Positions 1-64,000 of a stretch of DNA of 64,000 nt are shown here, piece by piece. The position numbers and the translations under genes are program-made. The stretch is from Pseudomonadota bacterium (GTDB taxonomy: Bacteria; Pseudomonadota; Alphaproteobacteria; Rhizobiales; Phreatobacteraceae), in contig JAIUOO010000015.1 of the NCBI GenBank assembly GCA_020161695.1, forward strand, positions 1 to 64,000, in the 5' to 3' direction. The notes beneath the pieces are model-generated. The model saw only the letters and a list, made by a program, of their open reading frames with translations. It made no database searches and was not told the origin of the DNA. Numbering within the stretch: the first letter of the stretch is position 1; the number at the start of each line of letters is the position of its first letter.

Positions 1-410
1 CGCGAGGCGATGAAGACCGTGGCTGCGGAACGACGACGGTTTGGCTATCCCCTCGGCCGGCAGGTGATTGCTTGCAATCACCGCTAGGCGCCGGATCCAC
101 GTCATGCTGGACCGGCAGGGCATCGTGGTGAACCAGAAGAAGCTGCGACGCCTCTACCGGGAAGAGAAGCTACAACCGCCTCTACGAGGCCGAGGTGATC
201 CATCGACGCGGGCCATGACGGAGTTTCGAGGCCGTCGAGTTCGCGACGCCGACTGGGTCGACTGGTTCGGCAAGCGCCTGCCATTGGAGCACATCGGCAA
301 TATCCCGTCGGCCGAAACCGAGGAACGCTACTGCACCATGCTCGATGAGCAGAAGCTGGCGGCGTGGCTCAAACCAAACGGCCTCCGGTAAACCCGGGGC
401 GGTTTACTCA
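1..410 (+). pseudogene. IS3-family transposase (orfB) remnant, multiply disrupted
   Basis: Reading with frame changes gives pieces of an IS3-family OrfB: the N-terminal helix-turn-helix part (AERRRFGY, then RRIHVMLDRQG and NQKKLRRLYREEKLQ) joined directly to the C-terminal end (YNRLYEAEVIHRRGP, RSFEAVEFAT, DWVDWF, IGNIPSAE). The DDE catalytic core between them is missing. A 40-base insert at 49-88 splits the N-terminal part and brings an in-frame TAG. A second stop (TGA, where the family normally has Trp after RRGP) and a frameshift follow. The gene is dead; its 5' end lies outside the window. Confidence 0.8.
64..81. repeat. Perfect 8-2-8 palindrome inside the IS remnant
   Basis: GTGATTGC, TT, GCAATCAC forms a perfect inverted repeat. 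It sits inside the 40-base segment (49-88) that interrupts the transposase reading frame, so it belongs to the inserted material and not to the IS3 sequence. It may be a scar of a small element or of another excision event. Confidence 0.6.
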
Positions 411-540
411 GGTCGACTAAGCTCCCGGCCACCCGCTGGGTCTGGTCCGACGACCCGGCCGCCGCGATGATAATCGCCGCGGTGGGCACTGATCCGTTGG
501 CGGTGCTCGCCTACGGTCCAAACTGGCGCCCGGGCATGTG
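411..540 (+). other. Unassigned remnant between IS fragment and next gene
   Basis: An open frame ending at the TGA of 539-541 encodes a short tail containing TRWVWSDDPAAA and ending in WRPGM. It has no start codon of its own and looks like the C-terminal end of a larger lost gene. I do not recognise the family. Given its neighbours, a phage or transposon origin is a guess. Confidence 0.3.
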
Positions 541-556
541 ACGAGCGAATCCCGCA

Positions 557-1702
557 TCAGTGCATTCTGATGCCGAAATCACGCATCGCTTTCAGGAACG
601 AAACCCGCGTATCGCCGTTCACGCCATCGCCAACGGAGAAAATGCCGCGAAACATCAGCGTGATGAGGGAATGCTGGTTGAAGGGAACTCCGAGGCTCCT
701 CCAGCTTTCACCATTGGTTTCAGCGAAGACGCTAGCATAGGAGAGGCGCCCCATCCGGCATAAATCCTCACCGGCTGCTGTCCGGCTTCGATGCAAGCAC
801 ACCACGTGTTCGATGGGGCCCGGGCGGATGAAATCCCGCTCGGAAAGGTCAAGTTCGCTCAACTGAAGCCCCAGGGCTTCACCGCGTTTCACCATATTGA
901 GGGCGGTCACAAGATCGACCGGCTGCCCCGCGACGGCGAAATAGGCCGCGAAGGTTGGGTCCAGCATGTAGAAGAGCCCGTCGATCTGCACCACGGTGGT
1001 CACGTGTGTCGCGATCGTGCCGGGGATTCCATAGTTGATCGTGAAGGCCTCGAAGCCGAAAAGGCGGAGCACGTCCCGGGTGAAGACAGACATGCCCCCA
1101 CAGGAAACCGCACCAATGTCGCGATCGAAGAAATCAAAGAGGGCCTTCTCGACCGGCCAAGACTCGAAATCAGGCGGGGTGAGCGAGGCGTCGGTGGAGT
1201 AGTCGACGGCATTGGCCGCCCATCGCAGGAGCGCTAGCGCCTGTTCCCAGCGGCTCTTGGTGCCAAGCCCCGGCACTTCCGCTTCGATACGGCGCTTGAC
1301 GTCATCGCTAGTCCGGCATGTAGGGCACGGCTCGATCGATATGGCTGCCAAGTCATAGGTCGCCGGGCCATCTGCATAGAAAAGCACCTCCAGCCGCGAC
1401 GTGTTCGTGATGGTGAGCGACGTCGGCTGGATAGGTGCTGCCCTATAGGCAGATCCCTGGTCATCGCGCGTGACTCGCATAGTCATAGGACCGCCGCTTC
1501 CGTTGACAATCAGCCGATAACGCAGGAGCGGATCTAGTTCTCGACGGAAGAGCATGCCCGAAGGGGTAGAGCCGACAGTTATGGATATCGCACCGTCACG
1601 CTCTACGACGTGAGGGCTATGCCAGACTGAGCGTTCTAGTGCCCGCGCCGGTCCCGCAGCGAACACGCAAGCAAGTACTACAGCGATCAAGGCCCTTTGC
1701 AT
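557..1702 (-). CDS. Secreted transglutaminase-like protein
   Basis: This 381-residue protein starts with a clear signal peptide (MQRALIAVVLACVFAAG, cleavage expected near ARA). I therefore prefer the ATG at 1702 over an upstream in-frame ATG at 1738. The C-terminal half has the order expected of a transglutaminase/papain-like fold: Cys201 in SCGGMS, His233 in THVTTVV and Asp248 in MLDPTF. It probably acts in the periplasm or outside the cell as a protease, amidase or cross-linking enzyme; the substrate is unknown. It stands alone between an IS remnant and phage debris, and its base composition looks less GC-rich than the glycan genes that follow, so it may be imported. The fold call is fairly secure; the activity is not. 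Confidence 0.7.
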   Translation of the reverse strand: MQRALIAVVLACVFAAGPARALERSVWHSPHVVERDGAISITVGSTPSGMLFRRELDPLLRYRLIVNGSGGPMTMRVTRDDQGSAYRAAPIQPTSLTITNTSRLEVLFYADGPATYDLAAISIEPCPTCRTSDDVKRRIEAEVPGLGTKSRWEQALALLRWAANAVDYSTDASLTPPDFESWPVEKALFDFFDRDIGAVSCGGMSVFTRDVLRLFGFEAFTINYGIPGTIATHVTTVVQIDGLFYMLDPTFAAYFAVAGQPVDLVTALNMVKRGEALGLQLSELDLSERDFIRPGPIEHVVCLHRSRTAAGEDLCRMGRLSYASVFAETNGESWRSLGVPFNQHSLITLMFRGIFSVGDGVNGDTRVSFLKAMRDFGIRMH

Positions 1703-1785
1703 CGTCTTGCCCCGTAGCGGGCACAACCGGCCCCTCAAACCGCTCTCTTCTAGTTCACCTTTGTGGCCTCGCGCCAGAGCTCCTC

Positions 1786-1929
1786 TTGCACAGCTTTGAC
1801 GTCACCGCCGCGCTGGTTTCTGACCCGGCGCTGACGGCGCTCGTCGTCTTCGCGGGCGCCGCGGCCGGCACGGCGTTCATCGTCGTCATGATCGGCCTGA
1901 TCTCGAACCTTAGAAAGGACGAGCCATGA
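1786..1929 (+). CDS. Small phage-type membrane protein, probably a remnant
   Basis: The frame ending at 1929 encodes about 47 residues with one hydrophobic segment (ALVVFAGAAAGTAFIVVMIGL) and a basic tail (NLRKDEP). There is no ATG; a TTG at 1786 is the earliest plausible start. The stop overlaps the ATG of the endolysin remnant (ATGA at 1926-1929), as in phage lysis cassettes where a small membrane protein precedes the lysin. It is probably a truncated holin-like or spanin-like gene. Confidence 0.4.
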   Translation: MHSFDVTAALVSDPALTALVVFAGAAAGTAFIVVMIGLISNLRKDEP

Positions 1930-2528
1930 CCACGGTTCCGGCCGCGTGGATGCCGTGCGCCGCCTTGAAGCGCATCATCGTGCATTGGATGGCTGGCTCG
2001 CATCAGGCCAAGGCCACTGATCGCCCGCATTACCACGTGCTTACCGAGGGTGACGTGTCGCTCATGCGCGGCTCCCGGCCAATCAGCACCAACGTCAAGG
2101 GCGGTCAGGAGTCGCAGGCATCGCACACGCTAAGCTGCAACACCGAGAGTATCGGCGTCGTGCTCTCCTGCATGCGCGTGGCGGTCGAACGACCCTTCGA
2201 CGCCGGCCCGTCGCCAAGTGAAGGCGGCCATAGGGGTACCGGCGCGGTTGTTGTCCGAGGTGCCGATCCCGCATCCACGCCCGGCGACGGGGCCCGAAAC
2301 AGCCAGTGCGACCGTGCCAGCCGGCGCGATGCTCACCAGTGCTGAGATCATCGCGAACAAGAAGCTGCTTCGAGCTGAGGGCTATGCCATGGTCGCGAGC
2401 CGGACGACGACATCGGCTCGCGCACCGCGGCCGCCATCGCAGTGTCCCAGAAGGTCAACGGCCCGCCGATCACGTCAGAGTTCGACGAGGCGACCTGCAA
2501 GACCTCTCCAACGACGGCAAGGAGATGA
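1926..2528 (+). pseudogene. Phage endolysin remnant (amidase_2 plus peptidoglycan-binding domain)
   Basis: From the ATG at 1926 the frame resembles the start of a phage N-acetylmuramoyl-L-alanine amidase: LKRIIVHWMAGSH (first zinc His), HYHVLTEGD, SHTLSCNTESIGV and ERPFDAG. Similarity fades after about 2225. After frame changes, fragments of a peptidoglycan-binding domain appear (LLRAEGYAMV, then DDDIGSRTAAAIAV and GPPITSEFDEAT) up to a TGA at 2526. The middle and the remaining zinc ligands are lost. The order amidase then PG-binding matches a single phage lysin, now decayed. Confidence 0.65.
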
Positions 2529-2610
2529 CGCGGGCGCGCCGGCCCGCGCGAACGTCACTGAGGCCGAGATCGCCGCAATGGCGCCCGAGGTCGCGGCCGC
2601 CCGGAAGACC

Positions 2611-2977
2611 GGGATTGGGCGGTGTCTTCCTGCGTCGCGACTGCGCCCGGAGGTGCGAGGTCATCAACGACATATCCGGCGACGTCACGGCCTTCTACCG
2701 CATCCTGCAGCGGCACTATGAGCCGTTCATGGACATGCTGCGCTGGCGGGTGACGGGCCGGGCAGAATTCGAGCGGCTGATGGCCACCGGTCCCTCGACC
2801 CTGGCGCATCTGCAACGGGCCGCGTACATCCCCTACCTGCGGCGCGCTGCCCCTGGCAACGAGGTGGCTGGTTGGAGCTTCGGTGCATGTGACCTGCCAG
2901 TGAGTTGTCGTCCGGCCGCAGGTCACACGCCCGTCTCCACTGCCGCAGACCCCAAGAGCAACAACACCGCCAACTGA
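2611..2977 (+). pseudogene. Phage DNA adenine methylase fragment
   Basis: The frame contains GGVFLRRD, EVINDISGDV, FYRILQRHYEPF, FERLMATGP and LQRAAYIPYLRR. These are characteristic of the middle of Dam-type adenine methylases found on alphaproteobacterial phages. The N-terminal SAM-binding part and the C-terminal DPPY catalytic motif are absent, so it cannot be active. It follows the lysin remnant on the same strand and is probably from the same decayed prophage. Confidence 0.65.
2888..2926. repeat. 9-bp inverted repeat with about 20-nt loop
   Basis: GTGACCTGC and GCAGGTCAC face each other across roughly 20 bases, where the methylase similarity ends and shortly beyond the stop of the convergent asparagine synthase gene. 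It could be a weak bidirectional terminator or the scar of a deletion joint. No T tract follows. Confidence 0.35.
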
Positions 2978-2997
2978 ACTGTCATCGCAGCGTCCGA

Positions 2998-4968
2998 TCA
3001 CGCCGCAGCGGCGGGCCGGTCGATCCACCTCTCGTGCCAGAACACGGCGTTCATCAGCGTCCACATGTGGAAACCCCAGTTGACGCGCCCCTCCACCTGC
3101 CCGCGCAAGAGGTCGCGGGCATAGGCGGCATCGATGAAGCCTTCGGTGACGATAGGCGAGCGTTCGAAGGCATCGAGGCAGGCCTTGCCGAAGCCCGGTT
3201 CCATGAACCACTTGTCCATCGGTGCGCCGAAGCCCTGCTTGCGGCGGTAGAGCAGATCGTGGTCGACATAGGGCTCGGCCACGCGCTTGAGGATCTTCTT
3301 GCCGACGCCCTCGGACAGCTTGTAGGCGATCGGCAGGCGGCGGGCGAATTCGATCACCTCGTGGTCGAGGAACGGCACGCGCGCCTCCACCGAATGGGCC
3401 ATGGTCATCTTGTCGACGCGCATGAGCAGGTGCTCGGGAATGCGCTGCTTCAGCTCCATATAGGTGATCTTCTGGAGGATCTCCGGCTCGCTCAGCGAGC
3501 CGGCCAGCGGGCCCAGGTACTCGTTGATCACAGCATGGCTGTCGAGCAGGCGCACGCCCGGCGGCATCAGACCCTCGATCGGGCAGTGAACCTCGTCCTG
3601 GAACGGGCCGGAGTCCGGGGTCAGTTGGTCGCGCAGGCCGCCCCACCAGCACACTGCGCCACCCCAGAACAGCTCCTGTCCCGAGCGGGCGCGGCGGGTG
3701 ATGTCGCGGTCCTCCTGGCCGTCGAATAGGCCGAAGCGGCGACCGCGACGGGCCGGCTGATAGACCTTGTTGTACTTGTCGAGATAATGCTGGCACCACC
3801 AGTAGCCGAGGAAGTTCTCGTCGGCCCCCTCGCCCACCTGCACCACCGTCGTGCCCGACTGGCGCACCAGGCGCGACAGGAAATAGAGGGGGATGCAGAC
3901 ATTGTCGGCGATCGGCTCGTCCTGCAGCTCGACCAGCGTCGGCAGGAACTTCAGGGCCTCGCTGGATTCGATCCGCGTCTCGTGATGGTCGGTTCCATAG
4001 CGCTCGGCCAGCTTGCGGGCGAAGTGGAACTCGTTGAATTCCTCGTGGGTCTCGTAGCCGACGGTGAAGGTGGTCACCGGACGGTCCATGAGTTCGCTCA
4101 TGAGGGCGACGTTGAGGCTGGAATCGACGCCGCCCGACAGTAGCACGCCAAACGGCACGTCGGACACCATGCGCCGGGCGATGGAGCGCTTCATCTCGCC
4201 GAGCAGCGCGTCGCAGGCCTCGTCGTAGCTGAGGTCCTTCTCGCTCCAGGTATCGGCGGCGCGCGGCGCACAGTCCCAGTAGCGCCGTGCCTTCGCCTGG
4301 CCCTGGTGGTCGATGGTGACCATGGTGCCGGCCGGCAGCTTGAAGACGCCCCTGAACAGGGTCAGCGGCGCCGGCGCGACGATGAAGGTCAGGTAGTGCC
4401 AGAAGGCGACGCGGTCCATCTCGCGCGGCACGTCGGGATGGGCGAGCAAGCCGCGGATCTCGGAGGCGAACATCCATTCGCCACGCCGGCTGCGGGTGAC
4501 ATAGAGCGGCTTCACCCCGGCCCGGTCGCGGATGAGGTGCAGCGCCGGCCGGTCTGCCTCGCGGGCGTCGTAGAGCGCGATGGCGAAATCGCCGTTGAGC
4601 TTGTGGACGAAGTCGAGTCCCCATTGCTGATAGGCGTTAAGGATCACCTCGGTGTCGGAATGGTCGGTCGTCCAGTGATGGCCACCGATCGCCTGCAACT
4701 CGCGGCGGATGTCGGCGTGGTTGTAGATCTCGCCGTTGAAGACCAGCGCCACCGTGCCGGCGGGGTTGAGCATGGGCTGGCTGGCGGCGGTCGACAGGTC
4801 GATGATCGACAGCCGGCGATGGCCGAACGCGCAGCGCCCGCGCCCCTCGCGCCAAAGGTCGGCGCCATCGGGGCCACGATGGGCCATGCGGTCGCGCATG
4901 GCCGCGACGATGCGGTCATCGGAGACCGGGGCCCCGGTCGGCTTGTAGGCTCCCACCAAACCGCACAT
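2998..4968 (-). CDS. asnB: Asparagine-synthase-type glutamine amidotransferase (paralog 1)
   Basis: This 656-residue protein starts MCGLVG, which fixes the start because Cys2 must become the N-terminal nucleophile. The glutaminase domain occupies about residues 2-220 (RGPDG, FNGEIYNH, SDTEV). The ATP-pyrophosphatase domain follows with SGGVDSS at 278-284 and the late motif RVDKMTMAHSVEARVPFLD. It hydrolyses glutamine and transfers ammonia to an adenylated carboxylate. It is the last gene of a minus-strand operon, 40 bases behind the methyltransferase. In polysaccharide loci such proteins (compare WbpS) often amidate sugar uronic acids instead of making asparagine. A second copy starts at 8189 and WecC, which makes a uronic acid, is near, so I favour uronate amidation, with asparagine synthesis as the alternative. 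Confidence 0.9.
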   Translation of the reverse strand: MCGLVGAYKPTGAPVSDDRIVAAMRDRMAHRGPDGADLWREGRGRCAFGHRRLSIIDLSTAASQPMLNPAGTVALVFNGEIYNHADIRRELQAIGGHHWTTDHSDTEVILNAYQQWGLDFVHKLNGDFAIALYDAREADRPALHLIRDRAGVKPLYVTRSRRGEWMFASEIRGLLAHPDVPREMDRVAFWHYLTFIVAPAPLTLFRGVFKLPAGTMVTIDHQGQAKARRYWDCAPRAADTWSEKDLSYDEACDALLGEMKRSIARRMVSDVPFGVLLSGGVDSSLNVALMSELMDRPVTTFTVGYETHEEFNEFHFARKLAERYGTDHHETRIESSEALKFLPTLVELQDEPIADNVCIPLYFLSRLVRQSGTTVVQVGEGADENFLGYWWCQHYLDKYNKVYQPARRGRRFGLFDGQEDRDITRRARSGQELFWGGAVCWWGGLRDQLTPDSGPFQDEVHCPIEGLMPPGVRLLDSHAVINEYLGPLAGSLSEPEILQKITYMELKQRIPEHLLMRVDKMTMAHSVEARVPFLDHEVIEFARRLPIAYKLSEGVGKKILKRVAEPYVDHDLLYRRKQGFGAPMDKWFMEPGFGKACLDAFERSPIVTEGFIDAAYARDLLRGQVEGRVNWGFHMWTLMNAVFWHERWIDRPAAAA

Positions 4969-5008
4969 CGTCGTGTCGCCGCCTCGTCCTCGTCCGGTCC
5001 CGCCTGCC

Positions 5009-6409
5009 CTAGCCCGCCGGCTTGCGCGCGGCGGTAATGATCAGCTCGCGCCGGTCCGGATCGGCCGCCATGGCTTCGAACCGCACCGCGTGCTCGCCGG
5101 TGAGCGTCGTCATTCCGTAGATCGAGTAGCAGAACGTATCCAGCTCGATCGCCTCATAGCCGATCCGCTCCATCATCCAGCGCACCTCGCCCGGCGTGTA
5201 TTCGCGGTGGTGGCCGGCGAAGGGAACGTCCGTCTCGTACTGCTCGGCGAGCGGCGCGAACACAGTGCGCCCCGACGCGAGATCCCACCGCTTGTACTCA
5301 TAGGCGAGATTCGGTGTGTCGAGCACCAGCGTGCCGCCAGGTTTGAGCACACGGTCGATGGCCTCCAGCAGCAGGCGCGGCGTGTGCGGCACGTGCTCGA
5401 TCACGCTCATGCAGCAGACCGCGTCGAAACTCGCCGGCTCGAGGCCCGCGAGATCGTAGCCGATGCGGTCGAAATCGACGACATCGATCCCTTCCGCGCG
5501 CATCAGTGCGACGTGTCTATCGAGGGCGGGGCTGTATTCGCCGTAGGCATCGACCGCCGTCACCTCCCGCCCCGCGCGGGCGAGCATCAGGGACAGGCCG
5601 CCGAAATAGGAGCCGAACTCCAGCACTCGCCCGCCCGGCGGCAGGCGGCGCTCCAGCAGCGCGGCAGCGCGCACGAAACGCAGCTCGCTGAGCCGGATGT
5701 AGCCCGACCAATCGTTCCCGCGGAGCGAAGGAGAACGACGTGCGAGGCCGTCGAGTTCGCTCGCGGCATTCAGCACGACGATCTCCTCGCTCGCTCTTTC
5801 GGCGAGAATGGCAAGTGCCGGCTCGAGCGCGCGAGTCTCAGCACGGAAGTCGAGGGTAATGGTCCTGCCGACGGCCAGAGCGGCTCTACCGCCACTGCCC
5901 ATCGGACCAAGTGCGTTCAGCGCATCCGCTTGTGCAGCCATGAGCGCCTCGAAGCGCCGCTCCGCACCCCCCTCAAGTCGCGCGAGCGCATCGCGATTGC
6001 CTCCTCCCAGCGCGGCCAGCCGCTCGGTGAAGGCCAGGGCATTGGCCTGTAAGGCTGCATAACGCTGGCTCTCGTCCTGCTCGATGCGAGCGACCGTGTC
6101 GCGGACATCGGCAAGCAACTCAACGACAGTTACCGGCAGGTCCGCAGGAGCAGGCTGCACCGGGGCGCCGATCCTCGGTCCGTTCGGCCATTCGATCTGG
6201 CTAAGCCGCGCATCGATGGTCGCCAGTCGCTGCTCGACAAGGCGAAAGAAATCTTCGACGCAAAAGCCGATATCGCTCGAAGCTTGCGCAGCAGACGTCA
6301 CGCCGAGCTGCGAACCCAGCTGTGACGTGTCCGTCCTGTCCTTCATGCTATCGACCATCGGCAAATCCATCCTTCGGCCGCTGCTCGGAAGGTCGGGCCG
6401 GGCGTCCAT
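5009..6409 (-). CDS. SAM-dependent methyltransferase with N-terminal helical region
   Basis: A class I methyltransferase domain fills the C-terminal half: motif I VLEFGSYFGG near residue 260, acidic loop VDAYGEY, then CCMSVIEHVPHTPRLL and VLKPGGTLVLDTPN. The first 200 or so residues are polar and helical (FFRLVEQRLATIDARLSQIE) and may form a coiled coil. The start is uncertain. ATG 6409 is the first after the upstream gene ends at 6465, while ATG 6358 has an AAGGA about 11 bases upstream. It lies between a glycosyltransferase and asnB in one operon, so a sugar of the surface polysaccharide is the likely acceptor (O- or N-methylation). The exact target cannot be read from the sequence. Confidence 0.8.
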   Translation of the reverse strand: MDARPDLPSSGRRMDLPMVDSMKDRTDTSQLGSQLGVTSAAQASSDIGFCVEDFFRLVEQRLATIDARLSQIEWPNGPRIGAPVQPAPADLPVTVVELLADVRDTVARIEQDESQRYAALQANALAFTERLAALGGGNRDALARLEGGAERRFEALMAAQADALNALGPMGSGGRAALAVGRTITLDFRAETRALEPALAILAERASEEIVVLNAASELDGLARRSPSLRGNDWSGYIRLSELRFVRAAALLERRLPPGGRVLEFGSYFGGLSLMLARAGREVTAVDAYGEYSPALDRHVALMRAEGIDVVDFDRIGYDLAGLEPASFDAVCCMSVIEHVPHTPRLLLEAIDRVLKPGGTLVLDTPNLAYEYKRWDLASGRTVFAPLAEQYETDVPFAGHHREYTPGEVRWMMERIGYEAIELDTFCYSIYGMTTLTGEHAVRFEAMAADPDRRELIITAARKPAG

Positions 6410-6464
6410 CCCGAAGGCCGCAGCTCTGCCGGCCGCCTCCACAGCGGAGACGACGGCGGATTCT

Positions 6465-8126
6465 CTAGACGCTTCGCCGGGGCGGGTCCAGTTGTCGATG
6501 CGGCAGGTCGAGCGCACGGTCGAGGGCGGCGAGAAGCGCCGCGGCGCGCGCCTCGTGGCCGTGGCGGGCCAAGGCCTCGGCGCGGGCCGCCGTGCCCAGG
6601 GTTTCGCGCAAGGCCGGATCGCCGGCGAGGCGCGCAAGCGCCCTGGCCAGTGCATCGGCATCACCGGGCGGCACCAGCAGGCCGGTCTCGCCATCGGAGA
6701 CGATATCGGTCACCTGGCCGATGGCCGAGGCGACCACTGGCCGGCCCATGGCGAGGTACTCGAACAGCTTGGTGGGCGAGCCGAAGAAGGCGCTGCCGTC
6801 GGGATTGGCGACGGTGGGCGCCACCGCGATGTCAAAGCAGGCGAGATGCGCCGGGCCGGCCTCCTGCGGCACCAGGCCGGCGGTGACCACCGAGCCCTGA
6901 AGGCCGTGGCGGGTAGTGGCGGCCTGGACGGCGGCCATGCGCGCGCCGTCGCCGACCAACACCAGGGCGAGGCGGTCGCGGGCCAAGAGATCGGCGGCGA
7001 GCAACCGCGCGAAGGCCTCGACCAGCAGCTCGACGCCGTGCCAGGGGCCGAACGTGCCGATGAATCCGATCACCAGACGGTCGCCGAGCCCGAGCCGGGC
7101 ACGCAGTTCCGCCGCGGCGATATCCGGTCGGTAGAGCGCGGTATCGACCGCGTTGGGCACCACCGCGATGCGGGCGGGATCGAGGCCGGTCGCCACCAGA
7201 TCGTCGCGCAGCGCCTCGCTGACAACCGCGACGAGGGTCGCACCCCGCAGCGCGGCGCGCTCCGCCGCTTCCGCCAGGCTGCGCTCGGCGAGCGGACGGC
7301 CCCAGTGATCGGCAACCCAAACCTCCGGGCCGTTATATTCCAGCACCAGCGGCACGCCCCAGTGGCGGGCAAGCGCGAGGCCGGCGAACGAATAGAGCGC
7401 GTGCCGGTGATAGACGAAGCGCGGCGGCGGCCCCTGCCAGCCGGCAAGCACCTGGTCGTGGCCGTCGAGATTGAACTCCAGAAGCTGCCAGTCCGACACC
7501 GGCCAGGTGCGCTCGCGCGGCTGCAGGCGGAGCATCGCGATATCGTCGGGAACGGTCGGCACCCGCTCGGGGGCGGCCAGCACCGGCGCCTGCCCGCCCG
7601 CCGCCAACCCCTTGATGACGCCGGCCGTATGCCCGACTGAGCCGCCGGCCAGCAGGCCGTACCAGAGGTCGGTGCGCAGGTAGAGCGGCGGCCCGGTGCC
7701 GACAATCGGCTCCGGCGCGGGCGCGGCGGCCGTCTCCAGCGCGACCTGCACCCGCCGGCGAACCGAGGGCCAGAGCAGCCGGTCGCGGAGGGCGGCGGCG
7801 AGGATCACCGCCACGCGCGGCCAGGTCAGCGCCTCGCGCACGCCCTCTCTATCGACGATGGCGCAGGCGCCCCGCGCCAGCAGCCGCGCGGCCAGAACCG
7901 GCTTGGGCGACAGTAGCGCACGACGGTCCTCGACGGCCAGTTCCACCTTGTCATAGCGGCGGAACGCAGAGCGCAGGCGCCCGCGACCGAAGGCTTGCCG
8001 AACCGCCTCGGCGTCGAGCACGTCCCAGCCGGGCGGGGCGTCCACGGAGCCGTGCCGCAGATTGACGATGGCGTGCGCCACGGCGCCCCTGTTCGTTGCC
8101 TTGGAGGTCGGGTTCGTATACCTCAC
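6465..8126 (-). CDS. GT-B glycosyltransferase, family 4 type (paralog A)
   Basis: A 553-residue protein with a GT4-type C-terminal half: VVSEALRDDLV, VVPNAVDTALYRPD, IGFIGTFGPWHGVELL and the nucleotide-sugar-binding stretch GSPTKLFEYLAMG around residues 445-460. The first 170 residues do not match the catalytic fold and may bind an acceptor or another protein. Residues following it (LYLRTDLWYG, GGSVGHT) closely resemble the protein at 15335-17545, so the two are paralogs. The start codon is GTG with GGGAGA just upstream. It is the first gene of the minus-strand operon (glycosyltransferase, methyltransferase, asnB), divergent from the second asnB across 62 bases. It acts in the cytoplasm building the polysaccharide; donor and linkage unknown. 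Confidence 0.85.
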   Translation of the reverse strand: MRYTNPTSKATNRGAVAHAIVNLRHGSVDAPPGWDVLDAEAVRQAFGRGRLRSAFRRYDKVELAVEDRRALLSPKPVLAARLLARGACAIVDREGVREALTWPRVAVILAAALRDRLLWPSVRRRVQVALETAAAPAPEPIVGTGPPLYLRTDLWYGLLAGGSVGHTAGVIKGLAAGGQAPVLAAPERVPTVPDDIAMLRLQPRERTWPVSDWQLLEFNLDGHDQVLAGWQGPPPRFVYHRHALYSFAGLALARHWGVPLVLEYNGPEVWVADHWGRPLAERSLAEAAERAALRGATLVAVVSEALRDDLVATGLDPARIAVVPNAVDTALYRPDIAAAELRARLGLGDRLVIGFIGTFGPWHGVELLVEAFARLLAADLLARDRLALVLVGDGARMAAVQAATTRHGLQGSVVTAGLVPQEAGPAHLACFDIAVAPTVANPDGSAFFGSPTKLFEYLAMGRPVVASAIGQVTDIVSDGETGLLVPPGDADALARALARLAGDPALRETLGTAARAEALARHGHEARAAALLAALDRALDLPHRQLDPPRRSV

Positions 8127-8188
8127 AGTCTCCCATTGGCAACCGAGGGCCGTTTCCGCAGCGGGACGGTCGAGGCAACCAACCGACC
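8127..8188. promoter_or_regulatory. Divergent intergenic region between the two polysaccharide operons
   Basis: Sixty-two bases separate the GTG of the minus-strand glycosyltransferase from the ATG of the plus-strand asnB. Both operons should be driven from here, but I see no convincing -35/-10 pair. The inference rests on gene layout alone. Confidence 0.35.
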
Positions 8189-10264
8189 ATGTGCGGACTG
8201 GCCGGCATTCTCGCTCATCCCGACCGCCCGCTCGTCGAAGCCGCGCTCCGGGCGATGACTCGCGCCGTCGCCCATCGCGGCCCGGACGGCGAGGGCCTCT
8301 GGATCTCGCCGGACGGCACGGTGGGCCTCGGCCACCGGCGCCTCGCTATCGTCGACCTCGACGCCGCGGCCGCCCAGCCCATGGCAAACGAGGACGGTGC
8401 GGTGCGAATCGTCTTCAACGGCGAGATTTACAATCACGCCGCCCTGCGCCGCGAGCTTCTGGCGGCCGGACACCATTTCTCGACTGCCTCCAGCGACACC
8501 GAGGTGCTCCTGCACGGCTACGAGCAATGGGGCATCGACGGCCTCTGCAAGCGGCTGGAGGGCATCTACGCCTTCGCCCTCCACGACGGGCGATCGGGCC
8601 GCACGCTGCTGGTGCGCGATCCCGTTGGCATCAAGCCGCTCTACGTCGCCTGGCTCGGTGGCGACCTGCTGTTCGGCTCGGAAATCCGCGCCATCCTCGC
8701 CCATCCCGGCTTTGTCGGTCGGCCGGCGCTCGCCCATCTGCCGGACTACCTGACCTTCATGGCGGTGCCGGCGCCGAACACGCTTGTCGAAGGCATATTC
8801 AAGATTCCCGCCGGCCACCGGCTGGAGGTCGGCGCCGACCGCCGCGGCGACCTCGTGCGCTACTGGCGGCCGACGGCACGCCTGCCGCAGGTGCCTTCCG
8901 AGCGGCCGGCCCTCGTCAAGGCTCTCAGGACGGAGCTGGAGCGGGTGGTCACCGACCAGATGATCGCCGACGTGCCGGTCGGCGTGATGCTGTCGGGCGG
9001 CATCGATTCCTCGACCATCCTGGCGCTGGCGACCCGCGCACGCGGCGCCGGCATCAACGCCTATTCGGTGGGGTTCACCGACGATGCCGATCTCGACGAG
9101 ACCGCCGAGGCGGCCATGGTCGCGGCCATGTTCGGCGCGCGCCACCATGTGCTGAGGCTCACCCCCGAGACGGCCATCGGCGCCATCGACGCCATGGTCG
9201 ATGCGCTCGACGAGCCTTTGGCCGACTGGGTTTGCCTGCCGCTCCATGCTCTGGCTGCGGCTGTCCAGGCGGACGGCACCAAGGTCGTGCTGGTCGGCGA
9301 AGGCGCGGACGAGCTGTTCGCCGGCTACGAGTACTGGCTGACCTATCTCGGCCCGGTGGCGCGCCGTTTTCGCCTGGCGCAAGCGCTCGCCCCGCTGGCG
9401 CGCGGCCTGGCCGCTGTGCTCCTCGGCGACGATCTGAGGCTTGCGACCCGCGCCGATTTCCTGCGCCGCGCCGGCACCGGCGGCGAAGCCTTCTGGGGCG
9501 GCGCCATCCTGTGCTGGCCGGCGGTGCGCGAGCGCCTTCTGGCAGACAGGTCAGACGCGGCTCCTCTGCCCCGCTGGCGCACCGGCGGACACACGGCTCC
9601 GGAGGCCGGCCCACCGCTCCTGCCGGACGCACTCGTCGCCGGCTGGTATGCCGGCATCGATGCCGATCTCGGCCCATCCCACCCATTGGCCCGCATGGCG
9701 GCGCTGGAGTTCCGCCACCGCCTGCCGGAACTGCTGCTGATGCGGGTCGACAAGATGACCATGGCCCACGGTGTCGAGGCGCGCGTGCCATTCCTCGACA
9801 CCGGCTTGATCGAATTCGCCATGGCGGTGCCGCCCGAGCAGAAGCTCGCGGGAGCGCGGACCAAGGGCCTGATGCGCGAAGCCGTGGCCGGGCTGATCCC
9901 CGAAGCCATACGCCTCGCGCCCAAGAAGGGCTTCGGCGCGCCGGTCGACAGCTGGCTGCGCGGTCCCCTCGCCGACCGCGTGCGCGAGCGGATCGCTCAT
10001 GGCCCGCTCGCCGCCCTGCTGGACATGGCACTGGTCGAGCGACTGTTCGCCGAGCACCGGTCCCGCCGAATCAATCATGCCGGCGTCATCTGGGCGCTCT
10101 ACGTCGCATCCCGATGGCTGGAACGCACTTTTACCCGGGATGGAGCCACTTTTGGCCGGATGCAGGAACGACAGGCGGCCGATACGGGTGATTTCGCCCC
10201 GGTCCCGCCCGGCTCGCCTCTCCGGTCGAAGGCGGCGGCGCGGCACCCTGGCACCGCCACTTGA
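8189..10264 (+). CDS. asnB: Asparagine-synthase-type glutamine amidotransferase (paralog 2)
   Basis: A 691-residue AsnB-family enzyme. The start is the ATG that gives MCGLAG (Cys2 nucleophile); a longer in-frame extension upstream would bury that cysteine and is rejected. Motifs: RGPDG, FNGEIYNH, SDTEV, SGGIDSS at 269-275 and RVDKMTMAHGVEARVPFLD, all intact. It opens the long plus-strand operon that continues with wecB and wecC. It differs clearly from the copy at 2998-4968 across its length, so this is not a recent tandem duplication. Family knowledge allows asparagine synthesis or amidation of a carboxylated sugar; the position beside the uronate-forming WecC favours amidation. Confidence 0.9.
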   Translation: MCGLAGILAHPDRPLVEAALRAMTRAVAHRGPDGEGLWISPDGTVGLGHRRLAIVDLDAAAAQPMANEDGAVRIVFNGEIYNHAALRRELLAAGHHFSTASSDTEVLLHGYEQWGIDGLCKRLEGIYAFALHDGRSGRTLLVRDPVGIKPLYVAWLGGDLLFGSEIRAILAHPGFVGRPALAHLPDYLTFMAVPAPNTLVEGIFKIPAGHRLEVGADRRGDLVRYWRPTARLPQVPSERPALVKALRTELERVVTDQMIADVPVGVMLSGGIDSSTILALATRARGAGINAYSVGFTDDADLDETAEAAMVAAMFGARHHVLRLTPETAIGAIDAMVDALDEPLADWVCLPLHALAAAVQADGTKVVLVGEGADELFAGYEYWLTYLGPVARRFRLAQALAPLARGLAAVLLGDDLRLATRADFLRRAGTGGEAFWGGAILCWPAVRERLLADRSDAAPLPRWRTGGHTAPEAGPPLLPDALVAGWYAGIDADLGPSHPLARMAALEFRHRLPELLLMRVDKMTMAHGVEARVPFLDTGLIEFAMAVPPEQKLAGARTKGLMREAVAGLIPEAIRLAPKKGFGAPVDSWLRGPLADRVRERIAHGPLAALLDMALVERLFAEHRSRRINHAGVIWALYVASRWLERTFTRDGATFGRMQERQAADTGDFAPVPPGSPLRSKAAARHPGTAT

Positions 10265-10316
10265 TGCGCCGGCCACCCTCCCATAAGAGGCTTTTCCACG
10301 AGGCGAGACTTCATCG

Positions 10317-11429
10317 ATGAATGTTCTGTCCATTTTCGGGACACGACCGGAGGCCATCAAGATGGCGCCGGTCATTCACGCACTGCAGCGAGACAAACGA
10401 TTTGTCTCGCGCGTCTGCGTGACCGGACAACATCGCCAGATGCTGAACGACGTGATGAACGTCTTCTCCCTTACGGCCAACTATGATCTTGATCTGATGA
10501 AGAAAGATCAGACACTTGCGAATATTGTGGCTGGGACGATATCCGGCCTCGACCCGATCCTGGTCGACTTCAAGCCGGACATCGTGCTGGTCCAGGGCGA
10601 CACGGCATCGGCCATGGCTGCTTCGCTGGCGGCCTTCTTCCGTAACGTCGAGGTCGGCCATGTGGAGGCCGGGCTACGGACCGGCAACCTGAAAAGCCCC
10701 TGGCCGGAGGAGGCCAACCGCCGCCTCACCGCCGTCGTCGCCTCGCGCCACTATGCGCCGACTCAGCGGGCCGTGGACGCGCTGCTGGCCGAAAAAGTGC
10801 CAGCCAAGGCGATCAAGCTGACGGGCAACACGGTCATCGATGCGCTCGGCTATATGGTCGGCCGCGTCGCCGCGCCCGGCCCCGATCGCGACGCGCTCGA
10901 TGCCGAATTTTCCTGGCTGAAGCCCGACCGCCGCCTGATCCTTGTCACCGGCCACCGCCGCGAGAGCTTCGGCGAGGGCTTCCGCAACATCTGCCTGGCG
11001 CTGAAGGATATCGCCGCGCGTAGCGACGTGGAGGTGGTCTATCCGGTCCACCTCAACCCCAATGTCCAGGCGCCTGTCCGCGAGATCCTGAGCGGCGTGG
11101 ACAATGTCCACCTGATCGAGCCGCTCGATTATCGCCGCTTCGTCTACCTGATGAACCGCTGCCATTTCGCGCTGACCGATTCCGGCGGCATCCAGGAGGA
11201 GGCCCCGGCGATCCGCAAGCCCGTGCTGGTCATGCGCGACACCTCCGAGCGGATGGAGGCGGTGGATGCCGGCGTCGCCCGTCTGGTGACCACCGACCGG
11301 GCTTCCATCGTTTCCAGCGTCAACGAGCTGCTGGACGATTCCGCCGTCTTCGCCACCATGTCCAGCGGCGCCTCGCCCTTCGGCGACGGGCGGGCGGCCG
11401 AGCGCATCATCGAGGACCTTGCCGCATGA
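10317..11429 (+). CDS. wecB: UDP-N-acetylglucosamine 2-epimerase (non-hydrolysing)
   Basis: A 370-residue protein of normal length for WecB. It begins with the family signature FGTRPEAIKMAPV and carries VQGDTAS, HVEAGLRTG, LTGNTVIDAL, TGHRRESFGEGF and TDSGGIQEEAP. It interconverts UDP-GlcNAc and UDP-ManNAc in the cytoplasm. Its stop overlaps the start of wecC (ATGA at 11426-11429), so the two are translationally coupled and together should make UDP-ManNAc uronic acid. GAGGCGAG precedes the start. The first 200 bases look more AT-rich than the rest and contain a perfect hairpin. Confidence 0.95.
   Translation: MNVLSIFGTRPEAIKMAPVIHALQRDKRFVSRVCVTGQHRQMLNDVMNVFSLTANYDLDLMKKDQTLANIVAGTISGLDPILVDFKPDIVLVQGDTASAMAASLAAFFRNVEVGHVEAGLRTGNLKSPWPEEANRRLTAVVASRHYAPTQRAVDALLAEKVPAKAIKLTGNTVIDALGYMVGRVAAPGPDRDALDAEFSWLKPDRRLILVTGHRRESFGEGFRNICLALKDIAARSDVEVVYPVHLNPNVQAPVREILSGVDNVHLIEPLDYRRFVYLMNRCHFALTDSGGIQEEAPAIRKPVLVMRDTSERMEAVDAGVARLVTTDRASIVSSVNELLDDSAVFATMSSGASPFGDGRAAERIIEDLAA
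10388..10410. repeat. 10-bp perfect hairpin inside wecB
   Basis: GCGAGACAAA, CGA, TTTGTCTCGC forms a 10-bp stem with a 3-base loop about 70 bases into the coding sequence. It may be a chance product of the codons for the RDKRFVSR stretch, or an early-gene RNA structure. Confidence 0.5.
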
Positions 11430-12694
11430 ACGCCGGCTTCAAGCGCGTTTCCGTCATCGGCCTCGGCTATGTCGGCCTGCCGACCGCCGCGACCCTCGCC
11501 TCGCGCGGGCTCGAGGTGATCGGCGTCGATATCAAGCAGGAGGCGGTCGACCGTATCAACGAGGGCCGCGCGCATTTCGTCGAGCCGGACCTCGACATCG
11601 TGCTGCAGGCGGTGGTGAAGGCCGGCAACCTGCGCGCCGTGATCGAGCCGGAGCCGGCCGACGCCTTCATGATCGCCGTGCCGACGCCGACCGATGCCGA
11701 ACACCGGCCGGACATGAACGCCGTCGAGGCGGCACTACGGCGCATCGCGCCGGTGCTGAAGCCGGGCGACCTGGTGGTGATCGAATCGACCTCGCCGGTC
11801 GGCACGACCGAATGGGCGGCCGGCGTGCTGAAATCCGCGCGGCCGGACCTGACCAACCCGCTGGAGGCACCGGAAGCGGCCGATCTGCTGCTCGCCTACT
11901 GCCCGGAGCGCATCCTGCCCGGCCAAACCCTGCGCGAGCTCATCGACAATGCGCGCATCGTCGGTGGCCTCGACAAGCGCAGCGCCGCCCGCGCCCGCGA
12001 GCTCTACGATACCTTCGCCAAGGGCGAGATCGTCACCGCGACCGCGCGCGAGGCGGAGCTGTCGAAGCTGACTGAAAACGCCTACCGCGACGTCAATATC
12101 GCCTTCGCCAACGAGCTGTCACTGGTCTGCGAGCACCTGTCGATCAACGTCTGGAACGTCATCCGGATGGCCAACAAGCACCCACGCGTGAACATCCTCG
12201 CGCCAGGTCCGGGCGTCGGCGGCCATTGCATCCCCATCGACCCCTGGTTCATCCACCACGCCGTACCCGACCGCACGCCGCTGATCCGCACGGCGCGCGA
12301 GGTCAACATGGACAAGGCGCGGCACATCGCCGACCGCATCGCGGCGCGCGCGGAGCGCCTCCGCGAGCCGACCATCGCGCTGCTCGGCCTCGCCTACAAG
12401 CCGGATGTCGACGACCTCCGCGAGAGCCCGGCGGTGGAGATCGCCCTCAAGCTCGCCGGCCGCTCCGCGTTCCAGGTGCTGGTGGTGGAGCCGCATGTGC
12501 GCGCCCTGCCCGGCGCCATGGCCGGCCGCCCCAATCTCGCCCTCACCGGCCTCGACCAGGCGGTTGCGCAGGCCGACATCGTCGGCGTTCTGGTCGGCCA
12601 TTCGGCATTCAAGGCGCTCGACCCGGCGCTCCTGGTGGAGAAGTCGGTCATCGACGCGGTCGGCCTGCTCGGCCGGCCCGCGACAGACAACTGA
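11426..12694 (+). CDS. wecC: UDP-N-acetyl-D-mannosamine dehydrogenase
   Basis: A 422-residue member of the UDP-glucose/GDP-mannose dehydrogenase family. The NAD fold is at the N-terminus (VIGLGYVGLPTAATLASRG). The catalytic cysteine lies in GPGVGGHCIPIDPWF near residue 267, and the C-terminal UDP-binding domain has LGLAYKPDVDDLRESPA. It oxidises UDP-ManNAc twice to UDP-ManNAcA. Coupling to wecB supports this substrate over UDP-glucose. The product carries a carboxylate, which is what the two AsnB paralogs could amidate. Confidence 0.93.
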   Translation: MNAGFKRVSVIGLGYVGLPTAATLASRGLEVIGVDIKQEAVDRINEGRAHFVEPDLDIVLQAVVKAGNLRAVIEPEPADAFMIAVPTPTDAEHRPDMNAVEAALRRIAPVLKPGDLVVIESTSPVGTTEWAAGVLKSARPDLTNPLEAPEAADLLLAYCPERILPGQTLRELIDNARIVGGLDKRSAARARELYDTFAKGEIVTATAREAELSKLTENAYRDVNIAFANELSLVCEHLSINVWNVIRMANKHPRVNILAPGPGVGGHCIPIDPWFIHHAVPDRTPLIRTAREVNMDKARHIADRIAARAERLREPTIALLGLAYKPDVDDLRESPAVEIALKLAGRSAFQVLVVEPHVRALPGAMAGRPNLALTGLDQAVAQADIVGVLVGHSAFKALDPALLVEKSVIDAVGLLGRPATDN

Positions 12695-12704
12695 CGGCGG
12701 CATC

Positions 12705-15338
12705 ATGCGGCAGATCCTCTTCTCCGGCGGACAGGCGACGGTGGCGCGGGTGCCCCGGCCGACCGTCGCCCCTGGCCACCTTCTGGTGCGCGTGCGCTAT
12801 TCGCTGGTCTCGACCGGCACCGAGACCGCCTCGCTGCGCCCGCTGCAAGCCGGCACGGCCGGCACCACCACGGCAGAGCGCGTCTCCGACATCACCGCGC
12901 GTGCGCAGGTCTATCTTTCCAAGGCCGTGCGCGATCCGCGCAAGGCCGCCGCCAAGCTAAAGGAGATGGTCTCAGTCGCCATCCGCCGGCGGCTGCCCGA
13001 GGCGCCGCGCGCGCCCGCCGGGCCGGTGGTCGAGGTCGGCGCCGTGGAATGGCGCCGCGACGGCCTGAGCAAGGTTAGCCGCGAGGGCAACTCCACCGCC
13101 ATCGTCACCGACGATTCGGAATCCTCTTACCAGGCCTCCGCCGCCCCGATCGCGGTCGCGCCGGGCTATGCGCTGGTGCTCAACGTCAAGGGCCGGATCG
13201 AGAAGGGTGCGATCATCATCGGCCTGCTCAATCACGACCGTTCGTCCTGGCTCGGCAATTACCGGCTGGAGGCCGGCGACCTTGACGAAACCCTGCATTT
13301 CGACCCGGCCGGCTCCCCGGAGGTGACGCTCATGGTCACCAATGCCGGTTCGAAGGGCGTCAATGTCGTCAAGATCACCGCGTCGACCGTGACGCTGATG
13401 CCGCCGGACGGCTCGGGCCTGCCGATCTCGGAGATGACGCAGGTCGGCTGGAACGTCGGCTATTCCGTTGCCGGCGAGGTGGTGGCGGTCGGCGAGGGCG
13501 TCGACGGCTTCGCGGTCGGCGACGCGGTCTCCTGCAGCGGCGCCGGCATCGCCAACCATGCCGACTACGTGATGGCGCCGCGCAACCTCGTCTGCCGGCT
13601 GCCGGCCGACTGCCCCATGGACCTCGCCTCGACGGCGACGGTCGGCTCCATCGCCCTGCAGGGCGTGCGCCGCGCCCAGCCGCAGCTCGGCGAGGTCGTG
13701 GCCGTGGTCGGCCTCGGCCTGCTCGGCATGATCACTGTGCAACTCCTGAAGGCCAGCGGCGTGCGCGTCATCGGAATCGATCTCGACCCGCACCGGGCCG
13801 AGCGCGCGGTCGGCGTCGGCGCTTATGCGACCACCACCGACCCGCAGGAATTCCTCAAGCTGGTGCGCAACGCCACCGGCGGCCACGGCGCCGACCAGAC
13901 CATCATCACCGCGGCCTCCAAGTCGAACGCGCTGGTCAACTTGGCGATGGAGGCGACGCGCCGGAAGGGCCGTGTGGTGATCGTCGGCGATATCGGCCTG
14001 AAGGCCGAGCGCGCCGCCTTCTACCAGAAGGAAATCGACCTTCTGATGAGCACCTCCTACGGTCCCGGCCGCTACGACCCCGACTATGAGCTGCGCGGCC
14101 GCGACTACCCCATCAGCTATGTTCGCTGGACCATGAACCGCAACATGCAGGCCTATCTGGAGGCGATCGCCGCCAAGTCCATCGACATCCGCGCGCTGAT
14201 CGACCGCGTCGCGACCATCGACCAGGCCGGCGAACTCTACCGCGAACTGGTCGACAGCAAGCAGGCCCCGCTCGCCGTGCTGTTCGCCTATCCCGACGAT
14301 GCCCGGGAGCTTCCGGACGCAGCGGATTCGCCGATCATCCAGCTGCGCGGCCATCGCAAGCCGCAGGAGGGCCGGATCAACTACGCGCTGGTCGGCGCCG
14401 GCGGCTTCGGCACGGCCATGCTGGTACCGCAGATGGAGAAGCGGAAGGACCGCTACTTCCTGCGCGCCGTGGTCAGTCGCGACGCCGTGCGCGGCGGCAA
14501 TTTCGCCCGTTCTAAGAATGTCGAACTGCTGGCCTCCGACCTCGAGAGCATCCTGGCACGCGACGACATCCATCTCGTCGTGCTCTCGACCCGCCACAAC
14601 GAGCACGCGGCGCAGGTGATCCGCTCGCTGGAGGCCGACAAGCACGTCTTTGTCGAGAAGCCGCTGGCACTGACCTTCGACGAACTCGATCGGGTCAGGG
14701 CGGCCTACGAAGCCAACGGCGCGAAGAGCCTCCTGATGGTTGGCTTCAACCGGCGCTTCTCGCCAGCCGTGCAGGCGGTGATGAAGGAGTTGGAGGGCCG
14801 CAGCGGGCCGGTCATCGTCAACTACCGGCTCAATGCCGGCTACCTGCCAATGACCCACTGGACGCAGGGGCCGGAGGGTGGCGGCCGCAATATCGGCGAG
14901 GCCTGCCACATGTACGACGTGTTCCGCGCCATGGTTGGCGCGCCGCCGGTGGAGATCGCCGCGACCGCCGTCGACACCGCCGACACCGCCTATTTACGCA
15001 ACGACAATTTCGTCGCCACCATCCGCTACGGCGACGGCAGCGTCGGCACTCTGGTCTACACCGCCATGGGGCCCAAGGAGGGCATGCCGAAGGAGCGCAT
15101 CGAGATCATCTGCAACGGCGAGGCCTATATCGTCGACGACTTCAAGTCGGCGGTGCGCTGCTCGGACGGCCATGTGCTCTGGCAGGGCGCCGTGGACAAG
15201 GGCCATTTCGAGGAGCTGTCGCGGCTCGGCGACGCCATCGCCAAGGGTGGCCCCGCGCCGATCCCCTTCGAGGAGATCCTGGAGACCTCGGCGGTCGCGA
15301 TCCACGTTGAGGATCTGATCTTCGGGAGGCTTGCATGA
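12705..15338 (+). CDS. Bi-domain oxidoreductase: zinc-type dehydrogenase plus Gfo/Idh/MocA, with inserted domain
   Basis: An 877-residue fusion. Residues 1 to about 540 resemble a threonine/alcohol dehydrogenase: STGTE near the start, then GWNVGYSVAGEVVAVGEGV, and an NAD fold VVGLGLLGMITVQLLKASG near 331. Residues from about 558 are a Gfo/Idh/MocA oxidoreductase (ALVGAGGFGTAMLVP and the signature VEKPLAL). Between about 108 and 238 lies an extra beta-rich segment rich in Val, Ile and Gly that looks like a carbohydrate-binding sandwich inserted in the first catalytic fold. Two-domain enzymes of this layout recur beside heparinase II/III genes in heteropolysaccharide loci, probably oxidising or isomerising a nucleotide sugar. 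It ends overlapping the next gene (ATGA). The start ATG follows wecC by 10 bases. Confidence 0.85.
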   Translation: MRQILFSGGQATVARVPRPTVAPGHLLVRVRYSLVSTGTETASLRPLQAGTAGTTTAERVSDITARAQVYLSKAVRDPRKAAAKLKEMVSVAIRRRLPEAPRAPAGPVVEVGAVEWRRDGLSKVSREGNSTAIVTDDSESSYQASAAPIAVAPGYALVLNVKGRIEKGAIIIGLLNHDRSSWLGNYRLEAGDLDETLHFDPAGSPEVTLMVTNAGSKGVNVVKITASTVTLMPPDGSGLPISEMTQVGWNVGYSVAGEVVAVGEGVDGFAVGDAVSCSGAGIANHADYVMAPRNLVCRLPADCPMDLASTATVGSIALQGVRRAQPQLGEVVAVVGLGLLGMITVQLLKASGVRVIGIDLDPHRAERAVGVGAYATTTDPQEFLKLVRNATGGHGADQTIITAASKSNALVNLAMEATRRKGRVVIVGDIGLKAERAAFYQKEIDLLMSTSYGPGRYDPDYELRGRDYPISYVRWTMNRNMQAYLEAIAAKSIDIRALIDRVATIDQAGELYRELVDSKQAPLAVLFAYPDDARELPDAADSPIIQLRGHRKPQEGRINYALVGAGGFGTAMLVPQMEKRKDRYFLRAVVSRDAVRGGNFARSKNVELLASDLESILARDDIHLVVLSTRHNEHAAQVIRSLEADKHVFVEKPLALTFDELDRVRAAYEANGAKSLLMVGFNRRFSPAVQAVMKELEGRSGPVIVNYRLNAGYLPMTHWTQGPEGGGRNIGEACHMYDVFRAMVGAPPVEIAATAVDTADTAYLRNDNFVATIRYGDGSVGTLVYTAMGPKEGMPKERIEIICNGEAYIVDDFKSAVRCSDGHVLWQGAVDKGHFEELSRLGDAIAKGGPAPIPFEEILETSAVAIHVEDLIFGRLA

Positions 15339-17545
15339 CTGATGCAAGGCAGAGTTACCTTGTCGTCAACCAGAGCATGACGGCGGTCGGGCGCATCACT
15401 GACCCGCTCCTGTCATCAATGACCGAGCGACACCACTTCCGGTTGCCGCCGATCAGTTTCAAACCGCTAGTGCCTATGACCCCGGCGGCACTCGGTGACC
15501 CATCAGAAGGAGTCATCATACTCCTGGGCCAAGGCCTGCCGAACCGCGCGCAGATGCGCCTCGCCCGCGGATGCGTCCGCAGTGGAAGGCGTACCCTACT
15601 CGGCTGGCCGCAAGAGCACGCACTCGAGGTCATCGATGCCGAGCGGATCGCATCGCTGGCGCGACATCGTCTGGCTCTTCTCATCAGCTACCGGCTTCGT
15701 AGCTTGTTCGCACGGCGCCAGGCAAGTCATAGCGCAGCGCTGGACACAGCCGGGCTGGCTCAATCGGCTGCGGCAGGCAGCATCGCCAAGACAGCAGCCC
15801 TTGTTGAAAATGAGGCCGCTAACCTTGTTGCACGTTTCGATGACCGAATTGCCGCCCTCAAGCATTTGTCCGAAGACCTCGGCGGCCGGGTCGATGCTCA
15901 TCTGGTCGGAGCGGCCATCCATGTTCGGTCGGTCATTTCAGACAGCACACTGGAGCCATTCTCCCCGGCTGTCCTCGAGGCAATTCATGCGGCCTCCACC
16001 AGTCTGGCGGACATGCGCGCAGCCGCCCTCGATCTTGGCGAGCGGTTCGCGAGTGACCTACCGACGCTGCGTCGGATTGAGGCACGGTCCGCGGAACTCC
16101 ACGACGATGCCGTGCAGGCGACGCCTGCCGTTCACGTTGCGCAGAGCGGCTCGGATCAGCCGTACGGAGAGGGCGATCTCGGCTCGGTAGAGACTTTCCT
16201 CAACCGTCTAGTAAATGATCCCAAACCGGCCGCACTGGCGCCTGATGCTGTGCCCACCAAGGATGGCAGGTTCCCGGGCACAGGCGTCTATCTGCGCCTT
16301 GACTTCTGGTCGCCCCTTAGCTCAGGCGGCAGCTATGGCCATACCTGCTTTCAGGCAAAAGCACTGTCGGAAACGACTCACGATCTCGTGGCAGTCATGG
16401 CGAACCGCTTCGATCTTCTCGACGGCCTGGGTGTGCGGCAGGTCGCGGTTCCCGCTCGGAGCGCTGCAGGCTTAGAGGCCAACCTGCTCGGCATGAACCA
16501 CCACTATTCCGATCGGCTCGGCATGATGTTTGAAGCTCTGCGGCCAGCCTACATTTTTGAGCGAGCGGTCCTCGGCAATGCCGTCGGGGCGTGGGCGAGC
16601 CGGCGCTTCGGCATCCCATATATCGTCGAGTACAACGGCTCTGAGATATCGATGAGGCGCAGCTTCATGAACTCCCGGTACGAGCACGAGAACCTGCTAT
16701 TGCTCGCTGAGGATGCTGCCTTCCGCCAGGCGACGCTGATCTCGGTCGTGTCGGACCAGGTGGCCGCTGACGTTGCGCGGCGCGGCATTCCTGAAAATCG
16801 CATCTTGGTGAACCCTAACGCGGTCGACCTACGCACGTACTGCCCCGGCACTGCGTCCGAGGGCGCGCGCATTCGCAAAGAACTCGGACTTGCAGCCGAC
16901 CAGACCGTCGTGGGCTTCATCGGAACCTTCGGCGACTGGCACGGCATCGATGTGCTTTGTGGGGCCATGAAGCAGATATTCGATGGTGATCCGTCCATCC
17001 GGCTGCTCCTGATAGGCGACGGTCGTCGCAAGCCAGAGGTTCACGAGGCGGTGCAGCGGGGTGGCTTTGCAGATCGAGTGATCGACGCGGGACGGGTTCC
17101 GCAAGCGCGTGGCGCTGAGCTGCTGAAAGCCTGCGACATACTTGTCTCCCCACATTCCTCGAACATGATCGACAGCCCATTCTTCGGCTCGCCGACCAAG
17201 CTGTTCGAGTATATGGCCATGGGCGCGGGAATCATCGCGAGCGACCTCGAACAGATCGGTCACGTTCTTGCACCTGCGCTTCGGCCGTCGGATTTCGCAA
17301 TAGGCGCCCCCGCGGTGACCGATCAACGTGCGGTCCTGTGCAGGCCGGGCGATGTCAAAGATTTCGCTGCCGGAGTGCTTGCCCTTGTTCGCGCGCCGGC
17401 GGTTAGGGCAGCCCTCGGGCGGAATGCGCGCGAAGCTGCGAAGCGCTACTATACGTGGGACCAGCACGTCAGAAATCTATGGCTGCGTCTCTCGGGCAAG
17501 TCGGAGGAAGGCTACGCCATCGACCGACACAAACGGCCATCTTGA
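15335..17545 (+). CDS. Long GT-B glycosyltransferase, family 4 type (paralog B)
   Basis: A 736-residue protein; GGGAGG precedes an ATG that overlaps the previous stop. A GT4-type domain begins near residue 313 (VYLRLDFWSPLSSGGSYGHT). It includes YIVEYNGSEIS near 430, VNPNAVDLRTYCPG, VGFIGTFGDWHGIDVL and FGSPTKLFEYMAMG near 615. The first 300 residues have no catalytic motif and contain helical stretches (FDDRIAALKHLSEDLG). The catalytic half is clearly related to the protein at 6465-8126. Base and codon use appear less GC-biased than in the adjoining genes, suggesting a different history. Likely role: cytoplasmic transfer of one or more sugars onto the growing polysaccharide. Confidence 0.82.
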   Translation: MTDARQSYLVVNQSMTAVGRITDPLLSSMTERHHFRLPPISFKPLVPMTPAALGDPSEGVIILLGQGLPNRAQMRLARGCVRSGRRTLLGWPQEHALEVIDAERIASLARHRLALLISYRLRSLFARRQASHSAALDTAGLAQSAAAGSIAKTAALVENEAANLVARFDDRIAALKHLSEDLGGRVDAHLVGAAIHVRSVISDSTLEPFSPAVLEAIHAASTSLADMRAAALDLGERFASDLPTLRRIEARSAELHDDAVQATPAVHVAQSGSDQPYGEGDLGSVETFLNRLVNDPKPAALAPDAVPTKDGRFPGTGVYLRLDFWSPLSSGGSYGHTCFQAKALSETTHDLVAVMANRFDLLDGLGVRQVAVPARSAAGLEANLLGMNHHYSDRLGMMFEALRPAYIFERAVLGNAVGAWASRRFGIPYIVEYNGSEISMRRSFMNSRYEHENLLLLAEDAAFRQATLISVVSDQVAADVARRGIPENRILVNPNAVDLRTYCPGTASEGARIRKELGLAADQTVVGFIGTFGDWHGIDVLCGAMKQIFDGDPSIRLLLIGDGRRKPEVHEAVQRGGFADRVIDAGRVPQARGAELLKACDILVSPHSSNMIDSPFFGSPTKLFEYMAMGAGIIASDLEQIGHVLAPALRPSDFAIGAPAVTDQRAVLCRPGDVKDFAAGVLALVRAPAVRAALGRNAREAAKRYYTWDQHVRNLWLRLSGKSEEGYAIDRHKRPS

Positions 17546-17569
17546 AAAACACCCCAGAGGAGCAATCGC

Positions 17570-18388
17570 ATGGCACAGGCGATCGCAACCGGCGACCACT
17601 ACAAGGATGAAGTCCAGCGTCAATGGGATCGCGACGCCTGTGGCTCCCAGTACGTCAAAGGCATCGAACCCGACACCCTCGATTGGTACCTGGACGTCGA
17701 ACGCTACCGTTATGATCACTACGGCCCGTGGATGCCGAAGTTAATGGAGTTTGCCGGCCATCGCGGCGAGAAGGTGCTGGAGGTCGGGGGCGGCATGGGC
17801 ACCGACCACGCCCAGTTCGCGAAGAGCGGTGCGATCACGACCGATCTCGACCTGTCGTCGGGCCATTTGGAGCACGCGAAGCGCAATTTCGCACTACGCG
17901 GCCTCACCGGCGAATTCGTCCATGGCGATGCCGAGAACATGCCCTTCGAGGACGGCACCTTCGACGTGGTTTATTCCAACGGCGTCATCCACCACACGCC
18001 GGACACGGCGCGGGTGGTCGATGAGATGTACAGGGTGCTCAAACCCGGCGGCAAGGCGATCATCATGGTCTATGCTGAGAACTCGCTGCACTATTGGCGC
18101 ACTCTGTTCTACAGCTTGGGAATCGCCCAAGGTCGGCTTGAGCGCGTCTCGATGGGCGACATCATGTCGGAGAGTGTCGAGCTGTCGGAGCACGGCAGCA
18201 AGCCACTGGTGAAGGTCTACACGCCGAAGCGGCTGCACAACCTGTTCCGCCGTTTCGAGCAACGGACGATCTACCAGCGCCAGATGGTGCCGGAGGAACG
18301 GCCGGCCATGCTGCGAAGGGTGCCGGTCGCGCTGCTCGAACGCATCATGGGCTGGAACCTGATCATCAAGGCCCAAAAGCCGCGCTGA
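17570..18388 (+). CDS. SAM-dependent methyltransferase (methyltransf_11 type)
   Basis: A 272-residue class I methyltransferase: VLEVGGGMGTDHAQF (motif I), then GDAENMPFEDGTFDVVYSNG and HHTPDTARVVDEMYRVLKPGG. AGAGGAG sits a good distance before the ATG. A C-terminal region (TPKRLHNLFRRFE) follows the catalytic core, as in sugar and lipid methyltransferases. It lies within the polysaccharide operon, 17 bases before the heparinase-family gene, so methylation of a sugar residue, possibly as a chain terminator read by the Wzt C-terminal domain, is a reasonable guess. The acceptor is not shown by sequence. Confidence 0.85.
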   Translation: MAQAIATGDHYKDEVQRQWDRDACGSQYVKGIEPDTLDWYLDVERYRYDHYGPWMPKLMEFAGHRGEKVLEVGGGMGTDHAQFAKSGAITTDLDLSSGHLEHAKRNFALRGLTGEFVHGDAENMPFEDGTFDVVYSNGVIHHTPDTARVVDEMYRVLKPGGKAIIMVYAENSLHYWRTLFYSLGIAQGRLERVSMGDIMSESVELSEHGSKPLVKVYTPKRLHNLFRRFEQRTIYQRQMVPEERPAMLRRVPVALLERIMGWNLIIKAQKPR

Positions 18389-18405
18389 CGACCGTAAACC
18401 TCCCG

Positions 18406-20457
18406 ATGGTCCCGGAGACATTCTTGCCGAGCTTCGCCAAACGGCTACGGACCGTCCTCCTTCTCGGCTTCAAACGTGTGCGGCGTCAGGTGCGCAACCG
18501 GCTCTTCCTACCGACGGAGGATTTCCGGCAGGACACCGGCAAGGCTGGATTGGCCCCAGAGGGCTTCCTCGCCGGCCGGCGGGAGAAGCCGCGCCTCTAT
18601 GTTGAGGCGGCCCTGCCTCACGTCGGCGCCCTCGCCGGCCGATGCCCCGGCCAAGCTGCGCAGGCACTGGCGGATGCGGGGAGGATAGTGCGCCATGAGT
18701 TCGACCTCCTCGGCAGCGGCCCCTTCAAGCCGGTCGACCCGGACCGGCCGGCGCGCGCGTCCGGCTACCGTCCCATCGACTGGTACATCGACCCCGTCCG
18801 CAACCTGCGCTTTCCCGTCCGCGTACCCTACAAGGAGTGGAAGCTTTTCGAGATGCGGCCGGCTAATGCCGATGTGAAATATCCGTGGGAATTGGCGCGC
18901 TCCCAGCATTTCCTGACGCTTGCGCAGGCCTTCCAGCTCGGCGGCGACACACGCTTCGCCCGCGAGATCTTTGACGAGATCGCCGATTTCATGGAGGCCA
19001 ATCCGGTCGGCTTCGGCATCAACTGGACCTGCACGATGGACGTCGCGATCCGGGCGGCGAACTGGGCCATCGGCCTCGCCCTGACCCTCGATGCAGATGG
19101 TATCGACGAGGACGAGCGGCTCGACGCCTATGCCGGTCTGTTCGATCATGGCCGCTTCATCTACGAGAACCTTGAGAACACCTACGAGGTGACCTCCAAC
19201 CATTTCCTCAGCAATGTCATCGGCCTGCACTTCATCGCGGCCGAGTTCGAGGGGCTGCCGCAGGCCCGGCTCTGGGACGAGTTCTGCCGCAAGGCGCTGG
19301 AGCGCGAGATCGTCGTGCAGATCCACGACGAGGGCGCCGACTTCGAATCCGCCCTGCCCTATCACCGCCTCGTCACGGAACTGTTCCTGGCTTCGGCGCG
19401 CCTGGCGCAGTTCCAGGGTCGGCCGTTGTCGGACGACTATCACGCCCGCCTCGCGCGGATGGTCGAGTTCCTCGCCGGCATGCAACGCCCCGACGGACTG
19501 ATGCCGGTGATCGGCGACGCCGATGACGGCCGCTTCCACATCGCGTCCCGCTACGGCGACTGGAACCGGCAGGACGCCCGCCACATCTACGCGCCGGCGG
19601 CGCTGACGCTGAACCGGCCGGACTGGCTGCCGCTCGCCGGGCCGGATGCCGCGTGGGAAGCGGCCTGGTGGGGGTTCGACACTGCAGGAATTGCGCCCGG
19701 CCTCGCCCCTGCCCCGGACGGTCGGCACCTCTATCCGAACGTCGGCATCGCGGTGACCCGCACCGGCGGCCATTACCTCGCAATCACCAACGGCGCGGTC
19801 GGTACCAAGGGCTTCGGCAACCACAAGCACAACGAACTGCTGGGCTTCGAGTACCACCTCGGCGGCCAGCCGCTGCTCGTCGACCCCGGCAGCTATGTCT
19901 ACACGTCCGACTTCGCGGCGCGAAACCTGTTCCGCGCGACCGCCTGTCACAACACGGTGGGCATAGACGGCATCGAGCAGAACGAGACGAACCCGGAGTG
20001 GATCTTCCGCCTGTTCGAGACCGCCAACCCGGTGCATGAGAATTTCGAGGAGGCGGACGGCACCGTCACCTATGTCGGCAGCCACACCGGCTACCAGCGG
20101 ACCGAGGCCAAGGCGACGCACCGTCGCCGCTTCGCCTACCGGCGCGCCGAGGGCCACCTCGTCATCGAGGACACCATCGCCGGCGAGGGCGAGCACCGGC
20201 TGGTCTGGCATTTCCACATGGCGCCCGGCGTCGCCATCGCGCCCGACGGCAAGGGCTTCGTGCTGTCGGCAGGCGACATCCGCGCCCGGCTCGCCGTGCC
20301 GGCCGGGCTGGAGGCGACGGTGGGCGAGGCCTGGTATTCGCCCTCCTACGGCGTGAAAGTGCCCTGCCAGGCGCTCGACCTCGCCGCTACCATGCCGTTG
20401 GACGGGCGCACATGGCGCTTCGAACTCGTTCCCGGTCCGGCGGGCGAGAGCACCTGA
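18406..20457 (+). CDS. Heparinase II/III-family protein
   Basis: A 683-residue protein with the family layout: an alpha-helical toroid over about residues 130-400 (NWTCTMDVAIRAANW, NHFLSNVIG) and a C-terminal beta-sandwich with NHKHNELLGFEY and DPGSYVYTSD, then HNTVGIDG. Known members cleave uronic-acid polysaccharides by beta-elimination using His and Tyr. No signal peptide is visible, so a cytoplasmic role during synthesis is more likely than secretion. Its stop overlaps the start of wzm by one base (TGATG). Such genes regularly accompany two-domain oxidoreductases in heteropolysaccharide loci, where their biochemical role is unsettled. Confidence 0.88.
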   Translation: MVPETFLPSFAKRLRTVLLLGFKRVRRQVRNRLFLPTEDFRQDTGKAGLAPEGFLAGRREKPRLYVEAALPHVGALAGRCPGQAAQALADAGRIVRHEFDLLGSGPFKPVDPDRPARASGYRPIDWYIDPVRNLRFPVRVPYKEWKLFEMRPANADVKYPWELARSQHFLTLAQAFQLGGDTRFAREIFDEIADFMEANPVGFGINWTCTMDVAIRAANWAIGLALTLDADGIDEDERLDAYAGLFDHGRFIYENLENTYEVTSNHFLSNVIGLHFIAAEFEGLPQARLWDEFCRKALEREIVVQIHDEGADFESALPYHRLVTELFLASARLAQFQGRPLSDDYHARLARMVEFLAGMQRPDGLMPVIGDADDGRFHIASRYGDWNRQDARHIYAPAALTLNRPDWLPLAGPDAAWEAAWWGFDTAGIAPGLAPAPDGRHLYPNVGIAVTRTGGHYLAITNGAVGTKGFGNHKHNELLGFEYHLGGQPLLVDPGSYVYTSDFAARNLFRATACHNTVGIDGIEQNETNPEWIFRLFETANPVHENFEEADGTVTYVGSHTGYQRTEAKATHRRRFAYRRAEGHLVIEDTIAGEGEHRLVWHFHMAPGVAIAPDGKGFVLSAGDIRARLAVPAGLEATVGEAWYSPSYGVKVPCQALDLAATMPLDGRTWRFELVPGPAGEST

Positions 20458-21260
20458 TGCAGCGCCTCGCCCCGATTGCCCTGCTCTCCACCATGGTCGC
20501 CCACGAGCGCGTGCTGCGCGCCATGACGCGGCTGGAGCTGCAGAAGAAATATGCAGGATCGCTGCTCGGCTACGCCTGGATCATCCTCCAGCCGCTGCTG
20601 TTCCTCGGCGCCTATGTGGTGGTGTTCCTGGTCATCTTTCGCATCCGCCTGCCGGGCATGTCGGATATCGGCTATGTCGCCTATGTCTTCTCGGGCCTGA
20701 TCCCGTTCCTGACGCTGATGGAAGTGACGACCACCGCTCCGGTGGTGATCCGCCAGAACATGCATCTCATCAAGAACGTCATCGTGCCGGTCGAGCTTAT
20801 TCCGCTACGCCTAGTCGCCGGTGCCATGGTGGTGCAATTCGTCGGCCTCGCCCTGCTTGCCGTGTTCCTTGCCGCGGACCTCGACTACAGCTGGAAGCTG
20901 CTGTTCCTGCCGCTGGTCATCCTGCTCACCGCGCTGTTCATGGCCGGCCTTGCCCTCATGCTCGCGCCGATCGGCATGATCATTCCCGATCTCGGCCACG
21001 GAATCGGCATCGCGATGCACCTCCTGATGTTCATCTCGCCGATCGCCTTCCGCCTCGACATGGTGCCGCCGCTGGTGCGCTTCCTCGTCGACTGGAACCC
21101 GATCACATATCTAGTCGAGGCCTATCGCGGCGTGCTGATAGCCGCCTACGAGCCAAGCCCCGTCCGGCTTGCCATCTTCGTTGCGCTGGCCCTGCTGTTC
21201 TTCATCGCCGGCTGCAGCGTCATCAGCCGCTTCAAGGCATCGATCGTCGACTATGAATGA
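20457..21260 (+). CDS. wzm: ABC-2 polysaccharide exporter permease
   Basis: A 267-residue membrane protein with about six hydrophobic segments, starting at the ATG that overlaps the previous stop. It has the family pattern: an N-terminal amphipathic stretch (LRAMTRLELQKKYAGSLLG), then YAWIILQPLLFLGAYV and late NPITYLVEAYRGVL. With the ATPase encoded next it forms the inner-membrane channel that exports an undecaprenyl-linked polysaccharide. Its last 8 bases overlap the wzt start (21253-21260), so the two subunits are coupled. Confidence 0.92.
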   Translation: MQRLAPIALLSTMVAHERVLRAMTRLELQKKYAGSLLGYAWIILQPLLFLGAYVVVFLVIFRIRLPGMSDIGYVAYVFSGLIPFLTLMEVTTTAPVVIRQNMHLIKNVIVPVELIPLRLVAGAMVVQFVGLALLAVFLAADLDYSWKLLFLPLVILLTALFMAGLALMLAPIGMIIPDLGHGIGIAMHLLMFISPIAFRLDMVPPLVRFLVDWNPITYLVEAYRGVLIAAYEPSPVRLAIFVALALLFFIAGCSVISRFKASIVDYE

Positions 21261-23208
21261 CCTTGCGATCCGCGCGCGGCGGCTGTCCAAGAGCTACACG
21301 CTCTACGACGCTCCCAAGTACCGCCTGCTCGACATGCTCGGACTGTCGGGCCGAGCAGCCGCGGGACGGCGCGAGCACCGCGCACTGAGAGACATCAGCT
21401 TCGACATCGCGCGCGGCGAGAAGGTTGCGATCATCGGCCGCAACGGCGCCGGCAAGTCGACGCTCCTGAAGTTGGTCACCAAAGTCATCGTGCCGACGGC
21501 GGGCGATCTCGACATCCGCGGGGAGACGCAGGCGCTGCTGTCGATCGGAACGGGCTTCCACCCGGAATTCACCGGCCGGCAGAACGCCGCCGCCTACCTG
21601 ACCAGCCTCGGCTTTTCCGGCGCCGAGTTAGACCGCATGGTGGAGGACGCCATCGCCTTCGCCGAGTTGGACGATTTCGCCGACCAACCGATCAAGACCT
21701 ATTCCACCGGCATGGGGATGCGGCTGATGTTCGCCGCCGCGACCATGATCCGGCCCGACCTGCTGGTGATCGACGAGGTGCTCGGCGTCGGCGACGCCTA
21801 TTTCCAGCAGAAGAGCTTCCAGCACATCCGCGACATCTGCTCCTCCAGGCAGACGACGCTGCTGCTGGTAACGCACGACATCTACAATGCCGCGCAGCTC
21901 TGCGACCGCATGATGTGGATCGACCGCGGCCGGCTCCTCATCGACGCGGATCCCGCGACGGTCATGCGAGCCTATGAGGATTCCATCCGCGAGCAGGAGG
22001 AGCGCCGCTTGCGCGCCAAGGCGCTGGGCCCGGCCACGCGCGGCCGCGGAACGGTGCGCCGGCTGCTGGTCGACATCCAGTCGGCGAGGAACCTGGCGCC
22101 GAAGACCCCACTCTACCTGACGCGCCTGTCAATCCTCGTCGGCGGTGTGCAGGTGGCCTCCGCTCCACTCGGCGAACAGGCCTTCGAGGCGACGGACGGC
22201 GCGGTTCTCGTCCGCGAAGGCAGCAACTGGGGCGATACCGAGCAGTGGCAGGGGCGCCTCGCCCGCCCCCTGCGCAACCACGGCTCGCCGTTCCACAAGG
22301 TGACGGCCGCCTTCGACCTGCCGCTGAAGGCGGGCGACGTCGATCGCCTCGGCGTGCGGATCGAAGGCTGGAGCGCCGAGCCCGGCGACCTGCATGTCCG
22401 CATCCATGGCGAGGACGTGGAGCGCGATCTCGGGCGGCTCGACCTCACGCCCGGGGTCTGGAACGACGTGACGCTGGCCGGTGCGGATGGGCAGGCCGAG
22501 GCGGCTCTACGCCCCTCGGCGGTTCACGAGTCCCTCGTCGAAGAGGCGGAGGCGCAGGAAGAACTGAAGGCTCTCTTCAGCGAGGCGGAGGGCATTGCCG
22601 CGGCCGAGCCGGTGCCGGCGCGCGGTCCCGGCGCAGAACCCGAGCCGCCCGCCACGCCAGCGGACGAGGCGGAAGCCGCCTCCGCCGAGACCGCCGGCAT
22701 CCGCATGATCAACCCGAGCCTCAACGTCACCGGCGTCTACGGCACCGGTGACGTCGAACTCATGAGCCTGACGCTGACTGGCGCCGACGGTCGCGAGCGG
22801 CACATCGTCCCAGTGGGCAGTACCGCGACCCTCTCGCTCCGCTACCGGCTGAAGCGGCCGGACCTGAAGGAAAAGCTGAACGTCGTCTTCGTGTTCCGGC
22901 GCGACGGCATCACGGACGTGGCGCGCATCTTCCTGAACAGCATCGTCTTCGACGCGACGACGCGGCCGGAGGGCATCCTCAAGGCCCATTTCGACCGCCT
23001 GCCGCTCGGGCCGGCTTCCTATGCTGTCACGGTCCTGGTGGCCAAGGAAGGCTACTACGATACGTTCCAGACCCAGTTCTTCACCATGAACCCGGGCGTC
23101 TACAGCGCCCACAAGGTACTGGCCGAATTCGTTGTCGAGGGCATCAGCCAGCTCTACTCTGGCACCGGAGCGGTGGTCGACACCGCATGGTCGCTCGACG
23201 AGGTTTAG
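21253..23208 (+). CDS. wzt: ABC polysaccharide exporter ATPase with long C-terminal extension
   Basis: At 651 residues this is much longer than a plain KpsT or Wzt. The ATPase covers about 1-260: Walker A GRNGAGKST near 61, signature YSTGMGMRL near 149, Walker B LLVIDEVLGVGD near 169. A beta-rich region (about 270-420) and an acidic, Ala/Pro/Glu-rich linker (about 420-480) follow. The C-terminus (about 480-640) resembles a Wzt_C carbohydrate-binding domain (GDVELMSLTLTG, YGTGDV, FRRDGI). Wzt_C domains recognise the modified non-reducing end of the polymer before export. The extra middle domain is not usual. It is the last gene of the plus-strand operon. Confidence 0.9.
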   Translation: MNDLAIRARRLSKSYTLYDAPKYRLLDMLGLSGRAAAGRREHRALRDISFDIARGEKVAIIGRNGAGKSTLLKLVTKVIVPTAGDLDIRGETQALLSIGTGFHPEFTGRQNAAAYLTSLGFSGAELDRMVEDAIAFAELDDFADQPIKTYSTGMGMRLMFAAATMIRPDLLVIDEVLGVGDAYFQQKSFQHIRDICSSRQTTLLLVTHDIYNAAQLCDRMMWIDRGRLLIDADPATVMRAYEDSIREQEERRLRAKALGPATRGRGTVRRLLVDIQSARNLAPKTPLYLTRLSILVGGVQVASAPLGEQAFEATDGAVLVREGSNWGDTEQWQGRLARPLRNHGSPFHKVTAAFDLPLKAGDVDRLGVRIEGWSAEPGDLHVRIHGEDVERDLGRLDLTPGVWNDVTLAGADGQAEAALRPSAVHESLVEEAEAQEELKALFSEAEGIAAAEPVPARGPGAEPEPPATPADEAEAASAETAGIRMINPSLNVTGVYGTGDVELMSLTLTGADGRERHIVPVGSTATLSLRYRLKRPDLKEKLNVVFVFRRDGITDVARIFLNSIVFDATTRPEGILKAHFDRLPLGPASYAVTVLVAKEGYYDTFQTQFFTMNPGVYSAHKVLAEFVVEGISQLYSGTGAVVDTAWSLDEV

Positions 23209-23235
23209 CACTCCCTTGTTCAAGTCGACGGTTAC

Positions 23236-24390
23236 TCAGTCAAGCAGGCCGAGAGCGTCCAGAAGCCCGTCGACCCGCCTCTGCCAGGAGGCATTGCGGG
23301 CAAACTCGCGTGCCGCGGCGGGCGCGGCCGCTGCCACGACCGCGCGAAGCGCCGCGGCAAAGGCGGGAGCCCCTTCGGCAAGGGTTACGGGCCCGCCGAT
23401 TCGCTCGAGCTCCGGCCATGGCGTCGCCACCACCGGCAGGCCGGCGGCGGCATAGTCGTAGAGCTTCAGCGGATTGACAGTATCGACGAGCGCAGCGTAC
23501 CCGGCGCGGTCGAAGGGGATCAGGCCGGCATCGCAATGGGTGAGATAGGCCGGCAGATCCTCGTAGCGCTTCTTGCCCAGCCGGAACACGTTCGGCGCAT
23601 CCGGACCTAGCGGCGGACTTCGCTGCGGCCCGATCCAAACAAACGAGATGGCGGGGCAGAGCCGCGCCGTCGCCTCGACCAGGGACTGGTCGACCCAGGG
23701 CTCGATCGCCCCGGCATAGACCACCCGTGGGCGCGGGATGACGGCAAGGTCGGCCGGCTCCGGCAACGGGCCGTCGAAAGCTGCAGGGTCGACGCCGTTC
23801 TCGAACAGATGGACGCGGCGCGCGCCGGCGGCCGCTGCGACCGGGGCCAACCCCGGCGCGGTGACCGCCACCAGGTCCGCGCGCGCGATGAGCGCCTTTT
23901 CCCGCTGCCTGAGCGCCTCCGGAAGGCCTGCACGACCGTCGGGATGATCGAACATCCGCACCACCAGATGCCGTGGCGCCAAAGCCTCCGCGAGCCCTGC
24001 CTGCACGGCGCCGTCGAGGACCAGCAGGTCCGGCGACCCGAAGCCCTGCCGTCGCAGGCGGCCTGCAAGCGGTGGCAGGGACATGCGCGACCAGAGGTCG
24101 AGCATTGCCGGGCTGCCCGCGCCGAGGCGGCCGGCGAGCGGTGCGAGCGTTATCGGCGTCCATGTCGAAAGGCTCGGTCCGATCGTGCGCCAACCCGTGA
24201 GCGCCGCCCGCATCCGGTCGCGCGGGGCCGCGCTGGCCAGCGACGCGAGGGCATGGGCAAGCGATGCCGGATCCGCCAGGAGCAGAACCTGCCAGCCGCG
24301 CCGCGCCAGTTCGCGGGCGAGATGGTGCGAGCCGACGGCAAGGCCCATGCCGTGGGGGTGCACCGTGGTGACGACGGCGTGGCGGGTCAT
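23236..24390 (-). CDS. GT-B glycosyltransferase
   Basis: A 384-residue protein with a GT-B pattern: N-terminal HPHGMGLAVGSHHLARELARRG, a central VHLFENGVDPAAFDG, VYAGAIEPWVDQSLV and DTVNPLKLYDYAAAGLPVVAT. The pattern resembles TuaH- or GumK-like enzymes that add a sugar to a lipid-linked or uronate-containing chain, but I cannot assign a donor. It is transcribed toward wzt, ending 27 bases from its stop, and divergently from the next glycosyltransferase across 186 bases in which I see no clear promoter. Confidence 0.8.
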   Translation of the reverse strand: MTRHAVVTTVHPHGMGLAVGSHHLARELARRGWQVLLLADPASLAHALASLASAAPRDRMRAALTGWRTIGPSLSTWTPITLAPLAGRLGAGSPAMLDLWSRMSLPPLAGRLRRQGFGSPDLLVLDGAVQAGLAEALAPRHLVVRMFDHPDGRAGLPEALRQREKALIARADLVAVTAPGLAPVAAAAGARRVHLFENGVDPAAFDGPLPEPADLAVIPRPRVVYAGAIEPWVDQSLVEATARLCPAISFVWIGPQRSPPLGPDAPNVFRLGKKRYEDLPAYLTHCDAGLIPFDRAGYAALVDTVNPLKLYDYAAAGLPVVATPWPELERIGGPVTLAEGAPAFAAALRAVVAAAAPAAAREFARNASWQRRVDGLLDALGLLD

Positions 24391-24576
24391 GCCGGCCGGT
24401 TCCGCCGCGCGATGGCCTCGGTCGGGCCATGCGGCAGGCGGCGCTTGCCGGCTGCGCCGGTCGCTCGGCGGTAACGTTCAGGCATGGGCGATCCCCGGAC
24501 CGGTGATGTCCGCCGGCGCCCCTTGATGCGGGACCACGGTCGTTGCATCAAGGGCTCTTCGCCACGCAGGCACCTC

Positions 24577-25773
24577 ATGGCCGAACCGACTGCCAATTCT
24601 CTTGCCCGGTCCGGGAGCGGCGCGGGTCCGATGCCGTCGCGGGTGATGGTCTGGTACTGGGGGACCGGCGGCGCCGGTATCCGCCTGACCGAGCGGCTGG
24701 CCACAGCACTTGCCGATCTCGTCGGCGCCAGCGGCGTCGCCCTCTCCTGCCACGCCGACCACCCCGGCCTTGGGCGCCTCAGGGAGCGCGGACACCCGGT
24801 GTCGACCGTCGCCGGCCCGGCCGGGCACCGCCGCAGCGCCGACCTCGCGCTGCGCGTCGCCCCGCGCCTCGCGCACTTCTGGCGGCACCTTCGGAGGTAC
24901 CGGCCCGAAGCAGTCTTCATTCCGATGAACTTCGCGCTCGCCTGGCCCTTTGCCCGACTGGCGCAGGCGCTGGGCGCCCGCCTCGTCTACGTGGTGCACG
25001 ATGCCGAGCCGCATTCCGGCGACTTCGCCCCCCGCTGGCAGCGGCTGACGCAACGCCGGCTGGTCGCCGCGGCGGATGCCCTGATCGCGCCCTCCGCCCA
25101 CACCGCCGCGGAGGTCGCGCGCCTCCACCCTCTCGCGCCGCCGGCTATCGTGCTGCCGCTCAGCGCGTTGGTCGCGCCACGCCGCTACCGGCCAAGGCAG
25201 CCTCCTTCCGGACCAGTGCGCCTCCTCTTCCTCGGCCGGCTGATCGCCTACAAGGGGCTCGACCAGCTGGCCGCGGCCCTGGCGCCGCTCGCCGGCAGGG
25301 GCGACTGGACGCTGACCATCGCCGGCACCGGCCCGGAGGATGCGGTGGTCCGGGCCGCCTTCGCTGGCATGGACCAAGTCGACCTGTCCATGCTGCGCCA
25401 CCTTGCCGAGGACGAGATCGAAGCCCTAATCGACCGCCATGACGTGCTGGTCAGCCCCTATCGCGACGCCAGCCAGTCCGGCGCCATCCCCGAGGCGCTG
25501 GCCGCCGGCATGCCCTGCCTGGTGACCCCGGCAGGCGCCCTGCCCGAGCAGATCGGCTTCGGCGCGGCGGGCTGGGTGGCAGCGGAGAACTCGGCGGCCG
25601 GCCTTCGCGCGGCAATCGAGCAGATGCTGGATGATCCCGACGGCTGTGGCAACGGCGCGCGTTCCAGCGCGGCGCTAGAACTGATCGGCAAGGATGCTGG
25701 GCCAAAGCTGCGGGCGGCACTTGCCAGCATGGTGCCGCTGGGTGGCCAGCATAGAACTCAGTCCGGCACATAG
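24577..25773 (+). CDS. GT-B glycosyltransferase, family 4
   Basis: About 398 residues from the ATG at 24577; ATGs at 24631 and 24646 (just before VWYWGTGGAG) are alternatives and an upstream ATG at 24484 seems too long. The GT4 domain shows LLFLGRLIAYKGLDQL, TIAGTGPED and SPYRDASQSGAIPEALAAGMPCLVT. The last motif contains the EX7E-like donor-binding region. It stands alone on this strand. Its 3' end overlaps the convergent protease gene by 16 bases. Likely role: assembly of the same surface glycan. Confidence 0.8.
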   Translation: MAEPTANSLARSGSGAGPMPSRVMVWYWGTGGAGIRLTERLATALADLVGASGVALSCHADHPGLGRLRERGHPVSTVAGPAGHRRSADLALRVAPRLAHFWRHLRRYRPEAVFIPMNFALAWPFARLAQALGARLVYVVHDAEPHSGDFAPRWQRLTQRRLVAAADALIAPSAHTAAEVARLHPLAPPAIVLPLSALVAPRRYRPRQPPSGPVRLLFLGRLIAYKGLDQLAAALAPLAGRGDWTLTIAGTGPEDAVVRAAFAGMDQVDLSMLRHLAEDEIEALIDRHDVLVSPYRDASQSGAIPEALAAGMPCLVTPAGALPEQIGFGAAGWVAAENSAAGLRAAIEQMLDDPDGCGNGARSSAALELIGKDAGPKLRAALASMVPLGGQHRTQSGT

Positions 25774-27830
25774 ACTGTGCTGGTGAGGCCGCCGCTCGAA
25801 TTGAAGTATTGCGTGGACGAGCTCCACGCGTGTGCGTTCGACACGTCGTATGTGGTAATGTAGCTACGCCCATCGTCATAGCGGGCTGTACGGGTGGTCA
25901 GCTGCCAACTAGTGTTGAATCGATCCGTGTAATCTAGCCAGGACTGCCCCCCAACGTCGTAAAAAGTCGCGTAGCCAGACCCGTCATCGTAGTGAGCGGT
26001 ACGATTGAAAAGAAGGCCTGCAGGATTTCTGTTGTCGGTGTAATCGGTCCAGCTTTGTCCGGTTACGTCATAGAATGTTGAATATCCTGAACCATCGTCG
26101 AAGTATGCTGTCCTATTATAGAATACACCAGACGTATTAAAATAATCAGTATATTGTAGCCAATCTTGCGATTGCATATCGTAAAATGTCGAATAACTCG
26201 ATCCGTCATCGTATTTTGTCGTTCTATTGTAGATTTTATTTAGCGAATTATAATAATCGATATAATCAGTCCAGTCTAACCCTGACTGATCGAAGACCCG
26301 CTCGTAGCGCGTGCCGTCGTCGAAATTGACGTTGTAGTTCGTCGTCGCGCCGCTGGAGTTACGGGTCTCGGACGAATAGGTCCAAGCATTGGCGTTGGTC
26401 GGGTCCCAAGTCTCGATGATGTCGCGGCCGTCGTCCATGTCAGTGATGCGCGACACCAACTGCCAGCCGGCATTGTAGGTCTCGGTGATCAGTGAGAACA
26501 GGCTGCCACCGGAATCGGTGGTCTCCACGGTGGCGGTCTCAAAGCCGTGCCCGGTCAGCGAGAAGTAGGTCGGCGCGGATCCCGCGTTGGTGCCGGCGAG
26601 CCGGACGAGCAGCGTGTCGGCGCCGGCGCCGCCCAGCACGTTGGTGAGGTTGTCGGAAGCGTCGAAGACGATAGTGTCGCTGCCCTCGCCACCGAACAGT
26701 TGGTCGACGCCGCGGCCGCCATCGAGATAATCGTCGCCTCCACCGCCCAGCAGCATGTCATTGCCGCCATTGCCGGTCAGCACGTTGTTCGCGGCATTGC
26801 CCGTGATCGTGTCGTTGCCCGAACCGCCGATCGCGTTCTCGATCAGCGACCGCACGTCGCCATTGTATTGCAGCGCGTTGAAAACATTGGCGCGGGCATA
26901 ATTGCCGCCGCCGAGATAGGCGATCTGCGTCTGCGACAGGGTCGACCAGCCACCGGGCGTCAGGTCGATCGACAGGTTGGTCGTATAGTTCGAGAAATCG
27001 TAGGTATCGACGCCGCCGCCATCCCACAGCGTCAGGAAGATGCGGTTTCCGCCAGGCGCGCCCTGGCCGACGCCGTTGATGAACATCTCGCCGGTCGACG
27101 ACGAGAACGTATAGACGCTGTTGCCGGCATTGGTGGTGAAATCGGCGCCATACATCGCCTGCAGCGCTGCGATGTCGTACATCATGAACGACTGGGCATA
27201 ACCCCAAATTTCATTGGTGTAACCGGTCAGCGGCGCATCGATATAGCCTCGATAGGTCATGATCGAGAATTCCATCGAATCCCGATCAGCCGTGAGCGCG
27301 TGGCTCGCCACCCCATCGGTCTCGTGGCCGTGCTTCAGCCCCATCGAGTGGCCGAGTTCGTGCCACATCGTGTGCCAGCCGTAGTTGCCCTTGACCGGAT
27401 TGCTGTTGCCACCGTTGATTCCGAGCCAGACATCACCGCCGACCTGACTGGAATGCGGATAGTAGGCAAAGGCGGTGGAGGGGTTGCTCGAGCGCGCGAT
27501 CGTGATGTCAACCTGCGGCGTCCAGGCCCCGGTGATGAGGCTGGCGCTGGTTTCGCTGAACGACAGATCGGTGAAGCTGGACAGGGCGGCGAAAGCCGCC
27601 TTGGCGGCGGTCTGCTGGGCCGCCGTCGCCAGCGCGAAACCCTGAAGCGCGCTCTGATTGCCGTAGCCCGCACCGAAATAGGCCACCGTGTCGGGAAACA
27701 TGAAGGTCAGCGAGAGAGCATTCCATTTCGCGCCGCTCAGCATCGCATCGACATTGTAGATGCCGGTCGCGCCTTGCGTCGTGCTGCCGGCCTCCTGGGC
27801 CACGGGCATGTCTGAATCAGCAATGGACAT
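25758..27830 (-). CDS. Serralysin-type RTX metalloprotease (M10) with C-terminal repeat array
   Basis: A 690-residue protein. The zinc motif HELGHSMGLKH lies near residue 155 and the Met-turn is in EFSIMTYRGY. A peptidase M10 C-terminal region follows, then calcium-binding RTX nonapeptides (GGSGNDTI, GGNDML, GGGGDDYL, GGEGSDTI) at about 333-380. From about residue 450 there are some six copies of a 37-residue repeat. The protein lacks a Sec signal, as expected for type I secretion; no T1SS genes are in this window. I chose the second of two close ATGs (27830) because GGGAGA lies 6 bases before it. Serralysins are secreted proteases; here it sits inside a polysaccharide locus and could act on surface proteins or the matrix. 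Confidence 0.9.
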   Translation of the reverse strand: MSIADSDMPVAQEAGSTTQGATGIYNVDAMLSGAKWNALSLTFMFPDTVAYFGAGYGNQSALQGFALATAAQQTAAKAAFAALSSFTDLSFSETSASLITGAWTPQVDITIARSSNPSTAFAYYPHSSQVGGDVWLGINGGNSNPVKGNYGWHTMWHELGHSMGLKHGHETDGVASHALTADRDSMEFSIMTYRGYIDAPLTGYTNEIWGYAQSFMMYDIAALQAMYGADFTTNAGNSVYTFSSSTGEMFINGVGQGAPGGNRIFLTLWDGGGVDTYDFSNYTTNLSIDLTPGGWSTLSQTQIAYLGGGNYARANVFNALQYNGDVRSLIENAIGGSGNDTITGNAANNVLTGNGGNDMLLGGGGDDYLDGGRGVDQLFGGEGSDTIVFDASDNLTNVLGGAGADTLLVRLAGTNAGSAPTYFSLTGHGFETATVETTDSGGSLFSLITETYNAGWQLVSRITDMDDGRDIIETWDPTNANAWTYSSETRNSSGATTNYNVNFDDGTRYERVFDQSGLDWTDYIDYYNSLNKIYNRTTKYDDGSSYSTFYDMQSQDWLQYTDYFNTSGVFYNRTAYFDDGSGYSTFYDVTGQSWTDYTDNRNPAGLLFNRTAHYDDGSGYATFYDVGGQSWLDYTDRFNTSWQLTTRTARYDDGRSYITTYDVSNAHAWSSSTQYFNSSGGLTSTVYVPD
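25785..26480 (-). repeat. Tandem 37-residue coding repeats in the metalloprotease tail
   Basis: Each unit follows the pattern NRTxxYDDGSxYxTFYD, then QxWxxYTDxxN. Copies are read from about 26480 down to 25790; the four in the middle are most alike. At DNA level the copies have diverged, and those at about 26080-26290 are visibly AT-rich while the flanking ones are not. The repeats come after the RTX block and do not look like calcium-binding nonapeptides. They may form a beta-solenoid or a ligand-binding array. Confidence 0.8.
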
Positions 27831-27836
27831 GGTCAT

Positions 27837-27842
27837 TCTCCC
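27837..27842 (-). promoter_or_regulatory. Ribosome binding site deciding the metalloprotease start
   Basis: GGGAGA directly abuts the ATG at 27836 but stands 6 bases from the ATG at 27830. Normal spacing therefore points to the second ATG. Confidence 0.6.
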
Positions 27843-27976
27843 GCCGGCCGGAGAGGAAATTCGGCCCGAAACGAATCGGCTATGTGGCCATAATGCCCCA
27901 GTCATCCTCAGGATTGATGAAGACTTTCTTTGCTCCGTCCCGCCACGAAAGTGCTGCGGTTCGCGCTCATGCTGGC

Positions 27977-28315
27977 ATGATGGCTTCCGTGCAGCAGAAC
28001 CCGCATCGACCGGTATCCGGCGCGTCGCCGCGCGCCGCGCTTCGCCGTCGCGGTTTTCTCGGCAGCCTCGCCGCCCTATTGGTGGTTGCCCCCGGCCCGT
28101 CACGCGAGGTCAATGCCATGTCCGATCGCCCCGTTGCTCCCGACCGGGACAATCCGCCCCGCGCCCGCGACGGCAACATCGCCATCCGCGAGGAGTTCGA
28201 CGCGGCGGTGGCGACGGGCACCGTCGCGGCGCTGGCGCTGTTCATCGCCCGCCATCCAGGGCATCCGCTGGCGGTCGAGGCGGAGACGCGCAGGCAGGCG
28301 TTCGAGCGCCGTTAG
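27977..28315 (+). CDS. Small exported hypothetical protein
   Basis: About 112 residues from the ATG at 27977 (an ATG at 27980 is equally possible). A twin-arginine-like leader, RRRGFLGSLAALLVVAPG, suggests Tat export. The C-terminal part (REEFDAAVATGTVAALALFIARHPGHPLAVEAETRR) resembles the short helical repeat seen in alphaproteobacterial proteins that mention a residue-by-residue array of helical hairpins. It is divergent from the metalloprotease gene. I cannot name a function. Confidence 0.55.
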   Translation: MMASVQQNPHRPVSGASPRAALRRRGFLGSLAALLVVAPGPSREVNAMSDRPVAPDRDNPPRARDGNIAIREEFDAAVATGTVAALALFIARHPGHPLAVEAETRRQAFERR

Positions 28316-28472
28316 ATGACCCGCGCCAACCCGCCACGGTAACCGACGGAAAGACAAAGTGATTTAAGCCCCGGGGCCGAACTGCCTATGGGTTCGCCCG
28401 ACATTTTCCGCCGGCCCGCCGATGATTCGCGGCGCCGCCCTCTCCGGTTTCAGCCGAAAGCAGACCCGCCCG

Positions 28473-29621
28473 ATGACTCAGTCCGCTCCCCTCGCCCCGA
28501 CCCCGTTCATCGACCTCGGCGCCCAGCGCCGCCGGATCGGCGCGGCCATGGACGAGGCGGTGCTGCGCGTGGTCGACCACGGCGCCTATGTCATGGGGCC
28601 CGAAGTGCCGGCGCTGGAAAAGGCCCTCGGCGCGTTCTGCGGCGCGACGCATGTCGTCACCTGCGCCAGCGGTACCGACGCGCTGCTGTTGATCCTCATG
28701 GCCAAGGGCGTCAAGGCGGGCGATGCCGTGTTCTGCCCGGCCTTCACTTTCGCCGCGACGGCCTCGGTCATCGTCCGGCTGGGCGCGACGCCGGTCTTCT
28801 TCGACGTCCTTGCCGACACGTTCAACACCGACCCGCGCTCGCTCGAACTCGCCATCGCCAAGGCCCGCGAACTCGGCCTGAAGCCCGTCGGCGTCATTCC
28901 GGTCGACCTGTTCGGCCAGGCGGCTGACTACGACGCCATCGAACCGCTCGCCGCTGCCAACGGCCTGTGGGTGCTCTCGGACGCCGCGCAGTCGTTCGGC
29001 GGCAGCTACAAGGACCGCAAGATCGGCACGATCGGCATGGCAACCGCCACGTCGTTCTTTCCGGCCAAGCCCCTCGGCTGCTACGGCGACGGCGGCGCGA
29101 TCTTCACGGAGGACGCGGAACTGGCGGCGGTGCTGCGCTCGCTGCGCATCCACGGCCAGAACGTCGAGGACAAGTACGACAACCAGCGCGTCGGCCTCAC
29201 GGGGCGGCTCGACACGATCCAGGCAGCGGTGCTGCTGGAGAAGCTGAAGATCTTCGAGGACGAGATCGCCGCGCGCAACCGCATCGCGGCGCGCTACAAC
29301 GAGGCGCTGGGCGACCTCGTCGACGTGCCGGTGGTTGAAGACGGGCTCGTCTCCGCCTGGGCGCAGTACACGATCCTGCTGCGCGGCCGCGACCGCGCCG
29401 ACTTCGCCAACCGCCTGAAGGCCAAGGGCATTCCGACCGCCATCTATTACCCGCGCCCGCTGAACCGGCAAACCGCCTATCGGGACTATCCGATCGCCGG
29501 CAACGGCTTGCCGGTTTCCGACCGCCTCGCCGAGGAGGTCATCAGCCTGCCGATGCACCCCTATATCGACGAGGCGCTGCAGGACCGGATCATCGACAGC
29601 GTGCGCGCGAGCCTTGTCTGA
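28473..29621 (+). CDS. DegT/DnrJ/EryC1/StrS-family sugar aminotransferase
   Basis: A 382-residue PLP enzyme. N-terminal FIDLGAQRRRIG and YVMGPEVPALEKAL, then SGTDALLL, FDVLADTFNTDP, GVIPVDLFGQ and the PLP-lysine region SFFPAKPLGCYGDGG (Lys near 199). The layout resembles WbpE, which aminates the 3-keto position of a UDP-GlcNAc uronate, but enzymes acting on 4-keto sugars share the same features. The start ATG was chosen because it directly precedes the conserved FIDL region. It is followed on the same strand by the lipid-carrier transferase and epimerase, so it probably supplies an amino sugar used early in chain assembly. Confidence 0.88.
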   Translation: MTQSAPLAPTPFIDLGAQRRRIGAAMDEAVLRVVDHGAYVMGPEVPALEKALGAFCGATHVVTCASGTDALLLILMAKGVKAGDAVFCPAFTFAATASVIVRLGATPVFFDVLADTFNTDPRSLELAIAKARELGLKPVGVIPVDLFGQAADYDAIEPLAAANGLWVLSDAAQSFGGSYKDRKIGTIGMATATSFFPAKPLGCYGDGGAIFTEDAELAAVLRSLRIHGQNVEDKYDNQRVGLTGRLDTIQAAVLLEKLKIFEDEIAARNRIAARYNEALGDLVDVPVVEDGLVSAWAQYTILLRGRDRADFANRLKAKGIPTAIYYPRPLNRQTAYRDYPIAGNGLPVSDRLAEEVISLPMHPYIDEALQDRIIDSVRASLV

Positions 29622-29763
29622 GCCGGCAGGGCTTGCCGCTGCGGTGGCGGGCGGCTAGTGCGGGTCGGTCTGGCCTGAAACCGGGAGCGCGGTCATCCCC
29701 GCTTCGTCCGCTATTGCCATCGCCCTTGTCGCGGCCGTTGTCGCCTGGGGCCTGATCGGGCGG

Positions 29764-30699
29764 ATGCTGCCCTGGCTCGGCCGGGTCGCGGCGGCCATGC
29801 CCAATGCCCGCTCCTCCCATGTCGTGCCCACCCCGCAGGGCGGCGGCATCGCCATGGTCGTGGCGATCCTGACGACGGGCCTCCCCGCGCTCCATCTCGC
29901 CGGGGTCCTGACCCTCGCTTCGCTCGCCTGCTGCGCCGGGCTCGCCGCCCTTTGCGCGCTGGGCTTTGCCGATGATCGCCGCCCGCTCGGCTGGCGCTCG
30001 AAACTGGCGGCGCAGGCGCTGGCGGCGGTCGCCGTCGCGGGCGTCATGCCGCCCGGTGCCTTCGCGCCGCTCCCCGCCCCCGTCGCGCTGGTCCTGTCGG
30101 CCGCCGTCCTGCTGGTGACGGTGAACCTCGTCAATTTCATCGACGGCATCGACGAGATCACCGTCGCCCATGCCGCGCCGGCCCTCGCCGCCGCCACTCT
30201 TGCCGCCACGGTCGGGGGAGTGGCGCTGGCGGCGGGGCCGCTCGCCGCGGCCGGCCTCGGCGCGAGCCTCGGCTTCTGGGCGTGGAACCGGCATCCCGCC
30301 AGGGTCTTTCTCGGCGATTCCGGCAGCCTTCCGCTCGGCCTGCTGCTCGGCTGGCTGGCGCTGGCCCTTGCGGCGGCAGGCCACCCGGCCGCCGCCGTGC
30401 TGATCCTGCTCTATCCGCTCGCCGATGGCGGCCTGACGCTCGTTCGCCGCCTGATGCGCGGCGAGCACCTCGCCCGGCCTCACCGCGACCATGCCTACCA
30501 GCGGGCTGTCGATACCGGCGTGCCCATGCGGCGGGTAGCCATGACGGTCGGCCTGATCTCGGCGGGCAATGCCCTGCTGGCGCTGGCGACGGTCCTCTGG
30601 GCCAGCCGCGCGGTCGGCATCGGTGCGCTGACCCTGGGGCTTGTGTGGACGCTCGTCCCGATCCTCGCCTGGCTGCGGCGCGGCGGGAGGCGGCGGTGA
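29764..30699 (+). CDS. Undecaprenyl-phosphate sugar-1-phosphate transferase (WecA/MraY/WbpL type)
   Basis: A multi-pass enzyme with family signatures: GFADDRRPLGW, VNFIDGIDEIT, FLGDSGSLPLGLLLG and a late PHRDHAYQRAV. It starts chain assembly by loading a sugar phosphate onto undecaprenyl phosphate. The start is problematic. The first ATG (29764) falls inside what should be the first membrane helix. The same frame is open back to a stop at 29656 but offers only rare starts such as ATT at 29713 or CTG at 29752. The real protein is probably about 17 residues longer. It overlaps the epimerase start (GTGA at 30696-30699). Confidence 0.85.
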   Translation: MLPWLGRVAAAMPNARSSHVVPTPQGGGIAMVVAILTTGLPALHLAGVLTLASLACCAGLAALCALGFADDRRPLGWRSKLAAQALAAVAVAGVMPPGAFAPLPAPVALVLSAAVLLVTVNLVNFIDGIDEITVAHAAPALAAATLAATVGGVALAAGPLAAAGLGASLGFWAWNRHPARVFLGDSGSLPLGLLLGWLALALAAAGHPAAAVLILLYPLADGGLTLVRRLMRGEHLARPHRDHAYQRAVDTGVPMRRVAMTVGLISAGNALLALATVLWASRAVGIGALTLGLVWTLVPILAWLRRGGRRR

Positions 30700-31610
30700 A
30701 CGTGCTCGTGACGGGCGCCAGCGGCTTCGTCGGCGCTGCGGTGGTTCGGTATCTCGCCGCCGCCGGGCATCAGGTCCGCGCCGCAGCCCGCGATACCCAG
30801 CGGCTGGCCGTGGGCGGCTCTGTGGAAGCAGTGCGGCTGCCGGACATGGCCGAAGCCTTCGATGCCGGCGCGCTCGTCGCAGGCGTCGACGCGGTGGTCC
30901 ACGCGGCGGGCCTCGCCCACCAGCCCCGCGGCCACGACGAGCCCGCGCTGATGCGCGTCAATGCGCAGGCGGCCGGCGAACTGGCACGCGCCGCCGCCGC
31001 AGCGGGCGCGCGGACCTTCATCCTGATCTCGTCGATCCGCGCGATATCCGGGCCGTCATCGGCCACGCCGCTGGCCGAGGACGCCCTCGCCGCGCCGAGC
31101 GACGCCTATGGCCGCTCGAAACTGGCCGGCGAACGGGCCGTCCGCGCGGCCTTTCCCGAGGCGATCATCCTGCGCCCGCCGGCGGTGCATGGCGCGGGAG
31201 CGCACGGCAATCTCCGGCGGCTCGCCGCCCTTGCGAGATCCGGCCTGCCGCTGCCGCTCCGCGGCCTTGCGGGCCGCCACTCCCTCGTCTCCGACGTCAA
31301 TCTTGCCTCAGCTGTCGCGCATCTCGTCGCCGACAAGGGTGCCGCCGGCGGCACGTTTCACGTCGATGACGGCATGCCGCTGAGCCTTGCCGACATCGTC
31401 GGCGCCATGCGCGTGGCGCTCGGCCGCGATCCCCGGATCGGCGCCGCGCCACGCCTGTTGCAGGCCGCGCTGGTCGGCGCGCGCGCGGCCCAGATTCGCG
31501 ATGGCCTGTCGGTGACCTCCGACCGGCTGCGGGCGAGAGGCTGGGTGCCGCCGGAAACCTCCGCTGCGGGCCTCGCCCGCCTCGCCCGGAAGCAGGTTCC
31601 GGGCTCCTAG
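30696..31610 (+). CDS. NAD-dependent sugar epimerase/dehydratase (extended SDR)
   Basis: A 304-residue protein from a GTG start with GGGAGG upstream, coupled to the transferase by GTGA. It has the Rossmann motif VTGASGFVGAAVV, the catalytic YGRSK and LRPPAVHGAGAHGN. Family members reduce or epimerise the 4-position of UDP-sugars such as UDP-QuiNAc, UDP-FucNAc or UDP-GlcNAc, and are often encoded beside a WbpL/WecA-type transferase that uses their product. That pairing suggests it makes the initiating sugar here. Confidence 0.88.
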   Translation: MNVLVTGASGFVGAAVVRYLAAAGHQVRAAARDTQRLAVGGSVEAVRLPDMAEAFDAGALVAGVDAVVHAAGLAHQPRGHDEPALMRVNAQAAGELARAAAAAGARTFILISSIRAISGPSSATPLAEDALAAPSDAYGRSKLAGERAVRAAFPEAIILRPPAVHGAGAHGNLRRLAALARSGLPLPLRGLAGRHSLVSDVNLASAVAHLVADKGAAGGTFHVDDGMPLSLADIVGAMRVALGRDPRIGAAPRLLQAALVGARAAQIRDGLSVTSDRLRARGWVPPETSAAGLARLARKQVPGS

Positions 31611-31688
31611 ACCCTGAGCCGTGGCCGCGCGCAGGCGCGAGTAGCGGACGATGCCACTGACTGACCGCAACTTCCGTTAGGTCGGAAT

Positions 31689-33125
31689 CTAGACCCGCTT
31701 GTAGTCGTCCTCGGAGCGGACGATGTCGTCCTCGCCGAGATAGCTGCCGGACTGCACCTCGATCAGCTCAAGCTGGATCTTGCCCTCGTTGGTGAGGCGG
31801 TGCCAGGCGCCGAGCGGGATATAGGCGCTCTCGTTCTCGCGCACGATCGTCGCCTTGCCATCGACCTCGACGGTCGCGGTTCCCTTCACGACGATCCAGT
31901 GTTCGGCGCGGTGGAAGTGCTTCTGCAGCGACAGGCGCGCGCCCGGCTTGACCACGATGCGCTTCACCTGGAAGCGCTCGCCCCGATCGACGCTCTCGTA
32001 GGAGCCCCAGGGGCGCAGCACCTGCCGGTGCTCGTCGGCGAGGCGGCGGGTCTCGGGCAGGCTGCGGAGATCGGCGACGAGGCCCTTCAGCTCGGCCGCG
32101 ACCGAACGCTTGGCCACAAGGACGGCATCCTTGGTGGCGACCACCGCGACATCGTCGAGGCCGATCACGGCGGTATGGATGTCGTCGCTCGCGACATAGG
32201 AGTTGCGGGTGCCGGACAGCGACACGGCGCCGCGCACGGCATTGCCCGCCTCATCCTTGTCCGCCATGTCCCAGAGCGCTTCCCAGGAGCCGAGGTCCGA
32301 CCAGGCATAGTCGGCCTCGATGACCGCGGCGCGGTCCGTACGCTCCATGACGGCATAGTCGACGGATTTCGCCGGCGATGCCGCGAAGGCCTCGCGGTCG
32401 ATCCGCTCGAAGGTGACGTTGCCGGCCTTGTCCACCGCGATGGAGCCCGCGACGGCCTTGGCGGCGGCTGCGATCGCCGGCTCGAAGCGGGCGAGTTCGG
32501 CGAGAAACACGTCGGCGCGGAAAAGGAAGTTGCCGGAATTCCAGAGATAGCCCTCGGCTACGAAGCCCCTGGCGCGGTCCTCGTCCGGCTTCTCGACGAA
32601 GGCGGCGACCATGCGCACGCGCCCGTCCATCATGTCGCCCGGCCGGATATAGCCGTAGCCGGTGGCGGGATGGGTCGGCTTGATGCCGAAGGTGACGAGA
32701 GCGCCGGCCTCTGCGGCGGCAAGGCCGGCCTGCGCGGTCGCAGCGAAGGCGGCGGCATCGGAGACGAGGTGGTCGGCGGCAAGCACCAGCATCACCGCGT
32801 CCGGATCGGCCCGGACGATCAGTTCGGCGGCAACCGCGATGGCGGGCCCGGAATCGCGGCGCATCGGCTCGAGGACAATCCGGCCGGCCGTGCCCGAGCG
32901 CGCGAGCTGGTCCGCGACGAGGAAGCGGAAATCCTCGCCGGTCACCACCACCGGATCGGCGAAGACCAGGGGATCGGCGACGCGCCGGAGCGTCTCCTCG
33001 AAGGTCGAGCGCTCGCCGAGCAGCGGCAGGAACTGTTTCGGATAGGCCTCGCGCGAGGCGGGCCAGAGCCTCGTTCCGGCGCCGCCTGACAGGATCACAG
33101 GGACGATCCGCGACTTCTCGGCCAT
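31689..33125 (-). CDS. manC: Mannose-1-phosphate guanylyltransferase / mannose-6-phosphate isomerase
   Basis: A 478-residue two-domain enzyme. The N-terminal nucleotidyltransferase has PVILSGGAGTRLWPASRE and YPKQFLPLL, later FVEKPDED and WNSGNFLF. The C-terminal cupin isomerase domain has RPWGSYE, KPGARLSLQKHFHRAEHWIVV and YIPLGAWHRL. The start is ATG 33125, not the in-frame ATG at 33167. It supplies GDP-mannose for mannose, rhamnose, fucose or perosamine units. It lies downstream of the O-antigen ligase gene on the same strand, 118 bases away, and converges with the epimerase gene. Confidence 0.93.
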   Translation of the reverse strand: MAEKSRIVPVILSGGAGTRLWPASREAYPKQFLPLLGERSTFEETLRRVADPLVFADPVVVTGEDFRFLVADQLARSGTAGRIVLEPMRRDSGPAIAVAAELIVRADPDAVMLVLAADHLVSDAAAFAATAQAGLAAAEAGALVTFGIKPTHPATGYGYIRPGDMMDGRVRMVAAFVEKPDEDRARGFVAEGYLWNSGNFLFRADVFLAELARFEPAIAAAAKAVAGSIAVDKAGNVTFERIDREAFAASPAKSVDYAVMERTDRAAVIEADYAWSDLGSWEALWDMADKDEAGNAVRGAVSLSGTRNSYVASDDIHTAVIGLDDVAVVATKDAVLVAKRSVAAELKGLVADLRSLPETRRLADEHRQVLRPWGSYESVDRGERFQVKRIVVKPGARLSLQKHFHRAEHWIVVKGTATVEVDGKATIVRENESAYIPLGAWHRLTNEGKIQLELIEVQSGSYLGEDDIVRSEDDYKRV

Positions 33126-33243
33126 TGTAACCAAACCCTTCACGCTTCGTTCGGCATGCCTCGCCAAGCCCTAGCTCCTCGCAGTGCAGCGCGCCACAGA
33201 CTTCGCCCTGCATGGTCAACGGGAATGGTTGCCGGGGTCACAC

Positions 33244-34584
33244 TCAGCGGGCCGGCGGCACGCCGAGGAACGGCCGGCGGAAGGTCTTCAGACCGACGGC
33301 GGCCTGATGCGAGGCCACCAGAAGCACCAGATAGGCCGAGGCATAGACCGTATTGGTCTGGTCGTGGCTGAACAGCAGGTTGGTGAGGCCGAACAGGGCG
33401 TAGCTGCCCGACAGGATCACCGCGAAGGCGATGCGGTCGCGCTGGCGCTCGTCCGGCGGCGAGCCGAGGGCGATGATGACCGGAGCTGCCAGCATGAGGA
33501 GCAGGGCGAGAAGGCCGAGGAGGCCGCGCCCCACCGCCGTGGTCATGTATTCGTTGTGCAGGTGGCTGTAAGCCGGCAGGAGAAAGCCGGCGCGGGCCGC
33601 GCGCTCGCGCACCTCGTCCACCGAGTTCTGGCTGCCATAGCCCAGCAGCGGCCGGTCGAGGAAGGCGTCGAGCCCGTAGGTCCACAGGATCACGCGATGC
33701 GCCGTCGCCGGATCGCGGTGACGCGCCGGCTCAGCGGTCTCGATCCCCTGTCGAACCTGGGCGATCCGGTCGGGGATCTTGGCGAGCGTGCCGAACAGGC
33801 CGAGCGCCATCATGACCAGCCCGAGCGCCAGCAGGGCGCGCGCCGCGCGCCGGCGGATCAGCGGCCACAGATGCACGCCGACGACCACGACGATCAGCGG
33901 CAGGGCGAGCAGGGCGCCCCGCGTCTGCGACAGGAGGCAGCCGCCGATCCCCGACAGCGCCGCGAGGAAGGCGAAGGCGCGCATGCGCGGCGACAGCCGC
34001 GCGAAACCGACCATCGAGAGGCCGGCGGCGAGGATCGCCGTGTCGCCGAAGGGAATGGCGTTGGCCATGCCGGCGGTCGCCCGCGGATGACCCACGACGA
34101 AGACCTGAACCAGCGCATGGCCGAACGAGACGATGGCACCGGCGCGCAGGCCGTTGAGGAACAGGTCGAAGACGTCGACCTTCGGCGTCTGCACCAGCGC
34201 GCCGACCAGCATGGTCAGCGTCAGGTAGTGGAACGCCGTGCCGACATCGCGCCAGCCATCGACCTTGTCGGGGAAGAACAGCGGCGAGACGATGGTCACC
34301 GCGAAATAGCCGAGCGTCGCAAGGCAGCCGAAGGCGGTTGTCGGCGGCCAGACCCACGTGAGGCGCCGGCCGAGGAAGATCAGCCCGACATAGATGCAGG
34401 CGCCGAAATAGAAGAAGGTCGCGACGCTGCCGAAGGTCAGCGGCAGGAAGGCGAGCACCGGCAGATAGAGCCATGCGGCCCGGTTCGGATCGTCGATGGT
34501 CGCCAGCAGCCAGGCCCAGGCCGAGCCGAGCATCGAGCGGCTGGGGGGCGGGGCGTCAGGTGCCGGCAAGTCGGCGGCCGTCAT
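33244..34584 (-). CDS. O-antigen ligase / polymerase family membrane protein
   Basis: A 446-residue protein with ten or more hydrophobic segments and the signature periplasmic loop YSHLHNEYMTTAVGRG near residue 350, followed by GLLGLLALLLML. This fits the Wzy_C/WaaL family, which either ligates O-antigen to lipid A core or polymerises repeat units. The start is the ATG at 34584, 20 bases after the fabG-like stop; a longer in-frame extension overlaps that gene and is rejected. Because an ABC exporter is present (no Wzy needed for that route), I lean to ligase. Confidence 0.82.
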   Translation of the reverse strand: MTAADLPAPDAPPPSRSMLGSAWAWLLATIDDPNRAAWLYLPVLAFLPLTFGSVATFFYFGACIYVGLIFLGRRLTWVWPPTTAFGCLATLGYFAVTIVSPLFFPDKVDGWRDVGTAFHYLTLTMLVGALVQTPKVDVFDLFLNGLRAGAIVSFGHALVQVFVVGHPRATAGMANAIPFGDTAILAAGLSMVGFARLSPRMRAFAFLAALSGIGGCLLSQTRGALLALPLIVVVVGVHLWPLIRRRAARALLALGLVMMALGLFGTLAKIPDRIAQVRQGIETAEPARHRDPATAHRVILWTYGLDAFLDRPLLGYGSQNSVDEVRERAARAGFLLPAYSHLHNEYMTTAVGRGLLGLLALLLMLAAPVIIALGSPPDERQRDRIAFAVILSGSYALFGLTNLLFSHDQTNTVYASAYLVLLVASHQAAVGLKTFRRPFLGVPPAR

Positions 34585-34604
34585 GGCGTCCCGCAGTCTC
34601 CAAC

Positions 34605-35354
34605 CTAGCGTTGCAGGCCCATCGATGCCGTGAGTCCGCCGTCCATGGCAATGGTCGCGCCGGTCAGATAGCCCGCCAGCGGCGACATCAGATAGGCAAC
34701 CAGCGCGCCGACCTCCTCGGGCCGCGCGAAGCGGCCGGCCGGGATCTGGCTCTCCATCTTGTCGCGGTAGTCGGCATATTTCGCCATCATGTCGGTATCG
34801 ACGAAACCGGGGGCGACGACGTTGACGGCCACGCCGCGCTTGGCGCTCTCGATGGCCAGCGTCCGGCAATAGGCGGCGAGCGCCGCCTTGGACGCGCCGT
34901 AGGCGGCATTGCCCTGATTGGAGCGCTCGGCCGTCACCGAGCCGATGGCGACGATGCGTCCGGTTCGCGCCCGCATCATCGGCCGCACGGCGGCGTTCAC
35001 CAGACGGGTGAAGGCGAAGAAATTCACCTGCATGACGGCTTCGGCCTTGGCCTGATCCATCACCGCGGCCAGCTGGTCATAGGGCTGGCCGGCATTGTGG
35101 ACGAGGCCATAGAGCGCCTCGCCCTGCTCCAGCTCGGCGCAGAAGGCGTCCACGGCCGCCTTGTCGGCGAGGTCGAGCGTCGCGACGGCGACATCCCGGC
35201 CGGGATGGGCGGCCTTCAGTTCGGCGGCGAGCGCCTCGGCAGCCTCGCCGGACGAACGTACCGTGAAGGTGACATCGTGGCCGGCCTCGACCAGAGCGCG
35301 GACAATGGCCGCGCCCATGCCCTTGGCACCGGCGGTGACGAGAACACGCCCCAT
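34605..35354 (-). CDS. fabG: Short-chain dehydrogenase, 3-oxoacyl-ACP reductase-like
   Basis: A 249-residue classical SDR: TAGAKGMGAAIV cofactor motif, HNAGQ, catalytic Ser in AIGSVTAE, YGASK, and late GYLTGATIAMDGG. It reduces 3-ketoacyl chains with NADPH. It overlaps the preceding ketosynthase stop by one base (TGATG), so it belongs to the long-chain acyl operon. It probably supplies the ketoreduction step for elongation to the very long acyl chain of lipid A. Confidence 0.85.
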   Translation of the reverse strand: MGRVLVTAGAKGMGAAIVRALVEAGHDVTFTVRSSGEAAEALAAELKAAHPGRDVAVATLDLADKAAVDAFCAELEQGEALYGLVHNAGQPYDQLAAVMDQAKAEAVMQVNFFAFTRLVNAAVRPMMRARTGRIVAIGSVTAERSNQGNAAYGASKAALAAYCRTLAIESAKRGVAVNVVAPGFVDTDMMAKYADYRDKMESQIPAGRFARPEEVGALVAYLMSPLAGYLTGATIAMDGGLTASMGLQR

Positions 35355-36628
35355 CAGGCCGGCTCCGCCGCAAGCACGAGGCAGACGTTCTGGCCGCCGA
35401 AGCCGAAGGAGTTGGAAATGGCGCGGGTCACCTTGGCCTCGCGGGCCTTGTTCGGCACCAGATCCATCTTGATCGCCGGATCGGCTTCGGTGTGGTTGAT
35501 CGTCGGCGGAATGACGCCGTTGCGGATGGTCATCAGCGTGAACACCGCCTCGATCGCGCCTGCCGCCGACAGCGTGTGGCCGATCATCGACTTGTTGGAC
35601 GAGACCGCGACATTGGCGAGATGGTCGCCGAAGACGGCGGCGAGGCCGACATATTCCATCTTGTCGTTCTCGGGCGTCGAGGTGCCGTGGGCGTTGACAT
35701 ACTGCACGTCGGCCGCCGTCACGCCGGCATCGTCCAGCGCGTTCCGGATGCAGCCGATGATCGGCGCGCCGTCCGGGCTCGACCGGGTGCGGTGGAACGA
35801 ATCCGCCATCTCGCCACAGCCCTCGACGACGCCGAGGATGGTCGCGCCGCGCGCCTTCGCGTGGTCGTAGGATTCGAGGACGAGAGCCCCCGCCCCTTCC
35901 GCCATGACGAAACCGTCGCGGTCCTTGGAGAAGGGCCGCGCGGCGGCGGTCGGATCGCCGTTGCGCGTCGACAGCGCCGAAAGCAGCGAGAAGCGCACCA
36001 GCGATTCCTGGTTCGCGGAGCCGTCCGCGCCGATGACGAGGGCCGCCTCGGTCTCGCCGCGCCGGATCGCCTCGACGGCGAGCTGGATGGCGGTGGCACC
36101 GGTGGCGCAGGCCGTGGAGATCGAGATCGGCGCGCCCTTGGTGCCGAAGCGGTCGGACAGTTCGTCGCCGACCGAGCCGAACAGGAAGCGCTTCTGCATG
36201 GCGCCGAAATCCCTGGCGGCCGCGCCCTTCAGGATGTCGGCATAGGTGATGTCGGCAGCCTTGCCGGAGGCACGGGCAAGGTCCTGCCGCTGCGGCCATT
36301 CGAGCTCCACCGGCGGCATGCCGAGGAACAGCGGGCCGGGGAAGCTGCCGGCATCGCCGATGCCAGCCTCGGCCACGGCCTCGTCGCCAGCCAGCGCCGC
36401 CATCTTGGTGGTCAGGTCGGGCGCGTTCTCGAACGGCACGAAATCGACCGTGCCGGCGATGGTCGTGCGCAGCCCGTCGATCGGAAAGCGGGAGATCGTG
36501 TGGATGCCCGACTGGCCGGCGGTGAGCTTGGTCCAGTTCTCGTCCTTGCCCTGACCGAGCGAGGTCACGACGCCCATGCCGGTGACGACCACAACGGGCC
36601 GGCCGTGCCTGTCCTTCATCGAAGCCAT
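35354..36628 (-). CDS. fabF: Beta-ketoacyl-ACP synthase, catalytic (FabF1-XL type)
   Basis: A 424-residue KAS II-type enzyme with a complete triad: Cys in STACATG, His in VNAHGTSTPEND and His in SMIGHTLSAAG. AAGGAGG lies just before the ATG at 36628. It elongates acyl chains carried on ACP. It follows the second ketosynthase-like gene by 11 bases and precedes fabG, which matches the rhizobial acpXL gene order for making the C26-C28 hydroxy acid of lipid A. Confidence 0.9.
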   Translation of the reverse strand: MASMKDRHGRPVVVVTGMGVVTSLGQGKDENWTKLTAGQSGIHTISRFPIDGLRTTIAGTVDFVPFENAPDLTTKMAALAGDEAVAEAGIGDAGSFPGPLFLGMPPVELEWPQRQDLARASGKAADITYADILKGAAARDFGAMQKRFLFGSVGDELSDRFGTKGAPISISTACATGATAIQLAVEAIRRGETEAALVIGADGSANQESLVRFSLLSALSTRNGDPTAAARPFSKDRDGFVMAEGAGALVLESYDHAKARGATILGVVEGCGEMADSFHRTRSSPDGAPIIGCIRNALDDAGVTAADVQYVNAHGTSTPENDKMEYVGLAAVFGDHLANVAVSSNKSMIGHTLSAAGAIEAVFTLMTIRNGVIPPTINHTEADPAIKMDLVPNKAREAKVTRAISNSFGFGGQNVCLVLAAEPA

Positions 36629-36639
36629 CCTGCCCTCCT

Positions 36640-37851
36640 TCAGACCGCCTCGACGAGGCCCATGCCCTCGCCGCGCCAGTGGCCGACCGAGGTGACCACC
36701 GCCTGCTTGACCTTGCGGGTCATCGCCGCTTCCGCTGCCGAACCGCCGACCGGCGGGATGGCCGCGCCGCGCGACACCATCATGGCGCCGAGCGCGATAT
36801 TGGCCGGGAAAGCCGCCTCGACGCTATGGCCGAGCACCGAAGCGGTGGCGCGCGTCGGCACGCGCCGCTGGTCGAGCAGGTCGCGCTCGATGGCGACCGC
36901 ATCGACGACGCCGGTCGCGCCCGAGACGACCACCGTCGCGCCGGGAATGAGGCTCGGCGAAATCTCGTTCCACTGCACCGCCATCGTGTGCTCGGCCTTG
37001 CCGTCCTTGCGGGTGGTCCGATCGGAGGACACCTTGGTCAGCTTGGCGATGGGCTTCGCGCCGCGCTTTTCGGCGTGCTCGCGCGCCTCGATGACGAGGA
37101 AGGCGCCGACCGAGCCCAGAATCGTGCCGCCACCGTCGCTCGGGCGGTCCCAGACCGGAGCCCAGTCCTTGCTCCAGTTCATGTGGCCGAGCTCGAAATG
37201 CAGGATCGTGTCCGGCCGCTCGGCCGAATAGGCGCCGCCGACGAGGAAGATGTCGCCCTGGGACGCATGGCAGCGGGCGAGCGCCACGCGCACCGCGTCG
37301 ACGCCGGCCATTTCCTCGCCCATGAAGGTGCGCGAGGAACCGACGACGCCGTGGACGATGGAAATGTTGCCGGCAAGCAGGTTGGAGAGCTGCGCGAGGA
37401 ACAGCGTCGGCCTGAGGTCGTTCATCAGCCGCTCGTTGAGGAACTTGGCTGGCTCGTTGGAGGCCTCGAGCCCCGACAGGAGCTGCCCGTCCACCGCATA
37501 GTCACGCTCGCCGCCGCCCGCCGCGACGATCATGTGCATGCTCTTCAGGACGTCGTCATTGCCCTTCACGCCGGCATCGTCGAGGGCAAGGCCCGCCGCA
37601 TAGGTGCCGAGGCGCTGCCAGGCTTCCATCTGCCGGCGGTCGCCGCGATCGGGAATCTGCTTCGCCACGTCGATGGCGACGGCCGGATGCACCTGATAGG
37701 GCGCGTAGGTCGCGGTATCGAGCCTCAGCCAGTCATCGCGGCCGCCGTTGAACGCGGCCCAATGTGCGTCCAGCCCCTCGCCGAGCGCGGAGACGAGACC
37801 GATCCCCGTGATCCAGGCTTCCCTCTCGGGACGGGGCTTTTCGTGCGCCAT
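36640..37851 (-). CDS. Ketosynthase-like protein lacking the active-site cysteine (FabF2-XL type)
   Basis: A 403-residue thiolase-fold protein aligned with FabF by ITGIGLVSALGEG, FLVGGAYSAERP, GAFLVIEAREHAEKRG and SVLGHSVEAAF. Where FabF has STACATG this protein reads VVGSSRTFMG, with Ser at the cysteine position. The VNAHGTSTPE motif is also replaced (VSGATGVVDAV). It therefore should not condense acyl chains by itself. By analogy with chain-length-factor subunits of polyketide systems it may pair with the catalytic FabF1 and set chain length. AGGAA precedes the ATG at 37851, favoured over an ORF extension to 37962. Confidence 0.85.
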   Translation of the reverse strand: MAHEKPRPEREAWITGIGLVSALGEGLDAHWAAFNGGRDDWLRLDTATYAPYQVHPAVAIDVAKQIPDRGDRRQMEAWQRLGTYAAGLALDDAGVKGNDDVLKSMHMIVAAGGGERDYAVDGQLLSGLEASNEPAKFLNERLMNDLRPTLFLAQLSNLLAGNISIVHGVVGSSRTFMGEEMAGVDAVRVALARCHASQGDIFLVGGAYSAERPDTILHFELGHMNWSKDWAPVWDRPSDGGGTILGSVGAFLVIEAREHAEKRGAKPIAKLTKVSSDRTTRKDGKAEHTMAVQWNEISPSLIPGATVVVSGATGVVDAVAIERDLLDQRRVPTRATASVLGHSVEAAFPANIALGAMMVSRGAAIPPVGGSAAEAAMTRKVKQAVVTSVGHWRGEGMGLVEAV

Positions 37852-38005
37852 CGGGATGTTCCTGCGAATTCTTAAAGGCGGCGGAAGGCCCGGACATAAC
37901 GACCGGCCGGCGGAAGGGCAAGATCGGCCGGGTAAAGCGTTCTCCCCGCGCCGCCAGCGCACGCTGCCTCAGAGGCTAGCCCGCAATGGTTTGAGATGCC
38001 GCTTC

Positions 38006-38095
38006 CGTCATGCCCGGGCTTGTCCCGGGTATCCACGACTTCCTCTTAGCAGCGTGCTCAAGTCGCGGATGGCCGGGACAAGCCCGGCCATGACG
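38006..38095. repeat. Intergenic palindromic repeat, Hyphomicrobiales type
   Basis: Two arms of about 30 bases face each other: CGTCATGCCCGGGCTTGTCC at 38006 and GGCCGGGACAAGCCCGGCCA ending near 38090, around a short centre. This element (GTCATGCCCGGGCTTGTCCCGGG) is dispersed in many rhizobial-type genomes. It lies within the acpXL operon between fabZ and the FabF2-like gene, where its RNA could form a long hairpin affecting readthrough or mRNA stability. Confidence 0.75.
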
Positions 38096-38129
38096 ACAAG
38101 GGTAGCGCTTTCGCACTTGCGCCGCGGAT

Positions 38130-38603
38130 TCAGGCGGCCGCCAGCTTCTCGAAGGGAAATTCCAGCCGCTCGCCCCATTCGCGGATCATCTGCGCGAATT
38201 TCGGGTCCGGGAAGGTCTTCACGGCGAAGCGGATCTCCGCCTCGGCCACCTTCTTGCCCTCGCGGGTGATGTGGGCCTTGGTGACCGCGTAGCCCGAGCC
38301 GTCGCCGATCAGATGCGCGTGCACCTGGAGCGGGGTCGAGGGCGGCACGAAGTCGCGCATCTTCGCCGAATTGGCCCCGGTCAGGAACGGCATGGCGGTC
38401 AGGCCGTTCAGGCCGAGGATCAGCCAGCCGGAGGTCTGCGCCATCGCCTCGATCATCAGGACGCCCGGCAGCAGCGGGTAACCCGGGAAATGGCCCTCGA
38501 AGACCGGGCTTTCCGCCGGCACGTCGGCGGCGGCCGTCAGGGTCTTCGCCTCCGCGTCGAAGGAAATGACGCGGGTGATCATCTGGAAATATTCGAGCCG
38601 CAT
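38130..38603 (-). CDS. fabZ: 3-hydroxyacyl-ACP dehydratase, FabZ/FabA-like (XL type)
   Basis: A 157-residue hot-dog protein with the FabZ signature EGHFPGYPLLPGVLMIEAMAQ (catalytic His in the first part, acidic residue in MIEAMAQ) and full family length. It dehydrates 3-hydroxyacyl-ACP in elongation. It follows acpXL by about 105 bases and precedes the FabF2-like gene across 278 bases that hold the palindromic repeat. Confidence 0.9.
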   Translation of the reverse strand: MRLEYFQMITRVISFDAEAKTLTAAADVPAESPVFEGHFPGYPLLPGVLMIEAMAQTSGWLILGLNGLTAMPFLTGANSAKMRDFVPPSTPLQVHAHLIGDGSGYAVTKAHITREGKKVAEAEIRFAVKTFPDPKFAQMIREWGERLEFPFEKLAAA

Positions 38604-38708
38604 GGGAGGCGGGTCTCCCGCGCTGGAGATCGGAGAGGGTGGCGGGCCCGCGCTCGGCCGGCCCGCGACAGGGATCAGGCGGCGCGCAAAATCAGGCCGC
38701 GCCTCGAA

Positions 38709-38993
38709 TCAGGCCGCGCCCTTGGCGGCGACCAGCTCGTCGATCTTCGCGCAGAGCGCGCCGAGCACGAAATAGTCCTCGGTCTTCGCCTTGCCCTCGT
38801 TGACCTCCTGCGTCCACTTCTCCAGCGGCAGCTTGATGCCGAACGCCTTGTCGATGGCGAAGGCGATGTCGAGGAAGTCGAGCGAATCGATGCCGAGATC
38901 GTCGATCGCGTGGCTCTCGGGCGTGATCTTCTCCAGCGGGATGTCGCAGGTCTCGGAGATGATCTTCGAGACGGTTTCGAAAGTGGACGACAT
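38709..38993 (-). CDS. acpXL: Acyl carrier protein AcpXL
   Basis: A 94-residue carrier protein with the phosphopantetheine serine in [20 protein letters not shown] and the AcpXL-specific stretch [25 protein letters not shown], which ordinary AcpP lacks. AcpXL carries the very-long-chain hydroxy fatty acid that the LpxXL acyltransferase attaches to lipid A in rhizobia and relatives. It opens the operon acpXL-fabZ-fabF2-fabF1-fabG, and GGAGA lies upstream of the ATG. Confidence 0.95.
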
Positions 38994-39100
38994 GGCTCTG
39001 AAGTCTCCGTGCGGGCGGCGCGACTATATCGCGCAGCGCAAACTCGCGTAGCGCAAAGGGGCACGTTCGCCCGCAAGGGGCGTCCGGCATAGTTGCTGCT

Positions 39101-39129
39101 GCTATAGAGGACGAGGCCTGCCGCTTCAA
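39101..39129 (-). promoter_or_regulatory. Predicted housekeeping promoter for the acpXL operon
   Basis: On the minus strand TTGAAG (39129-39124) and TATAGC (39106-39101) are separated by exactly 17 bases, a good match to alphaproteobacterial housekeeping sigma sites. It would give a leader of roughly 100 bases before the acpXL ATG. The site is seen in sequence; the activity is inferred. Confidence 0.6.
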
Positions 39130-39146
39130 CCCTTCTGGGGCCGGAA

Positions 39147-40037
39147 CTAGAACCGGCGGCGACGGCCCGGAAACACGTCCTCTTCCTCGCGCGGCGACGG
39201 CGGGGCGGTCGAGAACGACAGGATCAGGAACGGGCCGAACTCGAACGAGGCATAGCCGTTGCCGCGCGGCGTCGCCGTGTTGCGGGCATATTCGGCGCGC
39301 AGGCCGACCGCCAGATTGCGCGCCACGACCCGTCCCCAGCTGGCATTGAGGGTGACGATCCGGTCGCGCCTGCCGTCCTCGTAGCTGCGAAAGTCCACGG
39401 AGGCGCCGAGACGGAACCATCCCGGCAGGTCGCCGATCCGCCCGCTCAGCTCGACACCCGGAGAGACCTGCCGGAACCGCAGTTCCGGCAGCGCGGAGAC
39501 CCGCCGGAACAGTTCGACCGACGGGCTGATCCACCAGCGGTCCGCGCCGAGCGAGAAGCCGGCGAAATCGATGCCGACGCTGCCGCCATATTCCTGCGCA
39601 TGGCCGATCAACGGGCCGAAAGTCGCGTAGAAGCCGGTGCCGTTGCTGGCGAAGGCCGTGAACGTGACCGGGCCGGCGCTGCGCGCGATCCCGGCAGTGG
39701 CCCAGACGACGTCGATATTGTCGCCCTGCCCGGCGCCGCGCCCGTAGCGCTCGCTGCGCGCCTGCAGGGCCAGCCCGTAGTCGAAGATCGGCCCGAACGT
39801 GCCGCGCGCCGACAGGCTCGGGATCAGGACCAGCGAATGCACGCTGGTCGACAGCGACGGGAGAACGGCAAGGGCGGCTCGCAATCGCGGCGGCTTCGGC
39901 GGCCATGACGGGTCGCTGTCGACCTCGCGGAAGGGCGGGATGGCGGGCGCGCTGCCCATGGCCCAGACCGGCGCCACCGGCAGCAGCGCCGCGAGGGCGA
40001 TCCCCGCCACTTGCATCCTGCGCACCCGCCGCCGCAA
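39147..40037 (-). CDS. Predicted outer-membrane beta-barrel protein
   Basis: A 296-residue exported protein with the leader RRRVRRMQVAGIALAALL and likely cleavage after VWA. After a Pro-rich stretch come alternating hydrophobic strands with Gly and aromatic residues (FGPIFDYGLALQARS, YGGSVGIDFAGFSLGADRWW, GLRAEYARNT), typical of a small barrel, though the last residues are basic and not a classical barrel end. TTG at 40037 has GGGAG 6 bases upstream; ATG 40016 is the alternative. It precedes acpXL on the same strand, but acpXL has its own promoter. No known function. Confidence 0.65.
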   Translation of the reverse strand: MRRRVRRMQVAGIALAALLPVAPVWAMGSAPAIPPFREVDSDPSWPPKPPRLRAALAVLPSLSTSVHSLVLIPSLSARGTFGPIFDYGLALQARSERYGRGAGQGDNIDVVWATAGIARSAGPVTFTAFASNGTGFYATFGPLIGHAQEYGGSVGIDFAGFSLGADRWWISPSVELFRRVSALPELRFRQVSPGVELSGRIGDLPGWFRLGASVDFRSYEDGRRDRIVTLNASWGRVVARNLAVGLRAEYARNTATPRGNGYASFEFGPFLILSFSTAPPSPREEEDVFPGRRRRF

Positions 40038-40115
40038 GCCGAGCTCCCTGCCCGAACCACCGGGCCGAAGGTTAGGCCCGTGCCGGAAGGGCGGTCAAAC
40101 GCCGGACGCCTTCGG

Positions 40116-40144
40116 TTGACGTTGCCCGCGCCGCGCTTTAGGCA
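40116..40144 (+). promoter_or_regulatory. Possible promoter for the adh-lpxXL operon
   Basis: TTGACG at 40116-40121 and TAGGCA at 40139-40144 are 17 bases apart, about 70 bases before the dehydrogenase start. The -35 box is strong and the -10 box is weak. Confidence 0.4.
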
Positions 40145-40214
40145 GCGCCACTCCATGTCGTACGGGCGCCTGCTGCCCTTGTTCGGGCTTCCGTCGCCCC
40201 GAAAGGACCGTTCC

Positions 40215-41237
40215 ATGCGCGCTCTCCGCCTCCACGGCGACCGTGACCTCCGCATCGAGGACATCGAGGATGCCCCGGCTCCCGGGCCCGGCGAGGTCCG
40301 GATCAGGATCGCGGCCGTCGCGCTGAACCACATCGATGTGTGGGGCTATCGCGGCATGGCCTTCGCCAAGCGCAAGATGCCGCTCGTGGTCGGCGCGGAA
40401 GCCTCGGGCACCATCGAGAGCGTCGGCGCTGGCGTCGGCGCGTTCAAGGCGGGCGACAAGGTCGCCATGTTCGGCGCCAAGACCTGCGGCACCTGCCAGT
40501 TCTGCAAGGCCGGCCAGGACAACCTGTGCACCGACGTGCAGGGCATCATGGGCTTCCACATCGACGGCTTCGCCTGCGAATACGTGACCATGGAGGCGCG
40601 CCATGTCGTCCCGGTCCCGGCCTCGGTCTCGCTGCGCGACGCGGCGACCGCGCCGATCACCTTCTCCACCGTCGAGCACATGCTGATCGACAATTGCCGC
40701 CTTCAGCCCGGCGAGACCGTGTTGGTGCAGGCCGGCGGCTCGGGCATCGGCACCATCGCGATCAAGCTGGCGAAATCGCTCGGCTGCACCGTGATCACCA
40801 CGGTCGGCGATGACGAGAAGGTGGAGAAGGCGCTCGCCATCGGCGCCGACCACGCCATCAACTACCGGACCGAGCGGTTCGAGGGCGTCGTGCGCAAGAT
40901 CACCAGGAAGAAGGGCGTCGACGTCGCCTTCGAGCACACCGGCGCGGACACGTTCAACCAGTCGCTGTTCTGCCTCAGGCGCGGCGGCCGCCTCGCCACC
41001 TGCGGCGCGACCTCGGGTGCGACCATCACCTTCAACCTGATGCAGCTGTTCCAGCAGCAGTACAAGATCTTCGGCTCGTTCGGCGCGCCGATCCGCGCCA
41101 TCGCCGACGGCCTGAAGCGGATCGAGGCGGGCGTCGCCCCGGTCATCGACACCGAACTGCCGCTCGCGCGCTTTTCCGAGGCCCTCGACCGGCTGGAAAG
41201 CCGCAAGGTCTTCGGCAAGATCCTCGTCAACATCTGA
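40215..41237 (+). CDS. Zinc-type alcohol dehydrogenase of the lipid A long-chain module
   Basis: A 340-residue medium-chain dehydrogenase: GEVRIRIAAVALNHID, structural zinc cysteines in CGTCQFCKAGQDNLC, nucleotide motif QAGGSGIGTIAIKLAK, and FGKILVN at the end. AAAGGA precedes the ATG. An equivalent dehydrogenase accompanies acpXL-lpxXL in rhizobia (Adh2-XL), where it is thought to act in acyl-chain elongation or oxidation. Here it heads a two-gene operon divergent from the acpXL side and lies 11 bases before lpxXL. Confidence 0.85.
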   Translation: MRALRLHGDRDLRIEDIEDAPAPGPGEVRIRIAAVALNHIDVWGYRGMAFAKRKMPLVVGAEASGTIESVGAGVGAFKAGDKVAMFGAKTCGTCQFCKAGQDNLCTDVQGIMGFHIDGFACEYVTMEARHVVPVPASVSLRDAATAPITFSTVEHMLIDNCRLQPGETVLVQAGGSGIGTIAIKLAKSLGCTVITTVGDDEKVEKALAIGADHAINYRTERFEGVVRKITRKKGVDVAFEHTGADTFNQSLFCLRRGGRLATCGATSGATITFNLMQLFQQQYKIFGSFGAPIRAIADGLKRIEAGVAPVIDTELPLARFSEALDRLESRKVFGKILVNI

Positions 41238-41248
41238 GGCCCACCGCC

Positions 41249-42163
41249 TTGGTCCGCTGGATCCGCCACAACATCCCCTGGGCGATGCTGCCGCTCGACT
41301 GGCTCGTCGGCATGCTCGTGCTCGGCGCCATGAAGGCGATCCGCTCGCTCGGTCCCGACCGCGCCAGCGACCTCGGCGGCCGCATCCTGCCGGCCATCGC
41401 GCCGCTGATCTCGGCCAACCGCACCGGTTACACCAACCTCAGGGCCGCCTTCCCGGAGAAATCCGAGGAGGAAATCCGCGTGATCCTGAAGGGGTGCTGG
41501 GAGAATCTCGGCCGCACGGCCTTCGAATATGCCTGCATGGACGATCTCTGGGACTACGACCCCGCCCGTCCGAACGAGGGCCGGATCATCACCGAGGACG
41601 TGCCGCTGTTCGAGCACCTGCGCGACGACGGCAAGCCGGCCATCTTCTTCGCCGCCCATCTGGCCAACTGGGAAATGCCGGCGGTCGCCGCCGCGGCCCA
41701 CGGCCTCGACATGACGGCGCTCTACCGCATGCCCAACAATCGCTTCGTGGCGCGCGCCATCCAGCGCATTCGCGGCAAGACCATGGGCAAGATGGTCGCT
41801 TCGGGCGGCGCGGGCGTGCTGCAGCTCGCCCGCGAGCTCGAGAAGTCGGCCCATGTCGGCATGCTGATCGACCAGCATCTCCACCGCGGCGTCGACGTCA
41901 CCTTCTTCGGCCGCCCGGCCAAGGCCAATCCAACGGCCGCGCGCCTCGCCCGCGAGTTCGACTGCCCGGTCCACGGCGCGCGGGTCATCCGCCTGCCCGG
42001 CAACCGGTTCCGGCTGGAGGCGACGGAAGAACTCGCCCTCCCCCGCGACGCCGAAGGCCGCATCGACGTGAAAGCCTCGATGCAGATGATGACCGATGTC
42101 GTCGAGGGCTGGGTGCGCGAGCATCCCGAGCAATGGCTCTGGCTGCACCGGCGCTGGCGCTGA
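41249..42163 (+). CDS. lpxXL: Lipid A very-long-chain acyltransferase
   Basis: A 304-residue LpxL/HtrB-family protein with an N-terminal membrane helix region, the catalytic HLANWE (HX4E), YRMPNN, KTMGKM and LIDQHLHRG. It transfers the AcpXL-bound very long acyl chain to lipid A at the inner membrane. The start appears to be TTG at 41249 with GAGG upstream; the first ATG (41285) would shorten it by 12 residues. Its coupling to the dehydrogenase and proximity to acpXL support LpxXL over ordinary LpxL. Confidence 0.88.
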   Translation: MVRWIRHNIPWAMLPLDWLVGMLVLGAMKAIRSLGPDRASDLGGRILPAIAPLISANRTGYTNLRAAFPEKSEEEIRVILKGCWENLGRTAFEYACMDDLWDYDPARPNEGRIITEDVPLFEHLRDDGKPAIFFAAHLANWEMPAVAAAAHGLDMTALYRMPNNRFVARAIQRIRGKTMGKMVASGGAGVLQLARELEKSAHVGMLIDQHLHRGVDVTFFGRPAKANPTAARLAREFDCPVHGARVIRLPGNRFRLEATEELALPRDAEGRIDVKASMQMMTDVVEGWVREHPEQWLWLHRRWR

Positions 42164-42223
42164 GGGACAGGCGGACGCCGCCAGCGCGCGTGACAGTGCA
42201 TTTCAACGGCAACCGGAGCGACT

Positions 42224-43273
42224 GTGGATACAACCGGGAAAAACACCGCAGATCATCCCGAACTGTCCGCGCTGCGCGCCTTTTCCGCTCGGATCGGGCG
42301 GGACCGAACGCTGATCCAGGGCGCTGGCGGCAACACCTCCCTCAAGCTGTCGGGCATGCTGTTCGTGAAGGCGTCCGGCACATGGCTGAGCGAAGCCGAG
42401 GAGCGCGACCTGTTCATGCCACTGCCGCTCGACCGGCTGTCGGCCGAAATCGAGCGGACGCGGGCGACGGGCGAGGAATTGAGGGCAGAAGCCCTGTCCG
42501 ACGCCCGGGAAGCCCGCCCGTCCATTGAGACGGTCATTCACGGGCTGCTTCCGAAGCGCGTCGTCGTTCATGTCCACTCGGTGAACACCATCGTCCACGC
42601 CGCCCGCGGCGACGGCGAATCCCTCGTCGCTGAAAAGCTTACCGGCCTCGACTGGACATGGATTCCCTATGCACGTCCCGGCCGCCGCCTGGCGCTCCTG
42701 ATCGAGGAAGCGCGGCAGGCCGACATCTACGTCCTCGCCAATCACGGCCTCATCGTGCAGGCGGACAACGTCGAGGCTGCCGACGCACTGCTCGCCGAGG
42801 TCGAGCGGCGGCTTCATGTCGCACCACGCCCGGCAGGCATGCCCCGATGGGACATTCTGGGAACCATTGCGGAGGCGAGCGGCATGCAAGTGCCTGAAGA
42901 CCCGCGCGTCCATGCCGCTTCACTCGACCAGGCGCTGGCCATCGCCGGGGCCGGCGCCCTCTATCCCGACCATGTCGTCTATCTCGGCGCGAGCCCACTC
43001 GTCAGCGCGCCTCCGACCGAGGCTGTGGCGCGCATCGACGACCACCGCCGCCGGACGGGGAAGCTCCCCGACTACCTCGTCGTGCCCGGCGCAGGCGTGC
43101 TTCTCGGCCCCGAGGCCAACCGCTGCGTCGCCCCGATGCTGGATTGCCTGGGGATGGTGCTGTCACGGCTTGACGCGCCCGAGCGAACCGTATTCTTGAG
43201 CACCGGGGACGAGGGCGACCTGATCCACTGGGATCAGGAAAAACATCGCATGAGGTTGGCAGGACCGCGATGA
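42224..43273 (+). CDS. Class II aldolase/adducin-family protein with C-terminal extension
   Basis: A 349-residue protein from a GTG start preceded by GGAG. The aldolase II domain (about 15-200) has IQGAGGNTSLK, VKASGTWLS, zinc ligands in VVHVHSVNT near 115 and in LANHGLIV near 182. A further 140 residues (EDPRVHAASLDQAL, VVPGAGVLL) resemble the second half of sugar-phosphate aldolase-like enzymes whose role is uncertain. Family reactions are reversible aldol cleavage of phosphorylated sugars or epimerisation at pentose phosphates. It opens the unusual operon and overlaps the nucleotidyltransferase gene (ATGA), so it probably makes or shapes the sugar phosphate activated next. Confidence 0.85.
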   Translation: MDTTGKNTADHPELSALRAFSARIGRDRTLIQGAGGNTSLKLSGMLFVKASGTWLSEAEERDLFMPLPLDRLSAEIERTRATGEELRAEALSDAREARPSIETVIHGLLPKRVVVHVHSVNTIVHAARGDGESLVAEKLTGLDWTWIPYARPGRRLALLIEEARQADIYVLANHGLIVQADNVEAADALLAEVERRLHVAPRPAGMPRWDILGTIAEASGMQVPEDPRVHAASLDQALAIAGAGALYPDHVVYLGASPLVSAPPTEAVARIDDHRRRTGKLPDYLVVPGAGVLLGPEANRCVAPMLDCLGMVLSRLDAPERTVFLSTGDEGDLIHWDQEKHRMRLAGPR

Positions 43274-44946
43274 GCGCGATCTCCCCCCAGATCGTCATCC
43301 CGATGTCGGGGTTCGGCGAGCGTTTCCGGCGCGCCGGCTATGACGTGCCGAAGCCCCTTATTCCGGTCGATGGCAAGCCGATCATCCAGCACGTCGTGGA
43401 GATGTTCCCCGGCGCGACGGATATCACCTTCATCTGCAACCGCGATCACCTGGCCGATCCCGGCTACGAGATGCGCGACCTGCTGCTTGGCATCGCGCCG
43501 ACGGCAAAGATCGTCGCGGTCGAGCCGCATCGCCTCGGTCCGGTCCACGCGGTCATGCAGGTGCTTCCCGAGCTCGACCCCGCGCGGCCGGTCATCGTCA
43601 ACTACTGCGATTTCACCTGCTACTGGCACTACGACGACTTTCTCGCCTTCGTGCAGGAGTGCGGGTGCGACGGGGCGATCCCGGCCTATCGCGGCTTCCA
43701 TCCGCACAGCCTCGGCAGCACCTTCTACGCCTACATGAAGCACGAGGGGCTTTGGGCCTCCGACATCCAGGAGAAGCAGCCCTTCACGGACCGGCCGTCC
43801 GAGGAATATGCCTCCAGCGGCACCTACTATTTCCGCTCGGCGCGCCTGCTGGCGGAAGCCTGCGAGACGACCGTCGCGCAGGACCTGTCGATCAACGGCG
43901 AATATTACGTGAGCCTTGCCTACAAGCCGCTGATGCAGAGCGGCCGCAAGATCGCGGTCTACGATCTCCGGCACTTCATGCAATGGGGCACGCCGGAGGA
44001 TCTGAGGGAATATCTCTACTGGTCCGGCGTCTTCCGCAGCCTGACCGATCCCAACCGCCAGCGCGACGCGGCTGCGCGGCCCGATGGCTGCCTCCTCGTT
44101 CCCATGGCCGGCCTTGGCAAGCGCTTCGCCGACGAGGGCTACACCGACCCGAAGCCGCTGATTCCGGTTTCGGGGCAGCCCATGGTCATCCAGGCGGCTC
44201 TCGACGCGCCTCGCGCGCCGCGCCAGCGCTTCATCCTGCGCAGGGATCTGCCCGGGCTCGAACCTGTGACCCGCGCGATCGCCGGCGCCTTCCCCGACGC
44301 GACCTTCGAGGTGCTCGACGCCGTCACCGACGGTCAGGCGCGCACCTGCCTGCTCGGCCTCGACGGTGTCGCTCTCGACGCGCCCCTGACGGTCATCGCC
44401 TGCGACAACGGCATGGTCTTCGACACGAAGGCCCATGCCAGGCTGCTGGACGAGGCGGACACCGACGTCACCGTCTGGGGCGCGCGCGGCCACCCGCTGG
44501 CGCAGCGCAAGCCGCAGATGTTCGGCTGGATCGACGCAGATGCAGATGGCCGCATCAACCGCATCTCGACGAAGGTGCCGCTGGCCGACCCCTCGCGTGA
44601 TCCCATCGTCGTCGGTGCATTCTCCTTCCGCCGCGCGCGCGATTTCGTGCGGGCCGCCGAGCGGATGATCGCGCGCGACGGCAGGGTCAACGGCGAGTTC
44701 TACGTCGATACCGCCATCAACGACGCGCTGGAACTGGGGCTGACCTGCCGGCTGTTCGAAATCGACGCCTTCCTGTGCTGGGGGACGCCGGACGATCTCA
44801 GGACCTTCGAGTACTGGCAGTCCTGCTTCGACAAGTGGTTCGGGCACCCCTATCGGCTGGAGGACGACAGCCGGATTGTGCCCGAAGCCATCGCCGGCAT
44901 CCGCGCCAGAAATGCCTGGCGCCCGGCGCCGAGACCATCGCCATGA
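43270..44946 (+). CDS. Tandem nucleotidyltransferase (two NTP-transferase domains)
   Basis: A 558-residue protein containing two related domains. The first starts PMSGFGERFRRAGYDVPKPL (about 12) with a metal Asp in NYCDFTCYW. The second starts PMAGLGKRFADEGYTDPKPL (about 280) with ACDNGMVFD. Each ends with a WGTPEDL or WGTPDDL stretch, so the unit is duplicated. These enzymes couple a phosphorylated sugar or alcohol to a nucleotide (CTP, UTP or GTP) with release of pyrophosphate. Both halves keep the G-x-G-x-R and KPL residues, suggesting two activities or two substrates. It overlaps the neighbouring genes at both ends by ATGA. Confidence 0.88.
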   Translation: MSAISPQIVIPMSGFGERFRRAGYDVPKPLIPVDGKPIIQHVVEMFPGATDITFICNRDHLADPGYEMRDLLLGIAPTAKIVAVEPHRLGPVHAVMQVLPELDPARPVIVNYCDFTCYWHYDDFLAFVQECGCDGAIPAYRGFHPHSLGSTFYAYMKHEGLWASDIQEKQPFTDRPSEEYASSGTYYFRSARLLAEACETTVAQDLSINGEYYVSLAYKPLMQSGRKIAVYDLRHFMQWGTPEDLREYLYWSGVFRSLTDPNRQRDAAARPDGCLLVPMAGLGKRFADEGYTDPKPLIPVSGQPMVIQAALDAPRAPRQRFILRRDLPGLEPVTRAIAGAFPDATFEVLDAVTDGQARTCLLGLDGVALDAPLTVIACDNGMVFDTKAHARLLDEADTDVTVWGARGHPLAQRKPQMFGWIDADADGRINRISTKVPLADPSRDPIVVGAFSFRRARDFVRAAERMIARDGRVNGEFYVDTAINDALELGLTCRLFEIDAFLCWGTPDDLRTFEYWQSCFDKWFGHPYRLEDDSRIVPEAIAGIRARNAWRPAPRPSP

Positions 44947-45365
44947 GCGGCGAGACTCAAGGCGGCACGCACCGTCAGATCGGCCATTTCCTCGTCATAG
45001 GCGGGCTGACGGTGGTTCTGGACCTCGCGGCCTACAGTATCCTGCTGCGGCTGGGCTTTCCGGTCGGCACGGCCAAGGCCATCGGCTTCATCGCCGGCAC
45101 GGCCTTCGCCTATTTCGCCAACCGGATCGTGACCTTCGAGAATGCCGGGGGCGGCACCGCGACCATGATGCGCTTCGCCGCCGTCTATTCGGTGAATCTG
45201 GTCGTCAATGTCGCCGTGAACTCGCTCATCCTTGCCGTCGCCGGCCGGGCCGATGCGGCGCTCGCCCTCGCCTTTCTCGTCGCAACCGGAACCTCTGCTG
45301 CCTTGAATTTTCTCGGCATGAAGTACTGGGTGTTTTCCTCTCCCGCCCCCGGGATGCGTTCATGA
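44943..45365 (+). CDS. GtrA-like small membrane protein
   Basis: A 140-residue protein with four hydrophobic segments and the GtrA pattern RQIGHFLVIGGLTVVLDLAA, FAYFANRIVTFEN and LNFLGMKYWVF. GtrA proteins are thought to flip polyprenyl-phosphate-linked sugars to the periplasmic side. It is coupled by ATGA to the nucleotidyltransferase before it and the GT2 enzyme after it, the usual GtrA-GtrB pairing. Confidence 0.9.
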   Translation: MSGETQGGTHRQIGHFLVIGGLTVVLDLAAYSILLRLGFPVGTAKAIGFIAGTAFAYFANRIVTFENAGGGTATMMRFAAVYSVNLVVNVAVNSLILAVAGRADAALALAFLVATGTSAALNFLGMKYWVFSSPAPGMRS

Positions 45366-46069
45366 AAGCCCTGTCGCTCGTCATCCCCTGCTACAACGAG
45401 GCGGCCAACCTGCCGCTGCTCGTGGCGCGCTGCGCGGAAGTCTTCCGCGACGAGAGCTGCGAGGTCGTTCTGGTCGACAACGGCTCGACCGACGATTCGC
45501 CTGCCGTGCTGGCGCGGCTGCTGGAGGGACAGTCGATCATCCGGTCGGTGCGGGTCGAGGTCAATCAGGGCTACGGCTTCGGCATTCTCTCCGGCCTGAG
45601 AGCCGCAGGGGGTGAGGTTCTCGCCTGGACCCATGCCGACATGCAGACGGACCCGGCGGATGCGCTGCGCGGGCTCGACATCTTCCGACAGCACCCCGGC
45701 GAACGCCTGTTCGTCAAGGGCCGCCGCTACGGCCGCCCGATCGGCGACGTGGCGTTCACGGCCGGAATGTCGCTGTTCGAAACTGCGCTGTTCATGCGGC
45801 CCATGTGGGACATCAACGCGCAGCCGACCATGTTCCCGCGCGCGCTCTTCGAGAGCTGGACCAACCCGCCGTCCGACTTTTCGCTCGACCTCTTCGCCTA
45901 CGAATCCGCGCTGCGTCAGGGCTATCGGGTTCACCGCTTCCCGGTCGCCTTCGGCAGGCGGGCCCACGGCCATTCGCACTGGAACATCAACTGGAAGGCG
46001 AAGGTGAAATTCGTGAAGAGAACCGTCACCTACAGCCTGGCGCTGCGTTTCGGCTCGCATGCGGTTTGA
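45362..46069 (+). CDS. GT2 glycosyltransferase, polyprenyl-phosphate sugar synthase type
   Basis: A 235-residue GT-A enzyme: SLVIPCYNEAANLPLL, VVLVDNGSTDDSP, NQGYGFGILSG and the metal-binding THADMQTDP. It has no C-terminal membrane helices, unlike some GtrB proteins. By family it loads a sugar (or analogue) from a nucleotide donor onto a polyprenyl phosphate carrier. The sequence keeps a W-rich end (HSHWNINWKAKVKF) typical of this subgroup. Confidence 0.88.
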   Translation: MKALSLVIPCYNEAANLPLLVARCAEVFRDESCEVVLVDNGSTDDSPAVLARLLEGQSIIRSVRVEVNQGYGFGILSGLRAAGGEVLAWTHADMQTDPADALRGLDIFRQHPGERLFVKGRRYGRPIGDVAFTAGMSLFETALFMRPMWDINAQPTMFPRALFESWTNPPSDFSLDLFAYESALRQGYRVHRFPVAFGRRAHGHSHWNINWKAKVKFVKRTVTYSLALRFGSHAV

Positions 46070-46081
46070 ACAGGAGCGACC

Positions 46082-46669
46082 ATGTTCATCGTCAGCCACC
46101 GCCGCAATACCATCGCGCAGTTGAAGGAAACGCCCGAGAACCTGGGCGTGGAAGTCGATATCCGCTGCTCCGGCCCGGACCTGATCATCCACCACGACGC
46201 CTTCGTCGAGGGCGAGAAGTTCGATGACTGGCTGGCCCATTACCGGCATGGCCTGCTGATCCTCAACGTCAAGGAAGAGGGCCTCGAGGATGCGCTGCTC
46301 GAGCGCATGGCCAAGGCCGGCATCACCGACTTCTTCTTCCTGGATCAGTCGTTCCCGTTCCTCGTGCGCACGGCCAATCGCGGCGAGCGCCGATGCGCGG
46401 TGCGCGTGTCGGAGTTCGAGTCCATCGACACGGCCCTGACGCTCGCCGGCCGCATCGACTGGATCTGGGTCGACTGTTTCACGCGCTTCCCTCTGGAGGC
46501 GGCCGACGCGGAACGCCTGCGCGCGGCGGGGTTCAAGCTCTGTCTCGTATCCCCCGAGCTTCAGGGGCGCACCGATCCCGAGGCGGTCGCCGCGATGCGG
46601 CACGAGGTGGCGTCCAAGAAGATCCATATCGATGCGGTCTGCACCAAGCGACCGGACCTGTGGCGCTGA
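46082..46669 (+). CDS. GDPD-like (glycerophosphodiesterase-fold) protein
   Basis: A 195-residue protein with the glycerophosphodiester phosphodiesterase pattern: SHRRNTI near the N-terminus, EVDIRCSGPDLIIHHDAF (Glu/Asp pair and catalytic His), then FFFLDQSFP and a C-terminal RLRAAGFKLCLVSPE. The length is shorter than typical GDPD, but the active-site residues I can see are kept. It could hydrolyse a phosphodiester sugar or polyol intermediate or a by-product. It lies 12 bases after GT2 and is followed almost directly by the fusion gene. Confidence 0.7.
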   Translation: MFIVSHRRNTIAQLKETPENLGVEVDIRCSGPDLIIHHDAFVEGEKFDDWLAHYRHGLLILNVKEEGLEDALLERMAKAGITDFFFLDQSFPFLVRTANRGERRCAVRVSEFESIDTALTLAGRIDWIWVDCFTRFPLEAADAERLRAAGFKLCLVSPELQGRTDPEAVAAMRHEVASKKIHIDAVCTKRPDLWR

Positions 46670-46671
46670 CG

Positions 46672-48762
46672 GTGAGCGCGCTGCTGAAGGAGCGAGCCTT
46701 TCTGTGCGGTCTCCTGATCCGCATCGCGGCCGTGTGCCTGCTGGTGCCGGACGTCCAGCAAATCTGGTTCGTCGACTTCATTCGCAACACCGTCGGTCGC
46801 CTTCCGGATCCCTGGACCATCCATCTGGCCGCCGGCGGCGACCCTCTCGCCTTTCCCTATGGCGTCGCGATGTACGCCGCGCTCGCGCCGCTGACCGCCC
46901 TGGGAGCGATCGTGGATCGCGTGGCATCGACTGGAGCCCTGTTCGCCGGACTCGGCTTCCGGGCGACGCTTCTCCTGGCCGATCTGGCGTTGCTCATCCT
47001 CCTGCGCCGCCAGCTGCGTGAGCGGCAGAACCTGCTGACCTGGCTCTACTGGTTGTCGCCGGCGGTCCTGTTCATCACCTATTGGCACGGCCAGCTCGAC
47101 ATCGTTCCCGTCACGCTCTTCGTCGCGGCTGTCGCCCTCATCGGCGGCGGCAGGCCGGCACTGGCGGGGCTCGTGCTCGGCCTCAGCGTCTCGGCCAAGC
47201 TGAGCATGCTGCTGGTCATCCCCTTCCTGATCATCTTCATCGAGAGGAACAAGCGCTATCGGGCCATCCGGGCCAGATTCCTGACCGCTTTCGCCCTGTC
47301 CATGCTGGTGCCGGTCGGCCTGCAATTCCTGTCCGAGGCGGCCCGCACCATGATCCTCGGCTCACCGCTGATCTGGCGCCTGCTCGATGCCGCCATCCCC
47401 GTCAACCAGCGCGTCGTCGTCTACCTCTTCCCGCTCGCCTACATCCTGCTCCTCGCGATGGCATGGATGTTCGGGCGCATGACGCTGGCGCTGCTACACG
47501 CCTTTCTCGCCTCCGCCTTCCTGACCATCGTCCTGCTGAGCGACGCACCTGTGGGCTGGCACCTGTGGGCCGTGCCGTTCATCGCGCTCTGTGGTGCGCG
47601 CGAAAGCCTGCAAGCGCGCGCCGCGATCGTGTTCTTCTGGACGTTCCTCGTCGCCGCTCATCTGACCATCACGCGAGGACCCCTGTTCCTGCCGCTGGGC
47701 GTCGATCTGGCCCTGCCAGACCGGCTGGTTCAGTCTCTCGGAGGCATCGACCCCTTCGTCTACCACTCGCTCAACCATACCGCGCTGCTCGCGATGGGGA
47801 TCGTGATTTGCTACCGCCTCCTCACCCGCGCTTTGAGGGACACGGACTTCTACCAGCTCTCCCGCCGTCCGCTGGCCCTCGGCATTGCGGGCGACAGCGG
47901 AACGGGCAAGACGACGCTCGGCGAGGCGCTCGTCGGTGTTTTCGGCGCCCGCAGCACGGCGCTCATCTCCGGCGACGATTACCACCATCACGACCGCCGG
48001 GAGCCGCTCTGGAAATATGTCACGCACCTGGATCCGCGGGTGAACCATCTCGGCGCGATGAACGACGATACGTTCTCGCTATTGGCCGGCCACGAGATCT
48101 ATTCGCGCCACTACGACCACGCGTCGGGCCAGTTCACGGAACCGCGCAAGCTGTCGCCGCGAGACATCGTCCTGGTGATCGGCCTGCATGCTCTCCTGCC
48201 CCCCCTCCTCAGGCAGCGCTTCGACCTGAAGATCTTTGTCGAGATGGACGAGGGTCTGCGCCAGCACCTCAAGATCAGGCGCGACACGGTCGAACGCGGG
48301 CGGCGGCGCAAGGATGTCGAGGAATCGATTCAGCGGCGGCTCGCGGACTACGAGCGCTTCCTGCTGCCCCAGCGCGACCATGCCGATGTGGTATTTCGGC
48401 TCCTCCCGGCGGCCGACAACTGGCACGACCACGACATGGCGAGCGACGTGCCAAAGCCTCACCGGCTGCAGGTCGTCCTGCACCAGGCCATCGATCACGA
48501 CCCTCTGGTCCGGGCGCTCCTCATCTATTGCAACACCCGCGCTGACGTTAAACCCGCGGACAAGGACAATCCGACCACCCTGACCATCGACTGCCAGGAT
48601 ATCGGCCCCGACGACACCAGGTTCCTGGCGACGCTCCTGGTGCCGGAGATCGACGAGATCCTCAGCGTCAACCCGGTCTGGCTCGGCGGCTCCGCCGGCC
48701 TGATGCAGCTCATCGTGCTTCTGGAACTCGCGCAGAAGCGCCAGTTCAGGGGCGAGCGATGA
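46672..48762 (+). CDS. Membrane glycosyltransferase-like domain fused to a phosphoribulokinase/uridine-kinase-like domain
   Basis: A 696-residue fusion. Residues 1-390 hold about 10 hydrophobic segments of GT-C type (IRIAAVCLLVPDVQQIWFVD, YWLSPAVLFITYWHGQLDIV). The cytoplasmic part from about 400 has a P-loop GDSGTGKTTL near 405 and an acidic motif SGDDYHHHD. Further on are LDPRVNHLG, an IYSRHYDHASGQF stretch and RRDTVERGRRRKDV, matching phosphoribulokinase and uridine kinase. In place of the usual IEGLH it reads VIGLH, so the conserved acidic residue is missing. Starts at GTG 46672 or 46660. The fusion implies that phosphorylation is tied to a membrane transfer step; substrates are unknown. 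Confidence 0.75.
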   Translation: MSALLKERAFLCGLLIRIAAVCLLVPDVQQIWFVDFIRNTVGRLPDPWTIHLAAGGDPLAFPYGVAMYAALAPLTALGAIVDRVASTGALFAGLGFRATLLLADLALLILLRRQLRERQNLLTWLYWLSPAVLFITYWHGQLDIVPVTLFVAAVALIGGGRPALAGLVLGLSVSAKLSMLLVIPFLIIFIERNKRYRAIRARFLTAFALSMLVPVGLQFLSEAARTMILGSPLIWRLLDAAIPVNQRVVVYLFPLAYILLLAMAWMFGRMTLALLHAFLASAFLTIVLLSDAPVGWHLWAVPFIALCGARESLQARAAIVFFWTFLVAAHLTITRGPLFLPLGVDLALPDRLVQSLGGIDPFVYHSLNHTALLAMGIVICYRLLTRALRDTDFYQLSRRPLALGIAGDSGTGKTTLGEALVGVFGARSTALISGDDYHHHDRREPLWKYVTHLDPRVNHLGAMNDDTFSLLAGHEIYSRHYDHASGQFTEPRKLSPRDIVLVIGLHALLPPLLRQRFDLKIFVEMDEGLRQHLKIRRDTVERGRRRKDVEESIQRRLADYERFLLPQRDHADVVFRLLPAADNWHDHDMASDVPKPHRLQVVLHQAIDHDPLVRALLIYCNTRADVKPADKDNPTTLTIDCQDIGPDDTRFLATLLVPEIDEILSVNPVWLGGSAGLMQLIVLLELAQKRQFRGER

Positions 48763-48793
48763 CGGCAATCCATCCCCCAACCGCGAGCCCGTC

Positions 48794-49528
48794 GTGAAAA
48801 TCAACCGCCCCGAACTGTTCGATCGGCTGCCGGACGCGATCCTGCTCGACCTCGACGACACGCTCTACGACTACGGCGTCGCCCACGACGCGGGCATGTC
48901 AGCGATCGAAAACAAGCTGACCGAGTTCCTGAAACTGTCCCCGCAGCAAATCCGCGCCGCCTACGGCAAGGCGAGGACAGAGGTGAAGGAGCGGCTTGGC
49001 CGAACCGCCAGCGGCCACAGCCGGCTGCTTTACTTCCAGCGGATGATGGAGAGCTTCGGGCTTCGGAACAACGTCCTGCTGTTCCTCGACCTCGAGCACA
49101 GCTACTGGCGCGCATTCCTGGCGGCGAGCACCCTCCACCCCTTCGTCGAGGACGTCCTGTCGGAACTGCGCGCCCGGCGCATAGGCATCGCAATCGTCAC
49201 GGACCTGACGGCCCAGATCCAGTTTCGCAAGATCGCTCATCTCCGGCTTGATCGCTTCATCGATCTTGTCGTGACCTCGGAAGAAGCCGGCGCCGACAAG
49301 GTATCGCACAAACCGTTCGAGCTCGCGGTCGCAAAACTCGATCGCGGCGCGACGCCGAGGCTGTGGGCTATCGGTGACGAGGCTGGCGACATGGCGGCGG
49401 CATCGTTCTCGCCGAACATCGCCACCATCCAGTTCCTCAATGCCCGGTCGCGGGCGCTTGAGAGCCACGCCTCCTTTTCGTCGTTCCGGGAGCTTCTGAA
49501 GGTCATTTCGGCCTATGCAGCGCCATAG
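48794..49528 (+). CDS. HAD-family phosphatase
   Basis: A 244-residue haloacid-dehalogenase-type hydrolase from a GTG start: motif I LLDLDDTLYDYG, motif II IAIVTDLTA, the lysine in DKVSHKPFELAV and motif IV WAIGDEAGDMAA. These enzymes remove phosphate from small sugars or sugar phosphates. It follows the fusion gene by 31 bases on the same strand and likely ends the operon, giving it kinase, nucleotidyltransferase and phosphatase steps together. Confidence 0.82.
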   Translation: MKINRPELFDRLPDAILLDLDDTLYDYGVAHDAGMSAIENKLTEFLKLSPQQIRAAYGKARTEVKERLGRTASGHSRLLYFQRMMESFGLRNNVLLFLDLEHSYWRAFLAASTLHPFVEDVLSELRARRIGIAIVTDLTAQIQFRKIAHLRLDRFIDLVVTSEEAGADKVSHKPFELAVAKLDRGATPRLWAIGDEAGDMAAASFSPNIATIQFLNARSRALESHASFSSFRELLKVISAYAAP

Positions 49529-49715
49529 GACCGATACCCGCCGTCCCAAGGCCCCCGGCTTGCGGAAGCGCCGTCAAAGCTGGTAGGTCGGCCCCGCCAG
49601 TCGGCCGGCTGAGGGGGCGGACGAATGGCAGCGCAGGCCAGTGAATAGCCGGGTTGCGGCCTTGTCAGCCGATGACGGTGATTCTCTCCTGCGACCATCG
49701 CGAGAGAGACATTTC

Positions 49716-51470
49716 ATGTCCGGTGCCGAGCTCCCCTTCAAACTCGTGCAGTATCTGCGTCTTCACGCACCGGCTCTTGCGCCAACCCTGCGGCGGCTAC
49801 TGCTGGTCATCTACGTGGCAGCGCTGGGCATCGTTCTCGCCGCACTCGCGATCGGCCGGGACCTTCCGCTTCATGGCAACATCCACGACATCTTCATCTG
49901 GGTGAACGCCGGACAGTTCATCGAGCAGGGGCTCCGCCCCCATATCGATTTCTCCTCCCCGCTGGGCCCGCTCTACCTTTATGCGAGCTACGCAGCCTGG
50001 CGCCTGACCGACAATATCGGCGACATCCCGCTGATCACCGGCCTCGGCTTCGCCGTGCTGTTCGGCGCGCTCATCTGGGCCTACCGGAGCTACATTCGTA
50101 CCTGGCTTCTGCCTGAGGCTTTCGTTCTGGTGCTCCTGCTCGCCCTGTCAGGGCGTCAGATGGGCGCCCTCGACATCAACCTGACCTGGTACGGCGGCTA
50201 CAATCGCCTCTGCTGGATCGGCGTCGTCGTTCTCGTCCTCGTCGTGCTGGGGAAGAACGCGGCGCTCCTCAGCCCCTCGAAGACCGACAGGATGCGCGTT
50301 GCGATCCTTGCCGGCGGGCTGCTCGGCGTCACGTTCTTCATCAAGGTCAATTTCTTCATCGCCGCCGGCGCCACCTACGGCGGCTGGCTGATCGGCAGCG
50401 GAGCTTTTCGCGACCTGCGCGCCTGCGCTGTCCCCGCGTTGCTCTTCAGCCTTGCCGTCGCCCTTGCGCTACTGCTCGGACTGGACGTCGCCGCATATAT
50501 TCGCGACATCGCCCGCGCCGGCGCGGCTCGCGACAGCGGCGCGGCGAGCAGCATATTTCATCCGGTCGCCTTCGTCCTGGCGATCGTGTTCCTGATCGCC
50601 AATGTCATCACCGACATGCTCATCGGGAATCTGCGCGATCTGCCTGGCCGGATCGTTCTGTATGCCGGTATTTCGGCCGGCATTTTTTTCGGCATAGCCG
50701 GCGACTTCGCCAAACCGCTCGAGCTTTTCCTGATCGTTCTATGCTACCGCTTCATCGACGCATTTCCGCAACTGGTCTCGCGACCTGATCGGGAGCTATT
50801 TTCCGTTCTGCCGCTTTCGGCCGCCGTCATTGCCGGCGCGCTCATCTTCCTCGTCGTCGAATTCTACTCCGTCGTTCTGACGTCGGTGTACCGGCTGGGC
50901 GCCTATTCCGATGCGAAGAGCCAGGCGATCACGTGGTCAGCCCCCGCGCCGTCACGCAAGACGTTGAGACTGCGAGCAGCTCATGAGCCGGACGACAGCG
51001 ACTACACGCTGTTTGCCGAGATCATGGCGAAGACAGCGGAGCGGGATGCCATTCTGAAGGCCGTCTCCGGCGTTCGGCAGGAACTCTTCGAGCTCTCGAA
51101 CAAGGCCTATGCGGCGCAGGTCGATGAAGGACGGGACGTTCTGCAGCGCATGGGCGGCCTCGAGGGCAAAACGGTCCTTCCGCTCGAATTCTCGAACCCC
51201 TACCCGTTCCTGCTTGGCGTGAGGCCTCCGGCCGGAGCGCTGCTGTGGTACCACGACGGCACGACCTTCAACGGCGGCGTCTCCACCTCGCTGGATGAAG
51301 TCTTCGACCGGACGGACATCGTGCTGGTGCCTCACGTTACCGTCGATCCCCAGATGCGCCCGGTGCTCAACGGGATGTTCGAGCGCTACAATCTGAGAAC
51401 ATCGAAATTCTGCGAATTCCACATCGGCCTTTACTGGTCGTTCTATCGGCGCTGCACTTCCCGGGGATGA
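49716..51470 (+). CDS. Multi-pass membrane protein, GT-C-like
   Basis: A 584-residue protein with many hydrophobic helices. An early loop contains HDIFIWVNAGQFIEQGLRPH then DFSSPLGPLYLYAS, a pattern seen in GT-C glycosyltransferases between the first two helices. The last 150 residues are soluble (LFELSNKAYAAQVDEGRD, WYHDGTTFNGG). The ATG at 49716 has GAGAG upstream; the ORF could begin at 49641. It is 187 bases beyond the HAD gene, and that gap shows no promoter I trust. It may add the second periplasmic transfer step of this system. Confidence 0.65.
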   Translation: MSGAELPFKLVQYLRLHAPALAPTLRRLLLVIYVAALGIVLAALAIGRDLPLHGNIHDIFIWVNAGQFIEQGLRPHIDFSSPLGPLYLYASYAAWRLTDNIGDIPLITGLGFAVLFGALIWAYRSYIRTWLLPEAFVLVLLLALSGRQMGALDINLTWYGGYNRLCWIGVVVLVLVVLGKNAALLSPSKTDRMRVAILAGGLLGVTFFIKVNFFIAAGATYGGWLIGSGAFRDLRACAVPALLFSLAVALALLLGLDVAAYIRDIARAGAARDSGAASSIFHPVAFVLAIVFLIANVITDMLIGNLRDLPGRIVLYAGISAGIFFGIAGDFAKPLELFLIVLCYRFIDAFPQLVSRPDRELFSVLPLSAAVIAGALIFLVVEFYSVVLTSVYRLGAYSDAKSQAITWSAPAPSRKTLRLRAAHEPDDSDYTLFAEIMAKTAERDAILKAVSGVRQELFELSNKAYAAQVDEGRDVLQRMGGLEGKTVLPLEFSNPYPFLLGVRPPAGALLWYHDGTTFNGGVSTSLDEVFDRTDIVLVPHVTVDPQMRPVLNGMFERYNLRTSKFCEFHIGLYWSFYRRCTSRG

Positions 51471-51604
51471 GTCCGTCTTGGCCGCACGCGGCACATATCG
51501 TTAAGGTTGACTTCAGTTAGACAGTTTGAGGCAAATGCCGCTCAGATTGCGTCAATAGGTAGGTCGTAACCTCTGGCCATACCCGACCAGAGGGCACGAC
51601 GACC

Positions 51605-52675
51605 ATGCTGCGACACATCCGCGAGGGCCTGGCAACCTTCTGCCGCGACCGCGGCGGCAACGTCGCCGTCATCTTCGGCTTCTCCGTCATTCCGGTCATG
51701 GGGCTCGCCGGCGGCGTGGTCGACCTGCATCAGGCGACGCGCGACATGGCCGGGCTCCAGTCGGCTTTCGACGCCGCCAGCATTGCCGGCGTCCGGCAGG
51801 CGGCGCTCGGCTCTGCGGTGGTGACGCTGGCGGCGCAGAACCACCTCGACGGCAACCTTTCGGCCCGGCTGAAGACCTACCCCATCTCCGTGGCGGTTTC
51901 CGACGGTGGCAAGACCGTGCGGATCAGCACCAACGGCACGATGGAGACGACCTTCCTCGGTGTGCTCGGCATGAAGACGATGAACATCGTGGCCAAATCG
52001 ACCGCGACCTCGACCACGATCCAGACCATCACCCAGAAGAAACCGGTCGTGGCTCAGCTCGACCCGAATGCCGGCGATTACAACCGCATGTACGTCTACT
52101 GCTATGACGATGCGCGCCGCAACGAGCCCAGCCAGGGCCGCTCCCAGATGACCGCCATCGCCGACAATGCCGGCACGACGTATAATTTCAATATGCCGGC
52201 CTGCAAGCCGAACGAGACCTTTTCGTACCGCCTCTACAATGTGCGCAACGCGCGCACCCAGCCCGCCCTGTGGGACACGGCGCAGCCGGGCACGCTGATC
52301 GCGAACAACGCGGCCGACTGGGCCGATCCGTGGTCCAACAACCGTTCCTATAACTACTATTCGGATACGCGCCTGGTCGGCGGCGTGCCGACGCACCAGT
52401 TCGCCGGCGGCGTGCCGATCCTCGAGACCGTCATCTGCGACAACCTCGGCCAGTGCAAGAACAAGGGGCAGGGAGGTGTCATCCCGACCGGCACCAACCG
52501 GACGCCGCAGCAGGCAACCAAGGCCTGCTCCCCCGGCAAGTACATCTATTTCGGCTGGGAGGACCGCCCGCCCGGCTATGGCTGGACGGACTCCGACTAC
52601 GACGACATCCGCGTCATCGTCGAATGCCCCTCCTCCACCACGACCAGCACGACCGTCGTCCGCCTCGTCGAGTGA
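51605..52675 (+). CDS. TadG-like Flp pilus-related protein, standing alone
   Basis: A 356-residue protein with an N-terminal TadE/TadG signature: basic start, then FCRDRGGNVAVIFGFSVIPVMGLAGG and DLHQATRDM, followed by a mostly soluble periplasmic region. TadG proteins are minor pseudopilin-like or assembly components for Flp/Tad pili. No other tad genes occur near it, which is common for orphan TadG-like genes. It is followed by a strong hairpin terminator. Confidence 0.8.
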   Translation: MLRHIREGLATFCRDRGGNVAVIFGFSVIPVMGLAGGVVDLHQATRDMAGLQSAFDAASIAGVRQAALGSAVVTLAAQNHLDGNLSARLKTYPISVAVSDGGKTVRISTNGTMETTFLGVLGMKTMNIVAKSTATSTTIQTITQKKPVVAQLDPNAGDYNRMYVYCYDDARRNEPSQGRSQMTAIADNAGTTYNFNMPACKPNETFSYRLYNVRNARTQPALWDTAQPGTLIANNAADWADPWSNNRSYNYYSDTRLVGGVPTHQFAGGVPILETVICDNLGQCKNKGQGGVIPTGTNRTPQQATKACSPGKYIYFGWEDRPPGYGWTDSDYDDIRVIVECPSSTTTSTTVVRLVE

Positions 52676-52699
52676 TCCGGCGGTCAAAGGTTATCCCTG

Positions 52700-52728
52700 A
52701 CGCCCGCGAAGACCAGCTTCGCGGGCGT
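52700..52728 (+). terminator. Hairpin terminator after the TadG-like gene
   Basis: ACGCCCGCGAA, a 7-base loop GACCAGC and TTCGCGGGCGT form a perfect 11-bp stem 25 bases after the stop. There is no run of T residues, so termination strength is inferred from the stem alone. Confidence 0.7.
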
Positions 52729-52803
52729 TGCGCTTTCCGCGATCCCGATTGCGCCCTATGAAGAGGCAATGCCCGCCTCCGGCCACCGCTCTCCGCCACA
52801 GAC

Positions 52804-53934
52804 ATGACAGCCTATTCAATCGATGCCGTGGTGATTGGCGCGGGCGTGGTGGGGCTCGCCTGCGCGCGCCGCCTCGCTCTCTCCGGCCTCGAGACGCTGG
52901 TCCTCGAAGCCGCCGATGCCATCGGCACCGGCACATCCTCGCGCAACAGCGAGGTCATCCACGCGGCGCTCTACTACCCGACCGGCTCGATCAAGGCGAA
53001 GGCCTGCCTCGCCGGCAAACGCCTGCTCTACCGCTACTGCGCGGACCGCGGGGTGAAGGCGGTCGACTGCGGCAAGCTGATGGTCGCGACCGCCGAGAAC
53101 CAGCTCCCGAAGCTTCAGGCCATCTGGGACCAGGCCCACGCCAACGGCGTCGAGGGCCTGTCATGGACCAGCGCCGACGAAATCCGCGCCCTCGAGCCCG
53201 AAGTCGCCGCGATCAAGGGCTTCTTCTCGGCCTCCACAGGCATCGTCGACAGTCACGGCCTGATGCTGGCCCTGCAGGGCGATCTTGAGAACGCCGGCGG
53301 CATGGTCGCCTTCGAGACGCCCGTGACGGCCGCCGCGATCACGCCGGACGGCATCCTGATCGAGACGGGCGGCGCCGAGGCGGCTGCGGTCAGCGCTCGC
53401 ATCGTGGTCAATGCTGCCGGCCATTTCGCACCGAAATTCCTCGGAAAGCTCGCCGGCTTTCCGGCCGGCCACATTCCCCGCCAGTGGTACGCCAAGGGCA
53501 ACTACTTCTCGCTGGTCGGCCGCCAGCCCTTCTCGCGGCTGGTCTATCCCATGCCGGACGCGGCGGGGCTCGGCGTCCATGCGACCGTCGATCTTCAGGG
53601 CCGCTGCCGCTTCGGCCCGGATGTCGAATGGGTCGGCAGCGAGGACGACCTCATCGTCGACCCCCGTCGCGCCGACCAGTTCTACGCCGCCATCCGCGCC
53701 TACTGGCCGGGCCTGCCGGACAATGCGCTGCAGCCCGACTATGCCGGCATCCGGCCGAAGCTGCACGACGCGATGACGCCGATGCCCGACTTCCGCATCG
53801 ACGGCCCCGAGGCGCATGGCATCGCCGGCCTTGTGAACCTGCTCGGCATCGAAAGTCCGGGCCTCACCGCCTCGCTCGCCCTCGCCGATATCGTCGCCGA
53901 CCGGCTCGGCCTGCCTCACCTGGAGACCGTCTGA
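52804..53934 (+). CDS. FAD-dependent oxidoreductase (L-2-hydroxyglutarate dehydrogenase-like)
   Basis: A 376-residue flavoprotein: dinucleotide fold VVIGAGVVGLACARRLALSG, then SSRNSEVIHAALYYP and GSIKAKAC, resembling LhgO/L-2-hydroxyacid oxidases. It oxidises a 2-hydroxy acid with FAD, passing electrons to the membrane or oxygen. It overlaps the amidase start by one base, forming a small two-gene catabolic operon. Confidence 0.85.
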   Translation: MTAYSIDAVVIGAGVVGLACARRLALSGLETLVLEAADAIGTGTSSRNSEVIHAALYYPTGSIKAKACLAGKRLLYRYCADRGVKAVDCGKLMVATAENQLPKLQAIWDQAHANGVEGLSWTSADEIRALEPEVAAIKGFFSASTGIVDSHGLMLALQGDLENAGGMVAFETPVTAAAITPDGILIETGGAEAAAVSARIVVNAAGHFAPKFLGKLAGFPAGHIPRQWYAKGNYFSLVGRQPFSRLVYPMPDAAGLGVHATVDLQGRCRFGPDVEWVGSEDDLIVDPRRADQFYAAIRAYWPGLPDNALQPDYAGIRPKLHDAMTPMPDFRIDGPEAHGIAGLVNLLGIESPGLTASLALADIVADRLGLPHLETV

Positions 53935-55337
53935 TGTCCGATGCCGCATCGCTTCTCGCCAAGGGCGCGGTCGCCACCGCCGAGGCCATCGCCGCCGGAC
54001 TGACGAGCGCCCGCGCCATCGTCGACACCTCGCTGGACCGGATCGCGGCGACCAACGACCGGCTGCACGCCTTCATCGCCGTGACGGCGGAGGAAGCGCG
54101 CGCCGAAGCCGACCTTCTGGACGTTCTGGCGAAGCGCGGCGTCCGTCGCGGGCCGCTCCACGGCGTGCCGGTCGCGGTCAAGGACATTATCGACGTCGCC
54201 GGCCTGAAGACCCGCGCCGGCTCCGTGACCCGCGACCACCAGCCGGCGGCCACGGCCGACGCCTTCGTCGTCTCGCGCCTGCGCGCGGCGGGCGCTGTGG
54301 TCGTCGGCAAGAGCCATACGGTCGAATATGCCTTCGGTGGCTGGGGCACCAACCCCGTCGCCGGGACGCCGGTGAACCCGCACGACGCGGCCACCCCGCG
54401 CAATCCCGGCGGGTCGTCGTCCGGCACGGGCGTCGCGGTCGGCGCCGGCCTCGTGCCCATCGGCTTCGGCACCGATACAGGCGGCTCGGTGCGCCTGCCC
54501 GCGTCGTGGTGCGGTACGGTCGGCCACAAGACCTCGATGGGCCTGATCAGCCGCGCCGGCGTCGTGCCGCTGGCCCTGCATTTCGACACAATCGGCCCGC
54601 TGGCACGCACGGTTCGCGACGCCGCCGTCATGAGCCAGGCCATGCTCGGCTCCGACCCTGCCGATGCCTCCACCTGGAACGCCCCAGGCCTCGATCTCGT
54701 CTCCGGGCTCGCTGGCGGCGTGAAGGGACTGACGGTCGGCATCCTGACGCTCGATTCCGATATCGCCATCGACCGCGAGGTGGCCTCCGCCTTCGACCGG
54801 ACGGTCAAGGCGCTCGAGGCGGCCGGCGCACGGCTCGTTCCCGTGACGCTGCCGGAGGCGCTTGGCCGCTATACCGCAGCCTGCGGCGACCTGATGATGG
54901 TCGAGGGTGCCCACCACCATGGCCACCTCGTCGCGGACACCCCGTGCCGGCTCGGCGAATGGGCGGCCAGGCGCATCGGCGGCGGATTGAAGATCAGCGC
55001 CACGGACTATTTCGCGGCCGTCGAGACGCGGCGCGCGCGCATCCGCGCGGCCAATGCCTTCCTGCACGACCGCGGCATCGACGTGCTGGTCCTGCCGACG
55101 ACACCCGCCCCGGCCGTGCCGCTCGCGGACGTCGATGAAACTGCCGCGCCAGGCATCCTCACCCGCTTCGCCAACTATCTTGAATGGTGCGGCGTCTCCG
55201 TGCCCGTGGCGAAGACGACCGGCGGCCTGCCGATCGGCTTCCAGATCGTCGCGGCGCAGTTCGACGACGCGCTGGCGCTGCGCGTGGCGCAGGCTGTCGA
55301 GACGGCGTCCGGCGGTCCCCTGCCCTTGCCGATGTGA
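53934..55337 (+). CDS. Amidase (amidase signature family)
   Basis: A 467-residue amidase with a Ser-cisSer-Lys triad: Lys in VAVKDIIDVAG, GGSSSGTGVAVGAG and TDTGGSVRLPAS. It hydrolyses an amide to acid and ammonia. Its start overlaps the FAD gene (TGATG). Substrate unknown; the pair plus the importer and racemase genes downstream suggest use of an amide- or hydantoin-like nutrient, which is a guess. Confidence 0.88.
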   Translation: MSDAASLLAKGAVATAEAIAAGLTSARAIVDTSLDRIAATNDRLHAFIAVTAEEARAEADLLDVLAKRGVRRGPLHGVPVAVKDIIDVAGLKTRAGSVTRDHQPAATADAFVVSRLRAAGAVVVGKSHTVEYAFGGWGTNPVAGTPVNPHDAATPRNPGGSSSGTGVAVGAGLVPIGFGTDTGGSVRLPASWCGTVGHKTSMGLISRAGVVPLALHFDTIGPLARTVRDAAVMSQAMLGSDPADASTWNAPGLDLVSGLAGGVKGLTVGILTLDSDIAIDREVASAFDRTVKALEAAGARLVPVTLPEALGRYTAACGDLMMVEGAHHHGHLVADTPCRLGEWAARRIGGGLKISATDYFAAVETRRARIRAANAFLHDRGIDVLVLPTTPAPAVPLADVDETAAPGILTRFANYLEWCGVSVPVAKTTGGLPIGFQIVAAQFDDALALRVAQAVETASGGPLPLPM

Positions 55338-55737
55338 GGCGACGTCTGCCGCGTCCGGCCGCGCTCGAGCGCGAGTCCGCCGCGACCTTCGGCGGTCCGA
55401 ACCATCAGCCGGCGTAGCGACGCGCCGCCCGGAAAACGGGCTGCGGTCCGATGGTGCCGTAACGGTATCCTGTGGAGCAATGCGGCAACGCCAGGCCCTG
55501 TGCTCAGACGGCAGGCATTCGGGCTGCGCTAATTCAATCTTCTCCCTGCGTCACATTGCACAGCACCCTTGTACCGCCCATCGATCTGCATAAGGATTGA
55601 GCATCTTGCCATCCCGTCCGGCATGGGGCCGGGCTTTGGATCGATCCGGAGAGGACAAGCCGGGAAAAACCGGCGCTTCGGAGCTGATGGCATGTGGCTT
55701 GCGAGCCTGATCCGAGCAGTTTTAGGGAGACGTCTGC
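55338..55737. other. 400-bp intergenic region before the ABC importer
   Basis: No open frame here has coding character. The segment at about 55530-55640 is relatively AT-rich (around TTGTAC and CATAAGGATT) and is where a promoter for the importer would be expected, but I cannot define boxes with confidence. GGGAGA lies before the binding-protein start. Confidence 0.4.
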
Positions 55738-57405
55738 ATGTGGTTTCGCTTTCGACCGGCCGTTCTTGCCGGCGCCATCGCCCTCGCCGGAACGCTATTG
55801 GCGTCCGGTTCGGTCATCGCCCAGGAAAAGGTCCTGCGGATCGGCATGACGGCTGCCGACATTCCGCGCACCCACGGCCAGCCCGACCAGGGCTTCGAGG
55901 GCAACCGCTTCACCGGCATTCCCATGTACGACGCGCTCGTCCACTGGGATCTGTCGAAGGGCGACGCGGCGTCGGTGATCATTCCCGGCCTCGCCACCGA
56001 ATGGGCGGTCAGCCCCACCGACCCGACCAAGTGGATCTTCAAGCTGCGCCCGGGCGTGAAGTTCCATGACGGCTCGGCCTTCAATGCCGATGCCGTGGTC
56101 TGGAACGTCCAGAAGGTGCTGGACCAGTCCGCGCCGCATTTCGACCAGAGCCAGGTCGGCGTCACCGTCTCGCGCATGCCGAACCTCGTCTCGGCCCGCA
56201 AGATCGACGACCTCACCGTCGAGCTGACGACGCGCGCGCCGGATTCCTTCATCCCGATCAACCTGACCAACCTGTTCATGGCCTCGCCCGCGCACTGGCA
56301 GAAGCTGCTGGGCGAGGTGCCGGCCTCGGTTGCCGATCCGAAGGCCCGCGCGGCGGCGGCATGGACCGCCTTCGCGGCCAATCCTTCGGGCACCGGCCCG
56401 TTCCGCGGCGTGCGCCTCGTGCCGCGCGAGCGGTTCGAAATGGTCGCCAACAAGGGCTACTGGGATCCGGCGCGCACGCCGAAGATCGACCGCGTCGTGC
56501 TGCTGCCGCTGCCGGAGGCGAATGCCCGCACGGCGGCCCTCCTCGCCGGTCAGGTCGACTGGATCGAGGCTCCCGCCCCGGACGCCGTGCAGCAGATCAC
56601 CTCGCGCGGCTTCAAGATGTACCAGAACGCCCAGCCGCACGTCTGGCCCTGGCAGTTCTCGTTCCGCGAGGGTTCACCCTGGCTCGACCGCCGCGTCCGG
56701 CACGCCGCGAACCTGTGCATCAACCGCGACGAGCTGAAGCAGCTCCTCAACGGCCAGATGGAAGTGCCGCGCGGCACCTATCCGCCGGGCCATCCCTGGT
56801 GGGGCAATCCGAGCTTCGAGATCAAGTACGACCTCGCGGCCGCCAAGCGCCTGATGACCGAGGCGGGCTTCTCCGCCGCCCGGCCGATCACGGTGAAGAT
56901 CCTGACCTCGGCCTCCGGCTCCGGCCAGATGCAGCCGATCGTCATGAACGAGTGGCTCCAGCAGGCGCTGAAGGAGTGTTTCTTCAACGTCGAGCTCGAA
57001 GTCGGCGAATGGAACCAGGTCTTCACCAACTGGCGCGAGGGCGCGGGCTCGGCCGGCGCGCGCGGCGCCAGCGCCACCAACGTCACCTTCGCGGCCATGG
57101 ATCCGTTCTTCGGCATGATCCGCTTCGTGACGCGGCAGACCAACCCGCCGGCATCCAACAACTGGGGCTTCTTCAACTCCGACGAGTTCGACCAGCTCGC
57201 CGCGACCGCCCGCTCGACCTTCGACAATGCCGGTCGCGACCGGGCGCTGGCCGCGCTCCACAAGCGGATCGTCGAGGAGGCGCCGTTCCTCTGGGTTGCC
57301 CATGACGTCGGCCCGCGCGCCATGTCGGCGCGCGTCTCGGGCGTGGTGCAGCCGCGCTCCTGGTTCATCGACATCGCGCCGATGGACATCCGTCCGGGCT
57401 CGTAA
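55738..57405 (+). CDS. Dipeptide/oligopeptide ABC transporter substrate-binding protein
   Basis: A 555-residue periplasmic SBP_bac_5 protein with a signal peptide (AVLAGAIALAGTLLASGSVIA). Typical segments include DPTKWIFKLRPGVKFHDGSAFNADAVVWN, where the first 20 residues fit the family start, and GTGPFRGVRLVPRERF. It captures the substrate for the permeases and ATPases encoded after it. Peptides, glutathione-like or amino acid-derived compounds are possible ligands. Confidence 0.92.
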   Translation: MWFRFRPAVLAGAIALAGTLLASGSVIAQEKVLRIGMTAADIPRTHGQPDQGFEGNRFTGIPMYDALVHWDLSKGDAASVIIPGLATEWAVSPTDPTKWIFKLRPGVKFHDGSAFNADAVVWNVQKVLDQSAPHFDQSQVGVTVSRMPNLVSARKIDDLTVELTTRAPDSFIPINLTNLFMASPAHWQKLLGEVPASVADPKARAAAAWTAFAANPSGTGPFRGVRLVPRERFEMVANKGYWDPARTPKIDRVVLLPLPEANARTAALLAGQVDWIEAPAPDAVQQITSRGFKMYQNAQPHVWPWQFSFREGSPWLDRRVRHAANLCINRDELKQLLNGQMEVPRGTYPPGHPWWGNPSFEIKYDLAAAKRLMTEAGFSAARPITVKILTSASGSGQMQPIVMNEWLQQALKECFFNVELEVGEWNQVFTNWREGAGSAGARGASATNVTFAAMDPFFGMIRFVTRQTNPPASNNWGFFNSDEFDQLAATARSTFDNAGRDRALAALHKRIVEEAPFLWVAHDVGPRAMSARVSGVVQPRSWFIDIAPMDIRPGS

Positions 57406-57413
57406 CGCCCTCT

Positions 57414-57515
57414 GGAGCATTTTCGAGCGAAGTGGGTACCGGTTCGCGTGAAGAAAATGCGACCAGACAGAAACCCGGAGCGGTTCTGCGGTCCTGAGAA
57501 GGGCTGAACCGCTCC
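57414..57515. repeat. Intergenic palindromic element, Hyphomicrobiales type
   Basis: GCATTTTC at 57417 pairs with GAAAATGC at 57453, around GAGCGAAGTGGGTACCGG, which is typical of a repeat found in many rhizobial-type genomes. It is followed by a 10-bp hairpin, GGAGCGGTTC at 57477 and GAACCGCTCC at 57506. Both lie between the binding-protein and permease genes and may tune relative expression. Confidence 0.7.
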
Positions 57516-57645
57516 TTCGGGCCGGCGCGCGCAAACCGCGCCGGCCTGACCGGACCTCACGGCTGCGCCGGCCTGTCCGCCGGCGTGGCCCGCCGCCGCC
57601 CGAGGCGGCGGCTCCCCGACGGCTGCATCGCGAGGCCCCGTTTAC

Positions 57646-58599
57646 ATGCTCGTCTATCTCGGCAAACGCCTCGTCTACACGATCCCGATCGTGATCGGCG
57701 TGTCGATCGTCTGCTTCATGCTGGTGCATATCGCACCGGGCGACCCGCTGGTCTCGGTGCTGCCGCCGGATGCCTCCGAGCAGCTCAAGATCCAGATGAT
57801 GGCGGCCTACGGTTTCGACCGGCCCTATTACGAGCAGTTCTTCAAATGGTGCCTGCGCGCCATCCAGGGCGACCTCGGCACCTCCATCGCCACCGGCCGC
57901 TCGGTGACCGGCGAGGTGCTGAACGCGGTGCGCAACACGCTGCTTCTGGCCGTGGTCGCAACCTTCATCGGCTTCTTCTTCGGCCTGCTGTTCGGCTTCG
58001 TCGCCGGCTACTTCCGCAACAGCGCCATCGACAAGATCGCCTCGATCCTGTCGGTGATCGGCGTCTCGGTGCCGCATTACTGGCTGGGCATGGTGCTGGT
58101 GATCGTCTTCGCGGCCCAGCTCAACTGGCTGCCGCCCACCGGCGCCGGCCCCGGCGGCTCGTCGGAATGGCGCCCCGACTGGGCCCATATCCGCCACCTG
58201 ATCCTGCCGGCCGTGACCATGAGCGTGATCCCCATGGGCATCGTGGCGCGCACGATCCGGGCGCTGGTCGCGGACATCCTCAGCCAGGACTTCGTGCCGG
58301 CCCTGCGCGCCAAGGGGCTCTCCGAGCTCGGCATTTTCGGCCATGTCGTGAAGAACGCCGCCCCGACCGCCCTCGCGGTCATGGGTCTCCAGCTCGGCTA
58401 CCTGCTCGGCGGTTCCATCCTGATCGAGACGGTGTTCTCCTGGCCCGGCACCGGCTTCCTGCTCAACGCCGCCATCTTCCAGCGCGACCTGCCGCTGCTC
58501 CAGGGCACGATCCTCGTCCTCGCGCTGTTCTTCGTCATGCTCAACCTGATCGTCGACGTGGTTCAGACCGCCATCGACCCGCGGATCCAGCGGAGCTGA
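57646..58599 (+). CDS. ABC importer permease, DppB/OppB type
   Basis: A 317-residue membrane protein with the family start YLGKRLVYTIPIVIGVS, HIAPGDPL, and the ATPase-contact loop with FVPALRAKGLSE, followed by GSILIETVFSWPGTG. It pairs with the next permease and starts about 240 bases after the binding-protein gene. Confidence 0.92.
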   Translation: MLVYLGKRLVYTIPIVIGVSIVCFMLVHIAPGDPLVSVLPPDASEQLKIQMMAAYGFDRPYYEQFFKWCLRAIQGDLGTSIATGRSVTGEVLNAVRNTLLLAVVATFIGFFFGLLFGFVAGYFRNSAIDKIASILSVIGVSVPHYWLGMVLVIVFAAQLNWLPPTGAGPGGSSEWRPDWAHIRHLILPAVTMSVIPMGIVARTIRALVADILSQDFVPALRAKGLSELGIFGHVVKNAAPTALAVMGLQLGYLLGGSILIETVFSWPGTGFLLNAAIFQRDLPLLQGTILVLALFFVMLNLIVDVVQTAIDPRIQRS

Positions 58600-58603
58600 A
58601 CCG

Positions 58604-59506
58604 ATGACCTTCGTCACCTCGTTCCTGCCCCAGGACCCGGCCAAGACCGCCGTCCCCATCGAGAAGTCGCCGGGCTACTGGTCCGGCGTGTTCCAGCGCT
58701 TCCGCAAGGACAAGCTCGCCATCGCCGCCGGCGTCATCGTGCTGCTGCTGATCCTCATGGCGATCCTCGCCCCGCTGGTCGCGCCGATGGACCCCTATGC
58801 CGGCCGCACCATCCGGCGGCTCCGGCCCATCGGCACGACGGGCTTCCCGCTCGGCACGGACGAGCTCGGCCGCGACATGCTCTCGCGGCTCATCTACGGC
58901 GCGCGCTTCTCCCTGATGATGGGCGTGACCCCGGTCATCATGGCCTTCGGCATCGGCAGCCTGATCGGCATCGTCGCCGGCTATGTCGGCGGGGCCACCA
59001 ACACGGTGATGATGCGCACCATCGACGTGTTCTACGCCTTCCCCTCGGTGCTGCTGGCGGTCGCGCTCTCCGGTGCACTGGGCGCGGGCATCCAGAATGC
59101 CCTCGTTTCGCTGACCGTCGTGTTCATTCCGCCGATCGCGCGCGTCGCCGAAGCCGTCACCACGCAGGTCCGCAACCGCGACTATGTCGAGGCCGCCCGT
59201 GCGTCGGGCGCCAATGCGCTGACCATCATCCGCGTGCATGTGCTGGGCAACGTTCTCGGCCCCATCTTCGTCTATGCGACCGGCCTCATCTCGGTGTCGA
59301 TGATCCTCGCCTCGGGCCTCTCCTTCCTCGGCCTCGGCGTCCGTCCGCCCGAGCCTGAATGGGGCCTGATGCTCAACACGCTGCGCACGGCGATCTACAC
59401 CCAGCCCTATGTGGCGGCGCTTCCGGGCGCGATGATCTTCATCACCTCGATCTCGTTCAACGTGCTGGCCGACGGCCTGCGCAACGCCATGGACGTGAAG
59501 GTCTGA
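58604..59506 (+). CDS. ABC importer permease, DppC/OppC type
   Basis: A 300-residue partner permease with LGTDELGRDMLSRLIYGAR, characteristic of DppC, and the ATPase-contact motif YVEAARASGANALTII. It starts 4 bases after the first permease, so the two are cotranscribed and probably heterodimeric. Confidence 0.92.
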   Translation: MTFVTSFLPQDPAKTAVPIEKSPGYWSGVFQRFRKDKLAIAAGVIVLLLILMAILAPLVAPMDPYAGRTIRRLRPIGTTGFPLGTDELGRDMLSRLIYGARFSLMMGVTPVIMAFGIGSLIGIVAGYVGGATNTVMMRTIDVFYAFPSVLLAVALSGALGAGIQNALVSLTVVFIPPIARVAEAVTTQVRNRDYVEAARASGANALTIIRVHVLGNVLGPIFVYATGLISVSMILASGLSFLGLGVRPPEPEWGLMLNTLRTAIYTQPYVAALPGAMIFITSISFNVLADGLRNAMDVKV

Positions 59507-59517
59507 GGAACGACGAC

Positions 59518-60525
59518 ATGACCCAGCCCCTCCTCACCGTCCGCGGCCTCGTCAAGCACTTCCCCATTGCCGGCGGCCTGTTCGGCCAGAAGAAGGTCGT
59601 CCGCGCCGTCGACGGCGTCGATTTCGACGTAATCGATGGCGAGACCCTCGGCATCGTCGGCGAGAGCGGCTGCGGCAAGTCGACCACGGCGCGCCTCCTG
59701 ATGCACCTCATGCCGCAGACCTCGGGCGAGATCCTGTTCGACGCGGCGAAGGTCGGCTCGCCGGACCTTTCGCTGTCCGAATACCGGCGGCAGGTGCAGA
59801 TGGTCTTCCAGGACAGCTACGCCTCGCTCAATCCCCGCCTGACCATCGAGAGCTCCATCGCCTTCGGCCCGCAGGTGCATGGCGTGCCGCAGCGCGAGGC
59901 CATCGAACGCGCCCGCGACCTCCTGGCGAAGGTCGGCCTCGAGCCGTCGCGCTTCGCCGGCCGCTATCCGCACGAGCTCTCCGGCGGGCAGCGGCAGCGC
60001 ATCAACATCGCGCGCGCACTCGCGCTCCGGCCGCGCATCGTCATTCTCGACGAGGCCGTGTCCGCCCTCGACAAATCGGTCGAGGCGCAGGTCCTGAACC
60101 TGCTGATGGACCTGAAGGACGAGTTCAAGCTGACCTACATCTTCATTTCCCATGACCTTCACGTCGTCCGCTACATGTCGGACCGGGTCATGGTCATGTA
60201 TCTCGGCAAGGTCGCCGAGATCGGCCCGTCGGAAGCGATCTTCGAGACGCCGCTCCACCCCTACTCGGCTGCGCTGACCCGCTCGATGCCGACCATGGAC
60301 CCCGACAACCGGACCATGGCGGCGCCGCTGTCAGGCGATCCACCGAACCCCATCGACCCACCGTCCGGCTGCCGCTTCCACACCCGCTGCTCCTTCGCCG
60401 AAGGTGTCTGTTCGCAGCGCGAACCGGTGCTGACGGCTGCCGGCGCCTTCCACCACGTCGCGTGCCTGCGCTCCGAGCCGGGCTCGGGCCACACGATGGC
60501 GCCGTCATCGGCGATTGCGGCGTGA
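59518..60525 (+). CDS. ABC importer ATPase, DppF/OppF type
   Basis: A 335-residue ATPase: Walker A GESGCGKST near 47, signature LSGGQRQRINIARALA, Walker B ILDEAVSALD and the OppF C-terminal zinc-rich end GCRFHTRCSFAEGVC. It energises the importer with the next ATPase. It overlaps the possible earlier TTG start of that gene by 11 bases but not the preferred ATG. Confidence 0.92.
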   Translation: MTQPLLTVRGLVKHFPIAGGLFGQKKVVRAVDGVDFDVIDGETLGIVGESGCGKSTTARLLMHLMPQTSGEILFDAAKVGSPDLSLSEYRRQVQMVFQDSYASLNPRLTIESSIAFGPQVHGVPQREAIERARDLLAKVGLEPSRFAGRYPHELSGGQRQRINIARALALRPRIVILDEAVSALDKSVEAQVLNLLMDLKDEFKLTYIFISHDLHVVRYMSDRVMVMYLGKVAEIGPSEAIFETPLHPYSAALTRSMPTMDPDNRTMAAPLSGDPPNPIDPPSGCRFHTRCSFAEGVCSQREPVLTAAGAFHHVACLRSEPGSGHTMAPSSAIAA

Positions 60526-60535
60526 GGACGAGACC

Positions 60536-61525
60536 ATGCTGACCGCACCTCCCCTCGTCGACATCCAGGACCTCAAGGTCACTTTCACCGGCGGGCCGAA
60601 GCCCATCTGCGCCGTCAACGGCGTCGATCTCGCGCTGGAGCGCGGCGAGACGCTGGCGATCCTCGGCGAGTCCGGCTCCGGCAAGTCGGTGACGCTGCGC
60701 GCGCTGCTGCGCCTCAACCCGGAAAAGCGCACGAAGGTCGACGGCCGCATCGCGGTCGGCGGCGAGGACGTGCTGGCGCTGAAGCCGCGCGAGTTGCAGG
60801 CCTTCCGCGGCCGGACCGTCTCGATGATCTTCCAGGAGCCGGCGCTGGCGCTGGACCCGGTCTATACGCTCGGCCACCAGATCGCCGAGACCATCGTCAA
60901 GCACAATGGCGGCTCCTACGCTGATGCCAAGGCGAAGGCGCTGGACCTGTTCGAACGCGTGCGCATCCCCTCGCCCGAGCGGCGGCTGGAGAACTACCCC
61001 CACGAAATGTCCGGCGGCATGCGCCAGCGGGCGATGATCGCGCTGGCGCTCGCCTGCAATCCCAAGGTTCTGCTCGCCGACGAGCCGACCACCGCCCTCG
61101 ATGCGACGGTGCAAATCCAGATCCTGCTGCTGATCCGCGAGTTGCAGCGCGAGTTCGGCATCGCGGTGATCTTCGTCACCCACGACATCGGCGTCGCGGT
61201 GGAGGTCGCCGACCGGGTTGCGGTCATGTATGGCGGACGCATCGTCGAGACGGGGCCGATCCGCGACATCATCCGCAGGCCGCGCCACCCCTATACGATC
61301 GGCCTGCTGAAGAGCCGGGCCCATGACGCGATGGCCAAGGGCACGCGTCTCGACGCCATTCCCGGCTCGCCGCCGGACCTTGCCAACCTGCCGCCGGGAT
61401 GCTCGTTCGCGCCGCGCTGCAAGCTCGGCACGCCCGCATGCACCGAGGCGGTGCCGGAACCGGTCGCCGTCGGCGAAGGCCATGAAGCCCGCTGCTTCCG
61501 CACGGATCAGACGGCCGCCGCCTGA
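60536..61525 (+). CDS. ABC importer ATPase, DppD/OppD type
   Basis: A 329-residue ATPase with Walker A GESGSGKSV, signature MSGGMRQRAMIALALA, Walker B LLADEPTTALD and the C-terminal cysteine-rich GCSFAPRCKLGTPAC. ATG 60536 has GAGGAC just upstream and is preferred over an earlier in-frame TTG at 60515. It completes the five-gene importer. Confidence 0.92.
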   Translation: MLTAPPLVDIQDLKVTFTGGPKPICAVNGVDLALERGETLAILGESGSGKSVTLRALLRLNPEKRTKVDGRIAVGGEDVLALKPRELQAFRGRTVSMIFQEPALALDPVYTLGHQIAETIVKHNGGSYADAKAKALDLFERVRIPSPERRLENYPHEMSGGMRQRAMIALALACNPKVLLADEPTTALDATVQIQILLLIRELQREFGIAVIFVTHDIGVAVEVADRVAVMYGGRIVETGPIRDIIRRPRHPYTIGLLKSRAHDAMAKGTRLDAIPGSPPDLANLPPGCSFAPRCKLGTPACTEAVPEPVAVGEGHEARCFRTDQTAAA

Positions 61526-61529
61526 CGGG

Positions 61530-62249
61530 TCAGCGCGACTGCCGGTAGATCCCGGAAAAGCTCACATTGTGACCGCCACAGCTGCCGTTGTCGGTGACCA
61601 CCATCCACGGCCCGACCAGCCTGAGGGAGACGCGGCAGAGCCCCTCGTCGCCCGTATCGAAGGCGAGCGTTCCGTTCGGTCCTTCCGTGAAGGCCATGAA
61701 CGTGCCGGCCTGAACCTCGTCGCGCCGGACGGCTGCGTTGAAATTGCCCATGTTGACGCCGCCGCGCCGGACGCGCTCGGGATCGCTCGCCCCGTAGGTG
61801 GCCTCGCCCTCCAGAACCCATTCGCGGTTGTCGTTCTGCGTGATCGTGATGGTCTGCTCGGGACCGGCCGTCCAGCGCCCGGTCCAGTCCGGCGTATTGG
61901 CCGGCGGGATCAGCATCAGCGCCGCCGCCGGCAGCCATCCCGCGCGCGCCTGGCCATTGCCGGCGAGATAGACCGCGCAGCGGAAGCCGCCGACCTCCTC
62001 GCCGACGACAATGCCGTTGCCGGGAATGAGATAGGCGCGCTCGCGGCAGGCCTCCGTCGCGGCCGGGCAGCCGGCGCGGGTCGCGACATTCTTCACGAAA
62101 TTGACCCGTGGCGCATCGTTTCGGACCACCGCCGCGCGCAATTCGGCGCTGGCGCGGAAACTGTCGCCGTAGCAGTCTCCCGGCCCGGCGGCGGCCTCGC
62201 CCGCAGCCAGTGCGACGGCGGCGGCCAGAACAGTCGCCAAACGCTTCAT
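61530..62249 (-). CDS. Secreted protein with SH3-like region
   Basis: A 239-residue exported protein (leader MKRLATVLAAAVALAAGEAAA). A middle segment GNGIVVGEEVGGFRCAVYLA followed by ARAGWLPAAAL looks like a bacterial SH3-type fold, and the remainder is beta-rich with paired cysteines. The stop faces the last importer gene across four bases. Function unknown. Confidence 0.6.
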   Translation of the reverse strand: MKRLATVLAAAVALAAGEAAAGPGDCYGDSFRASAELRAAVVRNDAPRVNFVKNVATRAGCPAATEACRERAYLIPGNGIVVGEEVGGFRCAVYLAGNGQARAGWLPAAALMLIPPANTPDWTGRWTAGPEQTITITQNDNREWVLEGEATYGASDPERVRRGGVNMGNFNAAVRRDEVQAGTFMAFTEGPNGTLAFDTGDEGLCRVSLRLVGPWMVVTDNGSCGGHNVSFSGIYRQSR

Positions 62250-62377
62250 GACATGCACTCCGGAAGATCGGTCACCCCAGTCTTCCCGCCGCTGCGTTTC
62301 CGCTTCATTGCGTCGCGCCCGCTTGGCGCGCGCCCGGCCGCCCGCCAAGATGGGGCTTCCGACAGGATCGCCAGCCC

Positions 62378-63115
62378 ATGCATCTGACCATCGTCAACCC
62401 GAACACCACGATCACCATGACCCATACGATCGGCGAGGCCGCGCGCGCGGTCGCCGCGCCGGGCACGCGGATCGAGGCGGTCAATCCCGACAGCGGTCCC
62501 GCTTCCATCGAGGGCTATTACGACGAAGTTTTCTCGATTCCGGGCATGCTCGCCGAAATGCGCGCGCGCCCGCACGCGGACGCCTTCGTCATCGCCTGCT
62601 TCGACGATACCGGCCTCGATGCCGCGCGCTCGCTGGTGAAAGTGCCCGTCATCGGCATCGGCGAGGCCGCGATGCACATGGCGACGCTGCTCGCGACGAA
62701 GTTCTCGGTCGTCACGACCCTCGCCGTCTCGGTGCCGGCACTGGAACACAACGTCCACAAATACGGGTTCGCGCACCGTTGCGCGCGCGTGCGCGCCTGC
62801 GAGGTGCCCGTGCTCGAACTCGAGAATCCGGCCTCCGACGCGCGCTCCCGCATCTCCGCCGAAATCGCCCGCGCGAAGGCCGATGACCGCGCCGAGGCCA
62901 TCGTGCTCGGCTGCGCCGGCATGGCGGACCTCGCGGCGGCGCTGTCGGCCGAGCACGGCCTGCCGGTCATCGACGGGGTCGCCTCCGCGGTGAAGCTGGC
63001 GGAAAGTCTGCACGGCCTCGGGATGAAGACATCCAAGGTTGGCGGCTATGCCCCGCCGCGGCCGAAGACCTATTCCGGCGCCTTCGCCTCGGCCGCCGTC
63101 TCAACGGAAGATTAA
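62378..63115 (+). CDS. Asp/Glu/hydantoin racemase family protein
   Basis: A 245-residue enzyme of the HyuE/aspartate racemase fold: NPNTTITMT at the start, the two catalytic cysteines in VIACFDDTG and LGCAGMAD, and VPVIGIGEA. It inverts hydantoins, allantoin or acidic amino acids. Its closeness to the amidase/importer set supports a role in using hydantoin- or amide-type nutrients. Confidence 0.85.
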   Translation: MHLTIVNPNTTITMTHTIGEAARAVAAPGTRIEAVNPDSGPASIEGYYDEVFSIPGMLAEMRARPHADAFVIACFDDTGLDAARSLVKVPVIGIGEAAMHMATLLATKFSVVTTLAVSVPALEHNVHKYGFAHRCARVRACEVPVLELENPASDARSRISAEIARAKADDRAEAIVLGCAGMADLAAALSAEHGLPVIDGVASAVKLAESLHGLGMKTSKVGGYAPPRPKTYSGAFASAAVSTED

Positions 63116-63167
63116 AGAAGCTCTGATAGGACAAATCATCAGAATTTGTATCAAATTAGGCCAGCCC

Positions 63168-63536
63168 GTGCCCCCCGAACCCGCTGCCGAGCGCCGTACC
63201 CTGCCGCGCAACCGCACCTTCTGGAAGGGAACGATCCTGTTCCCGGGCGGCCTGCGCTCGAGCGAATGCACGGTCCGCAACTTCACGCCCAAGGGCGCGC
63301 GCCTCGATTGCGGCGGCGTCATCGACATTCCCGACCATTTCGAGCTCAAGATTCCGCAGAAGGGCGAGACCTTCGCCTGCCGGGTCATCTGGCGCCGCGC
63401 GCCCGAGATCGGCGTGAGCTTCGCCGCCGCTGAAGTACAGTCCGAAGACGCACTGGCGCGCCAGGTCAGGGAACTGGCCGACCAGAACCGCCGCCTGATG
63501 CGCCGCATTCACGAACGCGAGAGCGGACAGGACTGA
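63168..63536 (+). CDS. PilZ-domain protein
   Basis: About 122 residues from a GTG preceded by TTAGG. It has the cyclic-di-GMP binding elements of PilZ: RRTLPRNRTFWKG (the RxxxR side) and NFTPKGARLDCGG in the place of the usual D/NxSxxG, so the second motif is relaxed. It may link c-di-GMP to surface behaviour. The 60 bases upstream are AT-rich and likely hold its promoter. Confidence 0.75.
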   Translation: MPPEPAAERRTLPRNRTFWKGTILFPGGLRSSECTVRNFTPKGARLDCGGVIDIPDHFELKIPQKGETFACRVIWRRAPEIGVSFAAAEVQSEDALARQVRELADQNRRLMRRIHERESGQD

Positions 63537-63605
63537 AGCGCGCCAGCCCTCTTGCGCGGCGCAGCATAATCTGGCGGCTATCGGGCATCGCGACCCGGAG
63601 CCCGC

Positions 63606-63842
63606 ATGCCCCCGAAAGCCGTTATCATCCAGCCCATCCTCATGGCCGGCGTCATGGCCTTCCTGATGACCGCGCTGATCACCTATCTCAATCTCGGGTT
63701 TCCCCCGGATTATTTCGCGCGCTGGATGAAGGCCTTCGTCATCGCCTGGCCGGCCGCAGCGATCGCGGCCTATATCGCCATCCCCGTCGCCCGGCGCGCC
63801 ACCGGCCGCATCGTCGTGTGGCTCGAAGCCAGGGGATACTGA
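63606..63842 (+). CDS. Small DUF2798-like membrane protein
   Basis: A 78-residue protein with two hydrophobic helices and the pattern MAGVMAFLMTALITYLNLG followed by WMKAFVIAWPAA, as in the DUF2798 family of unknown function. It probably sits in the inner membrane. Confidence 0.7.
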   Translation: MPPKAVIIQPILMAGVMAFLMTALITYLNLGFPPDYFARWMKAFVIAWPAAAIAAYIAIPVARRATGRIVVWLEARGY

Positions 63843-63844
63843 CG

Positions 63845-64000
63845 GTGCCGGCGGCGGCGGAGCGCCTTGCCGGCGCGGCGACGCCAGCGCGCCTCGCCGT
63901 GGCGCTGGGAGCGGTCGCAGCCGCCTTCCTGCTCAATGCCTGTGCCAACCTGCCGGTCGAACAGGCCCTGCGCGCCGGCGACTGCCAGTGGCTCGATTGC
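63845..64000 (+). CDS. Partial CDS, likely exported or lipoprotein, cut by window edge
   Basis: A GTG at 63845, directly after the previous stop, opens a frame reaching the window end with the leader LAVALGAVAAAFLLNAC, which resembles a lipobox, then VEQALRAGDCQWLDC. The start and the export call are tentative; the rest of the gene lies outside the window. Confidence 0.45.
   Translation, partial: MPAAAERLAGAATPARLAVALGAVAAAFLLNACANLPVEQALRAGDCQWLDC

Follow-up and report, generated by a model that had tools for sequence, protein, structure and literature searches.

Eight consecutive genes at positions 42224-51470 of the window, i.e. of the whole 64,000-nucleotide stretch of DNA analysed, very probably constitute a Gtr-type glycan-decoration module endowed with a dedicated donor pathway. 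The best explanation, in which we place moderate confidence, is a horizontally exchanged module that itself encodes the synthesis of an activated ketopentose; the chances that the activated donor is indeed a ketopentose are about evenly balanced. The module is well supported and its sugar moderately so, while the conserved unit, the folds of its products, its modularity, its mobility and its link to a D-rhamnan locus of the O:10 type are established by computation. The module represents a widespread and apparently unnamed surface-glycan kit, in which one constant donor pathway is combined with exchangeable transferases, so that variation in antigens and phage receptors can readily arise from it. 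A kinase of the Calvin cycle is proposed to be reused here to activate a sugar, and the module provides a specific, testable answer to how ketopentose-branched polysaccharides, such as the Yersinia enterocolitica O:10 polymer, are made.

Gene content and insertion site

The eight genes had been described as a glycosylation operon in the first-pass annotation, and the set is confirmed: all of them lie on the + strand at the positions listed below, with 4-bp overlaps at 43270-43273, 44943-44946 and 45362-45365. Neither Pfam nor NCBIfam assigns a family to the GDPD-like gene or to GTC2, the last membrane gene. The fusion gene starts with a GTG codon, either at 46660 or at 46672.

42166..51493, no strand: strain-specific block of 9.3 kb, between an lpxXL-like gene and a TadG-like gene
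42224..43273, +: ALD, class II aldolase/epimerase-family protein, 349 aa (PF00596, 62.8 bits)
43270..44946, +: NTx2, two nucleotidyltransferase domains in one protein, 558 aa (NTP_transf_3 twice, Pfam)
44943..45365, +: GtrA family protein with 4 TM segments (carrier-lipid flippase / DPMS membrane domain; PF04138, 60.7 bits, cut-off 26.1)
45362..46069, +: GT2, polyprenyl-phosphate glycosyltransferase-like, apparently no membrane anchor, 235 aa (PF00535, Glycos_transf_2, 70.4 bits)
46082..46669, +: GDPD-fold protein, 195 aa, with an HR..ExD..H motif (AF2 pLDDT 94.1; PDB matches)
46660..48762, +: GT-C-PRK, a GT-C domain (about residues 1-395) fused to a phosphoribulokinase (PRK)-fold domain (about 396-698), 698 aa (AF2, fold match)
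48794..49528, +: HAD phosphatase (HAD, Pfam, 52.2 bits; NF053830, 149.9 bits)
49641..51470, +: GTC2, polytopic membrane protein with a C-terminal soluble domain, 609 aa (9 hydrophobic segments)

The block is missing as a single piece from the closest congener, G011, in which the flanks are 92-93% identical and the counterparts of window positions 42165 and 51494 enclose 2.0 kb of different DNA. The 3' end of the insert lies near 51493, immediately beyond GTC2; since GTC2 falls within the inserted block in this comparison, it belongs to the block. The GT-C-PRK gene has no match in any of the 11 congeners searched. At the same site G011 carries, on the opposite strand, a different polytopic membrane protein of 543 aa (L149:11284-12915), thus the position between the lpxXL-like and TadG-like genes may be a hotspot for surface-modification genes.

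The module begins 61 bp 3' of the lpxXL-like lipid A acyltransferase gene, on the same strand. The region at 35354-42163 contains fabF-like genes, fabZ, an AcpXL-type acyl carrier protein (NF005079, 170.9 bits, cut-off 83), an alcohol dehydrogenase and the lipid A acyltransferase (NF005120, 423 bits, cut-off 273), and looks like a rhizobial very-long-chain lipid A cluster. Elsewhere in the window, at 26001-28000, the G+C content dips to 0.584, compared with 0.62-0.73 in the surroundings.

Conservation, mobility and modularity

A search for the same gene order in other genomes had been suggested as a check, and the unit is found to be conserved both in 80 loci and in a survey of 337 genomes; co-occurrence, far from being rare, is very strong in both. 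The loci are those of the best 80 NTx2 homologues in GTDB genomes, whose hosts belong to Pseudomonadota, Acidobacteriota, Nitrospirota and other phyla, and about 70 of them retain the same partners. Counted as fetched, with some loci cut by contig ends, NTx2 is present in 80, the aldolase in 74, the GDPD-like protein and GT-C-PRK in 73 each, HAD in 70, GT2 in 69 and GtrA in 48. The 337 genomes were taken from the class; five of them, the same for both genes, contain NTx2 and the GDPD-like gene, and GT-C-PRK is found in four of those five and in no other. In two genomes where the locus is reduced to ALD and NTx2, GT2 and GT-C-PRK are located at other sites of the same genome. Whole-genome co-occurrence and the 80 loci together rule out a chance neighbourhood.

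The distribution of the module is sporadic and strain-specific; hosts include Pseudomonas, Yersinia, Erwinia, Lysobacter and Nitrosomonas, as well as E. coli plasmids and phage contigs. In the NTx2 gene tree Pseudomonas and Polynucleobacter are dispersed over several branches, and the module is present on two E. coli plasmids, lying between IS26 copies on one of them; both the scattered tree and the plasmid copies indicate lateral transfer. A distant DNA search of 5,426 genomes revealed these two plasmids and no E. coli chromosome as carrier, so that no link could be drawn to the E. coli O95 antigen, which contains D-xylulose. A literature search covering few subscription journals found no paper on this gene set and no relevant one on a ketopentose donor pathway; likewise, no description of a biosynthetic route to L-xylulose was found in the literature searched.

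Some variants of the locus deserve mention. A gene for a TylF-like or other SAM methyltransferase occurs in about 20 loci, mostly between NTx2 and GT2 (e.g. L065:10557-11453 and L055:11074-11898), and probably serves O-methylation of the added sugar. A Rhizobium plasmid locus (L102:8609-12186) contains diverged double nucleotidyltransferase (27%) and GDPD-like (28%) genes with an adjacent HAD gene, possibly a diverged cousin pathway. In two genomes of one genus NTx2 reads with one internal TAA (G122:C7:8705-10267 and G253:C14:26762-28333), where it is perhaps split into two separate genes.

The transfer genes show the set to be modular. For the core proteins homology extends to 100% of locus pairs; for the adjacent large membrane protein it is seen in 6%, and 60 loci yield 25 mutually unrelated clusters of it. 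Of the block edges, 35% have such a protein no more than 500 bp away, versus 3.9% of control points. As in Gtr systems, a conserved donor and carrier kit is paired with a transferase that can be swapped. The Gtr scheme invoked in the first-pass annotation is accordingly supported by GtrA, by GT2 and by this exchangeable membrane protein.

Donor synthesis, in turn, is separable from transfer, as indicated by genomes and phage contigs that have donor genes and lack transfer genes. Five Roseomonas/Pseudoroseomonas genomes and Polynucleobacter meluiroseus have no close GT2 genome-wide and retain ALD, NTx2, the GDPD-like gene, GT-C-PRK and HAD; a requirement of GT-C-PRK for GT2 is therefore unsupported. 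In four phage contigs (L128-L131) GtrA, GT2 and GT-C are absent, and a PRK-domain protein devoid of GT-C, a class II aldolase of 225 aa and NTx2 (39-40% identical, again with a double nucleotidyltransferase) occur within a few kilobases. Two of these contigs, L128 and L131, have an ORF of 152-158 aa with a GDPD-like motif immediately 5' of NTx2, and in L131 these are joined by a HAD-like ORF of 98 aa and a gene for a TylF methyltransferase; the GDPD and small HAD calls are motif or sub-threshold matches. The loci that keep the donor genes in the absence of GtrA and GT2, and the phage contigs lacking GT-C, support the proposal of a dedicated donor.

More generally, marine phage contigs and cyanophages (L128-L131, L103, L104) carry NTx2 and the class II aldolase amid many glycosyltransferases. 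Xylulofuranose is among the components of chlorovirus glycans; a scan of viral contigs gave no recognisable chlorovirus match.

Enzymes and proposed pathway

The family calls made at first sight hold for all proteins but the kinase, which proves to be a complete phosphoribulokinase fold placed behind a GT-C domain. The AF2 model of the fusion (pLDDT 91.5) bears out the GT-C call, showing a true GT-C fold in the N-terminal domain, with Z 24-26 to PIG-M (GPI mannosyltransferase I), ALG3 and ALG6; the acidic residue of its first loop is D48 in 61 homologues and N in 7. The C-terminal half matches PRK/uridine kinase with 106.2 bits (Pfam) and covers the entire phosphoribulokinase fold (Z 27.7, 285 aligned), with a GDSGxGK P-loop. 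Of 76 homologues, 72 have the kinase domain fused to GT-C, while the matches to the remaining 4 are partial. The Walker-B Glu of the IEGLH motif is missing throughout: it is replaced by S, T, I, A or G in all 73 homologues scored and by C in the phage copies, so that substrate or mechanism may differ from those of PRK. This family has its own signature, which rules out a housekeeping uridine kinase or a Calvin PRK.

The HAD phosphatase has as nearest family the haloarchaeal ribulose-1,5-bisphosphate (RuBP) 5-phosphatase (NF053830, 149.9 bits, E 9e-44); the score is under the curated cut-off of 330, yet this is the best family by 90 bits, the next one reaching 60 bits. Thus the idea that each gene might be closest to an unrelated housekeeping homologue is contradicted, several of them representing special subfamilies, as seen in the kinase devoid of the IEGLH Glu and in this phosphatase.

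ALD most resembles RhaD-type aldolase/SDR fusions, in their aldolase portion (partial PRK08324/TIGR02632 matches); residues PSIE, HxH and NHG are kept across 77 homologues, with the catalytic Glu and His present, and from its sequence the protein could be an aldolase, an epimerase or a decarboxylase. NTx2 retains the nucleotidyltransferase signature residues in both halves. As for the GDPD-like protein, the assignment stands by fold and fails by sequence profile: the AF2 model (pLDDT 94.1) is a GDPD-type TIM barrel and all 15 of its best PDB matches are GDPDs (E 6e-8), while Pfam, NCBIfam and PDB profiles give no match.

GT2 is likewise only in part what had been proposed, i.e. a GtrB-like protein: it belongs to the GT2 family (PF00535) but is short and seems to have no C-terminal membrane anchors. 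Hydrophobic segments are absent in 62 of 72 homologues and number one in the remaining 10, with a median pairwise identity of 65% in this set. Weak homologues of GTC2 adjoin two other modules (L084 and L096), and a profile comparison found no homology between GTC2 and the fused GT-C domain; GTC2 is GT-C-like by general anatomy alone and is predicted to be the acceptor-specific transferase, in the role of GtrC.

From these enzymes we infer a route, of which every chemical step, like the sugar and the acceptor in the window strain, is to be read as a proposal. The PRK domain would convert D-ribulose-5-phosphate to RuBP, HAD would strip the 5-phosphate to leave D-ribulose-1-phosphate, and the class II aldolase would invert C-4 via a retro-aldol/aldol sequence, the mirror image of the AraD reaction, yielding L-xylulose-1-phosphate. 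D-ribulose and L-xylulose differ solely at C-4, and inversion of this carbon by retro-aldol/aldol chemistry is known from members of the class II aldolase family, AraD among them; for this reason the conversion of D-ribulose-5-phosphate to L-xylulose-1-phosphate is conceivable with PRK, HAD and aldolase alone. Both kinase and phosphatase point to ribulose bisphosphate, and a RuBP phosphatase and a class II aldolase are proven in haloarchaea, where RuBP is converted to ribulose-1-phosphate and then to DHAP and glycolaldehyde (PMC9700705).

NTx2 and the GDPD-fold enzyme would then activate the pentulose, in its pentulofuranose form, as a nucleotide donor. To our knowledge, no enzyme accounts for the passage from a 1-phosphate to a donor activated at the anomeric carbon (C-2). 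A speculative and rather improbable solution is that domain A of NTx2 forms an NDP-1-pentulose, that the GDPD-fold enzyme enables the anomeric O-2 to displace the nucleotide, giving a 1,2-cyclic phosphate and then pentulose-2-phosphate, and that domain B produces the anomeric donor; this would account for both the doubled nucleotidyltransferase and the obligatory GDPD. Finally, GT2 together with GtrA would move the sugar to a carrier lipid, which would then be flipped, and the GT-C enzymes would attach the sugar to the surface polymer in the periplasm; choice of the acceptor would fall to the variable membrane protein encoded last. Even in loci lacking GT2 the kinase keeps its GT-C domain, for which the proposal gives no reason.

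Candidate sugar, alternatives and known systems

The O:10 polymer of Y. enterocolitica is a D-rhamnan bearing L-xylulofuranose (L-Xulf) branches; its O-antigen locus is without a gene for the xylulose donor, and L-Xul transfer was tentatively given by the authors to glycosyltransferases of that locus (PMC11380512). The module is present in one of 25 Yersinia species genomes, that of Y. proxima IP37424. The O-antigen locus of this strain (manC manB wzm wzt MT GT gmd rmd GT GT galF galU) has the O:10 order, and is matched exactly by the cores of all six wzm primers published for O:10, whereas in three sister D-rhamnan loci, from genomes devoid of the module, each primer has 1-9 mismatches. The module of Crenobacter oryzisoli lies 3.3 kb from an O-antigen locus of the same order, with gmd 92%, rmd 64% and the last two glycosyltransferases 54-61% identical. 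The terminal GT-C of Crenobacter is 53% identical to the Y. proxima counterpart and unrelated to that of the E. coli plasmid, while its other module proteins, the aldolase excepted, are 79-89% identical to those of the plasmid. Thus, the transferase tracks the polymer backbone and not the donor genes. On the basis of one Yersinia genome and one Crenobacter locus, L-xylulose is a tentative candidate for the sugar added by these copies of the module, with somewhat less than an even chance of being correct.

The order kinase, HAD and nucleotidyltransferase is known from heptose-1-phosphate activation; the kinase of the module departs from PRK at a catalytic residue, and the annotation of one cyanophage NTx2 locus includes phosphoheptose isomerase and heptose-kinase-like genes. 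The module could then decorate glycans with an aldopentose, a heptose, or a branched or polyol-phosphate residue, obtained through kinase, bisphosphate, phosphatase and nucleotidyltransferase according to the GmhB/HddA/HddC logic. We consider such a non-ketopentose sugar unlikely, though a serious contender, as kinase and phosphatase are both nearest to ribulose-bisphosphate enzymes, the aldolase suits a ketose-1-phosphate and the matching Yersinia polymer bears a ketopentose.

The acceptor may also be other than an O-polysaccharide, the lipid-linked sugar being destined to protein or teichoic-like glycosylation, or to lipid A. The neighbouring lpxXL-like gene would fit this view, as would the nearest GT-C folds (PIG-M/ALG3/ArnT), which serve varied acceptors; however, O-antigen or Wzx-type loci adjoin the module in Crenobacter, Azospirillum and Polynucleobacter, and the acceptor protein is highly variable, which makes such targets improbable. 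A catabolic or salvage route from RuBP through ribulose-1-phosphate to DHAP and glycolaldehyde, adjoining glycosylation genes by accident, is very improbable even though exactly such a route is proven in haloarchaea (PMC9700705), because no member is as constant as the nucleotidyltransferase, nearly every copy is accompanied by GtrA/GT2 and a membrane transferase, at least 72 of 76 homologues have the kinase fused to GT-C and the distribution is patchy among strains.

The preferred reading, a Gtr-type module with its own ketopentose donor, can be compared with several known systems. It resembles GtrABC in having a GtrA flippase-like protein, a GT2 predicted to make a polyprenyl-phosphate sugar and a swappable, polytopic, acceptor-specific transferase, and also in its mobility, being a strain-specific insert that is IS26-flanked on an E. 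coli plasmid and found in IMG/VR contigs. It differs in bringing five dedicated donor enzymes and an extra GT-C fused to a kinase, and in its short GT2 (235 aa), which, unlike GtrB, seems to lack C-terminal membrane anchors. The retention of dedicated donor genes in the unit argues against housekeeping UDP-glucose as the donor, in agreement with the first-pass annotation.

The kinase shares with phosphoribulokinases of the cyanobacterial/archaeal type the complete fold and the P-loop, DxYH, R, YxH, RD..RG and PQ motifs, and differs in the fusion to GT-C and in the replacement of the IEGLH Glu in all homologues. As in ADP/GDP-heptose activation, a bisphosphate intermediate would be followed by a HAD phosphatase (GmhB in the heptose route) and a nucleotidyltransferase; the module, however, uses a PRK-family instead of a ribokinase-family kinase, and aldolase and GDPD-fold enzymes are added. 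The haloarchaeal non-carboxylating pentose bisphosphate pathway (PMC9700705) likewise combines a HAD related to RuBP 5-phosphatase with a class II aldolase acting on ketose-1-phosphates; in the module, conversely, RuBP is predicted to come from the PRK-like kinase and not from an R15P isomerase, and the enzymes are coupled to a nucleotidyltransferase and glycosylation genes. Finally, the likeness to the Y. enterocolitica O:10 system, a comparison at the level of the O-antigen locus, lies in the identical gene order and the exact primer matches of the module-bearing Y. proxima strain.
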